From: Thermacetogenium phaeum DSM 12270
GTDB lineage: Bacteria > Bacillota > DSM-12270 > Thermacetogeniales > Thermacetogeniaceae
NCBI RefSeq assembly: GCF_000305935.1
Contig: NC_018870.1
Location: 2,279,001 to 2,343,000 of the forward strand
DNA: 64,000 nt
Direction: 5' to 3'
This document shows positions 1 to 64,000 of the stretch, piece by piece. A program made the translations under genes and the position numbers. Within the stretch, counting starts at the first letter, position 1. Each line of letters begins with the position of its first letter. A model generated the notes under the pieces. The model ran no database searches. It was not told the origin of the DNA and saw only the letters and a program-made list of their open reading frames with translations.

Positions 1-622
1 GGGCATTGCGCATGTAGTCGGATGATCCAGCGGGATCGGCAGCGATCAGTTCCCTCGCCAGATGCGCTACGATTCTTTTGGCCAGAACGGGATCCAGCCA
101 GACGTGAGGATCAACATCCTCCTGCTGGTGGCGGTGCCCGGCATCGGCGGACGCCTTGCCTTCTCCCTCCCGACCCGGCATCACCGTTACTCCGAGCCTT
201 TCTTCTTCGGCAAAGGTGAGCAGGTCAAGACCTTCGGTGGCCTTTACGATCTTGACTCCCCGGGCACGAAGGGCAGGGAGGATCTTCTCCACCCACGGTT
301 CCATCCCCGCACCGTTGTAAAAAAACACCTGCGACCGATAGAGCTGCAGCATATCTGCCGGTGAAGGCTCCCAGTGATGGGGCTCCCTTCCCGGAGGAAT
401 CAGCTGGACTACCGCTACCCGGTCCCCCCCTACCTGCCGGGCAAACTCCGCCAGGGGGTAAATTGTGGCCACCAGGCGCAGCTTCCCCTGCGAAGTCGCC
501 TCTTCCGCTTCCCCGCTTCCCATCTCACCGGTTCCACCGCAACCGTTTGCTGCCAGCAGGGCAACCAGCAACAACAAAACAACCGCTATCCGGCAGATGC
601 TGCTTTCCCTCACCGCTCGCAT
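1..622 (-). CDS. znuA: Zn/Mn ABC transporter substrate-binding lipoprotein, C-terminus off window
   Basis: This is the extracytoplasmic metal-capturing subunit of a ZnuABC/AdcABC-type importer. The first 207 codons are visible. They hold an N-terminal hydrophobic segment ending in a lipobox-like AANGC, then the family motif PHHWEPSPAD and the histidine ligand motif DPHVWLDP. A short His-containing linker (GHRHQQEDVD) lies between these metal sites, as in zinc-binding members. The start ATG at 622 overlaps the end of the upstream Fur-family gene by 13 bp, so the two are translationally coupled. With the regulator next door, zinc is more likely than manganese. The permease and ATPase genes should lie beyond the left edge. 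Confidence 0.88.
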   Translation of the reverse strand, partial: MRAVRESSICRIAVVLLLLVALLAANGCGGTGEMGSGEAEEATSQGKLRLVATIYPLAEFARQVGGDRVAVVQLIPPGREPHHWEPSPADMLQLYRSQVFFYNGAGMEPWVEKILPALRARGVKIVKATEGLDLLTFAEEERLGVTVMPGREGEGKASADAGHRHQQEDVDPHVWLDPVLAKRIVAHLARELIAADPAGSSDYMRNA

Positions 623-1080
623 AAATCTTCACTGCCCCCTCCCCAACCATCCTGGCATCCGGAGCAGAAACCGTAAATGGTAAAGGTGTGGTCCTGGATT
701 AAAAAGTCGGGATACTGCAGCTGAGCCTGTTTCAAAACCTCACTAGGGCAAAAAGGGAGCTCCCTCGTCTTTCCGCATCCAAGGCACACCAAATGGTGAT
801 GGTGTTTCCCTTTGCGGACGAGCTCAAAACGGCGGCACTGGCCACGGAACTGAATCTGGCTGACAAGCCCCTGTTCGACGAAAGTCGCCAGCGTGCGGTA
901 CACAGTATCCAGGCTGACAGCCGGATAGCGTTCCCGCACCCGTTGCAGAATCTCCTCGGCAGATAGCGGGTGCCCGGCCGCCCTGGTTCCTTCCTGGATC
1001 GCCCGCAGAATCTCCAGGCGCTGCGGGGTGATCCTGATCCTCTTCTGTTTCAGCTGCTCCAGGTAATCCCCCACCATCAT
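610..1080 (-). CDS. zur: Fur-family metalloregulator, probably Zur
   Basis: This 156-aa Fur-family repressor has an N-terminal winged helix (RITPQRLEIL, then SLDTVYRTLATF) and a C-terminal dimerisation half. The structural zinc site is C99-x2-C102 with C139-x2-C142, and a run of four histidines at residues 93-96 is the metal-sensing region. Fur, Zur and PerR cannot be separated by motif alone. Overlap with a ZnuA-type gene makes Zur the best guess. GGAGG sits about 10 nt before the ATG. A 17-bp palindrome lies between the promoter and the start codon, so the protein probably represses its own operon together with znuA. Confidence 0.9.
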   Translation of the reverse strand: MMVGDYLEQLKQKRIRITPQRLEILRAIQEGTRAAGHPLSAEEILQRVRERYPAVSLDTVYRTLATFVEQGLVSQIQFRGQCRRFELVRKGKHHHHLVCLGCGKTRELPFCPSEVLKQAQLQYPDFLIQDHTFTIYGFCSGCQDGWGGGSEDLCER

Positions 1081-1095
1081 TCCTATGCCTCCTAG

Positions 1096-1112
1096 TTAAG
1101 AATAATTCCTAA
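1096..1112 (-). promoter_or_regulatory. Fur/Zur-type operator, 17-bp palindrome
   Basis: TTAGGAAT-T-ATTCTTAA read on the minus strand has two 8-bp arms around one central base, with one mismatch. This 7-1-7 layout is characteristic of Fur, PerR and Zur boxes. It lies about 8 to 25 bp downstream of the predicted transcription start and 16 bp before the regulator's start codon, a good position for repression. Confidence 0.7.
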
Positions 1113-1127
1113 ACAGGTTCAACTATT

Positions 1128-1156
1128 AATTTAAAATAACAACCATATCGTGTCAA
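1128..1156 (-). promoter_or_regulatory. Sigma-A promoter of the zur-znuA operon
   Basis: A perfect TTGACA (1151-1156) is followed after 17 bp by TAAATT (1128-1133), which matches the -10 consensus at four of six positions. The Fur-type palindrome follows directly downstream. Confidence 0.6.
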
Positions 1157-1211
1157 CAAACAATTCACCCTTGTTTTGAGTTCCCTTTTATTGCCTGCCC
1201 CAAAATATAAT

Positions 1212-1403
1212 TTTATCCCTGCGCTTGCCCCCTGCTCTTTCGGTCGAACTCACCCCAAGACTCGTACAGGCGCATACCGGCTCCTTTGACGGCATATCCG
1301 CCGCAGATTCTCCCTTCTCGACATCCTGTCTCGATTCGGCCGCTCGCGATGCTCCTTCGCCAAGGGCGGATAGCAGACTCAATAATGCCGCTGCGCCGGC
1401 AAG
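1212..1403. repeat. Dispersed intergenic repeat, copy A
   Basis: This block of about 190 bp in the gap 1157-1548 aligns along most of its length with 7961-8160. Shared stretches include GCGCTTGC, CTCGACAT, CTGTCTCGATTCG, CAAGGGCG and CGCTGCGCCG, with small indels and many substitutions. Minus-strand frames give vaguely similar peptides in both copies (GAA-L--LLALxE), but no ribosome-binding site or family match supports a gene. It lies beyond the 3' end of the DUF554 gene. I see nothing else in 1157-1211 or 1404-1548. Confidence 0.65.
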
Positions 1404-1548
1404 TTTCGACAAAGAAGGGCTTGACGGATCGTTAAAGATGGGGGATCTCCTATTGGGAAGGAAAGGCAGGATGTCTCCGGCGCGGACCAACAAGGCACGG
1501 CGAAGCCCCCGCCGCCTTCGCCCGCACCGAAGAGCCAGATCGGATTTC

Positions 1549-2256
1549 CTAGAAGGGCCAGAGATCGAAAATAATCGTCAAGAAAACCACCACGATAATG
1601 GCAGGCAGCAGGTTACCCACCCTGATGTGGATCTTATCTGTGAGCATGTTCGCCCCGATTGCGAATATCAGAAGGCCTCCTACAGCAGTCATCTCTCTGA
1701 TGATCGCATCGGTCAGCAGGGGTTTGACGTAAGAGGCAGCGAGTGTAATGCTGCCCTGGTAGAGGAAGACAGGAAGGGCGGAAAAGGCGACCCCGACACC
1801 CATGCTAGAGGCGAAAACCACAGAGGTCACCCCGTCGAGGATCGATTTGACGAAGAGAGTGGTGTGGCGCCCGGTAAGGCCGCTCTCAAGGGAGCCCATG
1901 ATGGCCATTGCCCCCACACAGAAGACCAGGCTGGCAGTCACAAACCCTCTGGTAAAGGCGCCGTCCCCGTTACTGAAGCGCTTCTCCAGCCTTCTGCCAA
2001 AACCGTTTAAGCGTTCTTCGATTTTTAAAAATTCGCCGAGTATGCCTCCGATGACTGTGCTCAGGGTGACAAGCAGCACGTTTTGCGTCTCCAGGGCCAT
2101 GGAAAGCCCAATCAAGATCACGGTGAGGCTGACTCCCTGCATGACGATCTCTTTAACGTTGGAGCGCAGACCGCTCTTCAAAAGATTTCCCAGCAAAGCT
2201 CCGGCAATAATGGCTGCTGCATTGACGATTGTTCCTAACAAGGCGTTCTCTCCCAC
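1549..2256 (-). CDS. DUF554 family integral membrane protein
   Basis: This 235-aa protein has about six or seven hydrophobic segments and belongs to DUF554 (YdfK/YqgA-like), a family of membrane proteins with no settled function that is sometimes proposed to be a transporter. The opening, with LGTIVNAAAIIAGALLGNLL, and the central FVTASLVFCVGAMAIMGSLE are family hallmarks. Glycines repeat through the helices. It stands alone between the zur operon and hsp20, with no partner gene to suggest a substrate. The length is normal for the family and the frame is intact. Confidence 0.85.
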   Translation of the reverse strand: MGENALLGTIVNAAAIIAGALLGNLLKSGLRSNVKEIVMQGVSLTVILIGLSMALETQNVLLVTLSTVIGGILGEFLKIEERLNGFGRRLEKRFSNGDGAFTRGFVTASLVFCVGAMAIMGSLESGLTGRHTTLFVKSILDGVTSVVFASSMGVGVAFSALPVFLYQGSITLAASYVKPLLTDAIIREMTAVGGLLIFAIGANMLTDKIHIRVGNLLPAIIVVVFLTIIFDLWPF

Positions 2257-2440
2257 ATATTTTATTCGATTCCCTCATCACCCGTTGGTTCTAATCCGGC
2301 TACAATTAGCCGTTCCACCCTGCCTCCGAAGGCACTTTCACCGGGTATCCTCAGGCCGGCAGAACAACAGGACCCCGCTTCATCCCTTTGACAACAGCTG
2401 GTTTCCGTTCCCGGCCGGAGGGATCTCACAAAACGGCACA

Positions 2441-2466
2441 AAAAAAGGGTAGGAAACCCTTTTTTT
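2441..2466 (-). terminator. Intrinsic terminator after hsp20
   Basis: AAAAAAGGGT and its complement flank a 5-nt loop, giving an A-tract, stem and T-tract that would work in both directions. It lies 20 bp past the hsp20 stop codon. Confidence 0.8.
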
Positions 2467-2486
2467 ACGGTAGCGACAACCGGTTT

Positions 2487-2927
2487 TTATTCGGTTTCAA
2501 TCTCCAGAATGCGCCCTTTCGCCGCATCGGCCTTCGGAAGGATTATTTCGAGAATGCCGTTCTTAAACCGCGACCTGCACTCCTCCGGTTTAATCGGCGT
2601 GGACAGGGGAATTGTCCTGGCAAAGGAGCCGAAGTTGCGCTCACGGACCAGGTAATCGCCTTCTTTTATCTCTTTCTCTTCTTTGATCTCACCCCGAATG
2701 GAAACAGAGGTCTCAGTCACCTTGATCTCAATGTCTTCAGGATTGTATCCGGGCAGGTCGGCTCTCACAACGTACTCATTTCCTTTATCCAGCACATCGA
2801 CGGATGGTTTCCACTCACTCCATCCGGGAAAAGGAAAACGGCGGCCGATGGTCTCGTCAATGAGGCGATTGATTCCCTCCCTGAACGAAGCCAGCTCCCG
2901 CCAGGGGTCCCTGCGCATCAAACTCAC
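2487..2927 (-). CDS. hsp20: Small heat shock protein (Hsp20/alpha-crystallin)
   Basis: This is an ATP-independent holdase that forms oligomers and binds unfolding proteins. The 146-aa product has a short N-terminal arm (RRDPWRELASFREGINRLID), an alpha-crystallin domain from roughly residue 40, the conserved beta-strand ending FKNGILEIILPK, and an I-L-I tail for oligomer assembly. The GTG at 2927 is chosen because AAGGAGG lies 9 nt upstream. An in-frame ATG at 3005 is rejected because the sequence after it contains this gene's own -10 box. The gene has its own promoter and terminator, so it is monocistronic. No CIRCE element is visible. Confidence 0.93.
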   Translation of the reverse strand: MSLMRRDPWRELASFREGINRLIDETIGRRFPFPGWSEWKPSVDVLDKGNEYVVRADLPGYNPEDIEIKVTETSVSIRGEIKEEKEIKEGDYLVRERNFGSFARTIPLSTPIKPEECRSRFKNGILEIILPKADAAKGRILEIETE

Positions 2928-2988
2928 CCTGATCAACCTCCTTAATAATAAGAGAAAACAGTTTCCTACCCCATTCTTTCTCGTCTCC

Positions 2989-3018
2989 ATTATAGAATTT
3001 TCCATTCTCTTATGTCAA
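2989..3018 (-). promoter_or_regulatory. Sigma-A promoter of hsp20
   Basis: Perfect TTGACA (3013-3018) and TATAAT (2989-2994) are separated by 18 bp. The match lies in the short gap behind the histidine kinase gene and gives a leader of about 55 nt before the GTG start. Confidence 0.8.
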
Positions 3019-3039
3019 ACAGTTCCGGAATTGAGTTAA

Positions 3040-3888
3040 TCAGGCAACCATCTTGGGAAACATTACGGTAAACTTGACGCCCTCTCTTTGGCTGCAGGCA
3101 ACGTTTATCCTCCCCCCGTATTTCTCAACCGCCGTTTTGGCGGAAACCAGTCCAAACCCCCTGTTTGATCCCTGTTTTGTCGAAAACCCGGGTGAAAAGA
3201 TCTTCTCCCGCATTTCTTCGTCGAGATAACCGGGGTTGATCGTCTGAATGAAATAACTCTCAGGGGTCTCAAAAAACCTCAGCACCACCCTTTTTTGCTC
3301 CTCTTCGCCGCTTTCTACGGCCTCGAAGGCATTATCCAGCAGATTGCCGATGATGGTGTTCAGATCGAGGGGATCTACCTTGAGGGATTTCAAGTCGGTG
3401 TCTACTTCAATATCAAAAGAAATGTTTTTCAGGTCGGCAACGTGCATCTTCACCATCAACAGGGCTCCTAATTCCGGAATCCCAAACTGCAGCATCCCCT
3501 TGGGAATTTGAATGCGCTGGCCGAGTGAAGTAATATACGCTTTCGCCTTTTCTATCTGGTTGGTCTGCAGCAGAGCGGAGATAACCTGTACGTGATTGGC
3601 AAAGTCATGTCGCAGTAGTCGGACGACCCGAAGCAGCTCCTGCAGGTGTTCGCTATAAAGGGAATTGAGAGCGCGGGACAATTCGCTTTTCTCGAAGCGA
3701 TAGACCTTCCAGCAGATGAACAGCAGCACCAGAACTAATGATAAAATTGTCGAATCAATGATGTATATTGCTCCCCTGGTGAGAGGCCTGTCGAACTGGA
3801 TCGACCAGAAAAGATAAAAGTCCACAGCCAGGAGGACTATTCCCACCCCCAAAAGGAGCGGAACTAAAACAAGGCTACCCTTTTTCAC
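3040..3888 (-). CDS. Orphan sensor histidine kinase with Spo0B-like H-box
   Basis: This 282-aa kinase has two N-terminal membrane helices (about residues 6-29 and 40-60) and almost no extracellular loop. The phosphoacceptor helix LLRHDFANHVQV (His94) is of the Spo0B/CitA/AgrC type. A GHKL ATPase domain follows, with N-box NLLDNAFEAVE, F-box FSPGFSTK and G2 box RGFGLVSA. The start overlaps the upstream membrane-protein gene by 14 bp, so the two form one unit. No response regulator is adjacent. With so little sensor domain, the partner membrane protein may do the sensing; that is inference. Confidence 0.85.
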   Translation of the reverse strand: MKKGSLVLVPLLLGVGIVLLAVDFYLFWSIQFDRPLTRGAIYIIDSTILSLVLVLLFICWKVYRFEKSELSRALNSLYSEHLQELLRVVRLLRHDFANHVQVISALLQTNQIEKAKAYITSLGQRIQIPKGMLQFGIPELGALLMVKMHVADLKNISFDIEVDTDLKSLKVDPLDLNTIIGNLLDNAFEAVESGEEEQKRVVLRFFETPESYFIQTINPGYLDEEMREKIFSPGFSTKQGSNRGFGLVSAKTAVEKYGGRINVACSQREGVKFTVMFPKMVA

Positions 3889-4381
3889 GACCCTTAACCT
3901 GCACCTCCAAGTCCCTTATCTCCCGGAGGTTGACAATTCTCCAACGAAATCGACCGGCGATAACTGTAACGACGGTCAGAAAAATATATTCGGGGAGGGG
4001 AAACAACACCCGCAGCAGGGGATTGGCAGCCACGTCCTGGAATGTAAAGCCGGAGATCTTGGGAGTAAGAAAGTCAAAGATTCCTTCGGCTATGGAAAGA
4101 ACGATTACCCCTAAAAAGACGGCCAGGGTTGCAGCAAAGAGGTCCATTCGGCAGCAGGCAACAACAAGAGCGATTACCACAGGGACCAGAAAAACACCGT
4201 GAAGCCCGGGCGGCAGGGGCAGGAGCCTAATGCAGTATGAGATCAGCGCCCCCAAAAGGGTGACCATAAGGATCTTTTTATACTCCGGGCGAAACCCAAT
4301 TAAAACCATGCCCAATGTCGTAACCAGGGCGATCTCAGGCATGGAATGGCAGAAAACGAGATAAAACGGAAAGTCGTTCAC
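3875..4381 (-). CDS. Polytopic membrane protein paired with the histidine kinase
   Basis: This 168-aa protein has about five hydrophobic helices and a charged, probably cytoplasmic tail (residues 145-168, rich in R, E and K). I do not recognise a named family. It resembles the stand-alone N-terminal sensor halves found in front of Spo0B/AgrC-like kinases. The GTG start at 4381 has AAGGG 8 nt upstream. It is the first gene of a two-gene unit and overlaps the kinase start. A role as the signal-receiving partner follows from context only. Confidence 0.6.
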   Translation of the reverse strand: MNDFPFYLVFCHSMPEIALVTTLGMVLIGFRPEYKKILMVTLLGALISYCIRLLPLPPGLHGVFLVPVVIALVVACCRMDLFAATLAVFLGVIVLSIAEGIFDFLTPKISGFTFQDVAANPLLRVLFPLPEYIFLTVVTVIAGRFRWRIVNLREIRDLEVQVKGREKG

Positions 4382-4500
4382 AGGTGTCCCTTCTTACAAA
4401 TCGACACAAAACTGCATATTAAACATAATAATTCGTCATATTATCCAATTTTCCTGCAGGAGAAAAGTATTATTACCATCTAAGACTAATTTCCTAAATA

Positions 4501-4541
4501 AAAAACAACAGGCCGTGGTTTAAATACCGCAGCCTGTTGTT
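4501..4541 (-). terminator. Intrinsic terminator after the DUF5320-like gene
   Basis: A perfect 10-bp stem (AACAACAGGC with GCCTGTTGTT) is followed on the minus strand by a T-run. It closes the transcript of the ORP/NifX-MinD unit or of the small gene at 4634. Confidence 0.8.
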
Positions 4542-4633
4542 ACCGGGCACAATCCGCAAAGGGCCGGGTGGACTAGGCCATTACGGCGAAAAACCGGCTG
4601 TGCGCTGCAGGAATGACCAACGCCTGCTCTCTC

Positions 4634-4945
4634 TTACTTCTGCCCTCCCGGCCCACCCAAACGCCTGTTGATTTCGTCTAACAGCCGCCGTAAATAACCG
4701 GCCTGCTCCTTCAGAGCATCTGCCTCTCCCCAACTCACACCCTGCGCCTGTTGCGCTGCCCAGGGGCCGGGAGCACCTGCACCCCGCCCCGGAACTGCCC
4801 ACCAGCGACGAGGAAGCCAGGGTAAAAACCGGCAGAAGGGCGAACGACTGCCCATGCCTCTGCCCATCCCCAGGCCCCGGCCACCACCTGCAGGACCCGG
4901 ACCGCCCTTCCAAAAACCGGGACCGAAGAAGTTGCGTCCCCGCAT
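4634..4945 (-). CDS. DUF5320-like Gly/Trp-rich protein with C-terminal coiled coil
   Basis: This 103-aa protein has a low-complexity N-terminal half rich in Gly, Arg, Pro and Trp (FGPGFWKGGPGP) and a charged C-terminal helix (ADALKEQAGYLRRLLDEINR) with heptad-like hydrophobics. It is clearly paralogous to the protein at 12964-13269: both share FGPGFWKGGPGPA, FCRF-PWLPR and the C-terminal EINRRLG. DUF5320-type proteins are often encoded near NifX- and MinD-like genes; their function is unknown. It lies 187 bp downstream of the NifX gene at 5133 and may be read from the same operon. Confidence 0.7.
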   Translation of the reverse strand: MRGRNFFGPGFWKGGPGPAGGGRGLGMGRGMGSRSPFCRFLPWLPRRWWAVPGRGAGAPGPWAAQQAQGVSWGEADALKEQAGYLRRLLDEINRRLGGPGGQK

Positions 4946-5132
4946 CTCTCAACACCCCCTCTCAGCAGCCGCCAATTCTTAATTCCTTCCGCTCGAATAC
5001 CCTGCCACCCGAGAAAAACCGTAAGATTACACCGGATGATGCGTTAAAAACTGACGGGTGCCCGATCCCAATCAAGAAACCTTGTGGCTCCTCATCCCAC
5101 TTCATAAACAAGGCAATATCAGGGATCGGTTT

Positions 5133-5462
5133 TTAATGGTCGCAGACATTTGGTCCGGTCTCCAGGTTTCCCCCGAGAAACGCCGCCAGAACATCATCAA
5201 TTAGCCCGCTGGCCCCCGTGATCACCCGAATATTCTGCTGTGCGAACAGCTGTTGGGCACGCGAACCCATGCCTCCGGCGATCACCACGTCAACTCCCTT
5301 ACCGGCAAGATAACGAGGCAGCAACCCCGGTTCGTGGGGAGGAGCAGCAACGGTCTCTTTGCCGATCACTTTTCCATCCTGCACTTCAGCGATCAGAAAT
5401 TGTTCGCAGTGCCCAAAGTGCGGGCAGACGCTGTTACCCTGCGATGGTATGGCAATCTTCAT
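5133..5462 (-). CDS. NifX/ORP-like dinitrogenase cofactor-type protein
   Basis: This 109-aa protein belongs to the NifB/NifX/NafY cofactor-binding fold (Nitro_FeMo-Co domain), which in nitrogen fixers carries Fe-S-Mo precursors. The start MKIAIPSQGNSVCPHFGHCE places the two Cys and the His of the family's CPHFGHC site at residues 13-19. VVIAGGMGSRAQQLF is the conserved second half. No nitrogenase genes are near. The tight link to two ferredoxin-type MinD ATPases matches the Orange Protein (ORP) complexes of sulfate reducers. It starts 22 bp after the preceding ATPase, and GGAGGAG precedes the ATG. Confidence 0.85.
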   Translation of the reverse strand: MKIAIPSQGNSVCPHFGHCEQFLIAEVQDGKVIGKETVAAPPHEPGLLPRYLAGKGVDVVIAGGMGSRAQQLFAQQNIRVITGASGLIDDVLAAFLGGNLETGPNVCDH

Positions 5463-5484
5463 CTGTTCTCCTCCTCATTACTTA

Positions 5485-6357
5485 TTATTGTTCAAAGGTG
5501 TTTTCCTCAAACAGTCGCTTGTTGACAGCATCCCATATCATCACCAGGGCCTCCCCCGCCCTGGTTTTCAACAAGTCTTTAACAGGCAGCCTCTGTTTAA
5601 CGACATCCAGCACTCCGGGATCGAAGGGAATTTTACCAACCATTTCCACACCTTCATCCTCACAGAAGCTCTCGATCTTTCTGCTCAGCTCCGGACACAG
5701 ATCCCACTTGTTAATGCACACAAGGGCGTTCACGCCGAAGTGCCGTGCCACCTTGAGGATCCGCTCCAGATCGTGTAGCCCGGAAACGGAGGGTTCTGTC
5801 ACGATCAGGGCAAGGTCGGTACCGCTCAGGGAAGCGATCACCGGGCAGCCGATCCCGGGTGATCCGTCGATAATCAACAGGGGCTCCTCTCCCCGGAGGG
5901 ATTCGGCATTGCGGCGCACCTCGGTCACCAGTTTTCCCGATCCCTCAGCTCCGATTTCCAGCAGGGCATGGGAGAACGGCCCATACTCCGTCTCCGAGGT
6001 CATGAGGGTGCCGGTCACTTCATCCTCCAGGCGCAGCGCTCCCGTTGGGCAGACGGCAACGCAGACCCCACACCCCTCACAGCGCGTAGGGTCGACCTCC
6101 ATTTCCTGAATGGCCTGGAACCGGCAGTGTTCCTGGCATCTCCCACAGCGATCGCACTTCCCGGCATCCTTGACCGCCATCTTTGCCCCGATAAAGTCTC
6201 GCCTTTCCCGCACCTCCGGTTGAAGCAGCAAGTGCTGGTTAGGAGCCTCGACATCGGCGTCGGCGACGACCGCCTTCCCGGCAAGGGCAATGAAGGCAGC
6301 CGTAACCGTAGTCTTCCCGGTTCCACCTTTTCCGCTGATTACCACGAGCTGGCGCAT
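5485..6357 (-). CDS. MinD-superfamily P-loop ATPase with two 4Fe-4S clusters, copy 1
   Basis: This 290-aa deviant-Walker ATPase has the P-loop GKGGTGKTT (residues 9-17), DADVEAPN (33-40) and an inserted ferredoxin domain with C68-C71-C74-C78 and C93-C96-C99-C103. The family occurs beside NifX/ORP proteins and is thought to couple ATP to Fe-S or metal-cofactor handling. The ATG at 6357 is preferred because AAAGGAG lies 8 nt upstream; a GTG nine bases earlier is also possible. It overlaps the paralogous gene upstream by 19 bp. The two paralogues probably act as a heterodimer, as proposed for ORP systems. Confidence 0.9.
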   Translation of the reverse strand: MRQLVVISGKGGTGKTTVTAAFIALAGKAVVADADVEAPNQHLLLQPEVRERRDFIGAKMAVKDAGKCDRCGRCQEHCRFQAIQEMEVDPTRCEGCGVCVAVCPTGALRLEDEVTGTLMTSETEYGPFSHALLEIGAEGSGKLVTEVRRNAESLRGEEPLLIIDGSPGIGCPVIASLSGTDLALIVTEPSVSGLHDLERILKVARHFGVNALVCINKWDLCPELSRKIESFCEDEGVEMVGKIPFDPGVLDVVKQRLPVKDLLKTRAGEALVMIWDAVNKRLFEENTFEQ

Positions 6358-7208
6358 GAGTTGCACTCCTTTAAGGACTGATACATCCCGTAGAATTTGT
6401 CCTGCCAGTAAGGCAAGGCCTTACTAAAGGGAATCCCCTGCGAACCCAACTCCGCCAGGTGAGCGCTGAACCCTATCTCGAGAAGGACCGGAATTTTCCG
6501 CTCCCGGCACAGCTCTGCGATGATGCTGTTATCCGTTCCGGCGCGGTTGATCACGACACCGTGCGGCAGCCGCAGGTGCTGCATCAACCGCAGCGCTATC
6601 TCCAAATCATGGCGCCCAAAGGGGGTAGGTTCGGTCACCAGCAGGGCAAAGTCGCTGTCTCTGACGGCCTCAATTACGGAGCAGGAGGCGCCGGCAGGAG
6701 CATCGATGATGACGACCCGTTCATCCTCAATATCTGCCAGGCCATCTTTAAGCGCCCGCGTTATAGGAACCGCCAGCGGTTCCCCGACATGGAGGCGTCC
6801 CTGCCAGAACTCGATGCCGTCGGCCCAGCCCTTCTCAATCACACCGATCTCCCTGGGAACCTCCCTAATTGCCTGGTTGGGACAGACCAAGGCGCATCCT
6901 CCGCAGCCGTGACAGAGCTCCGGGAAGGTCATCATACTGCTCCCGGCCACGGCCAGAGCATTAAACTGGCAGAAGTCGGAGCACCTACCGCAATAGTCAC
7001 AGCGTCCCTCATCGATCTGCGGCACTAAGAGAGATACGCCCGCCGATTCCTGCAAATCAGGCTTCAGATACAAAGCGGCATTGGGTTCCTCCACGTCGGC
7101 GTCCACCAGCAGAACCTTTTCCCCTTTGGCAGCCAGAGAAAACGCCGTGTTTACGGCAACGGTTGTCTTGCCGGTGCCCCCTTTGCCGCTTAAAACGGAA
7201 ATAATCAT
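6339..7208 (-). CDS. MinD-superfamily P-loop ATPase with two 4Fe-4S clusters, copy 2
   Basis: This 289-aa paralogue of the next gene has P-loop GKGGTGKTT (8-16), DADVEEPN (36-43), ferredoxin cysteines C70-C73-C76-C80 and C99-C102-C105-C109, and IIDAPAGASC as the Walker B region. Its start overlaps the stop of the NifX-like gene at 7205 by 4 bp (ATGA), showing translational coupling. The four genes 7573 to 5133 form a compact operon with the order NifX, ATPase, ATPase, NifX. Protein divergence between the two ATPases suggests an old duplication with distinct partners. Confidence 0.9.
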   Translation of the reverse strand: MIISVLSGKGGTGKTTVAVNTAFSLAAKGEKVLLVDADVEEPNAALYLKPDLQESAGVSLLVPQIDEGRCDYCGRCSDFCQFNALAVAGSSMMTFPELCHGCGGCALVCPNQAIREVPREIGVIEKGWADGIEFWQGRLHVGEPLAVPITRALKDGLADIEDERVVIIDAPAGASCSVIEAVRDSDFALLVTEPTPFGRHDLEIALRLMQHLRLPHGVVINRAGTDNSIIAELCRERKIPVLLEIGFSAHLAELGSQGIPFSKALPYWQDKFYGMYQSLKECNSCASSW

Positions 7209-7573
7209 CGGCGTCCCATCCCTCGATGTGCCGGTCCCGGAGCGCCGATTTCGGTCAGCTCCCCCTTTTTATAAAGCTCGACGACCTCCCTGACCTTCAC
7301 TTCCGGCGCCTGGTAGACTTTAACACCACCGGCAGACAGTACCTCAAAGGCATTGGGACCGCACTGCCCGGTTATCAAGACCTCAGCACCCGATTTTAAA
7401 AATGCCTGTGCCGCCTGAATGCCGGCCCCGCCCCCGGCCGTACTGCCGGGGTTTTCCATTCCTTGACACTCCATCGTTTCCGGATCCACCAGGAGAAAGT
7501 AAGCACACCTTCCAAAGCGCGGATCCATCAATGATTCCAGGTCTTTTCCGGTAGCGGTTATACCGATCCTCAC
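7205..7573 (-). CDS. NifX/ORP-like cofactor-type protein, first gene of the operon
   Basis: This 122-aa member of the NifX/NafY fold has DPRFGRCAYFLLVD near the N-terminus, a Gly-rich turn (TAGGGAGIQAAQ), and VLITGQCGPNAFEVL as the second conserved half. The GTG at 7573 has AAGGAGG 8 nt upstream. An ATG at 7618 would start inside the probable promoter and lacks a ribosome-binding site. The tail (PGPAHRGMGRR) recalls the Gly/Arg-rich DUF5320 proteins. The gene leads the NifX-ATPase-ATPase-NifX operon and has a CATATG palindrome about 55 bp upstream. Confidence 0.87.
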   Translation of the reverse strand: MRIGITATGKDLESLMDPRFGRCAYFLLVDPETMECQGMENPGSTAGGGAGIQAAQAFLKSGAEVLITGQCGPNAFEVLSAGGVKVYQAPEVKVREVVELYKKGELTEIGAPGPAHRGMGRR

Positions 7574-7621
7574 TTTCCCAACCTCCTTAACCGGTTTACT
7601 GCCATTCGTTTCACGCAACCG

Positions 7622-7643
7622 TTAATTGGCATATGCCCTTATA
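7622..7643 (-). promoter_or_regulatory. CATATG palindromic operator, site 1
   Basis: On the plus strand TTAATTGG-CATATG-CCCTTATA is an imperfect palindrome about 55 bp before the NifX-operon start codon. It matches sites at 13426, 14943 and 15144. It lies over the probable -10 region, so it fits a repressor site. Confidence 0.55.
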
Positions 7644-7733
7644 AGAATAATTTAACACAAGGAACACGGGAACGCAAGCGCTGCTCACAATATCAGAACG
7701 CAAGAACTGATTACAACATCTGGGAAGATCCAT

Positions 7734-7762
7734 ATAAAAAAAGAAACAACCATCCGGTTGTT
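7734..7762 (-). terminator. Intrinsic terminator upstream of the NifX operon
   Basis: AACAACC and GGTTGTT (7745-7762) form a 7-bp stem with a 4-nt loop. On the minus strand they are followed by TTCTTTTTTT. The terminator faces leftward and sits about 160 bp before the NifX start. It ends either an RNA encoded at 7763-7960 or read-through from the 8419 gene. Confidence 0.75.
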
Positions 7763-7960
7763 CCCTTTGTATCTTGCTTTTGGGTTGATCCTCCGCACTA
7801 GGTGAGAGGCTCCCTAGCTGCCTCTTTGCTCCGGCTGCAGTCCAGGTTTTTGTTGGATCTCGCTGGTACTCTTAAGCCTTGCTCATATATCAGGAGCGGT
7901 TAACCGAGCCACCGGTTGCAGCATCATTCCGTTCTTTTCTGCCATGAAAATACGTTCCGG
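7763..7960 (-). other. Candidate structured RNA in the large gap 7619-8418
   Basis: No reading frame is convincing here. Read on the minus strand, the segment contains several local inverted repeats, including AGAGGC/GCCTCT (near 7797-7830) and CTAGG/CCTAG, a T-poor body, and the terminator at 7734-7762. This could be an independent small RNA or a leader attenuator of the NifX operon. I could not match it to a known RNA class. The rest of the gap holds a CATATG operator, a dispersed repeat and a terminator-like hairpin. Confidence 0.3.
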
Positions 7961-8160
7961 TTTATCCTTGCGCTTGCTCCCGGATCTTTTGGTTTAACTC
8001 GCCCTAACACTCGTCGATAGATAAGCAGCCGACCGGCTCCTATGCGCCTTCCCTGGCGCAGAGTCGCCTATCTCGACATTCTGTCTCGATTCGACTGCCG
8101 TTTGCTGCTCCTTTCGTCAAGGGCGAGTAAAAACCTCCATAAGGTCGCTGCGCCGATAAG
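7961..8160. repeat. Dispersed intergenic repeat, copy B
   Basis: This block of about 200 bp is homologous to copy A at 1212-1403. Both open with TTTATCC-TGCGCTTGC and close with CGCTGCGCCG--AAG. It lies in a gene-free stretch beyond the 3' end of the SLH protein gene, as copy A lies beyond the DUF554 gene. Confidence 0.65.
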
Positions 8161-8367
8161 GATAACCCCTTTTTTCGTTCCTCTGTTGGTGCCGCCGGAG
8201 GCGGCATGCTGGTCTCCTGTTAATTTTAAGAGCACACCCGGGCGTGTGCCCGGTTCATGTGGAACGACGGCAGTATCTTCCTGCAGCCCGGGACGGCCTC
8301 CCCCATCACGAGATAAGGCCATCCCGGCACCGGGCAGAACTGCCACCGCAGGCGAAGCCGGGGATCA

Positions 8368-8393
8368 GGCAACAGGGAGTCATCCCTGTTGCC
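8368..8393 (-). terminator. Perfect stem-loop after the SLH/YcdB gene
   Basis: GGCAACAGGG and CCCTGTTGCC form a perfect 10-bp stem with a 6-nt loop, 26 bp past the stop codon of the 8419 gene. There is no T-run, so it may be an RNA-stabilising hairpin or a weak terminator. Further hairpins (GCACAC/GTGTGC near 8231 and GCCGCC/GGCGGC near 8193) follow. Confidence 0.45.
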
Positions 8394-8418
8394 GATCTCA
8401 GAGCAACGATCTGCGAGC

Positions 8419-10608
8419 TTATTTTAACAGCCTGTAGATGGCCAGGGCACCGTCGCTTCGGGAAAGACCCGCCCCCAGGTCAACATCCTTACCGGTCAGA
8501 TCCAAAAGGCCAAGCCCGGACGCCAGGGCAACATACCCAGTGTCCTCCTGGGGCAGACCCTTGACGCTTCCGGGAAGCGACCAGATCCCGGAAAGCTGCG
8601 CCGCCTCCTCCCAGCCTATAGCGCGCACGGCCAGCCTGGCCATGGTGAGCCTGCTTAGAGGTTCGCCGGGCAGGTATTTCTCACCAGGCTTCAGAATGCC
8701 CATGAGCAAGGCATTGCGATATGCTTTTTCAAACTCCTTCTCCGGAGTTCCGGCAGGAGCCGAGGGCCACCCTGTAGCCCGCACCAGCCAGATCAGAAAA
8801 TCACGCTGGATAAGCTGTTCCTGCGGGTGAAACTTCTGCTCGTAAACGGGGATAACCCTCGCCTTCACCAGCAGGTCAATCTCCCCGGCACCGGAAAGCC
8901 CGTTGAGGTCGGAGAAGACCTGTCCGGACTTGTCCTTGGGCTGGAAGTCGTAGTCCAGGCCGGTCCCGCTGAAGGCATCCACATAAGCCGGTGCTTTGCG
9001 GAAATCCAGGGTGTAGACAAGGCGGAGCGGGCGGTCCGCATTCGTATTATAGGCGGTGGGGAACTCCCGGCAGTAGCTCAGCGTTAGATTATCCCTTCCC
9101 AGCAGGACATTCTCCGCCTGTTCCCTGCCGATAACTCCCCGCGCCTCCGGAAAGTCCCCATCGCTCCAGGTGAGCTCATAGCTCGTTATCCTGCCCTGGC
9201 AGGCATCGTAATAGATTTCCACCCCGTCGTTGATAAAGGGAATGCCTTTAACCAGTCTCCGGGCGGTGACCCTGAAGCCCACCGGCCGGGGATCCTCCGG
9301 GGCCCCGGTGGACCTGACAACCGGAAACCTGCCGGGGACAGGCACCACCCGGAGCTCCTCAAGTTCTTTCAGGTATCCCCGGGCTACCCTCTCCAGCAGC
9401 TCTTTTGAAGCCTTCCGGGCCTGAGCCTCGCCGTAACCGGGCTCCTTATCTTGCAGAGGGTCCGGGTTGAAGAACCTGAAACCGATAACATCCCCTTTCA
9501 CGGCATCGACGCGCACGTTAAGCCCTTCTTCGGTCTTCTTGTTCCTCCAGTTGAAGTTCCAGACCTTGCGACCTGTGAAATACTCCTCCCGGAGCTCCGC
9601 CCCTTCCAGCTCCATTCCCTGGGGTATGCCAACCAGAGAGCGGGCGGCATCGAGGGCCTTCTCTTTTGCAATCAATTTTCCCATCTCGTCCAGAGCGGCC
9701 TGCTCCGCCGGCGTCAGAGGTGCTTCTCTGCGCCGGGCTGCGTTTGACTCCGCCCCGCCGGCACCCCCTACCAGATCGCCGTAATAAAAATCCTCGGGTT
9801 TGAGAACCTCACCGGTTCGGGCATCGATCATCAATTCCCCCTGTCCGGGAGCAAAAACAAGACGCGGGGTGGCATCCTTTCTATCCTCTCCCCCCTGCAT
9901 CACGTAAATCAGTTCCACCCGAGCGTTCTGGCGCCACAGGGTTTTTGCCCGTTCCTCCTCCATAACGCCCTCCGCTTTGGGAAAATCCAGCCTGCTGTTC
10001 CAGTTAAAATAAAAGCTTAAGATCTCACCGGTGTTGGCGTCCACTTCCACACTGGCACTATTTTCCCGGAAGGGGATCCCGTTCTGCAACCGGACAAAAT
10101 TGATGTTGTAAGAGGGCGTAGCCGTCTCCCTCAGACTGATATAGGGAAAGCTGTCATCCTCAACAAGCTGCAGATTCCCAAAATAGCCCGGAAGCGCCTC
10201 TTTCAAAAAATTACAGGCGATCTCCTGGGCGTCGGCACGGGTCAGCTTGGGAAGGCCGCGCCTTATCTTTCCCGGCTGCGGGTCCCAGCGGGTAAACCCC
10301 CAGAGTTCCCCGGTCCTGGCATTGACCCTGGCGGTGACATCTCCCCCTTCAGGATTATCACTGCTCCACCGCAGCTCCCAAAAAACCTCGTCTCCCTCAC
10401 AGTAACCTGGTTGAAAATTCTGGTACTCATCCGGTACCTGCACAAACCGCTTCGCCACCATGATGGCCTCTTCCAGTGTGATCCCAGCGCCTTTCTCCGT
10501 TCTTCCCGCGCTCGCTACCACATCCTTCGCCAGTGCCGGCGGCACACTCCCGAAAATCAGGAACGACGCCAGAGCCAGCACAACCCACCACCCGAACTGC
10601 CGCCTCAT
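8419..10608 (-). CDS. Secreted YcdB/YcdC-repeat protein with SLH anchoring domains
   Basis: This 729-aa exported protein has a signal peptide (QFGWWVVLALASFLIFGSV, then ALA-K), two long regions of PepSY/YcdB-like repeats (motifs such as ARTGEL-GF, ANTGEILSFYFNWN, DARTGEVL and YYDACQGRITSYELTW), and a C-terminal stretch of about 150 aa resembling two S-layer homology domains. YcdB proteins are surface proteins of spore-forming Firmicutes with unknown function; PepSY modules often restrain peptidases. The ATG at 10608 has GGAGG 9 nt upstream. The gene stands alone. Confidence 0.8.
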   Translation of the reverse strand: MRRQFGWWVVLALASFLIFGSVPPALAKDVVASAGRTEKGAGITLEEAIMVAKRFVQVPDEYQNFQPGYCEGDEVFWELRWSSDNPEGGDVTARVNARTGELWGFTRWDPQPGKIRRGLPKLTRADAQEIACNFLKEALPGYFGNLQLVEDDSFPYISLRETATPSYNINFVRLQNGIPFRENSASVEVDANTGEILSFYFNWNSRLDFPKAEGVMEEERAKTLWRQNARVELIYVMQGGEDRKDATPRLVFAPGQGELMIDARTGEVLKPEDFYYGDLVGGAGGAESNAARRREAPLTPAEQAALDEMGKLIAKEKALDAARSLVGIPQGMELEGAELREEYFTGRKVWNFNWRNKKTEEGLNVRVDAVKGDVIGFRFFNPDPLQDKEPGYGEAQARKASKELLERVARGYLKELEELRVVPVPGRFPVVRSTGAPEDPRPVGFRVTARRLVKGIPFINDGVEIYYDACQGRITSYELTWSDGDFPEARGVIGREQAENVLLGRDNLTLSYCREFPTAYNTNADRPLRLVYTLDFRKAPAYVDAFSGTGLDYDFQPKDKSGQVFSDLNGLSGAGEIDLLVKARVIPVYEQKFHPQEQLIQRDFLIWLVRATGWPSAPAGTPEKEFEKAYRNALLMGILKPGEKYLPGEPLSRLTMARLAVRAIGWEEAAQLSGIWSLPGSVKGLPQEDTGYVALASGLGLLDLTGKDVDLGAGLSRSDGALAIYRLLK

Positions 10609-10772
10609 ACCATTACCTCCTCCCATAAATGACCGTTTTATCATTTCCGCGCATCTATTACCTATTACTGCAAAGCAACTCCAGATATTACAGGTTGATA
10701 AAAAAACGGGCAGTACCTACCGGGCCGGTTGTGCGCCTCTGCCGCTTAACTGCGCTGTGCCACCGGCCTTTC

Positions 10773-10818
10773 AAAAAAGAAGAGAGCCCGGTCATCCCTC
10801 TTCCCAGGCTCTCTTCTT
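10773..10818 (-). terminator. Intrinsic terminator after the Dph6-like gene
   Basis: GAAGAGAGCC (10779-10788) pairs with GGCTCTCTTC (10807-10816). On the minus strand the stem is followed by TTTTTTGA. It lies about 75 bp past the stop of the gene at 10895. Confidence 0.75.
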
Positions 10819-10894
10819 CCGGCATGTCGCTATAATTCTATAAATTTATAAATTCAAATTCTGCATCTGCAAAAGTTTTGCTGAATTCACAGTC

Positions 10895-11554
10895 TCATTC
10901 AACTTCCAAAAAGGCATATCCATCCCGGGACACCCGGCCTTTGACTTCAAGCCTGAGCGGCTGCGCAAAGAGCGGCCCACCGGTGATAACCGTGTGATAC
11001 TCCCCGTTCTCCCCGGCCGCATCGACCCCTTCGCGCTCCAGCTCTGCCAACAGTGGGCGATCCAGCACCCTCCCCAGAAAACGGGCGTCCATTCGCTCCT
11101 CTTTGACCACGACGATCACCGCCCGGAAACCCAGGTCGATAAACTCCTCCACCAGCTCCCGCCGCCGCCTCTTCCAGAGAGGCAGGCAGGCCTCAAGCCC
11201 CACCCCGGCGCAGACTCTTTCCACCCACTGGCGGTGCTCCTCCAGGTCGATGTCGCCAAAGACCCCCACTTCTACTCCCTCTCTTTGGAATTCCCTCAAC
11301 TGGTCGGTATATACCCTTTCGTAGTCATCCCAGGAGGCGGCTGCCGTCACCAGCGGAATTCCCAGCGCCGCCGCCTGTTTCCGAAGCAGCGTTAAGGGCA
11401 GGGCGTGGGCGCGGGAATGCTCTCCCTCTTCCGAAAGCATAGTAAAAAGGTAGCGCGGCTGCCCTCCCGCCCGGAGAGCATGGTAAAGCGCAAAGCAGGA
11501 ATCCTTTCCCCCGCTCCAGGAGCAGAAGAAGGGACGGTTTTTTATCTTCAGCAC
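10895..11554 (-). CDS. Dph6-type PP-loop ATP pyrophosphatase (diphthine-ammonia ligase family)
   Basis: This 219-aa protein belongs to the MJ0570/Dph6 family of N-type ATP pyrophosphatases, which adenylate a substrate before amidation. The PP-loop SWSGGKDSCFALY lies at residues 13-25, and the family signature GENGEYHT lies at about 181. In archaea and eukaryotes this enzyme finishes diphthamide. Bacteria lack diphthamide, so the real substrate is unknown, possibly another amidation or cobalamin-type step. The GTG start has GGGAGGAG upstream. It lies 59 bp beyond the Mrp ATPase stop and may be cotranscribed with it. Confidence 0.82.
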   Translation of the reverse strand: MLKIKNRPFFCSWSGGKDSCFALYHALRAGGQPRYLFTMLSEEGEHSRAHALPLTLLRKQAAALGIPLVTAAASWDDYERVYTDQLREFQREGVEVGVFGDIDLEEHRQWVERVCAGVGLEACLPLWKRRRRELVEEFIDLGFRAVIVVVKEERMDARFLGRVLDRPLLAELEREGVDAAGENGEYHTVITGGPLFAQPLRLEVKGRVSRDGYAFLEVE

Positions 11555-11613
11555 CGGTTTACTCCTCCCGATCGTTAGTAAAAGCGACGGACGGACTCCG
11601 CCGTCAGAATGAG

Positions 11614-12474
11614 CTAATTATTGCTTATTGCTTCAGAGCCGCAGGCCGCGACCTTCTCCAGGCGATCCGCCAGCTGCTCAAACTCCGGCGTTTCCAGCAT
11701 TTCCAGCTTGCCCTGGTCACCGAAGCTCGTGTAAGAGGGCTGAATGGGAAGGGTTGCCAGAACGGGAACACCCGTTTCTTCGCTCACCTGACTCCCCTTC
11801 GGCTTTCCGTAAGGATAAATTACCTTGCCACACTCCGGGCACTCCAGGTAGGCCATATTTTCCACGAAACCAATGACGGGAACGTCGAGAGTGCGGACCA
11901 TCCGCAGCGCCTTTTTGACGATCATGATCGCCAGATCCTGCGGGGAGAAGACGATGATCACCCCGTCCAGCGGAAGGCTCTGGAGCACGGTGAGGGGCAC
12001 GTCGCCCGTCCCCGGCGGCAGGTCCACAAAGAGAAAATCCAGTTCCCCCCAGTCGACGTCCTCCCAGAACTGCTTGACGGCCCCGGCGAGCATGGGACCC
12101 CTCCAGATCACAGCCTCATCCTCCCGCTCGAAAAAGAGGTTCAGGGACATCACCTTGACGCCCAGCTCCGTCCGGTAGGGTATCAGCCCGCGCTGACCGG
12201 CGCCGATCCTGCCTCCCTTGAGCCCCAGCAGGCGCGGAATGCTCGGCCCGGTGATGTCACCGTCGAGGATGCCCACCTCGTGCCCTTTTTTCGCCATGAA
12301 GCCTGCCAGCAGGGCGGTAACCGTCGATTTGCCAACCCCGCCTTTGCCGCTCATGACGGCAATTACCGATTTAATCCCCTCTTGAGGCTTAATCATATTC
12401 TTCCGGTCGCAGCCAGCCTCGCAGTTCTCGCTTTTCGAAGGGCAGGAATCGCAAGCAGATTCTTTTTTACTCAC
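11614..12474 (-). CDS. mrp: Mrp/NBP35-type Fe-S carrier P-loop ATPase
   Basis: This 286-aa ApbC/NBP35 protein loads Fe-S clusters onto target proteins. An N-terminal Cys cluster (C8, C11, C18, C22) as in NBP35 is followed by P-loop GKGGVGKST (43-51), VDLPPGTGD and the C-terminal dimer-bridging motif CPECG. The GTG at 12474 has GGGAGG 8 nt upstream; upstream in-frame codons are not plausible. It lies inside the ORP/DUF5320 neighbourhood and lacks the ferredoxin insertion of the MinD paralogues, so it is probably the general scaffold of the set. Confidence 0.92.
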   Translation of the reverse strand: MSKKESACDSCPSKSENCEAGCDRKNMIKPQEGIKSVIAVMSGKGGVGKSTVTALLAGFMAKKGHEVGILDGDITGPSIPRLLGLKGGRIGAGQRGLIPYRTELGVKVMSLNLFFEREDEAVIWRGPMLAGAVKQFWEDVDWGELDFLFVDLPPGTGDVPLTVLQSLPLDGVIIVFSPQDLAIMIVKKALRMVRTLDVPVIGFVENMAYLECPECGKVIYPYGKPKGSQVSEETGVPVLATLPIQPSYTSFGDQGKLEMLETPEFEQLADRLEKVAACGSEAISNN

Positions 12475-12963
12475 TTGATGCGCCTCCCAAATAAAAATTG
12501 GCCAAGCCTCTTTTTTGGCATTTATCTGACGTCTCCAGCAATACAGCACACTCGGGTCTGCCCGACCAGCTCTCATAAACTAATTTCCGGCGAAGAGCCG
12601 TTCACCGCCGGAGAAGAGAGCCGCCTCCAGACAGCGCTAAAACAACCCTTCTCATTTTATCAAAGGTAAGCCCGGCTGTTAAGTGAAACTGGATACTGTC
12701 ATGAAAATAGAGCGCATACCCTGCCGGTCTACCGCTCGACTCCCGATTCAAATCAACCCCATCCAGTCGGATGCTTTGCGTAATCTCTATGTGCGAAAGA
12801 CCAAGACCGACAAAGGATGCCGCGCCAACAAGAAAAACCACGATGCTCCCCGTCTCTCTCAGGAGAAAGAACATCGTGGGACAGAGGGAGAATATGCCTC
12901 TTGCTCCCTAATTGAAGGGGGGGTAGGCAGCTGGAAGAAACGACCTGTTTCTTTAGATTATTT
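12475..12963. other. Gene-free stretch of about 490 bp
   Basis: I see no supported gene. A weak hairpin with a T-run (GCCAA/TTGGC, then ATTTTT, at 12494-12519 on the minus strand) lies just before the mrp ribosome-binding site and could attenuate it. AAGAAAC/GTTTCTT (12935-12957) is a short perfect inverted repeat beyond the DUF5320-like gene. A 90-aa minus-strand frame at 12602-12874 lacks a ribosome-binding site and family resemblance. Confidence 0.5.
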
Positions 12964-13269
12964 TTATTTCTGTTCTCCCAGTTCTCCCAGGCGCCTGTTG
13001 ATCTCTTCTAACTGTTTTTCTAAAAAGGCCGCCTGCTGCTTGAGAACTGCTGCCTCATTCTCCTTCCAGTCCTGCTCTGCTCCCCAGTACCCCGGCAGCC
13101 ATCCTGCATCAAACCCCCATCCCGGGTATGCCCACCAGTGTCTGGGAAGCCAGGGGAAAAACCGGCAGAAAGGCGCAGGGTTGCCTCCCCACCATCCGCC
13201 TGCCCAAGGTGCAGGGCCGGGCCCGCCTTTCCAGAATCCCGGTCCGAAGTAGTGCCTGCCGCGAGGCAT
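12964..13269 (-). CDS. DUF5320-like Gly/Trp/Pro-rich protein with C-terminal coiled coil
   Basis: This 101-aa protein has an aromatic, glycine-rich N-terminal region (eleven or more Trp, for example WAGGWWGGNPAP) followed by a charged helix from about residue 70 to 101 (LKQQAAFLEKQLEEINRRLG), which should form a coiled coil. It is a paralogue of 4634-4945 and more distantly of 15383-15679. GGAGG lies 9 nt before the ATG. A CATATG-type palindrome lies about 157 bp upstream. The function is unknown; a scaffold or partner for the Mrp/MinD ATPases is inferred from neighbourhood. Confidence 0.72.
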   Translation of the reverse strand: MPRGRHYFGPGFWKGGPGPAPWAGGWWGGNPAPFCRFFPWLPRHWWAYPGWGFDAGWLPGYWGAEQDWKENEAAVLKQQAAFLEKQLEEINRRLGELGEQK

Positions 13270-13425
13270 ACTTCAACACCTCCTTCCTCTGGCGCTATGC
13301 CTTTCTCTAACGCCTCTCACGTGTTCCCTTCCCGCACTCAAGGATTACATTCCCTTACAGCCGGAAAGACTCTACCGGCGTTTAACGGTTGCCGGGAACT
13401 ATACTCAATACGACGAACACCCCAC

Positions 13426-13445
13426 TTAATGGGCATTTGCCCTTT
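13426..13445 (-). promoter_or_regulatory. CATATG palindromic operator, site 2
   Basis: TTAATGGG-CATTTG-CCCTTT has one change in the central CATATG. It lies upstream of the DUF5320-like gene ending at 12964. The rest of 13270-13527 shows no gene. Confidence 0.5.
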
Positions 13446-13527
13446 TCGTTTATGACTATAACACACTTCCTACAAGAAAGCAAGTGGATGCGCGGGATAT
13501 TTTTTGGTAACGGAGCCGCTAAAGCCT

Positions 13528-13971
13528 TCAGTTAAACTCTTCCAGCAGGCGGACGGAATCGCCGATCTTTACTCTGCCGCTGCGCACAACCCGGCAAAAG
13601 CACCCCTCTGAGACCAGGAGGGCGATACCGTGAAAGGAGAAAGTGTGGGAGGCGTCGATCTCCTTGCCGATTTGAATAACCTCTACCTCCGCCTCACCTA
13701 TCGACATCCGTGTTCCCGGGCGGATCCCTCCCATGTCGATGCCCTTTACGGTAATATTTTCGGCAAAGTCTCCGGGGTTCGCCTTAATCCCCTTCTCCGA
13801 AGCAACCCGTTCGATGAGCTCCAGCGGCAGGATGCTGAGCGGCCTCTCGGAACCGGCATGGGCATCCCCGATCAGCCCGTAATCCTTCGCAAGGTACCCC
13901 TTCCCAACATTTACCTTTCCAGTGCCTCGCTTCTCGCTTACACAGACCCCGACCACCAAACCTTCCTTCAT
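13528..13971 (-). CDS. MOSC domain protein
   Basis: This 147-aa protein is a stand-alone MOSC domain, the fold that carries sulfur or binds molybdopterin in Mo-cofactor sulfurase C-termini. VVGVCVSEKRGTGK, YGLIGDAHAG, FAENITVKGIDM and the late cysteine in SEGCFCRVVRSG match small bacterial MOSC proteins. The ATG at 13971 has AAGGAG 9 nt upstream and gives the usual family opening; a GTG at 14010 is possible. It lies 107 bp behind the MBL-fold gene and is probably cotranscribed. Its presence supports metal or sulfur cofactor handling as the theme of this cluster. Confidence 0.88.
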   Translation of the reverse strand: MKEGLVVGVCVSEKRGTGKVNVGKGYLAKDYGLIGDAHAGSERPLSILPLELIERVASEKGIKANPGDFAENITVKGIDMGGIRPGTRMSIGEAEVEVIQIGKEIDASHTFSFHGIALLVSEGCFCRVVRSGRVKIGDSVRLLEEFN

Positions 13972-14078
13972 CGGCATCATCTCCTTCAAAGCCTCATATT
14001 TTTCCGGCACACCACAAGTCTCCCAAAAGGCCTAGAGGAATAACCACGCTGTCGATCAACTTCTATTTTAATGCATTT

Positions 14079-14921
14079 TTAGAATTCTAACTTAAAAACA
14101 GTCCCGGCCGAGGCGAAATGGAATTCAGAACGAAATAGGCGAAACAGCTCTGCGATCACCGGCATTCCGCTGCAGTGATTGACGGCCAGGAACTTCAGAT
14201 CCAACTTCTTCAAGTATTCTATAGTGGCCTCCCTCTGCGCCTCGGAAACCGCCCCTAAGTGGGTACCGCCTATGATACCGTAGACCTGATTGCGGCCGGT
14301 CACCCGGCGGGCGTGTTCCACAATGTTTACTATTCCGGCGTGAGCGCAGCCCACCACGATCAAAAGGCCCCCTTTTGTAACGCAGAAGAGGCTCACGTCA
14401 TCACGGACGGGATCGCTCACCTTGCTGCCGTCTTTAAGATGAAACAGAGCGTTATCCCCCTTTTCGAAAGGGGTTTTCCGCGGCACCTCCCCGCTAAACC
14501 AGACGCCCGGCACGATTTCCAAAGGCTCGCGGGAAAACGCGAAATTCGCCCCGAGGCTCTCCAGCTCCTCCCGCCTGTAAGGAACTCCGATGTAATGCTC
14601 ACGCGGCGTAGAGGAATAACGGGGAATAAAGAAATCGGGATGAAGGTAAACAGGAAGCCTCCCCCGATAACGCAACAAAGCCCGCATGCCGCCGGCGTGG
14701 TCGTAGTGTCCGTGGCTCATGACCAGAGCATCCACAGCGCGCAGGTCTACCCCCAAGGCTGCGGCGTTATTGATCACCGCACCCTGTTCCCCGGTATCAA
14801 ACAAGAGCTTTTTGCCGGCCGCTTCCACGAGCATGGCCAGTCCCCACTCTCCCACCAGGCCGGCAGGGACACCGACAGTATTTTCACAGAGCACCGTTAT
14901 TTTTACGCAGGCCAGTTCCAA
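14079..14921 (-). CDS. Metallo-beta-lactamase fold hydrolase, dihydropterin synthase-like
   Basis: This 280-aa enzyme has the binuclear metal motif SHGHYDHAGG and the later HCSG region. It belongs to the MBL branch resembling the archaeal dihydropterin ribofuranosyl-aminobenzene phosphate synthase: the LCENTVG opening and WGLAMLVEAAGKKLLFDTG are typical. The TTG at 14921 follows GGGGGG by 6 nt. The frame continues upstream to 15011, but that stretch contains the CATATG operator, so it is promoter rather than coding. It is divergent from the two DUF5320-like genes at 15190 and 15383. Confidence 0.82.
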   Translation of the reverse strand: MELACVKITVLCENTVGVPAGLVGEWGLAMLVEAAGKKLLFDTGEQGAVINNAAALGVDLRAVDALVMSHGHYDHAGGMRALLRYRGRLPVYLHPDFFIPRYSSTPREHYIGVPYRREELESLGANFAFSREPLEIVPGVWFSGEVPRKTPFEKGDNALFHLKDGSKVSDPVRDDVSLFCVTKGGLLIVVGCAHAGIVNIVEHARRVTGRNQVYGIIGGTHLGAVSEAQREATIEYLKKLDLKFLAVNHCSGMPVIAELFRLFRSEFHFASAGTVFKLEF

Positions 14922-14942
14922 TCCGATCCCCCCAACCGGTTT

Positions 14943-14962
14943 ATTAATGGCATATGACCTTT
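14943..14962 (-). promoter_or_regulatory. CATATG palindromic operator, site 3
   Basis: ATTAATGG-CATATG-ACCTTT lies about 22 bp before the TTG start of the MBL gene. It is the most degenerate of the four sites but keeps the intact CATATG core. Confidence 0.45.
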
Positions 14963-15143
14963 TTATTTTAACAGCGTGCAGGCAATAACTCCCAACAAGA
15001 AAATCAATCATGCGGCCAAGAAAAGTGGAGCTATAGGAAGCCTCAAGGGCTATTTATGGACAACAAATCTCGCCGCTCTTATTTTACCTATTTTACCCGG
15101 CAATTCAGGCTTGACCATTCGGGAAACGAGCGGATACACTGAA

Positions 15144-15161
15144 TATGGGCATATGCCCATA
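15144..15161 (+). promoter_or_regulatory. CATATG palindromic operator, site 4
   Basis: TATGGGCATATGCCCATA is a perfect 18-bp palindrome, 28 bp before the ATG of the 58-aa gene. Together with site 3 it gives each of two divergent transcription units its own copy. Confidence 0.6.
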
Positions 15162-15189
15162 ACAATTTCCCGGGAGGGAGGCGCAAAAC

Positions 15190-15366
15190 ATGCCCTGGTG
15201 GGGAAGTGGAGGAAGGTTCGGTTTCGGCCGCGGTCGGGGTTGGTGTCGGCTGTATTACGCAGCGGGATTGCCCGGCCGGGCACGCCTATACCATCCCGGT
15301 TGGTCAGCACCCCTTTATCTGCCGCGGCCATGGGTCATTAACCGTTATCCTGTAATCCTTTATTAG
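15190..15366 (+). CDS. 58-aa Gly/Trp/Arg-rich DUF5320-like small protein
   Basis: This short reading frame opens MPWWGSGGRFGFGRGRGW and continues with aromatic and proline residues (HPGWSAPLYLPRPW). It has a strong site, GGGAGGGAGG, 9 nt before the ATG, and ends 16 bp before the next small gene, whose own AGGAGG follows at once. The composition matches the N-terminal halves of the neighbouring DUF5320-like proteins, but it lacks their coiled-coil tail. A perfect CATATG palindrome precedes it. The function is unknown. Confidence 0.68.
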   Translation: MPWWGSGGRFGFGRGRGWCRLYYAAGLPGRARLYHPGWSAPLYLPRPWVINRYPVILY

Positions 15367-15382
15367 CAAGGAGGTGTGAACA

Positions 15383-15679
15383 ATGCCTAGAGGTGATGGA
15401 ACTGGTCCGTGGGGCCTTGGTCCGATGACAGGAAGGGCCGCCGGATACTGTGCCGGATTTCCCGTTCCCGGTTTCATGAATCCCTCCGGATTCGGCAGGA
15501 GGTGGTGGGGACGGGCCTGGAGTTGGCAATGGGCTGCTCCTTTTTACGGGCGCCCCTTCTATGCCGCCGGCCCCGAGCAGGAAGCAACATTTTTGAAAAA
15601 TCAGGCAGAAGTCATCAGGGAAGAGCTCAAAAGAATAGAAAAGCGCCTGAAAGAGCTAGGCAAAGCCGGAGAAGAATAA
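15383..15679 (+). CDS. DUF5320 family protein
   Basis: This 98-aa protein has the textbook DUF5320 opening (MPRGDGTGPWGLGPMTGRAA, then GYCAG), a Trp/Gly-rich middle and a charged C-terminal helix (residues 68-98) likely to form a coiled coil. AAGGAGG lies 8 nt before the ATG. It is cotranscribed with the 58-aa gene and followed by a strong terminator. Family members commonly sit beside NifX/MinD genes; no activity is known. The single Cys and the Gly-Trp repeats do not form an obvious metal site. Confidence 0.85.
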   Translation: MPRGDGTGPWGLGPMTGRAAGYCAGFPVPGFMNPSGFGRRWWGRAWSWQWAAPFYGRPFYAAGPEQEATFLKNQAEVIREELKRIEKRLKELGKAGEE

Positions 15680-15722
15680 GAGGACAGGCACGTGCAGAAC
15701 CCTGCACGTGTCTCTTCTTTAT
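15680..15722 (+). terminator. Intrinsic terminator after the DUF5320 pair
   Basis: GGCACGTGCAG and CTGCACGTGTC form a strong stem around AACC, followed by TCTTCTTTATT. It lies directly after the stop codon at 15679. Confidence 0.8.
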
Positions 15723-15797
15723 TCTACAACAGCCTTTTCTCCTCAACAGGCATATTCGTTAAAGGAAAAAACAATTTAATGGGAAGGATGGTTGCTT

Positions 15798-16061
15798 ATG
15801 CCGACGTATGAATACGTATGCGAAAGATGCGGCATCAGGTTTGAACGGCAGCAGGCCGTAACCGAAGCACCGTTGACGGACTGCCCGGAATGCCGGGGAA
15901 AGGTGCACAGGCTAATCAGCGGCGGTGCCGGGTTTATACTCAAGGGGCAGCGCCGCGACCGGCCGGGGCCTGGAAGGGAGGAATGTTCGCTGGAACAAAG
16001 CGGAAGAACCTGCTGTGGTCGATCCGAGCGCTGCGGCAAACCATCATGCGAAGGAGAATAA
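15798..16061 (+). CDS. FmdB-type zinc ribbon protein with extra C-terminal cysteines
   Basis: This 87-aa protein starts MPTYEYVCERCGIRFE with a second C-x2-C (DCPECRG) about 23 residues later, the FmdB/CxxC_CXXC_SSSS zinc ribbon. After ISGGAGFILKG it carries a second Cys-rich tail (TCCGRSERCGKPSCEGE) not usual in short family members, so it may bind another metal. FmdB proteins are small putative regulators linked to amide or formamide genes. The ATG at 15798 follows GGAAGG. It lies just upstream of the radical SAM gene and may share its transcript. Confidence 0.78.
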   Translation: MPTYEYVCERCGIRFERQQAVTEAPLTDCPECRGKVHRLISGGAGFILKGQRRDRPGPGREECSLEQSGRTCCGRSERCGKPSCEGE

Positions 16062-16068
16062 AGAACTG

Positions 16069-17016
16069 ATGAAAGCAGTCAGCTATAAATACATCTACGG
16101 CCCTGTTCCCTCACGGCGCCTGGGCCGATCGCTGGGAATTGATTTGGTACCTTTCAAAACCTGCACCTACGATTGTGTGTACTGCCAGCTGGGGCGTACC
16201 ACCGCTAAAACCGTCGAGCGAAAGGAATATGTCTCCGTCGACGCCATTCTTTCGGAACTAGAAGAAAAGCTTGCTACCGGAGAAACCCCTGACTACATCA
16301 GCCTGGCAGGGTCTGGGGAGCCGACGCTGAACGCCTGCATCGGAGAACTGATTGAAAGGATCAAAAGTCTGACAGATGTTCCGTTGGCCGTTCTCACCAA
16401 CGGCTCGCTGCTCTGGGTAAAGGAAGTCCAAGATGCTCTGATGGCTGCCGACCTCGTCCTCCCCTCCCTGGATGCCGGGGATGAGCACCTCTTCCAATAC
16501 GTCAACCGCCCGCATGAGGAAATCTCGTTTGAGAACATGATTAAAGGCCTCGCCGAATTCACCAAACGTTTTTCAGGAGAGGTCTGGCTGGAGGTTCTGC
16601 TGCTGGGTGGAGTTACGGGAATACCTTCCGAAGTGAAGAAAATAGCATCCCTTATCGAAAGAATCGGCCCCGCCCGGGTTCAGCTGAATACAGTGTCCCG
16701 GCCACCTGCAGAGGAGTACGCCCTTACGATCCCTCCGGAGCAAATGATCGCCCTGAAGGCGCTCATCCCCGGGGAGGTGGACATCATCAGCGAGAAAGGA
16801 GATGAGGAACCCCACATCACAGCTCCCCACGCCGAGGATGAAGAGAATATCCTGGCCCTGCTGAACAGGAGGCCGTGCACAGCCGAAGACATTGCAAAAA
16901 GCCTGGGCATCCATATCACAGAAGTGATCAAGCACCTCGAAGGGTTGAGCGCATCCGGCAGAGTAACAACGACATCCGTTAACAAGCGGGTTTTCTACGT
17001 TCCAACATCGAAATAA
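16069..17016 (+). CDS. Radical SAM protein with C-terminal winged helix
   Basis: This 315-aa enzyme has the radical SAM cluster motif CTYDCVYC near residue 25, right after GPVPSRRLGRSLGI, the mark of the COG0731-like family. GSGEPTLN follows as the SAM-binding strand. The last 70 residues (TAEDIAKSLGIHITEVIKHL, then a beta wing) look like a winged helix-turn-helix, unusual in this class and suggestive of nucleic-acid contact. The substrate is unknown. The ATG at 16069 follows the FmdB gene by 7 bp, consistent with an operon. Confidence 0.85.
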   Translation: MKAVSYKYIYGPVPSRRLGRSLGIDLVPFKTCTYDCVYCQLGRTTAKTVERKEYVSVDAILSELEEKLATGETPDYISLAGSGEPTLNACIGELIERIKSLTDVPLAVLTNGSLLWVKEVQDALMAADLVLPSLDAGDEHLFQYVNRPHEEISFENMIKGLAEFTKRFSGEVWLEVLLLGGVTGIPSEVKKIASLIERIGPARVQLNTVSRPPAEEYALTIPPEQMIALKALIPGEVDIISEKGDEEPHITAPHAEDEENILALLNRRPCTAEDIAKSLGIHITEVIKHLEGLSASGRVTTTSVNKRVFYVPTSK

Positions 17017-17128
17017 GGGCACAAAAGTTTTCCAAGGGGAGGTTCAACCCCCCGGTAAGAGGGCAGAAGAAACGGAGACGCTCTGTTTGTAAAAACGGGG
17101 GGTTAACAATCGCGGCGCAGGGGCCGAA

Positions 17129-17167
17129 TAAAAAAGAGAGAACTTTCAGCGCGGTTCTCTCTTTTTT
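17129..17167. terminator. Bidirectional terminator between the radical SAM and metQ genes
   Basis: AAAAAAGAGAGAAC and GTTCTCTCTTTTTT form a long stem with A- and T-tracts on both sides. It can serve the converging radical SAM (plus) and metNIQ (minus) transcripts. A 9-bp inverted repeat (AACCCCCCG/CGGGGGGTT at 17046 and 17096) precedes it. Confidence 0.85.
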
Positions 17168-17197
17168 GCCTAGAAGCCCTGTCGGCTCTCATTGCCG

Positions 17198-18022
17198 TTA
17201 GAAAGCCGGGACACAGCTTCCCTGGTACTTTTCCTCCAGGAACTGCTTCACCTGGGGAGACTGTAAGGCCTCACCCAGCTTCTTGATGGCCTCTTTATCC
17301 TTATCCTCCGGCCGCACCACCAGCACGTTGGCGAAGGGTGAGTCCTTGGGCTCCATGAAGATGGAATCCTTGACTGGGTTGAGGCCGGCCTCCAGAGCGT
17401 AGTTGCTGTTGATGACGCAGGCGTCCAGATCATCTAAGGCTCTGGGGAGCATCGCCGCATCCATCATCTGGATTTTGAGGTTTTTCGGGTTGTCAACGAT
17501 GTCCTTCTCGGTGGCAGTCAGCCCCGCACCCTCTCTCAGCTTGATGATCCCGGACCGCTCCAGAACCATCAGGGCACGCCCGCCATTTGTCGTGTCATTG
17601 GGGATACCGACAGTAGCTCCATTGGGGAAATCCTCAACCTTCTGGTATTTCTTCGAGTAAACCCCCATCGGCTCGTTGTGAACCTTCACCGTCCAGACGA
17701 GATCGGCGTTGTTCTCTTTGTTGTAGTCCTCGAGATAAGGGATGTGCTGGAAGAAGTTAGCGTCGATCTGGCCGTCCTCAAGGGCCGGGTTCAGCAGCAC
17801 ATAATCCGTGAACTCCCTGATTTCCAGTTCGATCCCCTGCTCCTTGAGCATGGGCTTGATCACTTCCAGAATCTCGGCGTGGGGCTTGGCGGTGGCCCCT
17901 ACTACCAGCTTAGTCGTCGCCGTCGCTCCGTTTTCCGGCTCTTCGGTCTCCCTTTGCCCGCACCCTGCGGCCAACCCGAACAATAAAGCGAAACAAAAGA
18001 TCAGTGCAAAAAGTCTCTTCAC
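17198..18022 (-). CDS. metQ: Methionine ABC transporter substrate-binding lipoprotein MetQ/NlpA
   Basis: This 274-aa lipoprotein binds D/L-methionine outside the membrane for MetNI. The signal peptide ends in the lipobox LAAGC. KLVVGATAKPHAEILEVIKP, ANFFQHIPYL and the C-terminal FANVLVVRPED match NlpA/MetQ. The GTG at 18022 follows GGAGG by 8 nt, and the upstream extension is not plausible. It lies 4 bp after metI, so the three genes metN-metI-metQ form one operon in the usual order. Confidence 0.93.
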   Translation of the reverse strand: MKRLFALIFCFALLFGLAAGCGQRETEEPENGATATTKLVVGATAKPHAEILEVIKPMLKEQGIELEIREFTDYVLLNPALEDGQIDANFFQHIPYLEDYNKENNADLVWTVKVHNEPMGVYSKKYQKVEDFPNGATVGIPNDTTNGGRALMVLERSGIIKLREGAGLTATEKDIVDNPKNLKIQMMDAAMLPRALDDLDACVINSNYALEAGLNPVKDSIFMEPKDSPFANVLVVRPEDKDKEAIKKLGEALQSPQVKQFLEEKYQGSCVPAF

Positions 18023-18026
18023 CGCT

Positions 18027-18701
18027 CTACCTCCTCCTGTTAGTGATTTTTGCTGCCGAGGCGTCCCCCAGCATCTGCACCAGCTGCACCAGCACAATCA
18101 ACACGATAACTGTTATCCACATCACCGTATTTTGGTAGCGTTGATAGCCGTAATAGTAAGCCAGCGTTCCCAGACCACCTCCCCCCACAACACCCGCCAT
18201 CGCCGAGTAGCCGACCAGGTTGATAGTTGTAATGGCGACACCGCGCAGAAGAGAGGGCAGGGCCTCCGGGATCAGCACCTTGGAGATCACCTGCCAGGCG
18301 CTCGCCCCCATGGAGAGCGCCGCCTCGACGAGCCCCCACTCGATTTCCTTGAGCGACGTTTCCACAAGCCTGGCGACGAAGGGGATCGCCGCCAGGGTCA
18401 GTGGAACTATGGAAGCAACGGTTCCGATGGATGTCCCCACGATCAACCGGGTAAGGGGAATGATCAGGATCAAAAAGATGATAAAGGGAACTGAGCGGGT
18501 AGCGTTGACGATGGAACCGATGACGCTGTTGATCCATCTGTTTTCCAGTATGTGCCCCTCGGAGGTAACGACCAAAATCACGCCGAGGGGAAGACCGAAG
18601 ACATAGCTCATAAATGTGGAGATGGCCACCATGTAAATGGTCTCCCACGTGGCCAGCAGGACCCTGTCCACCACCCAGGCGTTCGCTGCCAGGTCAAACA
18701 T
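18027..18701 (-). CDS. metI: Methionine ABC transporter permease MetI
   Basis: This 224-aa inner-membrane permease has about five helices. The EAA loop ([20 protein letters not shown]) contacts MetN, and [15 protein letters not shown] is a family mark. The ATG at 18701 has GGAGG 9 nt upstream and overlaps the 3' end of metN by 8 bp. The length is typical for MetI. Confidence 0.94.
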
Positions 18702-19725
18702 CTTCCAGCACCTCCACTTCCAGCCCGTTGTTCCGCAAAAAGGCCAGGGCCTCATTCAACTGCCCGGAGGGGCCAGACAGTTCCAGAGTCAGGTAACCGA
18801 AGGGTGTATCCTTAACGCGGTCAATCTTCCCGTAAATGATATTGGCCGTGACATCGTACCTTTTCACCATGGAGGAAATCAGCGGCTTACCGGCAGAGGC
18901 CCCGATAAAGGAGACTCGCACCAGATAGGAAATGGTGCCGGAATCGCAGCCGCCGGAGCGCTGCAGTAAATCCGCCGGAATATCCCTGTTGATTACCGTA
19001 TCGACGAAGCTCCGGGAGGTCTCCGTCTGAGGATTGGAAAATACATCGAGGACATTCCCTACCTCCACAATGCGGGAATCGGCTATAACCGCCACCCGGT
19101 CGCAGGCCTCCTTAATGACATTCATATCGTGGGTGATCAGCAGAATGGTGAGGTTAAACTTACGGTTAATATCCTTAAGCAGGTTGAGGATGGAACGGGT
19201 GGTCTGAGGGTCGAGGGCAGAGGTGGCCTCATCGGACAGCAGCAGTTTGGGAGAGCTGGCCAGAGCCCGGGCAATGCCCACGCGCTGCTTCTGACCACCG
19301 CTCAGCTGGGCAGGATATACATCCGCCTTATCGGCCAGGCCCACCAGATCGAGCAGTTCCCGAACACGCTCTGCAGCCTGCTTCCTGGGAATCCCGGCTA
19401 TCTCCAGGGGGAACATCACGTTGTCGAAGACCGTCCGGGAGGAAAGAAGGTTGAAGTGCTGGAAGATCATCCCTATTTTCTGTCTGGCTCTTCGCAACTC
19501 CTTTTCATTAAGAGCCGTAATCTCCACTCCGTCGACAAAAACAGAGCCCCTGGTGGGCTTCTCCAGCATATTAATGCAGCGGATAAGGGTGCTCTTGCCG
19601 GCACCGCTCAATCCGATAATTCCGAAGATCTCCCCCTTTTCCACACGAAGGCTGACGTCATCGAGGGCGACGATCTTTTGCCCTGGGGCAGTGTAAATCT
19701 TGGTAAGGTTCCTGACCTCGATCAA
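18694..19725 (-). CDS. metN: Methionine ABC transporter ATP-binding protein MetN
   Basis: This 343-aa ATPase has Walker [10 protein letters not shown], signature LSGGQKQR, Walker [13 protein letters not shown] and the switch His in LLITHD. Its C-terminal 100 residues form the NIL domain that binds methionine and inhibits the transporter. Overlaps and spacing show it leads metNIQ. The start is TTG at 19725 (TTGATCGAGGTC) behind GGGGG. No S-box or T-box leader is visible, although one is common for met genes in Firmicutes. Confidence 0.94.
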
Positions 19726-19813
19726 GTCAATATGCCCCCTCTCCCAGTCGGCTTAGACTTTCTGCCGCCTCAACCTCTTGAAAAAATGGAAAAAACACTA
19801 TTATAACAGGATT

Positions 19814-19843
19814 ATTATATTTTTTCTGGCTGCTCTCTGTCAA
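19814..19843 (-). promoter_or_regulatory. Sigma-A promoter of metNIQ
   Basis: TTGACA (19838-19843) and TATAAT (19814-19819) are both perfect and 18 bp apart. The resulting leader of about 80 nt before metN has no clear riboswitch or terminator fold. Confidence 0.8.
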
Positions 19844-19896
19844 TGAGAAGCCGCCACCTGCGTCTCAGCTTCTCTGCCTGAAGCAAAAGTAAGGCC

Positions 19897-21033
19897 CTAC
19901 TTCCGATACGCCAGCAGGAGGCGGGCGGCCTCCCTTGCGGCATCCGGCCGGCGCAGGCGCCGCGCCGCTGCCCTCATCCGGCTGCAGAGATGGGGTCTGA
20001 GGAGCACCTCTCGCAGGCACTCTTCAAGCTCCACCAAATCCTCGGCAGTGAGGGCCGCTCCGGAAGACACCAAATAGTCGCGGTTCTTCTCCTCCTGGCA
20101 GGGGAGGGGGCGGTAAATGATCAGGGGCAATTCCTTAACCAGGGCCTCGCTCACCGTCATCCCGCCGGCCTTGCTTATGACACAGGTGGCCAGCTCCAGA
20201 AAAGATGGCAGCTCCCGGGAATAACCCATGATAAAAACCGGGTTGCGCCCCTTCCCCACCATCCGGCGCAGACGGACCCGCAGAGAGGGGCGCCCAACGG
20301 CCAGCACCACCGCCACCAGGGATATGGGAAAGTCGGCCAGCATCCGGCAGAGCGCCGGGAGTTCCCCCCTGAAGTTGGTGGCGCCGTTGATCACCAGGAC
20401 AAGGGGAAAATCGTAGCATTCCGCCGGCAGTGCCGGTAGCAGCCTCCCGATACCCTTCCCGGTCCGGCCTTTCAGACCGGGAGCAACAGGTATACCCAGG
20501 ACGGCCAAGGATTGCGGGGAAACCCCGTATCTCTCCAGCTCCTCGGCCATCTCCCGGGTCGCCACAATGTAGAGGTCGGTACCCGGCTGAATCCACTGGC
20601 GGTGCAGGGTATAATCGGTGATCACGGTCACCAAAGGGCAGCTGATCAACCCCTTCCTTTTCAGCTCGGCGGTAACGGCGGACGGAATCGGGAAGGTGCT
20701 GATGATCAAGCAGGGAGCGGTTTTCTTGAGGTAACGAAGGAAGTTGCGGGAACCGCAGGAATTGATCAGCCTCTGCAGAAAAGAACCGGAATGCAGGTTG
20801 TTGGTAAAGGAGAAGAACACTCTGTAGATCCCGGGAAAACGAATCATCAGATCGTGATAAATCACCCTGGTAAGAAGCTCAAAGAGATGCCCCACAAAGG
20901 TCAGGTAATTGCGGACATCCACCACTATGGTGGGGTCGGCTTCTTCCAGAGCAGTTTTTAAAGCCTGAGCGGCCTGCCAGTGGCCGTTGCCAAAGCGCAC
21001 GGCCAAAATGGCAACCCGCCTGCCCTTCCTCAT
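19897..21033 (-). CDS. MGDG synthase/UgtP-like glycosyltransferase
   Basis: This 378-aa protein belongs to the GT28-type MGDG synthase/UgtP family, which adds sugars to diacylglycerol or related lipids at the inner face of the membrane. RVAILAVRFGNGHWQAAQAL is the N-terminal acceptor-binding motif (normally GNGH), FPIPSAVTAELKRKG and VITDYTLHRQWI follow, and the nucleotide-sugar end is SKAGGMTVSEALVKELPLI. It probably makes glycolipid anchors or membrane lipids. The next gene, 43 bp upstream, encodes an SLH surface protein and may be in the same transcript. Confidence 0.85.
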   Translation of the reverse strand: MRKGRRVAILAVRFGNGHWQAAQALKTALEEADPTIVVDVRNYLTFVGHLFELLTRVIYHDLMIRFPGIYRVFFSFTNNLHSGSFLQRLINSCGSRNFLRYLKKTAPCLIISTFPIPSAVTAELKRKGLISCPLVTVITDYTLHRQWIQPGTDLYIVATREMAEELERYGVSPQSLAVLGIPVAPGLKGRTGKGIGRLLPALPAECYDFPLVLVINGATNFRGELPALCRMLADFPISLVAVVLAVGRPSLRVRLRRMVGKGRNPVFIMGYSRELPSFLELATCVISKAGGMTVSEALVKELPLIIYRPLPCQEEKNRDYLVSSGAALTAEDLVELEECLREVLLRPHLCSRMRAAARRLRRPDAAREAARLLLAYRK

Positions 21034-21076
21034 TCAATCCCCCCATTGACCGTTACTTATAGACAGGATTGATTTT

Positions 21077-23344
21077 TCAAGGGTTGGCGGTTAAAACCGC
21101 ACAGATTACCGCCGCCACCTCCGCCCTGGTGGCGTTATCCAACGGGCGGAAATAACCTCCGTAACCGACCATCAGCCCCGCTGCGGCCACGCGCTGCACG
21201 GCATCCCGTGCCCAGGAGGGAATCTTCCCGGCATCCTCAAAGGCCACCGTCTTTTCCGCAGCGGGGAGATTCAGCGCCCCTGCCACCATCACCGCCAGTT
21301 CGGCACGGGTGATCTTCTGATCCGGCCGAAACGTCCCGTCCGGAAAACCGCTGACAACACCTTTACCGTAGGCAGCCTGCAGGCAGGGCCGGACCCAGTC
21401 GGGAATCTCGTCCTTGAAGGGAAGCTCCACAGAGGGCGCGGTCCAATCCAGTGCATTGGCAAGCATGACCACAAACTCTCCCCTCGTCACCATCCGGTCG
21501 GGGCGGAAAGTACCGTCAGGGTAGCCACTGACAACACCGCGTTTCAGCAGTTCTTTGACCTGGGGCAATGCCCAGTGATTGCGCACATCTTCAGGTACCG
21601 GTGTGCCTACGGTTACAGGAATTACAGCCGTCAGGCCCAGGAAGTGGGCCTTGATCTGCCCGGCGGCATCCTCACTGCCGGCCGTAAACACCCCATTGTT
21701 GATGGTTCCGACCGCTCCCGTGATCTCCCAGCGGATCCTGCCGCCGGGGATGTCCCAGCTTCTCCCGTCCTTTCCGAGCGCCCTGACCTTCAAGGAAACC
21801 GTCTTGCCGGGGTCGACCTTCACGACACCCGGCTGGATCTCCAGGCCCTTGAGATCGGCGGCACCCAGAGCCTTAACCGCAAATTCCTCGCGGACATCCC
21901 CGTAAGAGGCTTCGATCACCAGCGCCCCGCCCTGGTCGGCCCTCAATACGCCTCCCTCGATACTCCCGGAACCCTTGACGATCCTCCAGGTCACATTTTC
22001 CTGGTCAACGGTGAAGGGGTTGTAATACTGGTCGTAGCCGCTTACCTTGTAAGAATAATCCAGTCCGGCGAGCACCTCCTCAGGCCCCCTGATAACAAGC
22101 CCGGACAGCTCTCCGGCAGGAGCGGTGGAAAACACCCCCAGGGCATTGGGAACCGAGCGCTGCGATCCCTGGGCAGGGGTATTGACGAGGGCCAACCCGG
22201 TTTCACCCAGAGGCCGGGCGACCATGGTCGTCGATCCTCCACCGTCCAGATTGATGGCATTCCAGGCGCCGAGTCTCTCTACCAGAAAGCCGGCCAGCTC
22301 CTGAAGACGCATCCCGCGGCTGCCCTTGCCGCCCTCCACGGCCACCAGGTACAGGCGCTTGCCGTCCCGCGAATAAGCCACAGCGGTACGGGCGAACTTT
22401 CCTTCCAGTTCTTTGCTAAATGAGGGGGCGACCCAGCCGTCCACTACCAGCAGATCCTTGCCTCCAATGGCCGTCTGGATTTCCTCCCCCAGCGGTGTGA
22501 TCTCACAGTCGACATCCACCTGCGCCCCCGGGAGGCAGTGCTCCTGCAGGAAACGGGCGGCCTCCCCGTGCCCGCACAGGATAAAACCATCAGCCGGGAT
22601 CTCCACAGGCGGCTGGTCGATCCTCATCTCCATGACTCTCCCATCTTCCACAACCACTTCTGTCCAGCCGGGGAGATCCGCCTGAGCACCCCGGCTAACC
22701 GGCCCCCAAACCCTGTTGTACATTTGAAGCCGGTTGGTGTCGGAAACCACCACTTGTCCATCTACCCGCGCCGAGTAGCGCGGTTTGTTGATCCCGGAGA
22801 GGGGAAAGCTTGCAGGATCGCCATTTCCTTCGGGAGGGATCACCCGGACCTCACCGGCAAACGAAAAGCGGCCGATAAAGGGGCTGAGATCTCTTGTGAG
22901 GGCGAAGGCGTTGAAGTCCCCCCAGAGCATCGGGGTCGTCAGAACTTCACCATTTTGGACCGTAAAACCGAGAGGATGCTTACCCTCTGTCAGGTGGAAG
23001 AAATCGCCGTTGACGGCCGCCACCGCCCCGGCCGCCCCGGCCTTGGAGAGCACCGGAGAGGCTTTTTCAAAGGTGCGGTTGTCGGCGCCGATAATGGTGT
23101 CGATCTTAATGTAGGGGTTGGTCAGATCGACGTTCAGAACATAAATCTTGAGAAGCCCTTCATCAGTCATCTGCCTGTACGTTTGCAGGGTCACCCCTGC
23201 CGCCACCGGCTCCGAAAAGACCTCCTCCTTAAGGACGGTGTAAGCATCTACAGGAGCCGGCCATCCCAGAAAAAGAGCCATCAAAAGGCAGAAAACTCCC
23301 GTCAGCAGGCGCCACTTTCGCATCAACCGTAAAATTTTGATCAT
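21077..23344 (-). CDS. Secreted phosphodiester glycosidase (NAGPA-type) with three SLH domains
   Basis: This 755-aa surface protein has a signal peptide, then a NAGPA/phosphodiester glycosidase domain (about residues 75-390) with FHLTEGKHPLGFTVQNGE, TAVAYSRDGKRLYLVAVEGG and the closing NLDGGGSTTMV. Two Ig-like or Big-type regions follow, and then three S-layer homology repeats (RNHWALPQVKELLKRGVVSG, then YPDGTFRPD) for wall anchoring. Such proteins may cleave sugar-phosphate links in wall polymers or exopolysaccharide. The ATG at 23344 is preferred because a hydrophobic signal follows; the ribosome-binding site is weak (GGCGGG). Confidence 0.87.
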   Translation of the reverse strand: MIKILRLMRKWRLLTGVFCLLMALFLGWPAPVDAYTVLKEEVFSEPVAAGVTLQTYRQMTDEGLLKIYVLNVDLTNPYIKIDTIIGADNRTFEKASPVLSKAGAAGAVAAVNGDFFHLTEGKHPLGFTVQNGEVLTTPMLWGDFNAFALTRDLSPFIGRFSFAGEVRVIPPEGNGDPASFPLSGINKPRYSARVDGQVVVSDTNRLQMYNRVWGPVSRGAQADLPGWTEVVVEDGRVMEMRIDQPPVEIPADGFILCGHGEAARFLQEHCLPGAQVDVDCEITPLGEEIQTAIGGKDLLVVDGWVAPSFSKELEGKFARTAVAYSRDGKRLYLVAVEGGKGSRGMRLQELAGFLVERLGAWNAINLDGGGSTTMVARPLGETGLALVNTPAQGSQRSVPNALGVFSTAPAGELSGLVIRGPEEVLAGLDYSYKVSGYDQYYNPFTVDQENVTWRIVKGSGSIEGGVLRADQGGALVIEASYGDVREEFAVKALGAADLKGLEIQPGVVKVDPGKTVSLKVRALGKDGRSWDIPGGRIRWEITGAVGTINNGVFTAGSEDAAGQIKAHFLGLTAVIPVTVGTPVPEDVRNHWALPQVKELLKRGVVSGYPDGTFRPDRMVTRGEFVVMLANALDWTAPSVELPFKDEIPDWVRPCLQAAYGKGVVSGFPDGTFRPDQKITRAELAVMVAGALNLPAAEKTVAFEDAGKIPSWARDAVQRVAAAGLMVGYGGYFRPLDNATRAEVAAVICAVLTANP

Positions 23345-23466
23345 CTTTCCCGCCGTCAACCCTAGGTGGACGGCTCCCTCCCTGCAGGAACTTTTGAATC
23401 TAATTTACCATGCCTGCCATGATTTGACCAGGAGTAATCTGGGAAATATTCTGGTAATTCGTGACA

Positions 23467-23922
23467 TCAGCGCTCCAGTTCCTGCTCGATGAGCTCCAGC
23501 ACCCGGGGAATAGTCGCCTTCACCTGAGGAGTCAACTCCATCCCCACGCCGATCTCCCCGGGCTCCACCCCGATAATCACGGCCGGGACGGGCTTACCCT
23601 CGAGCATCTGCAGGTCGTGGAAGGCCACCAGAATGCCGAGGTCGTGAAGGGAGATGGTGCCGTCCCCGCTCTGACGCCCGCAGTCTTCAGGCGTCAGGCG
23701 ATAGATGGCTCCCGGCGGGCCTCCCCCCTGGAGGGCATCGACAACTATGATCTTCTCGGCCCCCGCCAGGAGCGGCAGCAGGTCGCAACCCGCCGTCCCC
23801 CCGTCGATCAGCTCTACCTCAGGGGAGAGGGACTTCCCCTCAAGGGCGCGGATCACATGCACGCCCACCCCGTCATCCTTGAGCAAGAGGTTGCCGATCC
23901 CGACCACGATCTTTTTCCCCAT
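23467..23922 (-). CDS. Hydrogenase maturation-type endopeptidase (HycI/HoxW family)
   Basis: This 151-aa protein is an M52-type protease that clips the C-terminus of NiFe-hydrogenase large subunits after nickel insertion. VVGIGNLLLKDDGVGVHVI holds the first acidic metal ligand, VELIDGGTAG the second, and SLHDLG the histidine. The ATG at 23922 has GGCGG upstream; the codons before it give no family match. No hydrogenase subunit gene lies in the window, so its substrate is encoded elsewhere. Confidence 0.86.
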   Translation of the reverse strand: MGKKIVVGIGNLLLKDDGVGVHVIRALEGKSLSPEVELIDGGTAGCDLLPLLAGAEKIIVVDALQGGGPPGAIYRLTPEDCGRQSGDGTISLHDLGILVAFHDLQMLEGKPVPAVIIGVEPGEIGVGMELTPQVKATIPRVLELIEQELER

Positions 23923-24149
23923 CGCCAACCGCCCTTTCCTCAAAATTCTCCTCCAAAACCTCCGGTTTTATAAGGGTTTCCTCTTTTATATTACCGTACC
24001 CTGCCTCGTCATCAGCTCAAACGACAAAAAGGCATTCCCTGCCCTTCGGGAATCCCCCGATCGCTATCAGCATCCTCCGCCCCATCTTAGCCCGGAGGTG
24101 CTATGAAGTGTATTCCCGAAAAGAAATCATTCCCGGAAACTGCCTCTAA

Positions 24150-24812
24150 TCACTTCACCAGATCCGGGCCGCGGCTGGTTCCCAGTCGCGCCGCCCCGGC
24201 GGTGATCAGGGCCAGGGCCTGCTCCTTCGTTCTGATGCCTCCTGAAGCCTTGACCCGCAGCTCCCCTCCGGTCGCCCGGATAAGAAGGGCCACATCCTCC
24301 ACGGTCGCCCCACCCGGCCCAAAGCCGGTGGAGGTCTTGACGAAATCCGCACCCGCATCCCGAATCAACCATGCCGCCGCCACCTTTTCCTCATCGGTCA
24401 GATAGCAGGTTTCGATGATCATCTTGAGAAGCGGCCGCCCCTCCCCCTTTCCGGCGGAAGAGACAACCTTAACTAACGCCGAAACCTCTCTCCCGACCTC
24501 GTCTAAGCGCCCCTCTTTCAGGGCACCGATGTGGATCACGGCATCGACCTCATCCGCCCCTTCTGCAAGCGCCTCTTCCACCTCTTTTTCTTTGGCAGCA
24601 AGATCCTGAAATCCGAAAGGGAAACCCGCCACCGTAACCACCCTGACAGCGCTGCCGGCGAGCAGAGAACGGGCCAGTCCTACTCTCTGCGGCGGTACGC
24701 AGACCCCGTAGAACCCGCACTCACAGGCCTCCCGGCAGAGGCGTTCATAATCTTCGGCCACGGCATCAGGGCGCAGCAAGGTATGCTCGATAAAGGGCGC
24801 CAGATTCACCAT
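24150..24812 (-). CDS. deoC: Deoxyribose-phosphate aldolase DeoC
   Basis: This 220-aa class I aldolase splits 2-deoxyribose-5-phosphate into glyceraldehyde-3-phosphate and acetaldehyde. The Schiff-base lysine lies in DFVKTSTGFGPGGAT, the second lysine in RVKASGGIRT, and DEVDAVIHIGALKEG is also conserved. GGGAG lies about 11 nt before the ATG. It is the last gene of the era operon region (18 bp after era) and fits a nucleoside salvage role with the cytidine deaminase nearby. There is a 227-bp gap to the protease gene with only a weak ATTCCC/GGGAAT hairpin. Confidence 0.95.
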   Translation of the reverse strand: MVNLAPFIEHTLLRPDAVAEDYERLCREACECGFYGVCVPPQRVGLARSLLAGSAVRVVTVAGFPFGFQDLAAKEKEVEEALAEGADEVDAVIHIGALKEGRLDEVGREVSALVKVVSSAGKGEGRPLLKMIIETCYLTDEEKVAAAWLIRDAGADFVKTSTGFGPGGATVEDVALLIRATGGELRVKASGGIRTKEQALALITAGAARLGTSRGPDLVK

Positions 24813-24833
24813 CAAGACATAACTCCCTTTCGT

Positions 24834-25721
24834 TTACTCATATCCGAAGGAACGCAGGGCTGCTTCATCATCCCGCCAGCCCTTCTTCACCTTCACCCAG
24901 AGCTCGAGGTAAATCCTGTTCCCGAAGATGACCTCCAGCTCCTCCCTGGCCAGGCGACCGATCTCCTTTAGCATCTTTCCTCCCTTGCCGATCAGGATCC
25001 CTTTCTGCGAATCGCGCTCCACGTAAACCACCGCTGCCAGGTAAAGCATACCGTTCGGGCGTTCCTGCATATCTTCGACAACGACGACGACCGAGTGCGG
25101 GACCTCCTCCCGGGTAAGGTTGAGCACCTTTTCCCTGATGATCTCCGCGGCGATAAACCGCTCCGGCTGATCGGTCACCATTTCCACAGGGTAATAAAAA
25201 GGCCCTTCCGGCAGATTCTCAAGTATCGACCGGTTTAAGCTTTCGATATTCTCTCCGGTGAGAGCGGATACAGGAATCACCTCCAGGAAATTTCCCCGTT
25301 CCGAGAACCACTCAATGAGGGGAAGTAGCTCCTGCTTTTTGACGAGATCGATCTTGTTCAAGGCAAGAATCACCGGGGTGCTCACCCTTCGCAGCAGAGC
25401 CAGGATGTACTCCTCCCCGGCCCCTGGCGGCACGGAGGCATCCACAACGTAGAGCACCAGATCCACCTCCTCCAGGGTGTTCTGGGCAATCCGGGTCATG
25501 TATGCCCCCAGTTTATGGCGGGGCTTGTGGATGCCCGGTGTATCGATAAACACAGCCTGGGCATCCTCAGTGGTAAGGATCCCCAGGATACGGTTCCTCG
25601 TTGTCTGCGGTTTATCGGACACAATGGCGACCTTGCGGCCGACAAACCGGTTCAGCAACGTCGACTTTCCCACATTGGGCCTCCCGACGAGGCACACGAA
25701 TCCCGACCTGATGAAAAACAC
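24834..25721 (-). CDS. era: GTPase Era
   Basis: This 295-aa GTPase acts in 16S rRNA maturation and 30S assembly at the membrane. G1 GRPNVGKST, G3 DTPG (VFIDTPGIHKPRHKLG) and G4 NKID are intact. The C-terminal KH domain includes GILIGKGGKMLKEIGRLARE. The start is probably the GTG at 25721, which overlaps its own AAAGGAG and lies 6 bp after the cdd stop, so initiation may depend on coupling. Its place behind ybeY, dgkA and cdd is the standard Firmicutes order. Confidence 0.96.
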   Translation of the reverse strand: MFFIRSGFVCLVGRPNVGKSTLLNRFVGRKVAIVSDKPQTTRNRILGILTTEDAQAVFIDTPGIHKPRHKLGAYMTRIAQNTLEEVDLVLYVVDASVPPGAGEEYILALLRRVSTPVILALNKIDLVKKQELLPLIEWFSERGNFLEVIPVSALTGENIESLNRSILENLPEGPFYYPVEMVTDQPERFIAAEIIREKVLNLTREEVPHSVVVVVEDMQERPNGMLYLAAVVYVERDSQKGILIGKGGKMLKEIGRLAREELEVIFGNRIYLELWVKVKKGWRDDEAALRSFGYE

Positions 25722-25727
25722 TCCTTT

Positions 25728-26135
25728 CTAAATACAGCCTCCGGGCGGACACTGCAGAGAAAAGGCAGCCGTCAAAAGCTCCCCCAGCCCCTTTTCTTGG
25801 AGCTCCCCTTTTTCTCCTTGCCGCACGATCCGCAGCCCGGGGGCAAACTCCGCCAGGCACTGCAGGCAGGCGCCGCACGGCCAGCAGGGAACCGGCGCCC
25901 AAAGGGCGAGTTTCACCAGCTCCCGCTCCCCCGAACTGACGGCCCGGAAGAGGGCCACTCGTTCGGCGCAGACGGTCAGGCCGTAGGAGGCATTTTCGAT
26001 GTTGCATCCTGGAAAAATGAGCCCGCTGCTGGCGAGCAAGGCAGCACCCACAGGAAAGCCGGAGTAGGGGGCGTAGGCCATCCTGGCCGCTTCCCGAGCC
26101 TTCAACAGCAGTTCCCGATCACCGATCCCCTTCAT
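25728..26135 (-). CDS. cdd: Cytidine deaminase
   Basis: This 135-aa homotetrameric zinc enzyme converts cytidine and deoxycytidine to uridine forms. YAPYSGFPVGAAL, the catalytic GCNIENASYGLTVCAERVAL with Cys-Ala-Glu, and the second zinc motif PCWPCGACLQ are all present. The ATG at 26135 has GGGGAGG 7 to 9 nt upstream; the longer frame from 26192 runs through the intergenic spacer. It lies between dgkA and era. Confidence 0.95.
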   Translation of the reverse strand: MKGIGDRELLLKAREAARMAYAPYSGFPVGAALLASSGLIFPGCNIENASYGLTVCAERVALFRAVSSGERELVKLALWAPVPCWPCGACLQCLAEFAPGLRIVRQGEKGELQEKGLGELLTAAFSLQCPPGGCI

Positions 26136-26157
26136 CCCCTGTCCTCCCCTCGCCTCC

Positions 26158-26523
26158 CTACCAAAGGACGCGGAAATGGGGGAGAAAAACAATCAGCCCT
26201 GTGATTGCCGCATTGGCGGCGGCAACCAGCACCGCCCCGGCGGCGATGTGCTTGGCCAGCCGGGCACCGGGGTGGTAGGTATCGACATATATATCGACCG
26301 TCTTCTCCACCGCCGTATTCAACATTTCGGCCACCAGAACCAAACCGATGGCAAAGAACACCAGGGCGAATTCCAGGCGGCTTAACCCGATCCCCACCGA
26401 CAACAGGAGAACGAGGACGGCGGCGGCCAGGTGCACCTTCATATTTCTCTGAGTGGCAAGGCAGTAGCGGAAACCAGCTGCTGCATTCTGGAAGCTCTCC
26501 CGAAAACTGCGCCTCCCCCTCAT
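26158..26523 (-). CDS. dgkA: Undecaprenol/diacylglycerol kinase DgkA
   Basis: This 121-aa membrane kinase has three helices and phosphorylates undecaprenol or diacylglycerol with ATP. The family motif EMLNTAVEKTVDIYVD contains the catalytic and metal-binding glutamates. The start overlaps the ybeY stop by 4 bp. Gram-positive members mainly recycle undecaprenol for wall synthesis. Confidence 0.93.
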   Translation of the reverse strand: MRGRRSFRESFQNAAAGFRYCLATQRNMKVHLAAAVLVLLLSVGIGLSRLEFALVFFAIGLVLVAEMLNTAVEKTVDIYVDTYHPGARLAKHIAAGAVLVAAANAAITGLIVFLPHFRVLW

Positions 26524-27008
26524 CCGCGCCCACCGGCCTCCAGGCGTGCCATCACACTTTCTTCTTTTTCCCGCATCAGGGCCTCTTCCTCCCCCGACCT
26601 CTCGTGGTCATAACCCAACAGGTGCAGCATGCTGTGAACCGCCAGAAAGGCCATTTCTTTCTCCAGAGAGTGGCCGCCCTCCCGGGCCTGCTCCCGGGCA
26701 CGGGGTACGGAGACGACGATATCCCCGAGCAGAAACTCGCTAAAGAGCTCATCGGCCTCCGGATCCTCCTCCCCTTCCAGCATCGGGAAGGAGAGAACAT
26801 CGGTGGTGCCGTCTATCCCGCGGTACATTTTATTGAGTTCTGCCATTCTGGTGTCGTCCACGAGAACCATGCTGACCTCAGCCGCCTCGATAAACTCCGG
26901 CGAGAAGCCTTCCTCCCGCAGCACCTCTTCCAGGGCTCTTCGCAACAACTCCTTGGTCTCATCCGTCATCTCCACTTCATTCTGTTCATTACTGATTAGC
27001 AACTGCAC
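26520..27008 (-). CDS. ybeY: Endoribonuclease YbeY
   Basis: This 162-aa zinc endonuclease processes 16S rRNA 3' ends and takes part in ribosome quality control. The metal motif AVHSMLHLLGYDHE carries the three histidines, and TDVLSFPM and LGDIVVS precede it. The GTG at 27008 has AAGGAG 11 nt upstream and overlaps the pgpH stop by 20 bp; an ATG at 27035 is the alternative. Confidence 0.94.
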   Translation of the reverse strand: MQLLISNEQNEVEMTDETKELLRRALEEVLREEGFSPEFIEAAEVSMVLVDDTRMAELNKMYRGIDGTTDVLSFPMLEGEEDPEADELFSEFLLGDIVVSVPRAREQAREGGHSLEKEMAFLAVHSMLHLLGYDHERSGEEEALMREKEESVMARLEAGGRG

Positions 27009-29166
27009 CTCGAGACCTTCTCCTTTCCAGTTCACTGATCAGGGCAGGCTCCGGATACTCAATGCGGGAGTGAAATATTCCACCTAAGACCCGCACGAAA
27101 GCGGCGGCGATCCTGTTGAGATCCTTGAAAGTCAGGTCGCACTCATCCAGCTGGCCGTCCTGCAGCTTCTCCTTGATGATCTTTCTGGTCAGGCTTTCCA
27201 GGCGGCCCGGCGTCGGCTTCTGGAGAGAGCGGATGGCCGCCTCCACGCCGTCGGCCAGCATCACCAGGGCTGCCTCCTTGCTCTGGGGCTTCTTAGAGTC
27301 GTAGCGAAACTCAGCCTCGGTGACCAGCTCCGAACGCTCGCTCTCCAATGCCTTCTGGTAAAAGTAGGCGACGAGGCTCGTACCATGGTGCTGTTCGATG
27401 ATCCCCTGAATCTCGGGGGGGAGCTTGTACTCCCGCGCCAGCTCTAGCCCGTCCTTAACGTGGGAAGTGATGATCAACGTGCTGAGGCTGGGAGCGATCT
27501 TATCATGCGGATTCTCCCTGGCGATCTGGTTCTCGATAAAAAAATAGGGCCTCTTGAGTTTACCGATGTCGTGGTAATACGCTCCCACACGCACCAGCAG
27601 CGGGTCGGCCTGCACCGCTTCTGCTGCCGCCTCCGCCAGGTTCCCGACGAGGATGCTGTGGTGGTAAGTGCCGGGTGCCTCGGTGAGCAGGCGTTTCAGC
27701 AAAGGCTGCCCGGGATTGGCCAGCTCCAGCAGGCGAACCGAACTGGTGATTCCAAAGGCCGCTTCCAGGTAAGGAAGCAAGCCCACCGCCAGCACAGAGG
27801 ACAGGAATCCGTTAAGCACCCCCATCCCTGCGCCGGCGAAAACTGTGGTCAGAGCGGTATCGTTCAGCAAGCCTATAATAATTATAACCGCAACATTGGC
27901 CAGGGAAACATAAACCCCACCTCTGATCAGGCCGGATCTGTCGCTCAGCCCGTACATGCTGTAAATCCCGGCCAGACACCCCACGAAGCCGGCCATGATG
28001 AAATTAAGCTGGCCGTCGGTCATCACTCCCACCAGCAGGCTGAAAAAGAATGAGGTGAAAACCGCCAACCCCTTATCCAGCAAAACGGTGATCAAAATGG
28101 CTCCCCCTGCCACCGGAACCAGGTAGCCTGTGAGATTGGCGAGCTCCGGCTGAGTACTGATCCGGATCACCGACACCCCTTTGGCAACGAGGGCCGTCAG
28201 AACAAAGATAAACCCGTAGAGAATGATGCGCTGCTCCTGCCTTAAGAGCTCCCTGCGGAACTTGTATAGGTAAAGGAAAATCAAGATCCCCATCAGGAAG
28301 ACGAAGAAGCTGACGCCGATGAGGCGCGGCCAGAGCGGGCGCTCCCGCAGCAGGCCGAGCTGGCGCAGGACCATCAGATCGGCCTGGGTGATGGGATTGC
28401 CCTCCCGGACGATCACCTGACCCGCTCTGTAGGTGCGTTCCACAGGCGGAATCGCCGCCCGCGCCTCCTCAACCCTCCTGTTATAGGTCTCCCGATCGAA
28501 GACGAGATTGGGCCGGATGGTGTGCATCAGCAGCAATGACACTGAAGGCTGCCAGGAGGGCGGAAGGGAGGAGAGGGCTACCCTTTCCGCCAGGTTTTCC
28601 CTGGCGTTGGGCAGAGCATCATCCATTAAACCATAGCTGAGCTCCTCCTGGACGGCACTTTTGCAAAAAGCCTCCGCTTCCGCCAGCTCCTCGTCACTCC
28701 CCTGGAGGAGGGACAGAAGCGAACTCGCAGGGGTCACTTCTAGCTCCGACGACGGCACACCTATCTCCTGGACAAAATAGGTGCGGAGGCGGGAAAGGCG
28801 CTCTTCCGGCGGCAGATCGGCGTCCCGCAACTCCTTAACGGTGGCGAAAAACTTTTCTATCTTCTCTTCAACCAGCACCGGCACCCGGGTATCTTCACGG
28901 TAGGACTTTTCCACCCGGGCGGCAGCCTCACGACGGAGGCGCTCGGTCTCTATTTCATCCACATAAACAATGGTGCGGGGCGCATAAATATTAACAGGGC
29001 TGATCTGTCCCTCTTTCAGCGAGTAACCTCTGGAAAAGTATCCGCTGCCGACGATAAAGGCAGTTACCAGGAAGAACAGAAGCCCCCATCCCACCCGGCG
29101 GAAAACCGGCCAGCTGCCACTGGAGCCGAACCGCCGGAACCAGCTAAACCCCTTCAGCAGATTCAT
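26989..29166 (-). CDS. pgpH: 7TM-HD domain protein (PgpH-type cyclic-di-AMP phosphodiesterase)
   Basis: This 725-aa membrane enzyme hydrolyses c-di-AMP. One N-terminal helix (residues 24-42) is followed by an extracellular 7TMR-HDED domain (about 50-270), seven helices (about 280-480) and a cytoplasmic HD domain with TYHHSILVGNL, VGAYYHDIGKLKRP and HVKDGLELA. The catalytic HD pair in YYHDIGK is intact. It sits between phoH and ybeY as in Bacillus yqfF. It is preceded by a 34-bp gap and overlaps ybeY. Confidence 0.93.
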   Translation of the reverse strand: MNLLKGFSWFRRFGSSGSWPVFRRVGWGLLFFLVTAFIVGSGYFSRGYSLKEGQISPVNIYAPRTIVYVDEIETERLRREAAARVEKSYREDTRVPVLVEEKIEKFFATVKELRDADLPPEERLSRLRTYFVQEIGVPSSELEVTPASSLLSLLQGSDEELAEAEAFCKSAVQEELSYGLMDDALPNARENLAERVALSSLPPSWQPSVSLLLMHTIRPNLVFDRETYNRRVEEARAAIPPVERTYRAGQVIVREGNPITQADLMVLRQLGLLRERPLWPRLIGVSFFVFLMGILIFLYLYKFRRELLRQEQRIILYGFIFVLTALVAKGVSVIRISTQPELANLTGYLVPVAGGAILITVLLDKGLAVFTSFFFSLLVGVMTDGQLNFIMAGFVGCLAGIYSMYGLSDRSGLIRGGVYVSLANVAVIIIIGLLNDTALTTVFAGAGMGVLNGFLSSVLAVGLLPYLEAAFGITSSVRLLELANPGQPLLKRLLTEAPGTYHHSILVGNLAEAAAEAVQADPLLVRVGAYYHDIGKLKRPYFFIENQIARENPHDKIAPSLSTLIITSHVKDGLELAREYKLPPEIQGIIEQHHGTSLVAYFYQKALESERSELVTEAEFRYDSKKPQSKEAALVMLADGVEAAIRSLQKPTPGRLESLTRKIIKEKLQDGQLDECDLTFKDLNRIAAAFVRVLGGIFHSRIEYPEPALISELERRRSRGAVANQ

Positions 29167-29200
29167 TGGATCCAGTCACTCCCCAGGAAGTTGAGGAAAA

Positions 29201-30169
29201 TCACCTTATCCCCGCTTCGTAACGCTCATAGGCTTCTACGATCTTCTGCACCAGCGGATGCCTGATTACATCTTCACCGGTCAGAAAGACAAAAGCCGCC
29301 CCTTCGACACCCCGCAGAACCTTTTGCACCTCCACCAACCCGGAAGACTGCCCTTTGGGCAGGTCGATCTGGGTGACGTCCCCCGTAACTACCGCCTTGG
29401 AGCCGAACCCGAGACGGGTCAAAAACATCTTCATCTGTTCGGGAGTTGTGTTTTGGGCTTCATCAAGAATGACAAAGGAGTCATCCAGGGTGCGCCCCCG
29501 CATGTAAGCGAGAGGGGCGACCTCGAAAATATTGCGCTCCAAGTGGCGCTGCGCCTGCTCCGCTCCCAGGACGTTGTAGAGACCGTCGTAAAGCGGGCGC
29601 AAGTAGGGATCGACCTTCTCCTGAATGTCCCCCGGCAAAAACCCGAGTTTTTCTCCGGCCTCAACGGCGGGGCGGACGAGAACAATCCTGCTGACTTCTT
29701 TATTCTTAAATGCCCGTACAGCCATCACAACGGCCAGATAGGTCTTTCCGGTCCCTGCAGGGCCGATGGCAAAGACCAGATCGTGGCTTTTGATCGCCTG
29801 GATGTAGCGCAGCTGCCCGGCGGTCTTCGGTCGGACGGGCTTCCCCCGGTAGTTAGTCAGAAGGACCTCGGAACGGATGTCAACCAGTTTTTCCCGCGAA
29901 TGCTCCTCCACGAGATGCCAGGCATAATTGATATCGGTGATCGTAACGGGGTTCCCCTTTCGGCTCCAGGCTATCAACTGTTCAAAAAGCTCAAGGGTCC
30001 GCCGCACCGCCCCCTTATCCCCCCGGATAATAATCTCATCACCCCGGGCGATGATCTTAGTGGAACTCTTTTCCTCAATAAACTTGAGATTGGCGTCCAG
30101 ACTTCCGAAAAGGTTAACTGCAGCGCTGTTATCCTCTACCCTTATCTTGGCTTCCTCGCAGCAGGTCAA
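29201..30169 (-). CDS. phoH: PhoH-like ATPase (PhoL/YbeZ)
   Basis: This 322-aa cytoplasmic ATPase/predicted RNA helicase is usually encoded beside ybeY. An N-terminal KH-like domain (residues 1-100) precedes Walker A GPAGTGKTYLAV and Walker B FVILDEAQNTTPEQM. The probable TTG start overlaps the yqfD stop (TTGA), so translation is coupled; AAGGAG lies only 2 nt upstream, so the true start may be a few codons later. A role in ribosome-associated RNA processing with YbeY is known for the family. Confidence 0.92.
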   Translation of the reverse strand: MTCCEEAKIRVEDNSAAVNLFGSLDANLKFIEEKSSTKIIARGDEIIIRGDKGAVRRTLELFEQLIAWSRKGNPVTITDINYAWHLVEEHSREKLVDIRSEVLLTNYRGKPVRPKTAGQLRYIQAIKSHDLVFAIGPAGTGKTYLAVVMAVRAFKNKEVSRIVLVRPAVEAGEKLGFLPGDIQEKVDPYLRPLYDGLYNVLGAEQAQRHLERNIFEVAPLAYMRGRTLDDSFVILDEAQNTTPEQMKMFLTRLGFGSKAVVTGDVTQIDLPKGQSSGLVEVQKVLRGVEGAAFVFLTGEDVIRHPLVQKIVEAYERYEAGIR

Positions 30170-31425
30170 ACTCCTTCTTTACCCCCTGTCTTGTCTGTTT
30201 GATTTTCAGGACGAAACTTCCTGATGACCCCGATCGATTCCCTGGTTTCTACGGTGAGAACCACCCGAACGGGATCCTCATCGCCTCCCAGAACCTTATA
30301 CCGGCGCCTGACCGTCACCGCTTCCCGGGGAAGACCGCGATCCGCTCTTTCCCTGGCGCGCTCTGCAGCCATTTCGACCGCTTCCTCGTAGCTTCTCCGG
30401 ACGTGCTGGTGGCGCACTTCCTCTGCTTCTATTGTAACAAATTCGACGGGCAAAGAAATATTTCTCCAGCGCTGCAATTTGTACCGGTGCGTCCGGAGCC
30501 GGCAAAATTGATAGGGAACCTCCCGGGGGCCGTAAACGATAACCTCTTTCCCGGGCACTTTGATTCTGAAGATGAGGGTCTTCCTGCCGGTTAACCGCTC
30601 CTGGATTTCCTCCAGAGCGGCCTCCCCGTAGAAGCGATACCAGACGCGGGCGTGGACGATCCCGCGGGCCTGCACAAAGCGCGGCTCCTGCCGGGGAGGG
30701 AGCTGCTCCCCTTGCTGCTCATCCTGCCCGGGTGGAGCAGGGGAGATCTCCCCGGAAATCAGCACCTGGCCTTTCCGGACAACGTCCCCCTCCCTTACCA
30801 GCGGCTGCCCGGCAAGGGTGAGCACGCTCTCGATCACCCCTTCCTTCTCGGCCACGATATGGCAGTAGCCAACACCGGGCTCCGGAAGCTGCTTCTCGGA
30901 GATCCTGATTCGCGACCTTGGCCCCACATTCACCTCGGCATAGGCGATCTCCGGCAGCTCTCGCAGGAGGTGATCGACAACCTCATCCCGCTGCACCTGA
31001 AAGCGGATGCTCCCCGGACGCAAGCCCGCTTCCGCTGCCAGCTCCTTAACCTTCTGCTGCGAGATCCGGCGCGTGCCGCTCACCTCAACCGTCCAGATGA
31101 AAGAGGAAAGACAGTAGAGGATGAGGCAAAAAACAACCGCACCGACCAGCAACATCCGGCGGCGCCGAAGGCGGAACAAAAGGAACGGAAGCCCCCTCTT
31201 GCGGCGGATTCGCAGCCTACACCCCGCTTTTTTGGCTATGTGGCGCAGGGTCCGGAAGGAAGAGGCGTAAACCTTGGCCGTCAAGGTGCCGGCGTCGATC
31301 CAACAGAGATCCCAAAGGTGAACGCCCCTGGTATAGGCCAGGTTAATCAAGCGCTCCGGATGTTCCCCTTTGATCACCAGGATCAGATAGCCCAGCAGAT
31401 AAGCCCAAAGTTTTCTGATAAACAC
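30166..31425 (-). CDS. yqfD: Sporulation protein YqfD
   Basis: This 419-aa protein has one helix at about residues 91-112 and a large outer domain. Its opening GEHPERLINLAYTRGVHLWD and the post-membrane WTVEVSGTRRISQQKVKELA are YqfD marks. YqfC and YqfD are made in the mother cell during sporulation in Bacillus; loss blocks late stages. Presence here supports an endospore-forming lineage. A Gln/Pro-rich insert (PAPPGQDEQQGEQLPPRQEP, about residues 235-254) breaks the outer domain. Confidence 0.9.
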   Translation of the reverse strand: MFIRKLWAYLLGYLILVIKGEHPERLINLAYTRGVHLWDLCWIDAGTLTAKVYASSFRTLRHIAKKAGCRLRIRRKRGLPFLLFRLRRRRMLLVGAVVFCLILYCLSSFIWTVEVSGTRRISQQKVKELAAEAGLRPGSIRFQVQRDEVVDHLLRELPEIAYAEVNVGPRSRIRISEKQLPEPGVGYCHIVAEKEGVIESVLTLAGQPLVREGDVVRKGQVLISGEISPAPPGQDEQQGEQLPPRQEPRFVQARGIVHARVWYRFYGEAALEEIQERLTGRKTLIFRIKVPGKEVIVYGPREVPYQFCRLRTHRYKLQRWRNISLPVEFVTIEAEEVRHQHVRRSYEEAVEMAAERARERADRGLPREAVTVRRRYKVLGGDEDPVRVVLTVETRESIGVIRKFRPENQTDKTGGKEGV

Positions 31426-31451
31426 AACCTCCCCTTCCCCTCCTGCTAAAG

Positions 31452-31757
31452 CTACTCCAGGATGGCAATGCTCCTGATCCTGCCGTCGACTACGATTTCA
31501 TCGGGGAGAATGTTGCGCAGCACGAGACCGCTCCCGTTGATGAGCAACTCACCGCAGCCGGTACTGATGCGAATTTTTTCCTTTGCATACTCGATGATCC
31601 CCCGGTGATTTTCCACATGCACCTGCATGTCCCCCAGCATGGTAATCCGCGGCAGATCCATAACCAGGTCTTTAGGAAGCTCAAAAACGTGCGACAGAAG
31701 ATGTTCCACCCGCTTCTTGCCGTCCCTGGACAAAAAAATCCCACCTTTCTTTCCCAT
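31452..31757 (-). CDS. yqfC: Sporulation protein YqfC (YabP/YqfC family)
   Basis: This 101-aa protein of the YabP/YqfC family has DLPRITMLGDMQVHVENHRG and a terminal REL-like beta region (LINGSGLVLRNILPDEIVVD). It acts with YqfD in the mother cell in Bacillus. The ATG at 31757 begins MGKKGGIF; the longer frame from 31820 runs through a terminator-like hairpin. The ribosome-binding site is weak (GGTGAG). It starts a sub-operon behind that hairpin. Confidence 0.88.
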   Translation of the reverse strand: MGKKGGIFLSRDGKKRVEHLLSHVFELPKDLVMDLPRITMLGDMQVHVENHRGIIEYAKEKIRISTGCGELLINGSGLVLRNILPDEIVVDGRIRSIAILE

Positions 31758-31808
31758 TTTATGCTCACCAAAAGGGAAAGATAACAGGTGGGTTGCTGAA
31801 ACAATAAA

Positions 31809-31840
31809 GGCGGGCGTCATCCACCCGCCGGCAAATACCA
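31809..31840 (-). terminator. Terminator-like hairpin between yqeY and yqfC
   Basis: GGCGGG and CCCGCC surround a 9-nt loop, with TTTATTGTTT after the stem on the minus strand. It lies downstream of yqeY and could end an rpsU-yqeY transcript, letting the sporulation genes be controlled separately. Confidence 0.55.
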
Positions 31841-31856
31841 GCTTTAAACACTCACT

Positions 31857-32318
31857 TCACCGCTGCCCGTCTTTAAGAATCTCCCGGACAACTTCATTAA
31901 CCAGTTTTCCGTCGGCACGACCCTTAAGTTTGGGCATCAGCACGCCCATGACTTTCCCTAAATCACGCTCACTTTGGGCTCCTGTGGCTGCTATGGCCTC
32001 ACGCGCCATCTGCACTATCTCATTCCTGTCTAACTGGCGGGGAAGGTACTTCTCTAAAATCGCAATTTCCGCTTCCAGCTCCGCCACCGCCTCCTGGCGC
32101 CCGGCACGGCGGTATTCCGCAAGGGCTTCCCGGCGCATCTTGACCTCTTTGGCCAGGACCTCGATGACATCCTCATCGGTAAGCTCGCGCCCGAGCTCAA
32201 TGGAGCGGTTCTTGATGGCTGAGCGGGCCATGCGAATCACGGAAAGCTGGAGTTTTCCTGCTTCGCGCTCTTTGAGGGCTTTTTTCATGTCTTCATAAAG
32301 GCGCTCCTGAAGCGACAT
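31857..32318 (-). CDS. yqeY: GatB/YqeY domain protein
   Basis: This 153-aa helical protein matches YqeY, the stand-alone form of the tRNA-binding tail domain of GatB. The opening SLQERLYEDMKKALKEREAG, AILEKYLPRQLD and MGVLMPKLKGRADGKLVNE are conserved. The role is not settled, perhaps tRNA contact in stress. The ATG at 32318 follows AAGGGG. It lies 12 bp behind rpsU, the usual arrangement. Confidence 0.92.
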   Translation of the reverse strand: MSLQERLYEDMKKALKEREAGKLQLSVIRMARSAIKNRSIELGRELTDEDVIEVLAKEVKMRREALAEYRRAGRQEAVAELEAEIAILEKYLPRQLDRNEIVQMAREAIAATGAQSERDLGKVMGVLMPKLKGRADGKLVNEVVREILKDGQR

Positions 32319-32330
32319 GGTCAACACCCC

Positions 32331-32507
32331 TTAGGACCAGCGGCGTTTGCGTGCTGCCTCGGACTTTTTCTTCCTTCGCACACTCGGCTTCATGTAGTGC
32401 TCCCGCTTTCTGACCTCGACCAGAACCCCGGCTTTCTGGCAGGAGCGTTTAAAGCGCCGCAGGGCACTATCCAGTGATTCGTTCTTGCCAACCCTGACTT
32501 CAGCCAT
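32331..32507 (-). CDS. rpsU: 30S ribosomal protein S21
   Basis: This 58-aa basic protein ([20 protein letters not shown], then [12 protein letters not shown]) is S21, needed for initiation on the 30S subunit. The ATG at 32507 has GGGAGGG upstream. The longer frame from 32570 has no support. It leads the operon that runs through yqeY towards era. Confidence 0.96.
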
Positions 32508-32611
32508 GACCAATTTTCCCTCCCCCCCAACCAAGTTCAATAGCACAGCACCTGCATCATCCGGCTTCAAACCGCTAGTTCGGCCGAAAGATACATCTCA
32601 CTGTTTTAACC

Positions 32612-32641
32612 ATTATACATCAGCAGGCTTTTTAGCGTCAA
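32612..32641 (-). promoter_or_regulatory. Sigma-A promoter of the rpsU operon
   Basis: TTGACG (32636-32641) and perfect TATAAT (32612-32617) are 18 bp apart, giving a leader of about 100 nt before rpsU. Confidence 0.75.
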
Positions 32642-32695
32642 CAAAGGGTTTTCCTCCAATTCCTCTCCCCGCCCTTCCCAAGGCCTCCCACCGCA

Positions 32696-33154
32696 TCAGT
32701 AACCGAGAACAGCCGCCGCCAGGGCACATCCGATTTTTTCCACGCGGTGATCGATGCCCAAAACCAAAAGATCCTTTAAGGTTATCCCGCGCGCCCGGAA
32801 GCCATCCTCGACCATCGCCCGCACGCGGGTTTCCGCCTCCGCTTTGGTGCAGAAGCCCTCGTATTCCATGATGACACCGTAAGTATCGCTGCTGAACCCC
32901 ACCCCGATGGCCGCTGCCACCACCTCCCCCGGCCTGCTGCTGGTAAGGTATCCGTATGCAGTGGGGGTCAAGGTTCCCGGTGGTATCCGGAGTTCGGGAA
33001 AGAACCTGGCGCCGGGCGGCAGAATACTGCTCACCCTGATCAGGTTCAGGTTGCCGATGCCGGCATCGATAAGAGCGGCATCAAAGGCATTTAACGGGGT
33101 GCTTCCCTCCCCGTGTCCCACCACCAGGGTAAACTTGCTCGGAACCGGTAACAC
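32696..33154 (-). CDS. Pyruvoyl-dependent arginine decarboxylase
   Basis: This 152-aa proenzyme of the PvlArgDC family cleaves itself between two serines (RVSSILPPGARF) to form the pyruvoyl cofactor, then converts arginine to agmatine for polyamine synthesis. PTAYGYLTSSRPGEVVAAAI and GVIMEYEG follow the family pattern. The GTG at 33154 has GAGGAGG 8 nt upstream. It stands alone, with no agmatinase or speB neighbour here. Confidence 0.9.
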   Translation of the reverse strand: MLPVPSKFTLVVGHGEGSTPLNAFDAALIDAGIGNLNLIRVSSILPPGARFFPELRIPPGTLTPTAYGYLTSSRPGEVVAAAIGVGFSSDTYGVIMEYEGFCTKAEAETRVRAMVEDGFRARGITLKDLLVLGIDHRVEKIGCALAAAVLGY

Positions 33155-33296
33155 AGGCTCGCCTCCTCGCCGATTTGTACGCTTTATTATATGGGGGTGG
33201 GGCACAAAGGGTGCTTCCCTACCCGGGGACGGTTATAAAGAAATATCCGGCAGCATACAGATTAAAGGATGACCGAGCAAAAGGAGGCGCCCAAGG

Positions 33297-33815
33297 GTGG
33301 GATTTCTCATCGCCCTGCTGGCCTGCGCCGGCACCCTTTCTGCAGCGTTGGCCTTTTACTACCGGCAGGTGGGGAACCACAACATCCTCTTTGAAACAGC
33401 TGCGGTAAGTGATATCGAAGTGAGGCACGACATTCCTGCCCGGGAAATCCGCTGCCGCTGCCTGATTCCCCTGACCAACAGGGGAAAGCAGCAGGGAATG
33501 GTCAACAATGTCTTCTGCCAGCCCGTCTACTGCGGAAAGATTATGAAGGAACTGGAAATCCTCCCCCGAATCCGCCTGCTGCGGGAAAAGATGCGAGAAA
33601 ACGGATACTGGGAGTCCCTGCTCCTGAAAAAAAATGACAGCATGCTCACCGAACTGGAGGTCGTCATCCGCAGCCGGCTGGAGCTGCCCCTGGTCGTCAG
33701 AGAAGCACCCCGCATCACCATTCTCATCTACTACCAGGTAGTTGGTAGAAAAGGGATTGACTGGATGCTAGCAGAAATATCCTTCGATCTGGCCGAAAAG
33801 AATGGGGGCCGGTAA
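33297..33815 (+). CDS. Hypothetical protein with N-terminal membrane anchor
   Basis: This 172-aa protein has one N-terminal hydrophobic helix (FLIALLACAGTLSAALAFYY) and a mostly basic, beta-rich remainder with three cysteines (two in CRC). I do not recognise a family. The GTG at 33297 has AAGGAGG 9 nt upstream, so it is a real gene. It runs 18 bp ahead of the CofE-like gene, in the same operon. Confidence 0.6.
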   Translation: MGFLIALLACAGTLSAALAFYYRQVGNHNILFETAAVSDIEVRHDIPAREIRCRCLIPLTNRGKQQGMVNNVFCQPVYCGKIMKELEILPRIRLLREKMRENGYWESLLLKKNDSMLTELEVVIRSRLELPLVVREAPRITILIYYQVVGRKGIDWMLAEISFDLAEKNGGR

Positions 33816-33833
33816 GATAGGCAAAGGTGGTCG

Positions 33834-34475
33834 ATGCTGATGCCTTTTCAGGCGATTCCCGTGCCTACCAAGCTGATCACACCTGAAGACGACCTTCTGG
33901 AGGTGATCGCCACCTATGCCGCTCCTCACCTCCGGAAGGGGGATGTGCTGGTGATCGCCGAAAGCGCTCTGGCCATCTCTCAGGGGCGCATCGTCAGACC
34001 CGAGGAGGTCAAACCGGGACTGTGGGCGCGCCTCATCTCCCAGTTTATCCATCAGGACGGCAGCCTCTCCTCCCCCTTCGCCTTACAAGCGGTCATGAAC
34101 GAGGAGGGAGTGCTCCGCACCGTCTTCGCCTTCCTGGTGGGCTCCCTGAGCAGGATTCTCTTCAGGCGCCGGGGTGACTTCTACCGCCTTGCCGGGCGAC
34201 AGGCGGCCCTCGTCGACGACATCACCGGCACGATCCCCCCTTTTGACAAGTACATCGTCCTGGGGCCCCGGGAACCGCAGAAGGCAGTCAACGGCATCAA
34301 GAAGAGATTCGGGGTGGGAGCCGCCGTTATCGATGCCAACGACCTGGGCCGAACAGAGATCCTGGCGATGACACCGGATGTAAGCGAAAAACTGCTTCTC
34401 GATGTGTTTCGCAATAACCCCGCCGGAAATGCCGATGAGCAGACGCCATTCGTCATCCTCAGGAAAACTCCGTGA
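33834..34475 (+). CDS. CofE-like coenzyme F420 gamma-glutamyl ligase homologue
   Basis: This 213-aa protein matches the F420-0:gamma-glutamyl ligase family: AIPVPTKLITPEDDLLEVI, KGDVLVIAESALAISQGR, and VDDITGTIPPFDKYIVLGPR. No other F420 genes are near, so the family member may ligate glutamate to another substrate. The last codons (ILRKTP, then the stop) abut the right end of an IS200/IS605 remnant, and the stop TGA overlaps the IS edge sequence. The C-terminus may therefore be shortened or altered by the insertion. Confidence 0.72.
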   Translation: MLMPFQAIPVPTKLITPEDDLLEVIATYAAPHLRKGDVLVIAESALAISQGRIVRPEEVKPGLWARLISQFIHQDGSLSSPFALQAVMNEEGVLRTVFAFLVGSLSRILFRRRGDFYRLAGRQAALVDDITGTIPPFDKYIVLGPREPQKAVNGIKKRFGVGAAVIDANDLGRTEILAMTPDVSEKLLLDVFRNNPAGNADEQTPFVILRKTP

Positions 34476-34880
34476 CGTCCTCCCCTCAATAAATTGAGGG
34501 GCATCCTCAAGCAGATGCACACAGGGACTTATCCCCTGCGCTCCGGTTCAACGACACCGTGCCATCCCAATCGGTATGACACGGCCGCGGGCCGCGCCAC
34601 ACGGCCACTACTCCCCTTCACGGGAGATACCTGGAAAGCCCTTTCAAAGATGTTGAGGGCGCCGTTTACATCAGCCTGTGCTTTCCATCCGCAGGAGCAG
34701 GTGTACAGTCCCCGCCGCTTTCGATTGGATGTTTTGATTACCCCACAGGGATATGACAGGTTTAGCTATTTCTTTCACGCCCCACCGCACGCACTCCGCA
34801 ATAAGGCTGGTTGTGGCTATGTGCAATAAGTGGCCGTGCCCACGTAATAGCCCGGGTTCCACAGGCGGGATAGGAAAGCG
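34476..34880 (-). pseudogene. IS200/IS605-family TnpB remnant with intact right end
   Basis: Reading leftward, two frames give TnpB pieces: LLHIATTSLIAECVRWGVKE, then after a frame change SNRKRRGLYTCSCGWKAQAD, VNGALNIFERAF and SGRVARPAAVSYRLGWHG. The central RuvC region and N-terminus are missing, so it cannot act as a nuclease. The right end (34476-34500) has the CCCCTCAATTTATTGAGGGG hairpin followed by AGGACGT, as in the 3' part of omega-RNAs. There the guide would be the flanking DNA of the CofE-like gene. No TnpA is seen. Confidence 0.72.
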
Positions 34881-34954
34881 CCCCCTGTTTATCCTTCCGG
34901 TACCACCGCAGCCATAACCTGCATATACTGGAACAGCAGCGGGAACGGCGGAGG

Positions 34955-35260
34955 GTGGTGAAAGTGGCCCTGCAGAAGGATGAAATAACCATCGACATCA
35001 TGGGGATAACAATGAGGGTTTCCCGCCTCTCCACATTGCCCGTTCCCTCCGAAGTGACCGCGGTCATCCCCCGGGTGGAACTCCGGATCTGGAGGTATCG
35101 GGATGGAAAACCGGTGGAAATCGAGGAGAAAGTACTGAACAGCGTCACCATCGTGCACGCCCCGCGCCATCCCCCCAGTGGTGAGAGCCCCCGCGCCGCT
35201 TCCACCACCTGGACCTTTTCCCCCGGCAGACGGCGCCGCGAGGCAGAATCGCCTAACTGA
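34955..35260 (+). CDS. Hypothetical protein downstream of the IS605 remnant
   Basis: This 101-aa frame opens VVKVALQKDEITIDIMGITM after GGAGGG, with a regular, protein-like alternation of charged and hydrophobic residues up to about residue 65. Its tail (RHPPSGESPRAASTTW) is low complexity. The frame is open back to 34876, so it could be the 3' part of a gene cut by the IS. I recognise no family. Between it and the next gene, TTCTCA/TGAGAA arms (35342-35374) form a stem-loop without a T-run. Confidence 0.4.
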   Translation: MVKVALQKDEITIDIMGITMRVSRLSTLPVPSEVTAVIPRVELRIWRYRDGKPVEIEEKVLNSVTIVHAPRHPPSGESPRAASTTWTFSPGRRRREAESPN

Positions 35261-35394
35261 GGCACCCATCACTCTCAAGCCCAGTTCTCTTACGCCGCCC
35301 CCGCCGGCCGGCGGCCTTTTCGCCCCCGCCTGTCGCCAAGGGTTCTCAAACAACACCACAAGGGTTGTGAGAACCCGTGATTGAGGAACTGCCC

Positions 35395-36807
35395 CTATTT
35401 CGTCGGCGCCGCTCGTGAAGCGCCAGCAGTTCCCTGGCTTCCGGGAGCTGAAGCCTCTCCGGCAGCAGCCGGCAAAAATTCCTCCTTTAAGAGCTTCAGC
35501 AGCGCCTCCCGGTCGTTCAAATCCGGGTCTTCCAGAACCCTTTCAAAGAGGAAACGGAGGGCACGACCGACCACAGGCCCCGGCTTCACCCCCAGAGCAT
35601 CCATGACGTCGTACCCGTTAACGGCCAGATCCTTGAGAGAAAAGGGAGGAAGCTCCCAGAGAACGGCATCGATTTCTCTTTGAAAATGCCTCAACCGGGA
35701 CAGATTTTTGTATCTGCCGCCCAGTATATCCGCCCTGCGCAGCTCCAGCAGATCGGCCAGGGTCCTCAGTCCGACCCGGTTGATGAACCTTCTTACTGCC
35801 TTCCTCGTCCTCGGGTAGGGGTACATGTGGCGGTGGACGAGAAAGACCACCCTCTTAATAAAATCCCTGTCAAAGCCCAGCCTTTTTAAGATCTGGTAGG
35901 CCATGGACGAGCCGATGGCCTGGTGCCCGTAAAAATGGATGGTGCCGTCTTCAAAGCTGATGCAGCGGGGCTTCCCGATGTCGTGCAGAAGAGCCGCCCA
36001 GCGCAGGTGCAGCTCCGGACGGATCTCCTTTAAAACGAGAAGGGTGTGGCCGAAGACATCCTTGATGTGATAGTCGTTCTGCATAATCCCGCAGGTGGCG
36101 GCAAGCTCCGGCAGGATAACATCCAGCAGGCCGCTCTTTTTCATCTCCTCGAAGTAAATGTCAGGCCTCTTTCCGGTGATGATCCTGTTGAGCCAGGGCC
36201 GGATCCTTCCCGGAGGCACCTCCCGGACTGCGGAGGAACATGACCTGAGAGCCTCCCCGGTGGCAGGTTCCAGCCGCCATTCGCAACCGGCATCGTCAAA
36301 GCGCTTCATCAAATAGACGGCCTCCAGCAGGCGGAGCGGATCCTCCCGGAACACCCCGGCAGGGTCACCCGCCGTCTGAATGATGCCGATCCCCGCTTTC
36401 AGGAGATCGGCAGTCTTCCAGGGGTCGATCAGTTCCCCGGAAAAGGGATCCCAGGCCAGGGCATTTACCGTAAAACCCTGCCTTTGGATGACGGCAGCCA
36501 CGCCCACCTGCCTGCCATGTCCTTCGCCTCTACCGGCGCCCTCCGGCCCTGCCACTCTGACGGAGAGATCCCCGCTGTAAACCAGGCGCTCGGACTTACC
36601 CTCTACCGGAACAACCCTGTCAAAAAACGCATCGAGCAGCGCCGGCGGGGCGCTCGTGACAACCTCCCACTCCAGGGGCCGCAGCCCCAGCAGACAATCC
36701 CGGAGGCATCCCCCGCCCACACAGGCATCATATCCAGCATCATGCAGTGTTTTTAGGACAGCCGTAACGGCGACGGGTATCAGCCGTTCGGAAAGAAAAT
36801 CCCTCAT
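35395..36807 (-). CDS. Poly(A) polymerase/CCA tRNA nucleotidyltransferase homologue with HD domain, catalytic acids replaced
   Basis: This 470-aa class II nucleotidyltransferase homologue has the GG-type loop VGGGCLRDCLLG (residues 30-41), a helical body with RVGLRTLADLLELRRAD and an HD domain (HTLLVLKEIRPE, ALLHDIGKP). The residues that should carry the metal-binding Asp-x-Asp read EWE at 46-48, and the RRDF motif reads RQGFTVN (109-115), so both active-site features deviate. The fold and length are normal, but activity is doubtful. It could be a regulatory or HD-only phosphohydrolase enzyme. An Ala/Ser/Pro-rich tail ends it. Confidence 0.82.
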   Translation of the reverse strand: MRDFLSERLIPVAVTAVLKTLHDAGYDACVGGGCLRDCLLGLRPLEWEVVTSAPPALLDAFFDRVVPVEGKSERLVYSGDLSVRVAGPEGAGRGEGHGRQVGVAAVIQRQGFTVNALAWDPFSGELIDPWKTADLLKAGIGIIQTAGDPAGVFREDPLRLLEAVYLMKRFDDAGCEWRLEPATGEALRSCSSAVREVPPGRIRPWLNRIITGKRPDIYFEEMKKSGLLDVILPELAATCGIMQNDYHIKDVFGHTLLVLKEIRPELHLRWAALLHDIGKPRCISFEDGTIHFYGHQAIGSSMAYQILKRLGFDRDFIKRVVFLVHRHMYPYPRTRKAVRRFINRVGLRTLADLLELRRADILGGRYKNLSRLRHFQREIDAVLWELPPFSLKDLAVNGYDVMDALGVKPGPVVGRALRFLFERVLEDPDLNDREALLKLLKEEFLPAAAGEASAPGSQGTAGASRAAPTK

Positions 36808-37058
36808 CTACCCCACCCGTTCTACCTGTCAATCACCATCTTCAGGATTCGGTGTTTTCAATCACCGATATTAAGCCATACTTCCCTTTCTCTAGATAAT
36901 CCTTTCCTAACAGAACAAAAACTGCCTCCAACGGAAAGCGCGATTTTCTAAACATCCCCTGTTCTTTATCCGGTCGGATGGCTCATAATTTAATTATATA
37001 CATCCGCGGTAATAATTGCAGTTCGAATCAAGACAATAACTGGCAAATTGAAACACCA

Positions 37059-37087
37059 TTGACAATATTCGTCACAAACTGTTAGAT
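37059..37087 (+). promoter_or_regulatory. Promoter in front of a short terminated transcript
   Basis: Perfect TTGACA (37059-37064) and TTAGAT (37082-37087) are 17 bp apart. The predicted transcript starts near 37094 and meets a strong terminator within about 45 nt. The stretch 36808-37058 upstream shows no gene. Confidence 0.55.
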
Positions 37088-37098
37088 TGCTAACAAGT

Positions 37099-37140
37099 GG
37101 GCATCTAGCCTTGAGCGGCTAGATGCCCGCATGCTTTTTT
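37099..37140 (+). terminator. Strong intrinsic terminator just after a promoter
   Basis: GGGCATCTAGCC and GGCTAGATGCCC form a perfect 12-bp stem. GCATGC and a run of six T follow (37135-37140). The greA-like reading frame starts 48 bp further on, so it may act as an attenuator. Confidence 0.85.
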
Positions 37141-37187
37141 AGAGCAGTTAACCATTAAATGGGTCTTAAGAAAGGAGGCCGATCAGT

Positions 37188-37494
37188 ATGTCTCGGAAAT
37201 TCAGGTTTTCCAGATCGACTTTCGAAAACCTGGTCAGGCATCTGGTGGAGATCGAGGAGAGGAAAAACCGGTTCCTTCAGGAATACTTCCCGGAACCGTC
37301 TGCAGAACGCAACGAATTTGCAAAGCTGTTCGATCAATATATATTTAAGCACCGCGGAAAACGGCGATATCTCTTACCTCTCCCCGGTGGGAAAATCCCT
37401 GCTCATGAGAAAGCCCGGCGAGAAAGTAATGGTCAAAGCACCAGGGGGCACCTTCTGCTACAAAATAAAGAGCATCAAACGCCCTCGCCGATGA
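37188..37494 (+). pseudogene. GreA-like transcription factor gene, frameshifted and internally deleted
   Basis: The ATG at 37188 follows AGGAGG and opens MSRKFRFSRSTFENLVRHLV with RNEFAKLFDQYIF, like GreA-type N-terminal coiled coils. After about residue 56 the frame changes to one encoding GDISYLSPVGKSLLMRKPGE and VMVKAPGGTFCYKIKSI, the C-terminal FKBP-like GreA domain. The linker of roughly 50-60 residues is absent. The two parts are in different frames, so a deletion or frameshift has broken the gene. It ends against the convergent aminopeptidase gene. Confidence 0.75.
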
Positions 37495-37498
37495 GCCG

Positions 37499-38452
37499 CT
37501 ACCAGATCGGCTCTCCTTTGTCCATGACGATCCGTCCGTCCAGAATGAGGGTCGGCCGCCTGAGTACCCCGTCAAGGTGGACGGGCGCCTCGTTGTGCCC
37601 GTCCATGCTCATATTGTCCCCCAGCGCAATGTGGGCCGTCCCTTTTGCTTTTTCATCTTCGAGCACTTTGCCAGTAACTGCGGCCCGGGGGTTGAAGCCC
37701 ACTCCCAGTTCGGCAACCAGGCGCGCCGGCTCCCCGTAGCGCCGCCAGACGTCGACAAGCCAGTCCGCCGCCCGGCCGCCCCTGGCCTCGACGGCCTGTC
37801 CCCCTCTGATCTGCAACGTCAGCGGCTCCTCCAGCAGCCCCCATCCCGCCAGGGAGCCGTCGATCACCAGTACCCCTTCCGCCGTCCCCTCAACAGGAGC
37901 GATGCAGGCCTCCCCGGCGGGAAGGTTTCCGAAACTCCCCGGCTCGGTATAAATTCCTGCGTCCGGGTATCCTCTCCTGCGGGCGATGGAAAAGCTCAGA
38001 TGGGTACCTGAGGGGCTCGTCAACAGAGCTTCGGCACCGTCGGTGAGCATCCCGGCGAAGCGGGCGCACTCTCCGGCCATCTCTTGATAATTCACGTTCA
38101 AGGCGCGCACCAGCATCTCTTTAGTTGCACCGGGAAGGGTGGCAATCCGGGCGCCCTTCTCGGTGGCGGCACGCCGCGCCCTGGTGTGAGAAAGGGACTT
38201 GGAGGTGGGCACTACCACCACCCGTGCGGCTTTCATGGCTTCTGCAACCACCGCCGGGGGCTCGGCGCCGGAAATCTCCCGCGGCTGCATGGAGAGGAGC
38301 ACCGCCTCTGCCCCTATCTCTTTTGCAGCAAGATAAAACCCCTCGCCTACGTCCCGGAGCGCGTCATCCGTGACCACCAGGACATCCTCCCTAGGCCGCA
38401 CCCCGAGACAGGTCTTCAGAGCCAAACGAGCCGCTTCGATCAGTTCTTCCAT
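37499..38452 (-). CDS. M29-type aminopeptidase (AmpS/aminopeptidase T family)
   Basis: This 317-aa protein resembles thermophilic metallo-aminopeptidases of family M29. The C-terminal half carries GFNPRAAVTGKVLEDEKAKG and the metal-binding HIALGDNMSMDGHNEAPVHL, with Glu, His and Asp ligands. LSFSIARRRGYPDAGIYTEP and NLPAGEACIAPVEGTAEGVL are family-like. The ATG at 38452 has AGGGG upstream. It lies alone, convergent with the greA-like pseudogene. Confidence 0.75.
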   Translation of the reverse strand: MEELIEAARLALKTCLGVRPREDVLVVTDDALRDVGEGFYLAAKEIGAEAVLLSMQPREISGAEPPAVVAEAMKAARVVVVPTSKSLSHTRARRAATEKGARIATLPGATKEMLVRALNVNYQEMAGECARFAGMLTDGAEALLTSPSGTHLSFSIARRRGYPDAGIYTEPGSFGNLPAGEACIAPVEGTAEGVLVIDGSLAGWGLLEEPLTLQIRGGQAVEARGGRAADWLVDVWRRYGEPARLVAELGVGFNPRAAVTGKVLEDEKAKGTAHIALGDNMSMDGHNEAPVHLDGVLRRPTLILDGRIVMDKGEPIW

Positions 38453-38534
38453 ATCATCAACACCCCTTTTTTGCACAACCGCCGGCAGTACTAAACTAAA
38501 CTTCTCTCAAACGGCTCAACAGCAGCCCGAAATG

Positions 38535-39545
38535 CTATTTTTCCCGGCTCTCGACCGCCAGGGTGCGGCCGTCCGAACGGAAAACAACCGTGCCGCAGCG
38601 ATCGGTTCGGTAAACCTGTACCCCGGCCTTCTCCAGATTCTTCAGCGTTTCCTTATGGGGGTGCCCGTAGTCGTTCCCCGCCCCCACGGAGATAACGGCG
38701 TACTTCGGCCTCACAGCCTGCAGGAACCGGGGAGTGGTAGAGCTGGAGCTGCCATGGTGAGCCACCTTCAAGAGATCCGCCCGCAGAGGAATCCCTGCCT
38801 CCAGCATCTCCATTTCCGACTCCGCCTCTGCATCCCCGGTGAAAAGCAGGGCTACATCCCCGTAGCACACCCTGAGCACCGACGACCAGTTGTTCAAATC
38901 CTCATAACCGGAACCACGGGGAGCGATAAATTCGGCCGCCAGCCCCTCCCCTACTGGAATAGAAACTCCGCTCTTCGCCTCCTTGGCCTTCAAGCCCTTT
39001 TCCTTTAAAGCCAGCAGCACTTCCTCAAAGGTCTTCGTTCCGGTAGCCACCCGGGGCATGTAAACAGCGCCGATATCAAAGGACCGAATCACGGCGTCCA
39101 TTCCCCCGATGTGATCGGCATGGGGGTGAGTGGCGATAAGAAAGTCAATCCTTTTTACACCGTGCTCCCTGAGGTAGGAAACCACCTTTGTTCCTGCCTC
39201 ATTGGGGCCGGCATCGATCAGCATCACCCGACCATCGGGCAGCTCGAGAAAAATGGCATCCCCCTGCCCGACATCCAGAAAATGGGCGCGCAGAACGCCT
39301 TCTCCAGCATCTGAAGATTCATCCCCGGCAGCGGCGGGCTCTTGCCCGGTAGAAGGAGATCCCGCCATTTCTCCCTGCCCACCCGAGGTTTCCGCTCCGG
39401 GAGGCTGCTCCGGCAAGGCGCATCCTGTTATGAGGGCTATCGAAAGGACGGCCAGCAGTAACAGGGCAACCAACCTGGCCAGGATCCGGCATCCGCACCG
39501 CTGAAATAGCCCCAGCAACGACTTTCCGATCAATTTCCCCGGCAT
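38535..39545 (-). CDS. ComEC/Rec2-like MBL-fold lipoprotein
   Basis: This 336-aa secreted protein has a lipobox (ALITGC), then a Ser/Gly/Glu-rich spacer, and a ComEC C-terminal type metallo-hydrolase domain: FLDVGQGDAIFLELPDGRVMLI holds the family opening, THPHADHIGG the metal site, LLFTGDAEAESE and VAHHGSSSSTTPRFL the rest. Such free-standing proteins may be extracellular nucleases or phosphodiesterases. The ATG at 39545 follows GGGTTAACGGG. The small DUF3006 gene lies 10 bp upstream, a common pairing. Confidence 0.88.
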   Translation of the reverse strand: MPGKLIGKSLLGLFQRCGCRILARLVALLLLAVLSIALITGCALPEQPPGAETSGGQGEMAGSPSTGQEPAAAGDESSDAGEGVLRAHFLDVGQGDAIFLELPDGRVMLIDAGPNEAGTKVVSYLREHGVKRIDFLIATHPHADHIGGMDAVIRSFDIGAVYMPRVATGTKTFEEVLLALKEKGLKAKEAKSGVSIPVGEGLAAEFIAPRGSGYEDLNNWSSVLRVCYGDVALLFTGDAEAESEMEMLEAGIPLRADLLKVAHHGSSSSTTPRFLQAVRPKYAVISVGAGNDYGHPHKETLKNLEKAGVQVYRTDRCGTVVFRSDGRTLAVESREK

Positions 39546-39555
39546 CACTTTCCCG

Positions 39556-39765
39556 TTAACCCTCAAAGAGCTCATTCATCATCTTTTGGGCTGTCTTCCT
39601 CCTTTTCGCTGTCGCCTTTTTGTTGACGGAAACTTTAATCTCAATCACATCCCCTTCCCGCGCCCCTTCCGGGAGCAGCACCTTCGGAATGTTAAAAGTA
39701 AGGCGATCCAGCTCTATCACAGCCCAGTCACCTTCAAAACGGTCGATGACGAACACCACGGCCAC
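39556..39765 (-). CDS. DUF3006 protein
   Basis: This 69-aa protein has the DUF3006 pattern: VIDRFEGDWAVIEL, then FNIPKVLLPEGAREGDVI and a basic tail. The family is commonly paired with ComEC-like MBL proteins, as here. The GTG at 39765 has GGAAGG 4 to 10 nt upstream. Function unknown. Confidence 0.85.
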   Translation of the reverse strand: MAVVFVIDRFEGDWAVIELDRLTFNIPKVLLPEGAREGDVIEIKVSVNKKATAKRRKTAQKMMNELFEG

Positions 39766-39877
39766 CTGCCCTTCCAGATATTTTCCTCTTTCGTCCTGCT
39801 TTCCGCCAACAAACCCGTGAATAATATTCCCTTTCCAAAAGGGTATCAGCCCTACGGCAAAATCTCGTCCTCCCTGT

Positions 39878-40252
39878 CTAGAAGAAAAGCACGTTCAACA
39901 GAGAAATGATGATTGCCACAGTAAACGCATGCAGGAACCCCGGGATATGCAAGCCGGGAATCAAGAGACCGGTCAGCATCACCATCAAAGTGTTGACCAC
40001 CAGCGTAAACAGCCCAAAGGTCAGGATGTTAATTGGCATTGTCAGCAGCATTAAAACCGGGCGCACCAGAATGTTCACGACACCCAACACTATCCCCGCC
40101 CAGAGCAGAGTAGCCGGAGACGCATATGTGAGCCCCGGGAACAATAATGCAGTCAGATAAAACCCTCCCGTATTAACGAGGAGCTTTAAAAGCGCGGTGA
40201 GCATACCGTCCACCCCCAATTTGCCCCCGAACAGCCCCGTCAGCCAATCCAT
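39878..40252 (-). CDS. Phage holin family 4/YvlD-like membrane protein
   Basis: This 124-aa protein has four helices and belongs to the Phage_holin_4_2 family, which in chromosomes includes YvlD-type envelope-stress proteins rather than true holins. NILVRPVLMLLTMPINILTF is the conserved core. No lysis genes are near. It stands alone. Confidence 0.85.
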   Translation of the reverse strand: MDWLTGLFGGKLGVDGMLTALLKLLVNTGGFYLTALLFPGLTYASPATLLWAGIVLGVVNILVRPVLMLLTMPINILTFGLFTLVVNTLMVMLTGLLIPGLHIPGFLHAFTVAIIISLLNVLFF

Positions 40253-40425
40253 CGGTAGCTCGATCTTTTTATAATATTACCCATCGTCAATCCGGGGAAC
40301 TGACACCACACCCCGGATAAAAAGCAGCGCTTCTGCCTTTCTCAATCATACCACCTGCTGCGGGTAGAAATCTACCCGAAAATGGCATTCCTAACGCGAG
40401 TTTATGCTTCAGCAATACCGAGCCG

Positions 40426-40938
40426 TCACCGCGCCGGGCAAAACTCCTCGATCAGGCGGATCGCCTCCTCCGGCGTGTCGGCAGTGATTAACAACCCCTC
40501 ATCTCGGTAGCAGTCAAAAACCACTCCCGGATCGAAAGCCAGGAGAATCACCTTTCTCCCGTTCTTCAGAGCCAGCGCAATCTCGGAAACGGTTCCCGCC
40601 CTCCCCGGCAGCGCCACGACAATGTCGCTAGAAAGGGCATTGATATAATTGCGCCCGTCCCCCATCCCGGTGGCTATGGCAATGTCGATGTATCTCGAGG
40701 CCCCGCCCTTATCCATGTCCGGCAGGATCCCCACCGTCAGGCCTCCCGCATCCTTTGCCCCCCTGGCAGAGGCCTCCATGACGCCGGCAGGACGCCCCCC
40801 ACAGAGAAGCACCCAGCCCTTCTGGGCGATCATCTTGCCGAGCCGGTAGGCCGTCTGCACCGTCTCAGCAGAGACATTTTCCCCACCACCCATCACCCCG
40901 ACGATGAATTTCGGCAAAAAGATCACTCCCCTTCCCAT
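40426..40938 (-). CDS. TIGR00725/LOG-like Rossmann-fold nucleotide-binding protein
   Basis: This 170-aa protein is a short LOG-like (lysine-decarboxylase-like) protein of the TIGR00725 type. GVMGGGENVS, LLCGGRPAGVMEASARGAKD and the PGRAGTVSEIALAL motif match. LOG members cleave the N-glycosidic bond of nucleotides such as cytokinin phosphates; the role of this branch is not known. The ATG at 40938 has AGGAG 9 nt upstream. Confidence 0.82.
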   Translation of the reverse strand: MGRGVIFLPKFIVGVMGGGENVSAETVQTAYRLGKMIAQKGWVLLCGGRPAGVMEASARGAKDAGGLTVGILPDMDKGGASRYIDIAIATGMGDGRNYINALSSDIVVALPGRAGTVSEIALALKNGRKVILLAFDPGVVFDCYRDEGLLITADTPEEAIRLIEEFCPAR

Positions 40939-41337
40939 GATGATTATCTCCTGTAAGTTCTGCTTTAATCCTCTTTCTGCCGTCTGCCATCAGGTAACAA
41001 TTTCGATCCGGTAAGCTGAGATAACCCCTTTCGCCGACCACAGGCCGCCCACCCACGAACGTGAAGAGCGGGCACCTCACCTTGTTTTATTTAAGGGGTC
41101 GTCAAAGGCGGCAGCACCAGCGGAACGCTTTTTAAACACCTTCCCCTGTTTATTATAGCGGTTGTTGACGTCCCGAATCTCGAACAAATGCCTTTTATCT
41201 GATGAAGTATTAATGAAGTATTAATAAAAGTAAAGTATAATGAAAGAAATTGGTGACGATCCAAGAACTGCTCTTCCGCCCCGGAAGAGGGTAGGAAAAC
41301 AAAGGGACCCCCACAGGAACGCGGGCGGGCCTTAGGA
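40939..41337. other. Gene-free stretch of about 400 bp before the MFS remnant
   Basis: I see no supported gene. A tandem 11-bp repeat GAAGTATTAAT (41204-41214 and 41215-41225) lies just before a TATAAT-like box (41236), which could be an old promoter/operator of the transporter remnant downstream. Confidence 0.5.
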
Positions 41338-42279
41338 ATAAATGCCATCAGCGTTTCTGCCGGACTGGCTCTCGGGCCTACCCTGGGCGTACGCAGCATC
41401 CCAGAGCTGTCCCGAAGCGAGCCGTCGTCCTGTCCGGCCTGGAATCGGGAGTCGAGCGGTAGACCGGCGGGTGAACTTGATGTATTTTCAGGGCAGTTGG
41501 CCTTTTAATCAATATCCCTATAGGCATTGCCGGGCTGCTCTATGCCGGGAAGGTGCTCCCTGAGTTGAAGGGGCAATCCGGCAGGATGGATACCGCCGGC
41601 GCAGCAACTGCCTTTCTCTTCCTTTTCACTTTCCTTTATTTTATCAATCAAACCCAGCAGCTGGGGTTCAGCTTAACCACCGGACTCATCCTGGCCCTGG
41701 CTGTTATTTCAGGAACATTTTTTATTGAGGCGCACTCCCCGCAGCCCATGATGAATCTGGCCCTTTTCAAGTACAGAACCTTCTCCCTGGGCACTCAGCG
41801 ACATCCTGAATTTTCCCTTCAGCGGTGCCCTCTCCGACCGGATCGCACCAGGCTGCCGGCAACGTTAGGGGCGGCAATTTGCGCCCTGGCCATGGTGGGC
41901 CATGTCCTTTCTCCCATCAGCCGCCTCAACAGCAACCGTCGGATGGCGCCTGGCGCTTTTCGGCATCGGCACCGGCATCTTTCAGTCCCCCAACAACAGC
42001 GCAATTATGGGCACCGTACCCCGGCCGCATCTGGACTCCGGTGTCCTGGCCACCGCCCGCAACACAGGTATAGCCTTAGGTATCGCCACCGCCGGATTGA
42101 TCCTCTACTCATTAGTGCCTCCGCCGGTCATAGCTCAAACCAGCCTCGACGGCAGCCAAGCAGCTTTTTTCTTTGCCGGTTTAAAATACTCCTACCTGGC
42201 GGGAGCCGCCCTCACCGCCTTTGCAGCTCTCTTCTCCGGTACCCAAAGCGAACCGGCACGAAAAAACAAAGAAGCCTAA
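41338..42279 (+). pseudogene. DHA2-type MFS drug exporter remnant
   Basis: Fragments of a 14-helix EmrB/QacA-type transporter occur in order but in changing frames. They are AISVSAGLALGPTLGV (near 41344), then LLINIPIGIAGLLYAGKVLP and MDTAGAATAFLFLFTFLYFI (41505-41660), then FSGALSDRIA, and finally WRLALFGIGTGIFQSPNNSA, with LDSGVLATARNTGIALG (41940-42120). The N-terminal third and some helices are missing and at least two frameshifts are present. The gene cannot make a working exporter. Confidence 0.8.
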
Positions 42280-42394
42280 ACTTAGAGGTATCCCATAAAA
42301 CACCGTAAGCGTCAAATACAACCCACCTTGGCACTGTGCTCGAGTTTAAGGGATAATCTTCCTCAGAAAAGAACTGAGGAGGATTTCCCCTTAT

Positions 42395-42707
42395 GACCAT
42401 GAGCCGAATTGCAAAAACTTTGGGAAGCTCGCATGCCGAAAAAAACAGGGATACTATGCTTCCTGCGGAAGGCCCTCGATACCACCTAGCCGCCTGGTCA
42501 AAATCCTTCTTCTACAGTTTTATGAAGGAGTATCCGACCGGGAAGCCGAGGCAAGGCGCCCGATATGACCTACGCTGGAAAGTAGCACTGAATCTTTCCC
42601 TGGGGCTCGTTCCCCACTCAGAGCCTCACCATCTGCGGTCGCAGCTATTAATGAAGGAAAGATTCCCAAGTGGAAATAGTTACCAGAACCCGGAAAGAAA
42701 GGGTTAG
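42395..42707 (+). pseudogene. IS1182-type transposase N-terminal remnant
   Basis: One frame reads SCGRPSIPPSRLVKILLLQF then YEGVSDREAEARRPI before a stop. The neighbouring frame continues ARYDLRWKVALNLSL and LRSQLLMKERFPS. Together they form the conserved N-terminal (DUF772) part of IS1182-family transposases, broken by a frameshift. The catalytic DDE domain is missing. GGAGG before the ATG at 42395 may be original. Confidence 0.65.
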
Positions 42708-43010
42708 GATGCTCTTTCCTGTCGAAAAAAAGTAAACAAGATCACTTGACTTAGACAGAGATCGCGCTTCCAGTATATACCATACCTGCACCCCAACAGC
42801 CACAAGGCTTCCAGCTCCGGCTCCTGGTAAAGAGTGTAAAGAACCCCTCTTCCCTAAAATAACTTTTTTAGGGAACGTTTCGAAAGCTCTTTATTTGTCA
42901 TGGTGCCTGCTACATCCCAAAAAGCCGCCTTTTATGCTAGCCTGTGTCAAAGAGATAATGCGCCAGGCTCCTGTCCCTGATATACTCCAGAGCATTGCGC
43001 ATCTTTTCCG
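42708..43010. other. Gap between two IS remnants
   Basis: No gene or recognisable IS end is visible in these 303 bp. Confidence 0.4.
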
Positions 43011-43850
43011 CTATCTCTCTTGGCTGAAGCCGCTATTCTTGTAGCTGCGCCTGTTCCTGTACAGGAACAGCCAGAAAAGGTTGACCGCCAAAAGCATGAA
43101 CCACAGGATTACTTGAGAGGCGACTTCCTGATGGATGTAGCAGTGTTCCATGTTCCAGTTGCCTTTGAGTTCATGAAAGCCCGTGTTTTCTATCTCCCAC
43201 CTCCGGTGGATGATCTCCCGGATCAGTTCCGGTGTTGCTTCCTGTTTGCTTAAGGTAGTGGCCACCAGGATCTCCCGCTTCTGGAGAGCTTCCTTCAGTT
43301 TGCCGCCCACTATTGCATGGCCGTGTTTGATCTCGATGAACTTGACGACTCTTAAGGGCTTTTCTACTCCGTCCCAGGTTTCGAATTGTTCTTCATCCCA
43401 GGCGGTGATGTCTGTATGAGTGCTGGTGTTCTTGTCTTCACGCCATTGTTTGGTCGGTACCTGGCGGCTGAATATCCCTTCCGCATCTCTGACTATGTGC
43501 ATGCGGTCATCTTTTAAGCGGACTACTGTGTGGATGTTTTTGTTGAGCAAATAATTGATGAATGGGGCTTTGGCAAAGCCGGCATCAACCACCACTATGT
43601 CGGCAAAGTGCTTGTAGACCTTATAGAGCCAGTCAATCAGCCTCTTGGCAGCAGTGGTCTCGCCTTCCCCCGGCATAATCGGTTCATGACCTAAGATGAG
43701 CGGCGGTTTGCCGCCCACTATCTGGCAGGTGACGACTTTGTGTTCGTAGGTGACCGCCCCGTCCTGTTGGTGCACCTCCTGACAGGCAGGACAGCAGCGG
43801 CTCCGGGTGGAAAAAAGTCCGGTGCCGTCAACTGCCGCTACCTAAAGAAA
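43011..43850 (-). mobile_element. IS4-type DDE transposase, 5'-truncated
   Basis: The open frame begins at about 43847 directly after a stop (AAVDGTGLFSTRSRCC, holding the first catalytic Asp) and runs about 279 codons: VVVDAGFAKAPFINYLLNKN (second Asp), then IHRRWEIENTGFHELKGNW with the Y/W-E-I-E motif holding the catalytic Glu. The catalytic core looks complete but the N-terminal DNA-binding part is lost. An ATG exists only at 43775. The sequence is otherwise intact, so the truncation is probably fairly recent. Confidence 0.75.
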
Positions 43851-43872
43851 CGGAATTAAAAAAGCTTCGAAT

Positions 43873-43925
43873 CAAGACCACGAAGGTCGAATCCTGTAGA
43901 GGCAGGAGGTCCTCGTGGTCTTTTT
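43873..43925 (+). repeat. Hairpin repeat, copy 1
   Basis: AAGACCACGA and TCGTGGTCTT pair around GGTCGAATCCTGTAGAGGCA, with a T-run after it on the plus strand, so it is terminator-like. It is 44 bp before the cbiM start. A diverged copy in opposite orientation lies at 44573-44632. Confidence 0.6.
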
Positions 43926-43968
43926 AATTTCCTTAAAATCTTCAAATCTCATAAGGAGGTGTAGTGGT

Positions 43969-44572
43969 TTGCATATTCCAGACGGTTTTCTTGATGCGAA
44001 GACCTGGGGTGCATGCTGGGCATTAGGAGGAGCAGCCCTCACCTACGGAGTGCTAAAAACAAAAGAAACGCTTCAAGAACATCAAATCCCCCTTATGGGT
44101 GCGATCGCTGCCTTTATTTTTGCCGCTCAGATGGTCAACTTCCCCATCGCCCGGGGCACCTCGGGACATCTCGTGGGCGCTGTCCTGGCTGCCACTGTAT
44201 TGGGACCCTGGGCTGCATGTGTGACGATGACCGTCATTATCGCTCTCCAGGTTTGTCTTCCTTGATGGTGGAATCACTAACCTGGGAGCAAACATTCTGA
44301 ATATGGCTGTAATTGCTCCTTTAACAGGCTACTGTACCAAGCAATATCCCGTCTCTGGACTACACGCCTGGGAGACCTCGCAGCTACCTTCATAGGCTCC
44401 TGGGTGCCAGTAATCCTCGCTGCTGCTGCCTGCGCTAGCGAACTTGCTCTCTCCGGAATGTCACCACTTGGGGCCGTCTTCCCAGCCATGGTAAAATGGC
44501 ACACCCTCATTGGAATCGGAGAAGGTGCGATCACAACCATCGCAGCCGCCTGCCTCCCAGGCTCAGCAGATA
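43969..44572 (+). pseudogene. cbiM: CbiM (cobalt ECF transporter component), frameshifted
   Basis: The TTG at 43969, behind AAGGAGG, opens with the diagnostic MHIPDGFLDAKTW and reads on to VTMTVIIALQ. There the frame breaks near 44255: the next frame carries FLDGGITNLGANILNMAVIA and the third FIGSWVPVILAAAACASELA with FPAMVKWHTLIGIGEG. All three pieces match CbiM in order, so at least two frameshifts have inactivated it. CbiM with CbiN/Q/O imports cobalt for cobalamin; no partners are here. Confidence 0.85.
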
Positions 44573-44632
44573 AAAAACAAAAGCCACGGAAGTCCTGCCC
44601 TGTTTCTACAAGGCTCAAGACCTTCGTGGCCT
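44573..44632 (-). repeat. Hairpin repeat, copy 2 (inverted relative to copy 1)
   Basis: Read on the minus strand GCCACGAAGGTCTTGAGCC, TTGTAGAAACAGGGCAGGAC and TTCCGTGGCTTTTGTTTTTT align with copy 1. It forms the same CCACG/CGTGG stem followed by T-runs. It directly follows the CbiM remnant. Confidence 0.6.
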
Positions 44633-44703
44633 GATTTCTTTTGGAAAGTGGCTTCAGCCACTGTTTTGGAATATTGATTCGACACAAAACAAAAAATTCC
44701 TGC

Positions 44704-45188
44704 CTAGCGGTAAAACGATGGCCATCCTGGAACACAAACATTTGGGTGAAAAATACAAGTGCTGGGGATACCTACTGGTGAATCAGGTGGTGAGGCTCTG
44801 CGTGTCTGATCATGGCAAAGGATGCATTTAAATCCGGTACACCTATTTGGAAAACGGAAAAGAAAAGCAGCATGTGCGGCGAATGCCTTAAGCTTGCCAT
44901 CTACAATAAAGGCTACACGGTCGCACAGTTCGGTGGCGTCGTACATTTTGTGGCAAAGTTTAATCGCAACTTCATTCCCTTTGAGAAATCCGATACACGC
45001 TTATCAGCTTCATTCAATAGCCCCACGCAATTCATCGGCATCAAGGCTTTTTTGTAAAGGGTGATCTTTTTGTATAGCCCAAGCAACAGTTCAGTCATTT
45101 GATCGGCAGATGGAGACTTATCAAGAGTCTCAAGCCAGCGCATCAAATCGGCGTGCAGTTCATCGTGGGACAAAAACCCTACATTCAA
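44704..45188 (-). pseudogene. ABC transporter ATPase remnant
   Basis: The pieces CVGLLNEADKRVSDFSKGMK (signature region SKGM) and MYDATELCDRVAFIVDGKLK (region after the switch His) are adjacent near 44940, in neighbouring frames. The Walker B segment that should lie between them is missing, and no Walker A is seen upstream. It is the relic of an ABC-type export ATPase. Confidence 0.7.
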
Positions 45189-45488
45189 GCCGTTTTTCAG
45201 GCTCTTATTTATTTTTTACATTTTGCATCAATACCACGCACTCAACATGGAACGAGCCGCTTGGATTGATGTCTTGGGCTGTTTTTTGAACCTTGCGTTC
45301 GTGGGAATATATCAATGGGTTTTTGGGCATTTTCCCCGAAAACGAACGTTCAAGGGAACAAATCAACTTTTTCAAATAAGCATCTGCTTATTTCCTGTTC
45401 TTTTACGATTTATTGATTTGCCCTTAATTTTTTCTTGAAGTTTCATCATCTTTATAGTGTGTAATACCAGTCAAGTGAAATAAAGACT
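45189..45488. other. Composition boundary, no gene
   Basis: A 71-aa plus-strand frame (45223-45438) has no ribosome-binding site or family resemblance. From here rightward the DNA is clearly more AT-rich than the preceding 45 kb, marking the edge of acquired DNA. Confidence 0.45.
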
Positions 45489-47756
45489 CTAGGCCAAAGC
45501 CTTTATGAATTCAACAGCTATTTCAATCCTATCTTTGTCATCAGTTTCCTTTAGCCAGTACTCATTTTTAGAATTAGCGATAGCAATTAAATTATTAAAC
45601 TCTTGTTTTCCATTCCTCGAAACATAATCTTCAGGAAATTTTACTTTCCAGCCGTCTTTGAGGCTTTCCAGAGTTATATTATTTCTTAATTTCAGCGGAC
45701 TAAGATCACTGTATATACCATAGCACTCATTAACATTACAAATGGTTTTATCTGCAATTTTCAAAGCGACCGTCCTGACATATGGATTGATGTGGTAAGC
45801 CAGTAGCGAGTTTCCATTAAGTTTTCTCAACTCATATTCATTTAGCCATGCATAAAGATTTTTTTTATTATCAACAAACCCTCCATATTTTATAAAGTAA
45901 TATCTCCAATCCCTTTTTGCTTGTTTTAAATAATCAATAATTATATTTTTCAATTTCTCTTCTGAAGTGGAACCCTTTATTGTAATATATTTACATATAA
46001 ATTCCTTTAGTATTTCTTTGATTTTCTGTGATTCGTTTGTGGTCCTTGTAAGAATAATATTCCATTCTCCATCTCCTCCAAAGTACTTTCTTGCACCAAG
46101 TTGACTGTAACCTATAATAACAGAATAATCTCCTATCGAAAGTAAAGCTTTTATAACGGTTGAACTATTGTTTGACCATATGTCAGTTATAATTGAATCC
46201 AAATCTATAGCGGGGTTTCCTACAACTATTTCCAAAACATTATCAATACATCCTTTAAATAATGGATTGTCTTCTAGTTTATGAATTTTTTCTTTTAAAT
46301 TTATATTATTAACAATCAGTGTAGCCTTTTTTATTTCCGAATCTACGGAATCTTTACTAAATCCAGGCATACTGAATCCCTTTTGAGTTAATATTTGATA
46401 AACATTTTGATTTTGTATAAGCAAGTCAGTCACATCTTTTAACTGTCTCTTCATAAAGTCAAAACGCAAATTGCTTGTATATCTGGTATTAACCGCTTGA
46501 CGTACTCTCATCAGCAGATTTCGAATAACTCTTAAAAATTCCACTAAATCAACACTATAACTGTACTGATTTAAAAAAATACAACGTTTTAGTAGTGAAT
46601 AAAGCAATATTTTTTCTGCTATTCCAAAAGAATCACCCTTTAAACACCTTTTCCAAAGATTACTTTTACCATCAAAAATGACCAGCTTACCTTTTTCATA
46701 TTTTTCTGAAAAAATGTTGTCAATAAATTTATCCGGATCCATTTGAATTTTTATCCAAAAATCAAGAGAATCTATTAAGAATTCAATGTTCTCCTTCCTG
46801 CTATATACAGATTTTATCAATTCATAATTGATTTTAGGTACATTATTTTCATTATATAAAAATGGATTTGTTGTAGGTAATACATTCTGGTTTTCAACAT
46901 AAAGCATTTCTGTAATAAAATATATATATCGCATAAAAGGATTATCGATAGTATTGGCTTCTTTATACTTCCAGAAAACATCTGTCCAGGCGTTATCTAT
47001 CTTTAAAGAAAAATCCAGAAGCTTTTCTGGCAACACATCATCAATTATCTGAGTAAATTTTGCTTTAAAGTTTTCAAAATCCGTTAAAGGTTTTCCTCTA
47101 GCATTCATTTTTATGTACAAGTTATCAGTTAAGCCAAAGTTTTTAAGTTCCAAAAATCTAAATGTTATTGGAGGATCTGAATTAATATCACGTATTAGTT
47201 TTTCAAAGCAATCTTGAGTATCCCTAAAAGTCAGATGAATATCATCAAGCATTGTTAGCATTGATTTTATAGTTGGATCTTTTATCCATGACATATAAAA
47301 CCAGTGAGCATCTTTAATTAAATCAGATATTTTATCATTTTCTTTGCCAAGATCATATTTAACACCTTTTTCTACTAGCGAATAGCAGAAGTCCCGAGAG
47401 CTTATTCTGGTCTCATAAGTAAATTTTGAAAGTATACCTTTTATCTTGCTAGTTTTATTTTCCTTTGTGGCAAGATACCAATGTAATAAAAAGAGAGTGG
47501 TCAATCTCTGCTGTCCATCTAATGGCAGTAATACCTTATCCCCTTCTCGTTCTTCTATAGAACCGTATACAAAATCAAAATCTAATGTATTGCTCTCATT
47601 AACTATTGCATTATAAAGGCTTTCAAGAAATTCCTTCCTTATTTCTGGTATTTTATCAACATTTCTTCCTTGGGCATAATCTCTCTGTATAATTGGTATT
47701 TCAATTCTATACTCATTTATTAGCTTCCAAAATGTATACTTAGTTGTTTGCATCAC
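45489..47756 (-). CDS. DUF262 domain protein without HNH, second subunit of the defence cassette
   Basis: This 755-aa protein has an N-terminal DUF262 (ParB-like) domain with IPIIQRDYAQGR (20-31) and the signature DGQQRLTTLFLLHWYL (80-95), the site shown in relatives (GmrS, SspE) to couple NTP hydrolysis or modification sensing. The long rest is helical and has no HNH, PD-ExK or other nuclease motif I can see. The start at 47756 overlaps the upstream DUF262-HNH gene by 17 bp. AT-rich codon use differs from the chromosome on the left. It is the last gene of the cassette. Confidence 0.85.
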   Translation of the reverse strand: MMQTTKYTFWKLINEYRIEIPIIQRDYAQGRNVDKIPEIRKEFLESLYNAIVNESNTLDFDFVYGSIEEREGDKVLLPLDGQQRLTTLFLLHWYLATKENKTSKIKGILSKFTYETRISSRDFCYSLVEKGVKYDLGKENDKISDLIKDAHWFYMSWIKDPTIKSMLTMLDDIHLTFRDTQDCFEKLIRDINSDPPITFRFLELKNFGLTDNLYIKMNARGKPLTDFENFKAKFTQIIDDVLPEKLLDFSLKIDNAWTDVFWKYKEANTIDNPFMRYIYFITEMLYVENQNVLPTTNPFLYNENNVPKINYELIKSVYSRKENIEFLIDSLDFWIKIQMDPDKFIDNIFSEKYEKGKLVIFDGKSNLWKRCLKGDSFGIAEKILLYSLLKRCIFLNQYSYSVDLVEFLRVIRNLLMRVRQAVNTRYTSNLRFDFMKRQLKDVTDLLIQNQNVYQILTQKGFSMPGFSKDSVDSEIKKATLIVNNINLKEKIHKLEDNPLFKGCIDNVLEIVVGNPAIDLDSIITDIWSNNSSTVIKALLSIGDYSVIIGYSQLGARKYFGGDGEWNIILTRTTNESQKIKEILKEFICKYITIKGSTSEEKLKNIIIDYLKQAKRDWRYYFIKYGGFVDNKKNLYAWLNEYELRKLNGNSLLAYHINPYVRTVALKIADKTICNVNECYGIYSDLSPLKLRNNITLESLKDGWKVKFPEDYVSRNGKQEFNNLIAIANSKNEYWLKETDDKDRIEIAVEFIKALA

Positions 47757-49425
47757 TATTCACCTCCGCTTGATTAGGCAAATATTTCTGTAAAGTATGT
47801 ATTATCTCATCATAGTAATCCTTCCTGTCTTCAGGACCCCAAAAATGCAAATGTGATGCATTCTTACTATAATACTTCAAAAATACATTTCTAGTACAAA
47901 TAGGGATAAAATAGCCTTCCTTATCCATTTTTATAATAATATCACGCTTTACATCAAAGAATGAATTGCCAAGTCTGCTATTTAAGTCCTTATCCAGTAG
48001 AGTTAGGTTATTTATTAAATGCATATCATCACTAAATTGGTCTTTAAAACAGTTCTGAACTTCTTCGAATAATTTATTAAATAATTCAGCACTTATATTA
48101 TCCTCATTTATAGACTTCATTCTTTCAATGACTTCTTTGTATTTGTTTGCATTAATTCTTTCTAAACTTTTTATATGATCCTCAATCCACGCCATCCACT
48201 GTTTTACTGTACTCAAACCGTCAGTATTCTGGGCGTGAATGTGTTCAATGCTCCATTTTCCTCTTTTATAAGAATTAAAAGAAAAACGATAATTGTGTGT
48301 TTTCATTCTAAGTATTGTTTCTATATTAAATAGTAGAAGTACTTTTTTAATTTCATTCGAGTTCTTTTCATAATCCAGTTCTGATATCTTATAATTAACG
48401 TGTTGCCTGATTTTGTTATCAATATATTTTCTAAACTCAGTTTTGCTTTTTCCTTCAGCTGCATCTTTGAGTTGCTCAATTCTCTCTCCGCAAGTTACAA
48501 GATAACCTATTAAATGGAATAATTCCCTGTCATTAAACCAATCTTCAAATGTTAAAAAGTAAGCCTTAACTTCATCCCAAATCTCTTGAACACTGCGTTG
48601 CCTTAATCTTTCATTAAAATACCTAAAAGTATAAAAGTCATCCCCTCTTGAACTTTTCTTAGCCATTGCATTAAAAATATATTCGATTCTTGTTGGCATA
48701 TCATTAAATTCTTTATTAATAAAGCTCCAAAACTCGTCATTTTGAAGAGTATATTCAATTCTGTCCCACTCACTAGCTATTTCTAATTGTTTTAACCTAA
48801 AAGTGTCATTATCGTTATTATTCTTGTTTGATTTTTGTAAAAATAATGCTTTTATAAGTTCCGCATTTGTAAGTGGTATTTTCCCGATGTTAAGCCTAGT
48901 AAAAATATTTATGGGATTAGAACCATCATTAACTTCATACCAGATTATTTTGGTAAGCTTACCTAATGCAATGCTAAATTCATCTCTAACAGTGTATTCT
49001 GATTCAACATTTTCTTTATACTCAAACCATTCTTTGATAGTTTTATATGCCTGTCCTATAAAAAAGTAATCAATATTTGATGTATTTGATACATCGATAT
49101 TCTGTAGAAATTCTTTGCTTTTTTCTCTTGTCTCAAATTCTATGTCATATCTTTTTCTACCTAAAAAATACAAAATTATGTAGATTGTAGTTAATCGTTG
49201 CTGTCCGTCAATTACCTCCCACTTGTCGCCATTTTTCTTTACTACTATAGGTTGCAAGCAATAAAACTCATCTTTTTTTCTTTCTTGTTGGGAGAATTCC
49301 CAAATATCATCGAGCAGTTCTGTTACTTGGCGTTTTTCCCACCTATATCCCCTTTGGTATGAAGGGATAAGGAATTTTTCTTTTATTATTTCATTAATTG
49401 ACAACAACTTAATTTCGTTTTCCAT
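47740..49425 (-). CDS. DUF262-DUF1524 (GmrSD/SspE-like) HNH nuclease
   Basis: This 561-aa protein joins an N-terminal DUF262 domain (IPSYQRGYRW at 20-29, DGQQRLTT at 73-80) to a C-terminal DUF1524 HNH domain (WSIEHIHAQN at 391-400, then LINNLTLLDKDLNSRLGNSF). Single-chain proteins of this plan cut foreign DNA carrying or lacking modifications, as in GmrSD (glucosylated hmC) and SspE (phosphorothioate). It is the second gene of the cassette, 33 bp behind the Phd-HARE gene. No dnd/ssp modification genes are in view. Confidence 0.9.
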   Translation of the reverse strand: MENEIKLLSINEIIKEKFLIPSYQRGYRWEKRQVTELLDDIWEFSQQERKKDEFYCLQPIVVKKNGDKWEVIDGQQRLTTIYIILYFLGRKRYDIEFETREKSKEFLQNIDVSNTSNIDYFFIGQAYKTIKEWFEYKENVESEYTVRDEFSIALGKLTKIIWYEVNDGSNPINIFTRLNIGKIPLTNAELIKALFLQKSNKNNNDNDTFRLKQLEIASEWDRIEYTLQNDEFWSFINKEFNDMPTRIEYIFNAMAKKSSRGDDFYTFRYFNERLRQRSVQEIWDEVKAYFLTFEDWFNDRELFHLIGYLVTCGERIEQLKDAAEGKSKTEFRKYIDNKIRQHVNYKISELDYEKNSNEIKKVLLLFNIETILRMKTHNYRFSFNSYKRGKWSIEHIHAQNTDGLSTVKQWMAWIEDHIKSLERINANKYKEVIERMKSINEDNISAELFNKLFEEVQNCFKDQFSDDMHLINNLTLLDKDLNSRLGNSFFDVKRDIIIKMDKEGYFIPICTRNVFLKYYSKNASHLHFWGPEDRKDYYDEIIHTLQKYLPNQAEVNSDANN

Positions 49426-49458
49426 AAAAATATCCCCCTACTCTTTTTTCTTTCAAAA

Positions 49459-49869
49459 TTATGATTGCTTCAGCCTGATAATATTACCCGGAAGAGCTTC
49501 AAACATATCCGGGTAATGCCCACACCTTGCCCTAATCTGAGTATACTGTGCTTTCTTCCCGTTTTTCTGCAAATACAACTTACGTTTATATATTTCATCT
49601 GCAAGTTCGGATGCGTGCATAGTTTTGTTATCAGCCTCTGATAAAACTATTTTCATAGCTTCCTGAAGTGTATAGTTAGCATGCTTGTCTGCGATATTTT
49701 CATCAACTATGCCCTTTTCATCGTATTTCAGCACAATATAAGCAGGCTTATTATCTTTAAGAAGAACAACTTTTCCGTTCTTTTCTACAACTGAAAAAAC
49801 ATGCTCCAGATCTGTTCGTAATGAATCAAAAGGAATTAAGCTATCTATTTTTACGTCCATATTTTTCAC
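49459..49869 (-). CDS. Phd/YefM-like N-domain fused to a HARE-HTH winged helix
   Basis: This 136-aa protein begins with a Phd/YefM-like segment (IPFDSLRTDLEHVFSVVEKN, GKVVLLKDNKPAYIVLKYDE; residues 12-51) and ends with a HARE-HTH domain (TLQEAMKIVLSEADNKTMHA, SELADEIYKR, IRARCGHYPDMFEALPGN; about 67-134). HARE-HTH modules occur in restriction enzymes and chromatin proteins and are proposed to read DNA modifications. It leads the cassette, so it may act as a repressor, an antitoxin or a recognition subunit. Its domain pairing is unusual. Confidence 0.78.
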   Translation of the reverse strand: MKNMDVKIDSLIPFDSLRTDLEHVFSVVEKNGKVVLLKDNKPAYIVLKYDEKGIVDENIADKHANYTLQEAMKIVLSEADNKTMHASELADEIYKRKLYLQKNGKKAQYTQIRARCGHYPDMFEALPGNIIRLKQS

Positions 49870-49949
49870 CTCTACCGTCTAGGTATGTTACCATGATTAT
49901 ACATCGAATTGGCCTTTTTGTCTATATATTTGTTTATATATTTGTATAA

Positions 49950-49994
49950 AAAGAAATGCCGCCAATTAAGAAGGTTTCCTCCTCAACTGGCGGC
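49950..49994 (-). terminator. Intrinsic terminator after the recombinase genes
   Basis: GCCGCCA and TGGCGGC (49958-49994) pair around a 23-nt loop. On the minus strand ATTTCTTTTTAT follows. It closes the three-recombinase transcript before the defence cassette. Confidence 0.75.
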
Positions 49995-50009
49995 AATCTT
50001 ATTACAATC

Positions 50010-51578
50010 TTATAGATTCACTTCTATTTCTAACCCAGACTTAAACTCAACCACTAACCTATCATCATATACAATCACTTTTTCAATCAGTTTTCTGACC
50101 AGTTTATCATCAAACTCCGTAATATCACCCGTTTGCGTGTTAAGGAAGTCCGTCATCTCAGCAATCCGATCCCGCTTATCTTTGCGGAGAGCATTTCTCG
50201 AAAGAGTTTCTTGCCTTAGATCACGTAGTCGGTAAATTTCATTGACAATATTATCATAGCTTTCCTTTGAATTTGCCTTTTGGATCAACTCGGTTTGGAG
50301 TTCTTCCAGCCTTTTATCAATATCTGCTGTACTCTCATCCAAATCCGCGCTTAGTACGGTTTCAATATTCTTCTTCAGTATGGCCAGAAAAGAGTTTTTT
50401 CCGCTTACCGCTACATTAATGGCTTCTATAATTTTCTCTTTAAGCGTATCTTCAAGTATAGTGGAAGCGGTACAAAACAAACCAGTGTTTTCTAATCGGC
50501 TGACGCATCTCCATACAATTGATTTCTTTCCTCGGTTATTCCAATGAACCCTGCGGAATATTTCATGACAGTTGCCGCAAAAGACCATCTGTGATAAAGG
50601 ATGATTATTGCTATAGTTTCTCTTCTTTCCGTTCTTACTTATATGCACACATCTTCTTTTGACAAGCTGTTCCTGAACCTGCATAAAGATTTCACGCGGG
50701 ATTATGGGCTCATGGCTGTTTTCTACATAGTATTGAGGAACTATACCGTTATTAGGTACCCTTTTCTTCGATAAAAAATCTACCGTATAGGTTTTCTGCA
50801 ACAGCGCATCACCGATATATTTTTCATTCCTCAAAATCTTATTGATGGTGCTGGTATGCCATCTGTGATTGCCTGCACCTGTCAGAATTCCGTCAGCTTC
50901 CAGACCTCTTGCTATCTGTAGCATACTGGAACCTTCAAGGTATTCTCTGTAAATGCGTTTAACGATCTCTGCTTCTTCAGGTACGATAACTAAATTGCCA
51001 TCCTTATCCTTTGTATAGCCAAGAAACCGGTTGTGATTAATATGGATTTTTCCTTGCTGATATCGGTACTGAATACCCAGTTTTACATTCTGGCTTAACG
51101 ATTGGCTTTCTTGCTGCGCCAAAGAAGCCATAATGGTCAGCAGGATTTCCCCTTTGGAATCCAATGTGTTTATATTTTCCTTTTCAAAGTAAACTGGAAT
51201 ATTTTTTTCTTTAAGCTGCCTTATGTACTTTAGGCAGTCCAGCGTATTTCTTGCAAAACGGCTGATAGATTTCGTAATTATCATATCGATTTTGCCCTGC
51301 ATACATTCTTCTATCATCCGGTTAAACTCTTCACGCTTTTTCGTGTTGGTTCCAGTAATCCCTTCATCCGCAAATATGCCGGCTAACTCCCATTCCGGAT
51401 TGCTTTTAATGTAATTGGTGTAATGTTCGATCTGTGCTTCATAACTGGTTGCCTGCTCTTCGCTGTCCGTAGAAACACGGCAATAGGCTGCCACCCGAAG
51501 CTTAGGCAATTCCTCGGCCTTTGCACTATTCCCAATTCGCTTACGAGCAGGAATTATCGTAACATTCCTGGTTGTCAT
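50010..51578 (-). CDS. Large serine recombinase, copy 1
   Basis: This 522-aa site-specific recombinase has the catalytic resolvase domain with [12 protein letters not shown] (Ser36), a recombinase domain ([20 protein letters not shown], then [20 protein letters not shown]) and a zinc ribbon-coiled coil ([11 protein letters not shown]). It is 38 bp overlapping with the short recombinase-domain gene upstream. Three recombinases in a row at a prophage end are typical of clostridial phages, in which one or more acts as integrase/excisionase. Active residues are intact. Confidence 0.93.
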
Positions 51579-51999
51579 CTAAAATCACCTCGCTCTTGAT
51601 AAGACTATAAGCATACTCTGCCTGCTGAAATGGATCATCGTATAGATTATCTGGCATTGAAGCATGAAACCTAAAATTCAGGCATTTCTTTTCATTTCCT
51701 TTATGTTCATAAATCCTGCCAAGCGCCTCAGCTCGTCTGCGTCTTTCAAGTTGTGCTTTTTCGAATGTGTCCCTGCTGATAATTGGCGGATAAAATTTAT
51801 CCTCAACATACCGTTTATCTGTCAGCATTCTTGCAATAGATGTATGGCAGCGCTTAATACCCGCGTTTTTGGCCGCTTCAGTTAAAGAAAGCCCGGAAAG
51901 ATAAGCCCCAAACAGCTCCTTTATCTTAACCGCTTCCTTTTCGTTAACAACAGCCTTGCCGTTTTGAATGGTATATCCAAAAGGTATATGGCTCATCAT
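51541..51999 (-). CDS. Short recombinase-domain protein lacking the catalytic domain
   Basis: This 152-aa protein has only the recombinase domain that follows the resolvase core ([40 protein letters not shown], then [20 protein letters not shown]). The catalytic serine domain is absent, so it cannot cut DNA alone. The ATG at 51999 overlaps the upstream recombinase stop as ATGA. It may be a DNA-binding accessory that decides direction, or a relic kept by coupling. Confidence 0.8.
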
Positions 52000-53573
52000 T
52001 TCATCAACCTTTCCCTTAAGTTCAACCCGCATTTCATTTTGAAACCTATTTCCTCCTGTGAAAACACAATGATTTCGCGGGTAAAATCCTCAAATATTTC
52101 GATATCAAATGCATCAATCTGCTTTTCAGCCTTCGTTGCAAATTTAAAAAGCTTTTCTACCTCAACAAGAGTAGTCATGCCTCCATCGATTACGCGTTTT
52201 AATGCTTCTCTTTGTCCTTTTAATAAAGCCGCTTCTTTGAGCAGCTCATTTTTCTGTGTATTAAAAAGAGCGGGTTCCAGGTATCCTTTGGCCATAAGTC
52301 CCATAATCACCTGAACCCGCTCTGTATTTTCTTTGATTTTAGTTTCCAGTTCCTGAATCTTAGTTATGTTATCTGAGTAATTTGATTTCTTCAAGCTTTG
52401 CAACAATGGTTTTAGAATGAACTTATGACCGAAAATAAGCTTATTAATCATAACAACAAAGGCCTGATGGATTGCATCCTCTCTTACAAACTTCATGGAA
52501 CAGCTTGATGCGTCCTTTATGTGCTTTGTGCAGCACCATGCAATATATTTACAGTCACCGCTGCCATGAATTCGACGCTTAAAATTGCTGCCACATTCTG
52601 CGCATTTGATTTTCCCCGAGAAAGGGTAGCGGTTTTGATATTTACTGCTTCCCTTGATTACGCCTTTTTCTTTACCTCTTTGCTTCAATATTTCTTTGAC
52701 GGCTTCAAATTCCTCATGGGATATAATGGCTTCATGATGATCTTTTATCATGTATTGATCTTTTTCCCCACGATTATAATGCCGCTTAAAATTCTCATCT
52801 GTATAGGTCTTTTGCAGAAGGACATCCCCGGTATATTTTTCATTGCTAAGGATACCGCGGATAGTGGTCGCTGTCCAGTGTGAACCTCTCTTTGTTGGGA
52901 TTTTATCCGAATTTAGCCCATCTGCAATTATCTGTGTGCCTTTACCGTCCAAAGCCTCGGAAAAAATCCGCTTTACGATTTCAGCCTGTTCTTTATTGAT
53001 AAATAGCTTTCCATCCACATAATCGTAACCATAGGGAGGATACGAAATTTTGTATGTTCCGTTTTGGAACCTGCGCCTGATAGACCACTTACTATTTTCT
53101 GCAATGGATAATGACTCGTTTTCTGCAAGGCTGCTCAAAATTGTCAGCACCAATTCGCCTTCCATGCGCTGCGTGTTTATATTCTCTTTCTCGAAATAGA
53201 TGAAAACACCGAGATCAGTAAGTTTTCGCACCATCTCAATGCAGTCGGTTGTATTTCTGGCAAATCTGCTGACTGACTTGGTTATAATAAAGTCAATTTT
53301 CTTGTTTTCACAATCTGCAAGCAGCCTTAAAAGTCCAGTTCGGTTTTCCTTTTTTGTGCCTGAAATGCCTTCATCATAGTAAATCCCTGCAAATTCCCAA
53401 TCAGGATTTGCTTTTATATAGGATTCATAATGGTCCTTTTGCGCTTCCAGGCTTGCCATTTGTTCATCACTGTCTGTTGAAACCCTGCAATAAGCCGCTA
53501 CCCTCACCTTTGGCTTGAAAGCTTGGAGAGCATTGTTTCCATCAATCCTTGTTACCTTTCTCACTGTTTTCAC
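51996..53573 (-). CDS. Large serine recombinase, copy 2
   Basis: This 525-aa protein has [12 protein letters not shown] (catalytic Ser32), GTKKENRTGLLRLLADCENK and VSRFARNTTDC in the catalytic core, a recombinase domain (FQNGTYKISYPPYGYDYVDG), then the zinc ribbon CAECGSNFKRRIHG and coiled coil. It is complete. The upstream spacer is only 52 bp from the SHOCT-like gene. It is paralogous to copy 1 rather than identical, so two targets or a heteromeric integrase are possible. Confidence 0.93.
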   Translation of the reverse strand: MKTVRKVTRIDGNNALQAFKPKVRVAAYCRVSTDSDEQMASLEAQKDHYESYIKANPDWEFAGIYYDEGISGTKKENRTGLLRLLADCENKKIDFIITKSVSRFARNTTDCIEMVRKLTDLGVFIYFEKENINTQRMEGELVLTILSSLAENESLSIAENSKWSIRRRFQNGTYKISYPPYGYDYVDGKLFINKEQAEIVKRIFSEALDGKGTQIIADGLNSDKIPTKRGSHWTATTIRGILSNEKYTGDVLLQKTYTDENFKRHYNRGEKDQYMIKDHHEAIISHEEFEAVKEILKQRGKEKGVIKGSSKYQNRYPFSGKIKCAECGSNFKRRIHGSGDCKYIAWCCTKHIKDASSCSMKFVREDAIHQAFVVMINKLIFGHKFILKPLLQSLKKSNYSDNITKIQELETKIKENTERVQVIMGLMAKGYLEPALFNTQKNELLKEAALLKGQREALKRVIDGGMTTLVEVEKLFKFATKAEKQIDAFDIEIFEDFTREIIVFSQEEIGFKMKCGLNLRERLMK

Positions 53574-53625
53574 CTCCTTTGGGCATGTGACATGTTACCT
53601 CTGTGTGCCGCTAATAGCAAGCTAA

Positions 53626-53844
53626 TTAGGCCATAAGCTGTGCATACATCGGCGAGAAAGTTTTGCGGTTCAACTTGTCGATTTTGTTGAATTCTTCTTC
53701 TGAAATCAGTCCCGCCTTAAGCATCCTCTGCAGAATTTTGTATGCCCGCCAGTAATCAACCTCTCTTTGAATTTCCTCCTGTGTTATCTTTGTATAGTTC
53801 GTTTCCTGCGGGTTATATGGTAAATGATTAGCCGCCTCTATCAT
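53626..53844 (-). CDS. SHOCT-like small phage protein
   Basis: This 72-aa protein has a helical core and a C-terminal SHOCT-like motif (ILQRMLKAGLISEEEFNKID, then KFSPMYAQLMA-like end LNRKTFSPMYAQLMA). Similar proteins commonly precede recombinase genes in clostridial prophages. AGGAGG lies 8 nt before the ATG. Function unknown. Confidence 0.7.
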   Translation of the reverse strand: MIEAANHLPYNPQETNYTKITQEEIQREVDYWRAYKILQRMLKAGLISEEEFNKIDKLNRKTFSPMYAQLMA

Positions 53845-53868
53845 TCAAGCACCTCCTATAAAAACTTA

Positions 53869-53890
53869 GGACAGCCGCGATTGGCTGTCC
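53869..53890 (-). terminator. Intrinsic terminator after the lysis genes
   Basis: GGACAGCC and GGCTGTCC surround a 6-nt loop; on the minus strand TAAGTTTTTAT follows. It lies just after the amidase stop. Confidence 0.75.
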
Positions 53891-53897
53891 TTTATCG

Positions 53898-54902
53898 TTA
53901 TTCCGGCAATTTGAGAACTTGTCCGGGGTAAATAGTATCTGAAGTCAGGCCATTGAGTTTCTTAATCTCCGGATATCTTGTTCCTCTACCGAGTTCTTTT
54001 TCTGCTATTCTCCATAAGGTGTCGCCTTTTTGCACTGTATAGGTTCTATTGCCCTTGTTATCAGGAATGCTGTTTACAATTACAAGGTTTTCTTTTGCTA
54101 CCCAAGTGTTTATGCCTGCAATCTCTTGACCGCCGGATTTCTTAACCTTTTTGCCAAGCAATACACATTCTTTGCCGCCTTTTATGACCGGCTTGCCTTT
54201 GTATAAAGTCTGTGTGACCCTGTGGTAATAGTCATTTTTGACCCACGTTGGAACTTCCACACTGCCGGGGTAGTAATTCTTTACACTGTCCTTAAACTCC
54301 ACCATATCTCCAATTCCAATATCAGTATTGGTATCTGTACTGTTCTCCAGCGCTTTTTTTACTGCTTTACGGAAAGTATCCATATTCTCACCATGCTTGG
54401 GAAACCAGTGCATCACATCAGCATGGTTGCTGGCAATACCGAGCTTATATCCCTCGGAGTGGCAGATGATGTCATTCTCATTAAGACCGTACTTCTTGCA
54501 GAGCATAACGCAGAGTTCAACCGCATTCTGCCACGCTTTTCGGAAGTAGGCCTCCTGCTTAGCTGTATCATAGCCGACCATTACCGACCCGGATTTATAC
54601 GAAAACCCAGCAGGCTCACAGATTTCAAAGCCAATATGGGTATTGTTGGCTGCTCCTCCCGCATGCCACCCGCGATGATCCCAAGGCAGGTATTGCCAAA
54701 TCTCTTTATCGTCTACAAAAGCATGTACACATACCTGCCTATTTGTTTCGCCGGCTTTATAGGATTTGTTCCAGCGGCTAAACCAGTCGGCCGCCATTAC
54801 ACCCGGCACAGCCGTCGAATGTACCATGATTCCTTTAGGCGTGATTTTGCGGCCTGCTGTATAGCAATCGTTTCGCGTCATGTATTTAGTAAAAAGCTTC
54901 AT
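53898..54902 (-). CDS. Endolysin: N-acetylmuramoyl-L-alanine amidase with LysM
   Basis: This 334-aa lysin has an amidase_2 zinc domain (residues 15-180) with the ligand His28 in [32 protein letters not shown] and [21 protein letters not shown] middle SH3-like binding region (about 195-280) follows, then a C-terminal LysM ([20 protein letters not shown], residues 288-334). It cleaves the Mur-peptide link to release phage. The start overlaps the holin stop by 4 bp. Confidence 0.93.
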
Positions 54903-55318
54903 TTCTTTTCATCCTCCTCATTTGAGCGGCCATGCAGTTGTTCCAATGCGTTCTTCAGCTTTTCAGGAATGGGCAGTCCTATATGTGCTGCATTCTCAAG
55001 AATTGAAACTCCTTCATTACTTAGGTAAAAGAAAATCACCGCTGTCCGGATTGCCCCGCCATTGCCGAGCACCTGGCTGTCGATTATGTGTCCCACACCC
55101 ACAAGTACAAAAATAAGTACCTTCTTAAAGATGCCCTTGGCCCCGATTTCACTCGAAAGCTTTCTGTCTACAACGGCACACATCACTCCGGTCACATAGT
55201 CAATAGTTACAAAAGCGACGAGAGCATATAAAAATCCATCCAGCCCTCCAAGAAACCAGCCAAGAAATCCGCCAATAGCAGTAAAAACCGCCTGTATCCA
55301 GTTCCATACTGTTTTCAT
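54899..55318 (-). CDS. Phage holin (toxin secretion/lysis holin family)
   Basis: This 139-aa membrane protein has about three or four helices, a central charged segment ([20 protein letters not shown]) and a charged tail ending NEEDEKK. It matches phage holins of the toxin-secretion/lysis family. It sits directly before the endolysin, as expected for a lysis cassette. Confidence 0.9.
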
Positions 55319-55354
55319 TGTCTTAACCCTCCGTTCAACTTGAATTTTGCATAT

Positions 55355-55387
55355 AAAAAAGCGCCCTGCCTTAAAGCAAAGCGCTTT
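55355..55387 (-). terminator. Intrinsic terminator between tail and lysis genes
   Basis: AAAGCGC (right arm) and GCGCTTT form the stem, with TTTTTTAT following on the minus strand. It may separate the structural transcript from the lysis module. Confidence 0.7.
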
Positions 55388-55419
55388 AACTAAGTTTTTA
55401 GCCTATATTTGTAAAGTTA

Positions 55420-58398
55420 TTATCCCATCTTCCTTAACTTGAAATTAGGCCTGTAGACGTTTATCCTTTTCCCCTTCTTCCAGAACGAAAAATCGTCATC
55501 GTCCAGCTTCCACAGGACGATGCTCCGTATTTTCTTTTCATGAAGCCATTCCAGCAATTCGCCTATTGTATCCCCAGCAGCAAACCATGTTTCTCCATCG
55601 GTGCTCTTAGCTTTCCACTGCTTGTCCTCGTAGTCTTTCTCCGGCAAAAGTATTCTTCTTCCTGCGATCCATGTTGCAAGCTCCAACAGATTCTGCTCTG
55701 CCGTCATCTCCTCACTCCACAAACAACCGAACAGCCCAATGCCGCCTACGAGCTTATGCCTTGGAATAAGTTTCAGGAGCGTCATATACCGACGCTTGAA
55801 TTTTTCTAAATTCGTAATAGGCCCGGGTTTAGTCCAAGGCCCATGGTCAAGATAGGTCATGGGAGATATTTTATCCGCCCACTTTGCTATTTCGCAGTAA
55901 TCAAACCATGCATCCCACTGGCTGTCACCGGAATAAGGATAAGGTGCTGCCACCATCAGTTCATAGCATTTGCCCATGCCAGTATGGAGTTTTTGAGCCA
56001 GCTCCTTAAACCATGCGCTTGCAGCTTCCCTGTCTGTCTCTTTTACTTCCTCAAAATCGATACACACTCCATCCCAGCCTTCATTGATAAGGGTATCTGC
56101 TATAGCCTGTATACTTACTTGAGGATTTAAAAAAACCTGCGATGCTATATCCGGATCCCAACCATTCTCTCCGTAATTTCCAAATACAGCATAAGCCGGT
56201 TTACCCATGCTCTGCCACCATGTCTTGTCCGGGTTTATATCCCCTGCCAAATTTAAATCCCCTGTAAAGTTATATCCGTCAAATATAGCTATATCAATAA
56301 TGTCTTTGTTTTCCCGCAAGGAATAGCAGCCCCATTCCCGGTTTATTACATAGCCGTATATGGAAAGTGGGGGCTTGGGTTTTTGAGGGCAGAACATTTC
56401 AAAGGTATGGAGTTTAATCAGGTCAGCAAAAGGCGGCATCAGAGCATCGTTTAACATCATCACGCGGGGAATTTCATCCATGGCAGTGATGGCAGCGGGG
56501 TTGTGGTTCTGGCGGGTATCAAGCACTCCTGCCTGGATGGTAAACATGGCCTCCATGTTGTGGCTACTTTGATTCCCTCTCAATGTTTCATTATTGGCCC
56601 CGAAAGGAAAAGCCAACGTCCATACCGGCGGGATATATGCCCCTTCCGGGTAGCTGCTCTCTTCGCTCACAAACCACAGGTCGGGATTGACCGCCGCCTC
56701 CTTGACTCCACCGGCCGCCCTGCTGTTCCAAAAACCTGTTGCCTCTGAACTTTCAGGATCATATCTCCCGGAAATGCAAAATACCCCTTCTACCTCCCCG
56801 CCTTCATTCCTAGCGCTGTTTCGAGTGATAAACTTAAGGCAGTATTCATGTCCTGCCTGAATAAAACAGGTTTTCTGATCATCAAATTCTATTTCCAGTG
56901 TGTGAATTTCCCGCCATTTCTGGTTAGGAGTAAAGCCCTTTCTTAACAGAGTAAAATTGCCAGGAACGCCTTCGTTCCAGTCGCCGATATATACGTCACA
57001 CAAGGCTACATAGCCAATGCCAAAGGGCATAGCTGGATTAAAAACAAGCTTCCTAGTGGTAAAGCTTCTATCAAATACTACTTTTAAGCAGGTTTCCACC
57101 TTTTCAAAGCTGCCAGCCGGGCTTTCCCCGATTTTCTCTCCGGTTACCGGGTCAAGAATATCCTCCGTTTCTGTCCAGGAAGCGCCAAAAAGCGGCATAG
57201 CAATTGAACTATTAGGGGTTTCAATATTTTCAATAGGATCCTGCCTTTCAAACGAAACACAATCCCCTGCGTATTCTTCAATCGTCCTTTTCAGCCTCGC
57301 TGTATCCGCATCGATTCTGGCAATATACGCATTTTCATTTTCTTTACTTCCAGTACCGTCTGAAAGTATAAGCATTGGAAGTCCATGATGTATTGCCCAT
57401 GATCCTACCCTGTCATAATCACTCTCGTAACTGTTGGTAGCACAGTTTTCCACATTAAACAGGCTAGGGTCCATAAAGAGACGCAGCTCCTGCTGTTTGT
57501 CAGAAATGTTTTTAGTAAAAAATCGCAGGTTATACCAATTCCCCGCTTGAACAGTATAAGGCTGGTCAAAACGGATGATATCGTACCTTCCTACCGGCCA
57601 GGAAATGCCGAGGCTCGCATCGTAAAGGTCCAACGGTTCCTGCTTTGGATGCCAATTTTCCGCTACTACTGTTTCACCTGCTATCCCGGCAGCACCTGTC
57701 TTTCCTCCGATGCTCACCCGCACTACAAGATCATAACAAGTTTCAGTAGGAAGATGTGTGGCAAATTTTAAGAGGATTCGGTTAACAGTCATTGTCTTGT
57801 CTGCATAAAATCCAACATAACTTTCTATGGGGAAAAGCTCACCGCTTGGACTTTTTCCGGTACCAGCAATGGGCAGGGCCCAGTATTGTGAAAGAGGATA
57901 GTTTTCCCCTTGATTTAAATACGCATATATGCCATTATCCTGCCAAAGGCGGCAAGCAAAAGCGCTTTCACTGTTCCCTTCCGCATCATCCAGGTCAAAA
58001 TAGTGAAGCCCGTATGAATGGCTGCCCAGAGTACAGAGCCCGCTTTCAACCATATCTTTAAGCTGGGCAAAGGTCATAAAATCCTGTTTTTCAACAGAGC
58101 CACCGATAACAAACACCGTAAAAGGCATGTTATATTGCTTTAATACCGGATAAGCATAGCGGTACACCCCGGCTCTCGCATCATCAAATACAATAAGCAC
58201 AGGCTTTGCCGGAAGGTCATTTTCATCAAGCAATCCTTTCCAATAGTCCACATAATCCTTTATATGGATTGCCTTATAACCGTTCTCATAAAGCCATTTA
58301 ATATGCCACGCAAACTGCTCCGGGGTGTTGTAGTACCACTGCTCAGTCCCTATTTCGTGATAGGCAAGAACCGGGATATACCAAGCTTTGTCCTGCAT
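55420..58398 (-). CDS. Phage tail enzyme with PgaB-like CE4 deacetylase and C-terminal GH18-like domain
   Basis: This 992-aa protein has an N-terminal polysaccharide deacetylase (IPVLAYHEIG, LIVFDDARAGVYRYAYPVLK, LGSHSYGLH) with the H-S-x3-H triad of PgaB/IcaB rather than H-S-x2-H. A long beta-rich middle holds two concanavalin-like or fibre domains (about 180-560). The C-terminal third (about 670-930) is GH18-like, with WDGVCIDFEEV around residue 784 keeping the D-x-E pair. The ATG at 58398 is chosen because a proper CE4 start follows. It overlaps no neighbour and sits at the tail tip position. Confidence 0.8.
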   Translation of the reverse strand: MQDKAWYIPVLAYHEIGTEQWYYNTPEQFAWHIKWLYENGYKAIHIKDYVDYWKGLLDENDLPAKPVLIVFDDARAGVYRYAYPVLKQYNMPFTVFVIGGSVEKQDFMTFAQLKDMVESGLCTLGSHSYGLHYFDLDDAEGNSESAFACRLWQDNGIYAYLNQGENYPLSQYWALPIAGTGKSPSGELFPIESYVGFYADKTMTVNRILLKFATHLPTETCYDLVVRVSIGGKTGAAGIAGETVVAENWHPKQEPLDLYDASLGISWPVGRYDIIRFDQPYTVQAGNWYNLRFFTKNISDKQQELRLFMDPSLFNVENCATNSYESDYDRVGSWAIHHGLPMLILSDGTGSKENENAYIARIDADTARLKRTIEEYAGDCVSFERQDPIENIETPNSSIAMPLFGASWTETEDILDPVTGEKIGESPAGSFEKVETCLKVVFDRSFTTRKLVFNPAMPFGIGYVALCDVYIGDWNEGVPGNFTLLRKGFTPNQKWREIHTLEIEFDDQKTCFIQAGHEYCLKFITRNSARNEGGEVEGVFCISGRYDPESSEATGFWNSRAAGGVKEAAVNPDLWFVSEESSYPEGAYIPPVWTLAFPFGANNETLRGNQSSHNMEAMFTIQAGVLDTRQNHNPAAITAMDEIPRVMMLNDALMPPFADLIKLHTFEMFCPQKPKPPLSIYGYVINREWGCYSLRENKDIIDIAIFDGYNFTGDLNLAGDINPDKTWWQSMGKPAYAVFGNYGENGWDPDIASQVFLNPQVSIQAIADTLINEGWDGVCIDFEEVKETDREAASAWFKELAQKLHTGMGKCYELMVAAPYPYSGDSQWDAWFDYCEIAKWADKISPMTYLDHGPWTKPGPITNLEKFKRRYMTLLKLIPRHKLVGGIGLFGCLWSEEMTAEQNLLELATWIAGRRILLPEKDYEDKQWKAKSTDGETWFAAGDTIGELLEWLHEKKIRSIVLWKLDDDDFSFWKKGKRINVYRPNFKLRKMG

Positions 58399-58402
58399 AG
58401 CA

Positions 58403-59764
58403 TCACGCTCCCGCAGGGTCGGTGCAGAAGGCAAGAAGATTAATCTTGTATCCAGGAAGTGAAGCGGGCCCCCCGATAACCTTCACCCTTGCACCCGTAT
58501 ATATTAAGTTATTGTACTCGTCCAATCCTGTTATTGCTTCAGTTTGAAGCATAAATGCCGATAGAGGTTCATTCGCTTCGGCATTTACTTTCTGAAGAGA
58601 TGCGAAGATCACCGGCTGCTGATAGTAGCTGTTGGAAAAAGTAAACTCTACATTTTGCCCATAGTCTTTCATGCCATATTCGGCCAGAGTATCTTCTTCA
58701 ATCAGTCTTGCCCTGTCCCATACATCCTTGCTCTCCTCCACCGTTTGCAAAAGTTTAGCCAGGTTGTATTCCATCTGCCGATAGCTTAAGGGTACGGTGT
58801 CAATGACCATTTCCTTTTCCTCCGGCCAAAGCGGGTATTCGGTCACTTTCACTACGGTGCTTTTCGCTTCAATTCCAAGGTCCTCATCTTTGATCCATAC
58901 GGTGTCCCCTAATGAAAGGGCATAGTCTTCATACCCGACAAGGATCGACAAATCAGCAACTTTAACTATATACGAACACCTGGGTTGTTTGATAAGTTCA
59001 ATCTTTGCAAGAGCTGCCGCATAAAGCCGGTCCCCGCTTGTGATATCAGTTTTCCAAACATAGTCGTGTATGCCGTAAGCAGCGGCAGTATCTGCGTCAA
59101 TGTAATCAAGTCCTGTTCCATTAACTCCTGCAGTAGTGAGATTATCTTTGCCTAGGGCATACAGCCGGGTGCCAAACTCCCTGCGGTCAACTGTCCGCTC
59201 CAATTCCTTTAAGTTTTTCCGGTAGGAGAGCCTTACTCCGTTATCTGTGCCCAAACTGTTCAGTAAATCTACCTTTTTGCTCTTCGTGTCCCAGGCAAGC
59301 ACCCCGCCCCAGAGCTTTGGAACTTCCAGCAAAAGCTCCAGACGGGATTTGTATTCCTGTTTTCCCATCGAGGCCGTCCCTTCAACTTCTACCGTACCCA
59401 CTGTCCATCCGAAACGGTTGCCGCCAAGAATTTCTGTGAGGGCTTCTGCCGCTGTCCTTACGTTTAATTCAAGGGAGGGAAGTATATCTCCCAGCAGCTC
59501 GGTGGATGCAATTTCTGCCGTAATGCGGGCGTAATTTCCTTTGGCGTCCTTAATGTCCGTAACTGTTTGGATCAGATAATCCTGCCCGTCCCATTCCAGA
59601 AACATACCCGGGGTGATTGCTGTTTTATCGGGAACAAGCTCGATTTCCATTTGGGACAGTTTATTGATTTCATGTTCTACCGAAGCGCTGAGCACATCCT
59701 TGAGATATCCTAAAAGTTCCCTGTTTGGAGAATACAGCTTAAAGCCATCAAACACTAGAGCCAC
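58403..59764 (-). CDS. Phage tail protein (prophage tail/minor structural family)
   Basis: This 453-aa protein is of the siphovirus tail-tip type that follows Dit (ReqiPepy6 gp37-like/prophage endopeptidase tail). LSQMEIELVPDKTAITPGMF, YLIQTVTDIKDAKGNYARIT and a C-terminal beta domain fit. It joins the tape measure/Dit side to the enzyme downstream. The start overlaps the Dit stop by 10 bp, and its stop is 4 bp before the next ATG. Confidence 0.8.
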   Translation of the reverse strand: MALVFDGFKLYSPNRELLGYLKDVLSASVEHEINKLSQMEIELVPDKTAITPGMFLEWDGQDYLIQTVTDIKDAKGNYARITAEIASTELLGDILPSLELNVRTAAEALTEILGGNRFGWTVGTVEVEGTASMGKQEYKSRLELLLEVPKLWGGVLAWDTKSKKVDLLNSLGTDNGVRLSYRKNLKELERTVDRREFGTRLYALGKDNLTTAGVNGTGLDYIDADTAAAYGIHDYVWKTDITSGDRLYAAALAKIELIKQPRCSYIVKVADLSILVGYEDYALSLGDTVWIKDEDLGIEAKSTVVKVTEYPLWPEEKEMVIDTVPLSYRQMEYNLAKLLQTVEESKDVWDRARLIEEDTLAEYGMKDYGQNVEFTFSNSYYQQPVIFASLQKVNAEANEPLSAFMLQTEAITGLDEYNNLIYTGARVKVIGGPASLPGYKINLLAFCTDPAGA

Positions 59765-60969
59765 CTCCCGTATATGGTTGTCTCTGTCTCTGCAATTCCT
59801 GCATCAGCCAAAAAGGTTAGTGAGTTATTGCCAGATGCCAGTTCGAAGAAATCTCCTTCCATATCCTTCAACACATTAATCCCGTTCACTTTTGCCGTCC
59901 AATGGTCAAGATCAAGTATTAGTTCATCGCCTGCATAAAGGTTTCCACTATACCTCAAAAACCTGCTTCCCAGCTGAATTCCCGGCTTTATTACTACATT
60001 TGGGTTATCAGAGAGAAGTTCCACTTCATCTATCCAGCTTGCATAGCTTTGCGCAACCCTTGCCTCAAAGAACACAAACACAGTACCGCCTGGGTCGGTC
60101 GGAATAACCGTTCCGGTAATCTCATTCCAACTGCCGGCTGTCCCGGACAACATTGTCCCTGATATCTGAGGATACTGCCAGTTGGTAGTTTCTTCTTCCG
60201 CATAGACTGTAAGTCCGTTATTAACCTGCGACTTTACTCTTGCCTTAAAAGGATACGCATGCCCTGCCTGGTAGCCTGTCATGGTGAAGTAGCAGCGAGG
60301 GATGGCGCTGGTTGTATTGTTCTTCTGCAGCCTGCCCGAAGCAGCTCCGGCATATTTTTCCGTTGTATCCCGGGTGAGGCTGCCGGAGGACCCCTCGGTT
60401 GCCTGAAAGATCCAGCCAGTGGTGTCTTTTTCAAAGCCGGGGTTGGGGCATAAGTTATCAGGAAGCGCCGCATTATTGCGGATGGTGATTACAGGGACTT
60501 CCGGACAAGTTCCAGGATTGTTCAAAACAAGTTGTTGTCCTCCTGTTATACCGCTAAAAAGATAATGTTGCCCGTCTATTGAATAATAAAATGGGTCCGG
60601 GCAGAGGAAGGTAAGGCTTCCCTTTCCGACGGTTGCAATTCTTTCAAGCTCGGTAGTGCCCAACAGCACTGCATTTACGGCTTTATCCGGAATGTCCGGC
60701 AGAATTAGCTGTCTAGGGCCCTTCCCGGGATCCAGCCATGCTGCTGCCTCAAAAATTCTCATTCGAAGGTCCTGCCGGTTTGAGCAAACAAAGGCTATAT
60801 CGATTTTAATCTCCCTAGCTCCCAAGTGATAACCCTGGTATATTGCACCGCATCGTCCCGGAAGTTCAGTTATTCTGCTCTGGATTCCCGGCAAAATTGA
60901 ATCATGCACTTTCTGAAGCAATATTTTTTTCTCTCTGCTTCTTATACCGTCATAAATAAACTCACTCAT
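59755..60969 (-). CDS. Distal tail protein (Dit) with inserted carbohydrate-binding-like domain
   Basis: This 404-aa siphovirus Dit has its N-terminal belt domain (IQSRITELPGRCGAIYQGYH, residues 29-150) and C-terminal galectin-like part (about 325-404, FLRYSGNLYAGDELILDLDH). Between them, residues about 170-320 form an insert beginning NLCPNPGFEKDTTGW with a beta sandwich pattern like CBM4/9 modules. Evolved Dits use such inserts for host surface binding. Its start overlaps the tape measure stop by 1 bp. Confidence 0.84.
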   Translation of the reverse strand: MSEFIYDGIRSREKKILLQKVHDSILPGIQSRITELPGRCGAIYQGYHLGAREIKIDIAFVCSNRQDLRMRIFEAAAWLDPGKGPRQLILPDIPDKAVNAVLLGTTELERIATVGKGSLTFLCPDPFYYSIDGQHYLFSGITGGQQLVLNNPGTCPEVPVITIRNNAALPDNLCPNPGFEKDTTGWIFQATEGSSGSLTRDTTEKYAGAASGRLQKNNTTSAIPRCYFTMTGYQAGHAYPFKARVKSQVNNGLTVYAEEETTNWQYPQISGTMLSGTAGSWNEITGTVIPTDPGGTVFVFFEARVAQSYASWIDEVELLSDNPNVVIKPGIQLGSRFLRYSGNLYAGDELILDLDHWTAKVNGINVLKDMEGDFFELASGNNSLTFLADAGIAETETTIYGRWL

Positions 60970-63155
60970 CAGATTTGCACCCCTTGAGCACGCAGGTTTT
61001 GCAGGGATCGCCTGCTTAGAATTTCGGATATTGTAGGTGTAATTACCCTGGCAATTTCCTTGGCATCAAGATATATGGGTACTTCAATTGCGATTCGCGA
61101 CGGACTAAATAATCCTGTTGCGTCTGCGCTGGTAAACCCAGGCGATATATTAAAATCTGTCGGCACTGCATTTTGCATATCGTCCGCCACTCTGGCCATA
61201 GCCTTGTCAAATCCCTCACCAATACCCAGTGCCATATTGCCGCCAATGCCTTCAAAAACAGTGGACGGAGATCTGATTCCAAGAAAATTCTTTACTCCAT
61301 CAACAATACCGGAAAAGAAACCGGAAACCTTATCCTTAATCCAGCTACCAAGGCTTTTAATACCTTCCCAGATGCCTTTTACAATGTTCTTACCAATCTC
61401 AACCACTGAAACAACCGCCTTGCCCAAACCTTCTATAATAGCCGCAACAATCTGAGGTAAAGACTTTACTAGTTCTGGAATGGCTTTCACTAGCCCGGCA
61501 GCAAGCTGTACGATAAGCGTAATTCCCAATTCTATGATCTTCGGCATATTGTTCGTCACAAAGTCAATGATTGTTGTAATTATCCTCGGCAGTGCTTCAA
61601 TTAGTTCTGGCAATGCATTTAAAAGTCCCTGCGCCAGTCCTTGAATCAATGTAAAAGCAGCTTCAAGGATTTTGTCCATATTATCCAGCAGCCCTTGCAC
61701 AATGGTGATCACTGCTTGAACCGCTGCTGGAATTAGCTCAGGTAATGCTTCTCCAAGCCCCATTACCAACGCTGTGATTAGCTGTACCGCCGCATCAATG
61801 AGTAAAGGCAGGTTATCAATGAGTGTACCTGCAATGGTCATGACTGCATCTACTGCCGCCGGGATCAGCTCCGGCAGCAGGCTCAAGAGAGTTTGAAGCA
61901 CCTGAGAGAACAATTCAGTTACAGTTTGCAACAGCACGGGAAGCAGATCTTTGACTGCTGAGATAATTGCACCGGTTGCCTCCGGCAGAGCAGCCACTAT
62001 ATTTTCCAAAACCGGTACAATATTTTTAACTACAGCCTGAAAGGCATCCACAAGATTTTGTGTTAGGTTCGTCATATCAGCGTTCGCATTGCCAAGTCCT
62101 GCTATAAATGAACTTAGAGAGGCTTGTAAAAGACCAATGGAACCGCTGATGGTCTGGGTAGACTCTCTTGCGAAGTTGCCAGCATACTGTTCGGTTTTTT
62201 CAAAAAACATCTGCATGGCGATCTCGGCCTTTTCGGCATTGGTTGCGCTATTCCAGGCAAAATCCAGCCCTTTTGCAAGAGCATAAGCTTCGATGGTAGT
62301 GGCGTTCATGGCGACGCCCAGATTATCCATCATGGTGAAGTTACCCTTGGCTGCGCCAGCGATGGATTCCATGGCAGTCTGCATGTCAATGCCCATAACC
62401 GAAGCCATATCTGCCGCCCGTTGCATGGCCTTCTCAGTAAGCTCCAGACTTTTTTGCTGATCGACACCAGCACCCTGAAACAGTGCGCCCATTTTGTTGG
62501 CGGTGGCAAGGTACTCGGATTGGGACAAGCCCAGATTCTTGTAGGCTTCTTCTCCCGTTTTTTGGATACGTGCAGCATATTCTCCAAACACAGCTTCAGA
62601 ACCGCCAAGGTTCTGCTCAAGCTCACCAAACTGCTCCACGACCTCTTTTCCCAGCTTGATGGCAGCCGCGCCCGCTGCGGCCGCTGCAGCACCCATAGCC
62701 GCGCCAACACCTTTAAGAACGCTGCCCAGCTTCTCAAATTTCGAGCTGGATTTTTCGGCATTGTCTCCACTTTCCTTCAATTCGTCCCCAAGTTCATCTG
62801 CACTTTCAGCAGACTGTTCGAGTTCGCGCTCCATTTTGTTCAGCTCGGCTTTGGCGTTGTTGAGCTGTATCTGCCAGGACTGCGTCCGCTTGTCGGTCTC
62901 CCCGAAAGAGGAGGCGGCGTTGGCAAGCGCTTTCTCCAAAGTAGCTATTTTTTCTTTCTGCAATTCGATCTCTTTGTTAAGCACCTTGTTTCTTGCAGTA
63001 ACAGCTTCAACTGACTTATCCTGCTTATCAAACTGAGATGCGACCAGGTTCATTTCGCTACCCAGTACCTTAAAACTTTGGTTGATCTCACGAATGGCGT
63101 TTTTAAATTCCTTTTCGCCTTCAATCCCGATCTTCAGGCCAAAATTGTCTGCCAC
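60969..63155 (-). CDS. Phage tail tape measure protein
   Basis: This 728-aa protein sets tail length. A coiled-coil N-terminal region (residues 15-130, VEAVTARNKVLNKEIELQKE) is followed by a small-residue hydrophobic stretch (GAAMGAAAAAAGAAAIKLGK), the TP901-type core, then a very regular repeat region (LIDNLPLLIDAAVQLITALV type, residues about 400-620) with repeated PELIPAAV- and ITIVQGLLDNM-like units. These helical repeats of about 40 aa are typical of short tape measures. Confidence 0.92.
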   Translation of the reverse strand: MADNFGLKIGIEGEKEFKNAIREINQSFKVLGSEMNLVASQFDKQDKSVEAVTARNKVLNKEIELQKEKIATLEKALANAASSFGETDKRTQSWQIQLNNAKAELNKMERELEQSAESADELGDELKESGDNAEKSSSKFEKLGSVLKGVGAAMGAAAAAAGAAAIKLGKEVVEQFGELEQNLGGSEAVFGEYAARIQKTGEEAYKNLGLSQSEYLATANKMGALFQGAGVDQQKSLELTEKAMQRAADMASVMGIDMQTAMESIAGAAKGNFTMMDNLGVAMNATTIEAYALAKGLDFAWNSATNAEKAEIAMQMFFEKTEQYAGNFARESTQTISGSIGLLQASLSSFIAGLGNANADMTNLTQNLVDAFQAVVKNIVPVLENIVAALPEATGAIISAVKDLLPVLLQTVTELFSQVLQTLLSLLPELIPAAVDAVMTIAGTLIDNLPLLIDAAVQLITALVMGLGEALPELIPAAVQAVITIVQGLLDNMDKILEAAFTLIQGLAQGLLNALPELIEALPRIITTIIDFVTNNMPKIIELGITLIVQLAAGLVKAIPELVKSLPQIVAAIIEGLGKAVVSVVEIGKNIVKGIWEGIKSLGSWIKDKVSGFFSGIVDGVKNFLGIRSPSTVFEGIGGNMALGIGEGFDKAMARVADDMQNAVPTDFNISPGFTSADATGLFSPSRIAIEVPIYLDAKEIARVITPTISEILSRRSLQNLRAQGVQI

Positions 63156-63182
63156 ATAACCGCCTCCTTTCCTGCAAAATTT

Positions 63183-63374
63183 TTAAATTCCGTAAGGTAT
63201 CACATCATCAATGGTCAGCATACGCTTCGGTTTGGACAGTCCTAAAAACTGCTTATGGCACTCCCATAAATCAAGCAGGTATCCAATAGGCATGAGCCAT
63301 ACTTCTTCCTCTGAACGATTAAGCTGGACAGTGCCGTAATATAAAAGCCGAGTGAACGATTCCTCATCGCTCAC
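63183..63374 (-). CDS. Tail assembly chaperone, frameshift extension (gpT-like)
   Basis: This 63-aa frame (VSDEESFTRLLYYGTVQLNR, then PIGYLLDLWECHKQFLGLSK) is the second part of a tail assembly chaperone pair. It has a possible GTG start, but a slippery A AAA AAC in the preceding gene lets ribosomes enter this frame by a -1 shift. The product would then be the G-T fusion. It lies between the tape measure gene and the G-like gene, as in lambda. Confidence 0.78.
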   Translation of the reverse strand: MSDEESFTRLLYYGTVQLNRSEEEVWLMPIGYLLDLWECHKQFLGLSKPKRMLTIDDVIPYGI

Positions 63375-63757
63375 TCGGCCGGTGTGTTTTTTAAATCATC
63401 CTCACTTTCAACGTTTCTTTTGGTCCCCTTGAACATTGCTTCCATAATAGCGTTTTTATATGCTGCCAGTTCCAAAGGAGATGTGAGAAGTTCCACTGTC
63501 TCTTCGGTAAGGAGTTCACGCTTTTCTTGATTTTTGAGGTTGTGTATCAAAATGCTCTGGTTGGCCAGCAGTGTAATCAGCCACACCACTTCGTCAAGAG
63601 CCATTTCGAAGTTCTCGGTTTTCATCAGTTTTGTGCCGAGGTTTTCAAGACCGCCGTATCTTTTTGCAATCTCCTTTGTCGCTTTAGTGGTTAGTATAAG
63701 CTGATATTCTTCATCGCCGATTTTGATAATCGCGCTTCTGTCATTATCCTGCATCAT
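63371..63757 (-). CDS. Tail assembly chaperone (gpG-like)
   Basis: This 128-aa protein (IIKIGDEEYQLILTTKATKE, IAKRYGGLENLG) matches the gpG-like tail chaperones of clostridial siphoviruses. It ends DDLKNTPAE. The codons TTA AAA AAC close to its end contain a -1 slippery heptamer. The start at 63757 is ATG directly overlapping the stop of the major tail gene (ATGATG). Confidence 0.85.
   Translation of the reverse strand: MMQDNDRSAIIKIGDEEYQLILTTKATKEIAKRYGGLENLGTKLMKTENFEMALDEVVWLITLLANQSILIHNLKNQEKRELLTEETVELLTSPLELAAYKNAIMEAMFKGTKRNVESEDDLKNTPAE
63386..63392 (-). other. -1 programmed frameshift site in the tail chaperone gene
   Basis: The minus strand reads TTA AAA AAC, so the heptamer A AAA AAC fits the zero frame. 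A shift back by one base leads into CAC ACC GGC CGA GTG AGC GAT, which is the frame of the 63-aa extension. This layout is the classic G/GT arrangement. Confidence 0.8.
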
Positions 63758-64000
63758 TCACTGCCTCCTCCCACAGCAAATACCGGCTCATAAACTTCCG
63801 TATACCAGCCGGTAATAGTTTCAGGCGATACACCGGGATCGTCTTCGCTGACCTCCGCCTTCCAAGGGTGCTTTCCCTGGCCATCTGGTTTGTTACGTCT
63901 CATGACTGTCCCTTCAATGGTGGGTGTCGAAAAGGTAATGCTGTCGCCCTTCGTCTGCAGATTTGTCGCCGGGATTCCGAATTTAACCCTGTAAAGCCAA
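63754..64000 (-). CDS. Major tail protein, N-terminus off window
   Basis: The 81 visible codons (WLYRVKFGIPATNLQTKGDS, ITFSTPTIEGTVMRRNKPDG, KHPWKAEVSEDDPGVSPETI, then VYEPVFAVGGGSE) match the C-terminal part of the phi13-type major tail (tube) protein. The stop overlaps the start of the gpG-like gene. The 5' end lies past the right edge. Confidence 0.85.
   Translation of the reverse strand, partial: WLYRVKFGIPATNLQTKGDSITFSTPTIEGTVMRRNKPDGQGKHPWKAEVSEDDPGVSPETITGWYTEVYEPVFAVGGGSE

Follow-up and report, generated by a model that had tools for sequence, protein, structure and literature searches.

The window, meaning the whole 64,000-nucleotide stretch of Thermacetogenium phaeum DNA that was analysed, carries a compact minus-strand locus in which three genes stand between serine recombinase genes and an att repeat. 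The genes and features are listed below.

45226..45246, minus strand: attR core, 21 bp, GTTGAGTGCGTGGTATTGATG, repeated exactly at the 3' end of rlmD, which is 49.6 kb distant
45240..45345, minus strand: conserved element end of 106 bp adjoining attR and reading into the last rlmD codons
45489..47756, minus strand: gene 3, GrwB-like large DUF262-only subunit, 755 aa, with R84 of DGQQR and no nuclease motif
47740..49425, minus strand: gene 2, GrwA/GmrSD-like DUF262-HNH nuclease subunit, 561 aa, with R77 of DGQQR and H395, N473 and N482 of the His-Me motif
49459..49869, minus strand: gene 1, Phd/YefM-like plus HARE-type winged-helix protein, 136 aa, predicted leader and regulator of the cargo slot
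49896..49924, minus strand: promoter-like site before gene 1, TAGACA-17-TATAAT, 11/12 matches
49924-49935, minus strand: operator-like site AAACAAATATAT, in tandem with the next
49936-49947, minus strand: operator-like site ATACAAATATAT, in tandem with the preceding
49957..49995, minus strand: intrinsic-terminator-like hairpin of 18 pairs with a T-run, between the recombinases and gene 1
50010..51578, minus strand: large serine recombinase A
51541..52032, minus strand: small Recombinase-domain-only protein B, 163 aa, between the two large serine recombinases
51996..53573, minus strand: large serine recombinase C
53898..63757, minus strand: siphophage genes for endolysin, holin, tail, Dit and tape measure

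The preliminary description had given three minus-strand open reading frames with a 33-bp gap between genes 1 and 2 and a 17-bp overlap between genes 2 and 3, and these coordinates and spacings were all reproduced; the likely start of gene 1 is the ATG at 49860. Its domain readings of genes 2 and 3 were also borne out by Pfam. GmrSD_N/DUF262 matched gene 2 with an E value of 2.8e-32, and the protein carries IDGQQRLTT and EHIHAQN, its GmrSD_C (DUF1524) match being marginal (E 0.0012, below the cut-off); gene 3 matched DUF262 with an E value of 1e-20, has DGQQRLTT as well and lacks a nuclease domain. With PADLOC, gene 2 was nearest to the HEC-06, Orf5 and SspE models and gene 3 was scarcely detected. 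Another DUF262 protein is encoded elsewhere in the same genome (L002, 2029019-2029738).

For gene 1, the proposed joining of a Phd-like segment to a HARE-HTH was compatible with modelling and left below threshold by Pfam. The AlphaFold model consists of a small antitoxin-like N-terminal domain and a winged-helix C-terminal domain, in agreement with the proposal, and its structure matches were weak, with antitoxin N-terminal domains among them. Both Pfam matches were sub-threshold (Phd, E 0.019; HARE-HTH, PF05066, E 1.5e-4, 22.5 bits against a cut-off of 25.9), and a PDB profile search gave no useful match. The Phd and HARE assignment of gene 1, called Phd-HARE below, is plausible rather than certain. 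Separate Phd/YefM-type antitoxin genes were observed adjoining other loci with two DUF262 genes, namely L185:8460-8711 on a Klebsiella plasmid and L021:5609-6182 in a Bacillota genome, the latter with a ParE-like partner.

The tandem operator-like sites in front of gene 1 are related to ATACANNTGTAT. Sites of the ATACANNTGTAT type with at most one mismatch occur 21 times in 27 gene 1 upstream regions against 0.7 expected, a count inflated by regions that are partly near-duplicates, with about a dozen occurrences independent by eye; such a site occurs once in the whole window. They were not found upstream of gene 1 in L063, L072, L075, L076 and L088, of which L072 is the locus with a near-identical copy of genes 2 and 3.

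The locus is located at one end of an insertion at rlmD. Between attR and the intact rlmD gene no other match to the 21-bp repeat was found, and the GC content is about 55% outside the insertion, about 40-50% inside it and 30-31% in the cargo, that is, in what follows gene 1 up to attR. Phage genes, recombinases and att repeats at both ends, as expected of a prophage cargo slot, are all present, and past the window the phage genes go on with capsid, protease, portal and terminase. The simple picture of one 49.6-kb prophage with rlmD as its border was rejected because an IS21 element, a remnant of recombinases B+A in inverted orientation and Fe-S protein genes lie between the phage genes and rlmD; the insertion is for this reason read as composite, its left end being not necessarily that of the phage proper. 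The inverted second B+A pair was located at genome positions 2364296-2366282 (L081:4296-6282), separated from rlmD by Fe-S/MinD-type genes, and this arrangement suggests that two elements of one integrase family were stacked at the same site. An IS4-type transposase gene lies immediately outside attR (window 43011-43775).

Gene 1 forms part of a prophage-like backbone that runs from lysis genes through the three serine recombinases, a terminator and a promoter with conserved tandem ATACANNTGTAT-type sites to Phd-HARE, after which come the variable cargo and attR in rlmD. About a dozen gene 1 loci stand behind the same recombinase triplet (e.g. L056, L058, L061, L062, L077, L082, L084 and L086), several of them preceded by holin and endolysin genes as well, and in the remaining gene 1 loci the upstream genes are partial, degraded or different. 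The position of protein B was constant across loci. In 14 other Phd-HARE loci the 106-bp element end recurs, whole or partial, on the downstream side of the cargo and at a distance of 2.9-7.8 kb from gene 1. What lies between these conserved parts varies widely, and most gene 1 loci carry unrelated, often defence-type genes: PsyrT/PsyrA (E 4e-274 and 6e-98), Druantia-type DruE (E 9e-183), Mokosh-type MkoA (E 2e-110), HEC-05 (E 2e-232), PDC-S39, Schlafen-type genes, further DUF262 proteins and unnamed genes. In L073 and L076 ordinary genes are found downstream of Phd-HARE.

Two recurrent genes were observed close to Phd-HARE. A family of about 245 aa (EHLLVTIGKARFS) lies shortly behind it in L060:1351-2091, L061:9268-10014, L062:8447-9181, L063:6477-7211 and L077:8364-9098; the L062 copy had no match in Pfam or PADLOC, and the family is a candidate unnamed defence gene. 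At L057:1186-1497, L066:8411-8719, L083:8408-8731 and L088:8411-8725 lies an ORF of 102-107 aa (MNGE.LW...) that either adjoins the Phd-HARE gene end or overlaps it, and that may encode a partner protein. Among the phage genes, the 894-aa terminase large subunit of L080 (5527-8211) has an internal LAGLIDADG match, which is probably an intein.

Prophage defence hotspots, such as those of P2 and P4 phages, likewise combine a phage backbone that stays constant with defence cargo that can be exchanged. The slot described here differs from them in its phage family and recombinases, and in the conserved Phd-HARE leader with operator-like sites that heads the cargo. In streptococci, serine-integrase elements (PMC4701971) also include recombinase triplets and integration at rumA/rlmD, but there the rumA elements have single integrases, the triplets use other targets, and the elements are conjugative whereas the one here is phage-like. 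In the open-access literature, in which not every journal is covered, neither a Phd-HARE leader nor this slot was found described.

Comparison with Tepidanaerobacter EBM-38 (L072) provided direct evidence of cargo movement at the sequence level. Over 4.2 kb spanning genes 2 and 3 the two differ by 2 mismatches, while gene 1 is diverged except for its last 60 bp (78% protein identity overall); similarity begins at a junction inside the gene 1 end, at about 49521, its other limit is the att core, and beyond these limits the sequences are unrelated. From the near-identical pair, the diverged gene 1 and the junction within the gene 1 end it follows that cargo was exchanged, the pair having moved independently of most of gene 1. 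We infer that the conserved flanks serve as recombination sites, so that cargo would be swapped between related elements by recombination at the conserved gene 1 end and the conserved att end. Immediately outside attR, the Tepidanaerobacter locus has CD-NTase-like, E2-like and HNH genes (L020:154-3197), CBASS-like by reading.

Gene 1 would be a DNA-binding protein of Phd/HARE type belonging to the host element, with a terminator-insulated promoter and operator-like sites, which heads any cargo up to attR. Judging from its domain, promoter and position, it probably autoregulates a leader-cargo operon, and operator binding and co-transcription of leader and cargo would be part of this regulation. 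A regulatory role for gene 1 had been one of the options in the preliminary description and is the reading that the arrangement of the slot favours. That Phd-HARE is further a dedicated controller of swappable defence cargo, which binds the tandem operators of its own promoter, silences or times the cargo and perhaps senses the DNA state through HARE during infection, is a tentative proposal that we hold at low confidence.

Somewhat less probable, and in our judgement unlikely, is a toxin-antitoxin logic in which Phd-HARE silences a toxic cargo nuclease and its loss during infection frees the cargo. The Phd/YefM-like N-terminal domain fits such a role, the operator-like sites at the promoter of Phd-HARE recall the way antitoxins autoregulate, PsyrTA, a toxin-antitoxin type defence, is among the cargoes, and over-expression of the two-gene ECOR17 GmrSD is toxic (PMC12373910). 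Against this, neither a known Phd-partner toxin nor any other known toxin family was found adjoining gene 1, and neutralisation of each cargo at the protein level is unlikely because the cargo is structurally unrelated between loci. Transcriptional control of the cargo by Phd-HARE is possible, and with it the toxin-antitoxin logic merges with the preferred reading of gene 1 as regulator.

The three genes had been put forward as a single defence system, and this did not hold. Gene 1 precedes the pair in 3 of 27 pair loci (the window, L072 of Tepidanaerobacter, and L070, a Clostridium MAG with a diverged pair) and is missing from the other 24; the single three-gene system was rejected on this co-occurrence. 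Gene 1 loci came from named genomes (23) and from IMG/VR (10), and no record of gene 1 was found among plasmids or in INPHARED phages. The proposal that HARE modules act as epigenetic readers is in favour of a true three-component system where Phd-HARE recognises or controls together with DUF262 proteins specifically, for example as a reader of modified DNA that hands over the substrate. Phd-HARE also precedes four DUF262 kinds, counted as raw occurrences: the pair, an 851-aa protein (L084, L086 and L087, broken in L065), a 627-aa protein (L075) and the 581-aa HEC-05 (L089 and L090). With 24 of 27 pair loci lacking Phd-HARE, and Phd-HARE heading PsyrTA-, Druantia-, Mokosh- and Schlafen-type cargo too, such a system is decidedly improbable. 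GrwAB of V. cholerae, a two-gene modification-dependent restriction system reported in 2025 in which both proteins are required and phages with modified DNA are targeted, functions in E. coli from its two genes (PMC12137116), which also speaks against a third component.

Genes 2 and 3, on the other hand, stay together where gene 1 does not, so that the expected co-occurrence elsewhere was seen for the pair and was largely absent for gene 1. The gene 3 query against 72,556 plasmids gave 17 matching records; in 10 of 10 neighbourhoods inspected a second DUF262 gene stood directly upstream of gene 3, and the 15 records covering at least 80% of gene 2 were the same 15 that scored best for gene 3. 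The pair was also found in 12 IMG/VR contigs, 2 more Bacillota genomes and 2 named genomes with gene 1, and no INPHARED phage carries gene 3. Across several phyla the order gene 2 to gene 3 and the common strand were constant in 26/26 loci compared, with an intergenic distance of -56 to +100 bp apart from one locus interrupted by an IS, and the inter-locus distances of the two proteins correlate (Mantel r 0.79, 0/5000 permutations as high). Since order and strand are constant, distances are correlated and records are shared, genes 2 and 3 form one unit. In the family alignments the DGQQR and HNH residues are invariant or nearly so, beyond chance, and QR is conserved too; H395 was assigned as the catalytic His of gene 2 from the family alignment.

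As had also been supposed, the unit resembles a modification-dependent restriction pair, and it is not a new one. We filed it as GrwAB-type by architecture, V. cholerae GrwA and GrwB being matched by description and not by sequence alignment, because the gene order, both architectures and the residue positions and spacing are the same or closely similar (PMC12137116). In both systems a DUF262-DUF1524 gene comes first and is adjacent to a DUF262 gene with an extended C-terminus of unknown function, and QR, DGQQR and FxxxN-type motifs are common to both, the last reading Y214xxxN218 in gene 3 with Y replacing F. Gene 2 has the His-Me catalytic H and two N expected of GrwA: R77, H395, N473 and N482 correspond to R81, H431, N521 and N530, with an N-N spacing of 9 in both, and R84 of gene 3 corresponds to R86 of GrwB. 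The H-N spacing is 78 in gene 2 and mostly 64-102 in its family alignment, a range that includes the 90 of GrwA. The pair here differs in that a Phd-HARE gene precedes it, in a prophage slot of a Bacillota genome, and in that it is known from sequence alone.

Among other DUF262 systems, SspE, DndI, BrxU and Eco94GmrSD share the DUF262 NTPase-sensor plus HNH plan. A PDB profile search with gene 2 matched SspE, DndI and BrxU, and the AlphaFold model of gene 3, unreliable past residue 625, has a fold like SspE and DndI with the nuclease motif absent. Unlike the pair, these four are single-protein effectors, and SspE and DndI need phosphorothioation genes. The idea that the pair senses phosphorothioates in connection with a dnd system of its own genome was dropped, as dndC was not found in the T. 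phaeum genome (sspABCD lay outside this search). TgvAB (PMC11411939) and GmrS1/GmrSD2 of E. coli ECOR17 (PMC12373910) likewise consist of two DUF262 proteins, one with HNH and both required, and target modified T-even DNA. That genes 2 and 3 are a homologue of these instead of GrwAB is very improbable: the DUF262/DUF262-HNH composition is identical and gene 2 aligns from end to end with proteins of the TgvB-like kind (hhalign probability 99.9, 22% identity), but in stand-ins picked by synteny (plasmid loci with DUF262 then DUF262-HNH near restriction-modification genes, not V. cholerae) the partner is encoded by the first gene and has 426-446 aa, fewer than the 755 aa of gene 3, gene 3 is no closer to TgvA-like proteins than to other DUF262 domains, gene 2, gene 3, TgvA-like and TgvB-like proteins each fall in their own clade, and the H-N spacing is 78 in gene 2 against 31 in TgvB, so TgvAB identity was rejected on order, size and tree.

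Our main reading, with a probability of about 0.75, is that the window joins two modules, a GrwAB-type pair and a prophage defence slot headed by a regulator. The DNA itself shows that the two genes are paired, how the slot is laid out, how varied its cargo is and where the exchange junction lies. Going by GrwAB, SspE and BrxU as analogues, genes 2 and 3 would bind and hydrolyse NTP and sense modified or hypermodified DNA through their DUF262 domains, both subunits would be required, and the HNH domain of gene 2 would nick or cut the invading DNA. We infer an anti-phage effect of the pair on the same grounds. The pair is an already known system, and the slot is one for which no description was found.

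The GrwAB-type pair now has a place far from Vibrio, among phages and plasmids that belong to several phyla, and these distant pairs help to study why two DUF262 proteins are needed. The Phd-HARE gene with its operator-like sites provides a searchable marker of the slot, and any genes that follow it as far as attR are candidates for a defence system; the slot already yields known types such as PsyrTA, Druantia and Mokosh alongside unnamed families. The regulation by phages of borrowed, potentially toxic defences becomes testable, and if Phd-HARE is indeed a controller of its cargo, these phages would own a standard socket for trading immune systems.
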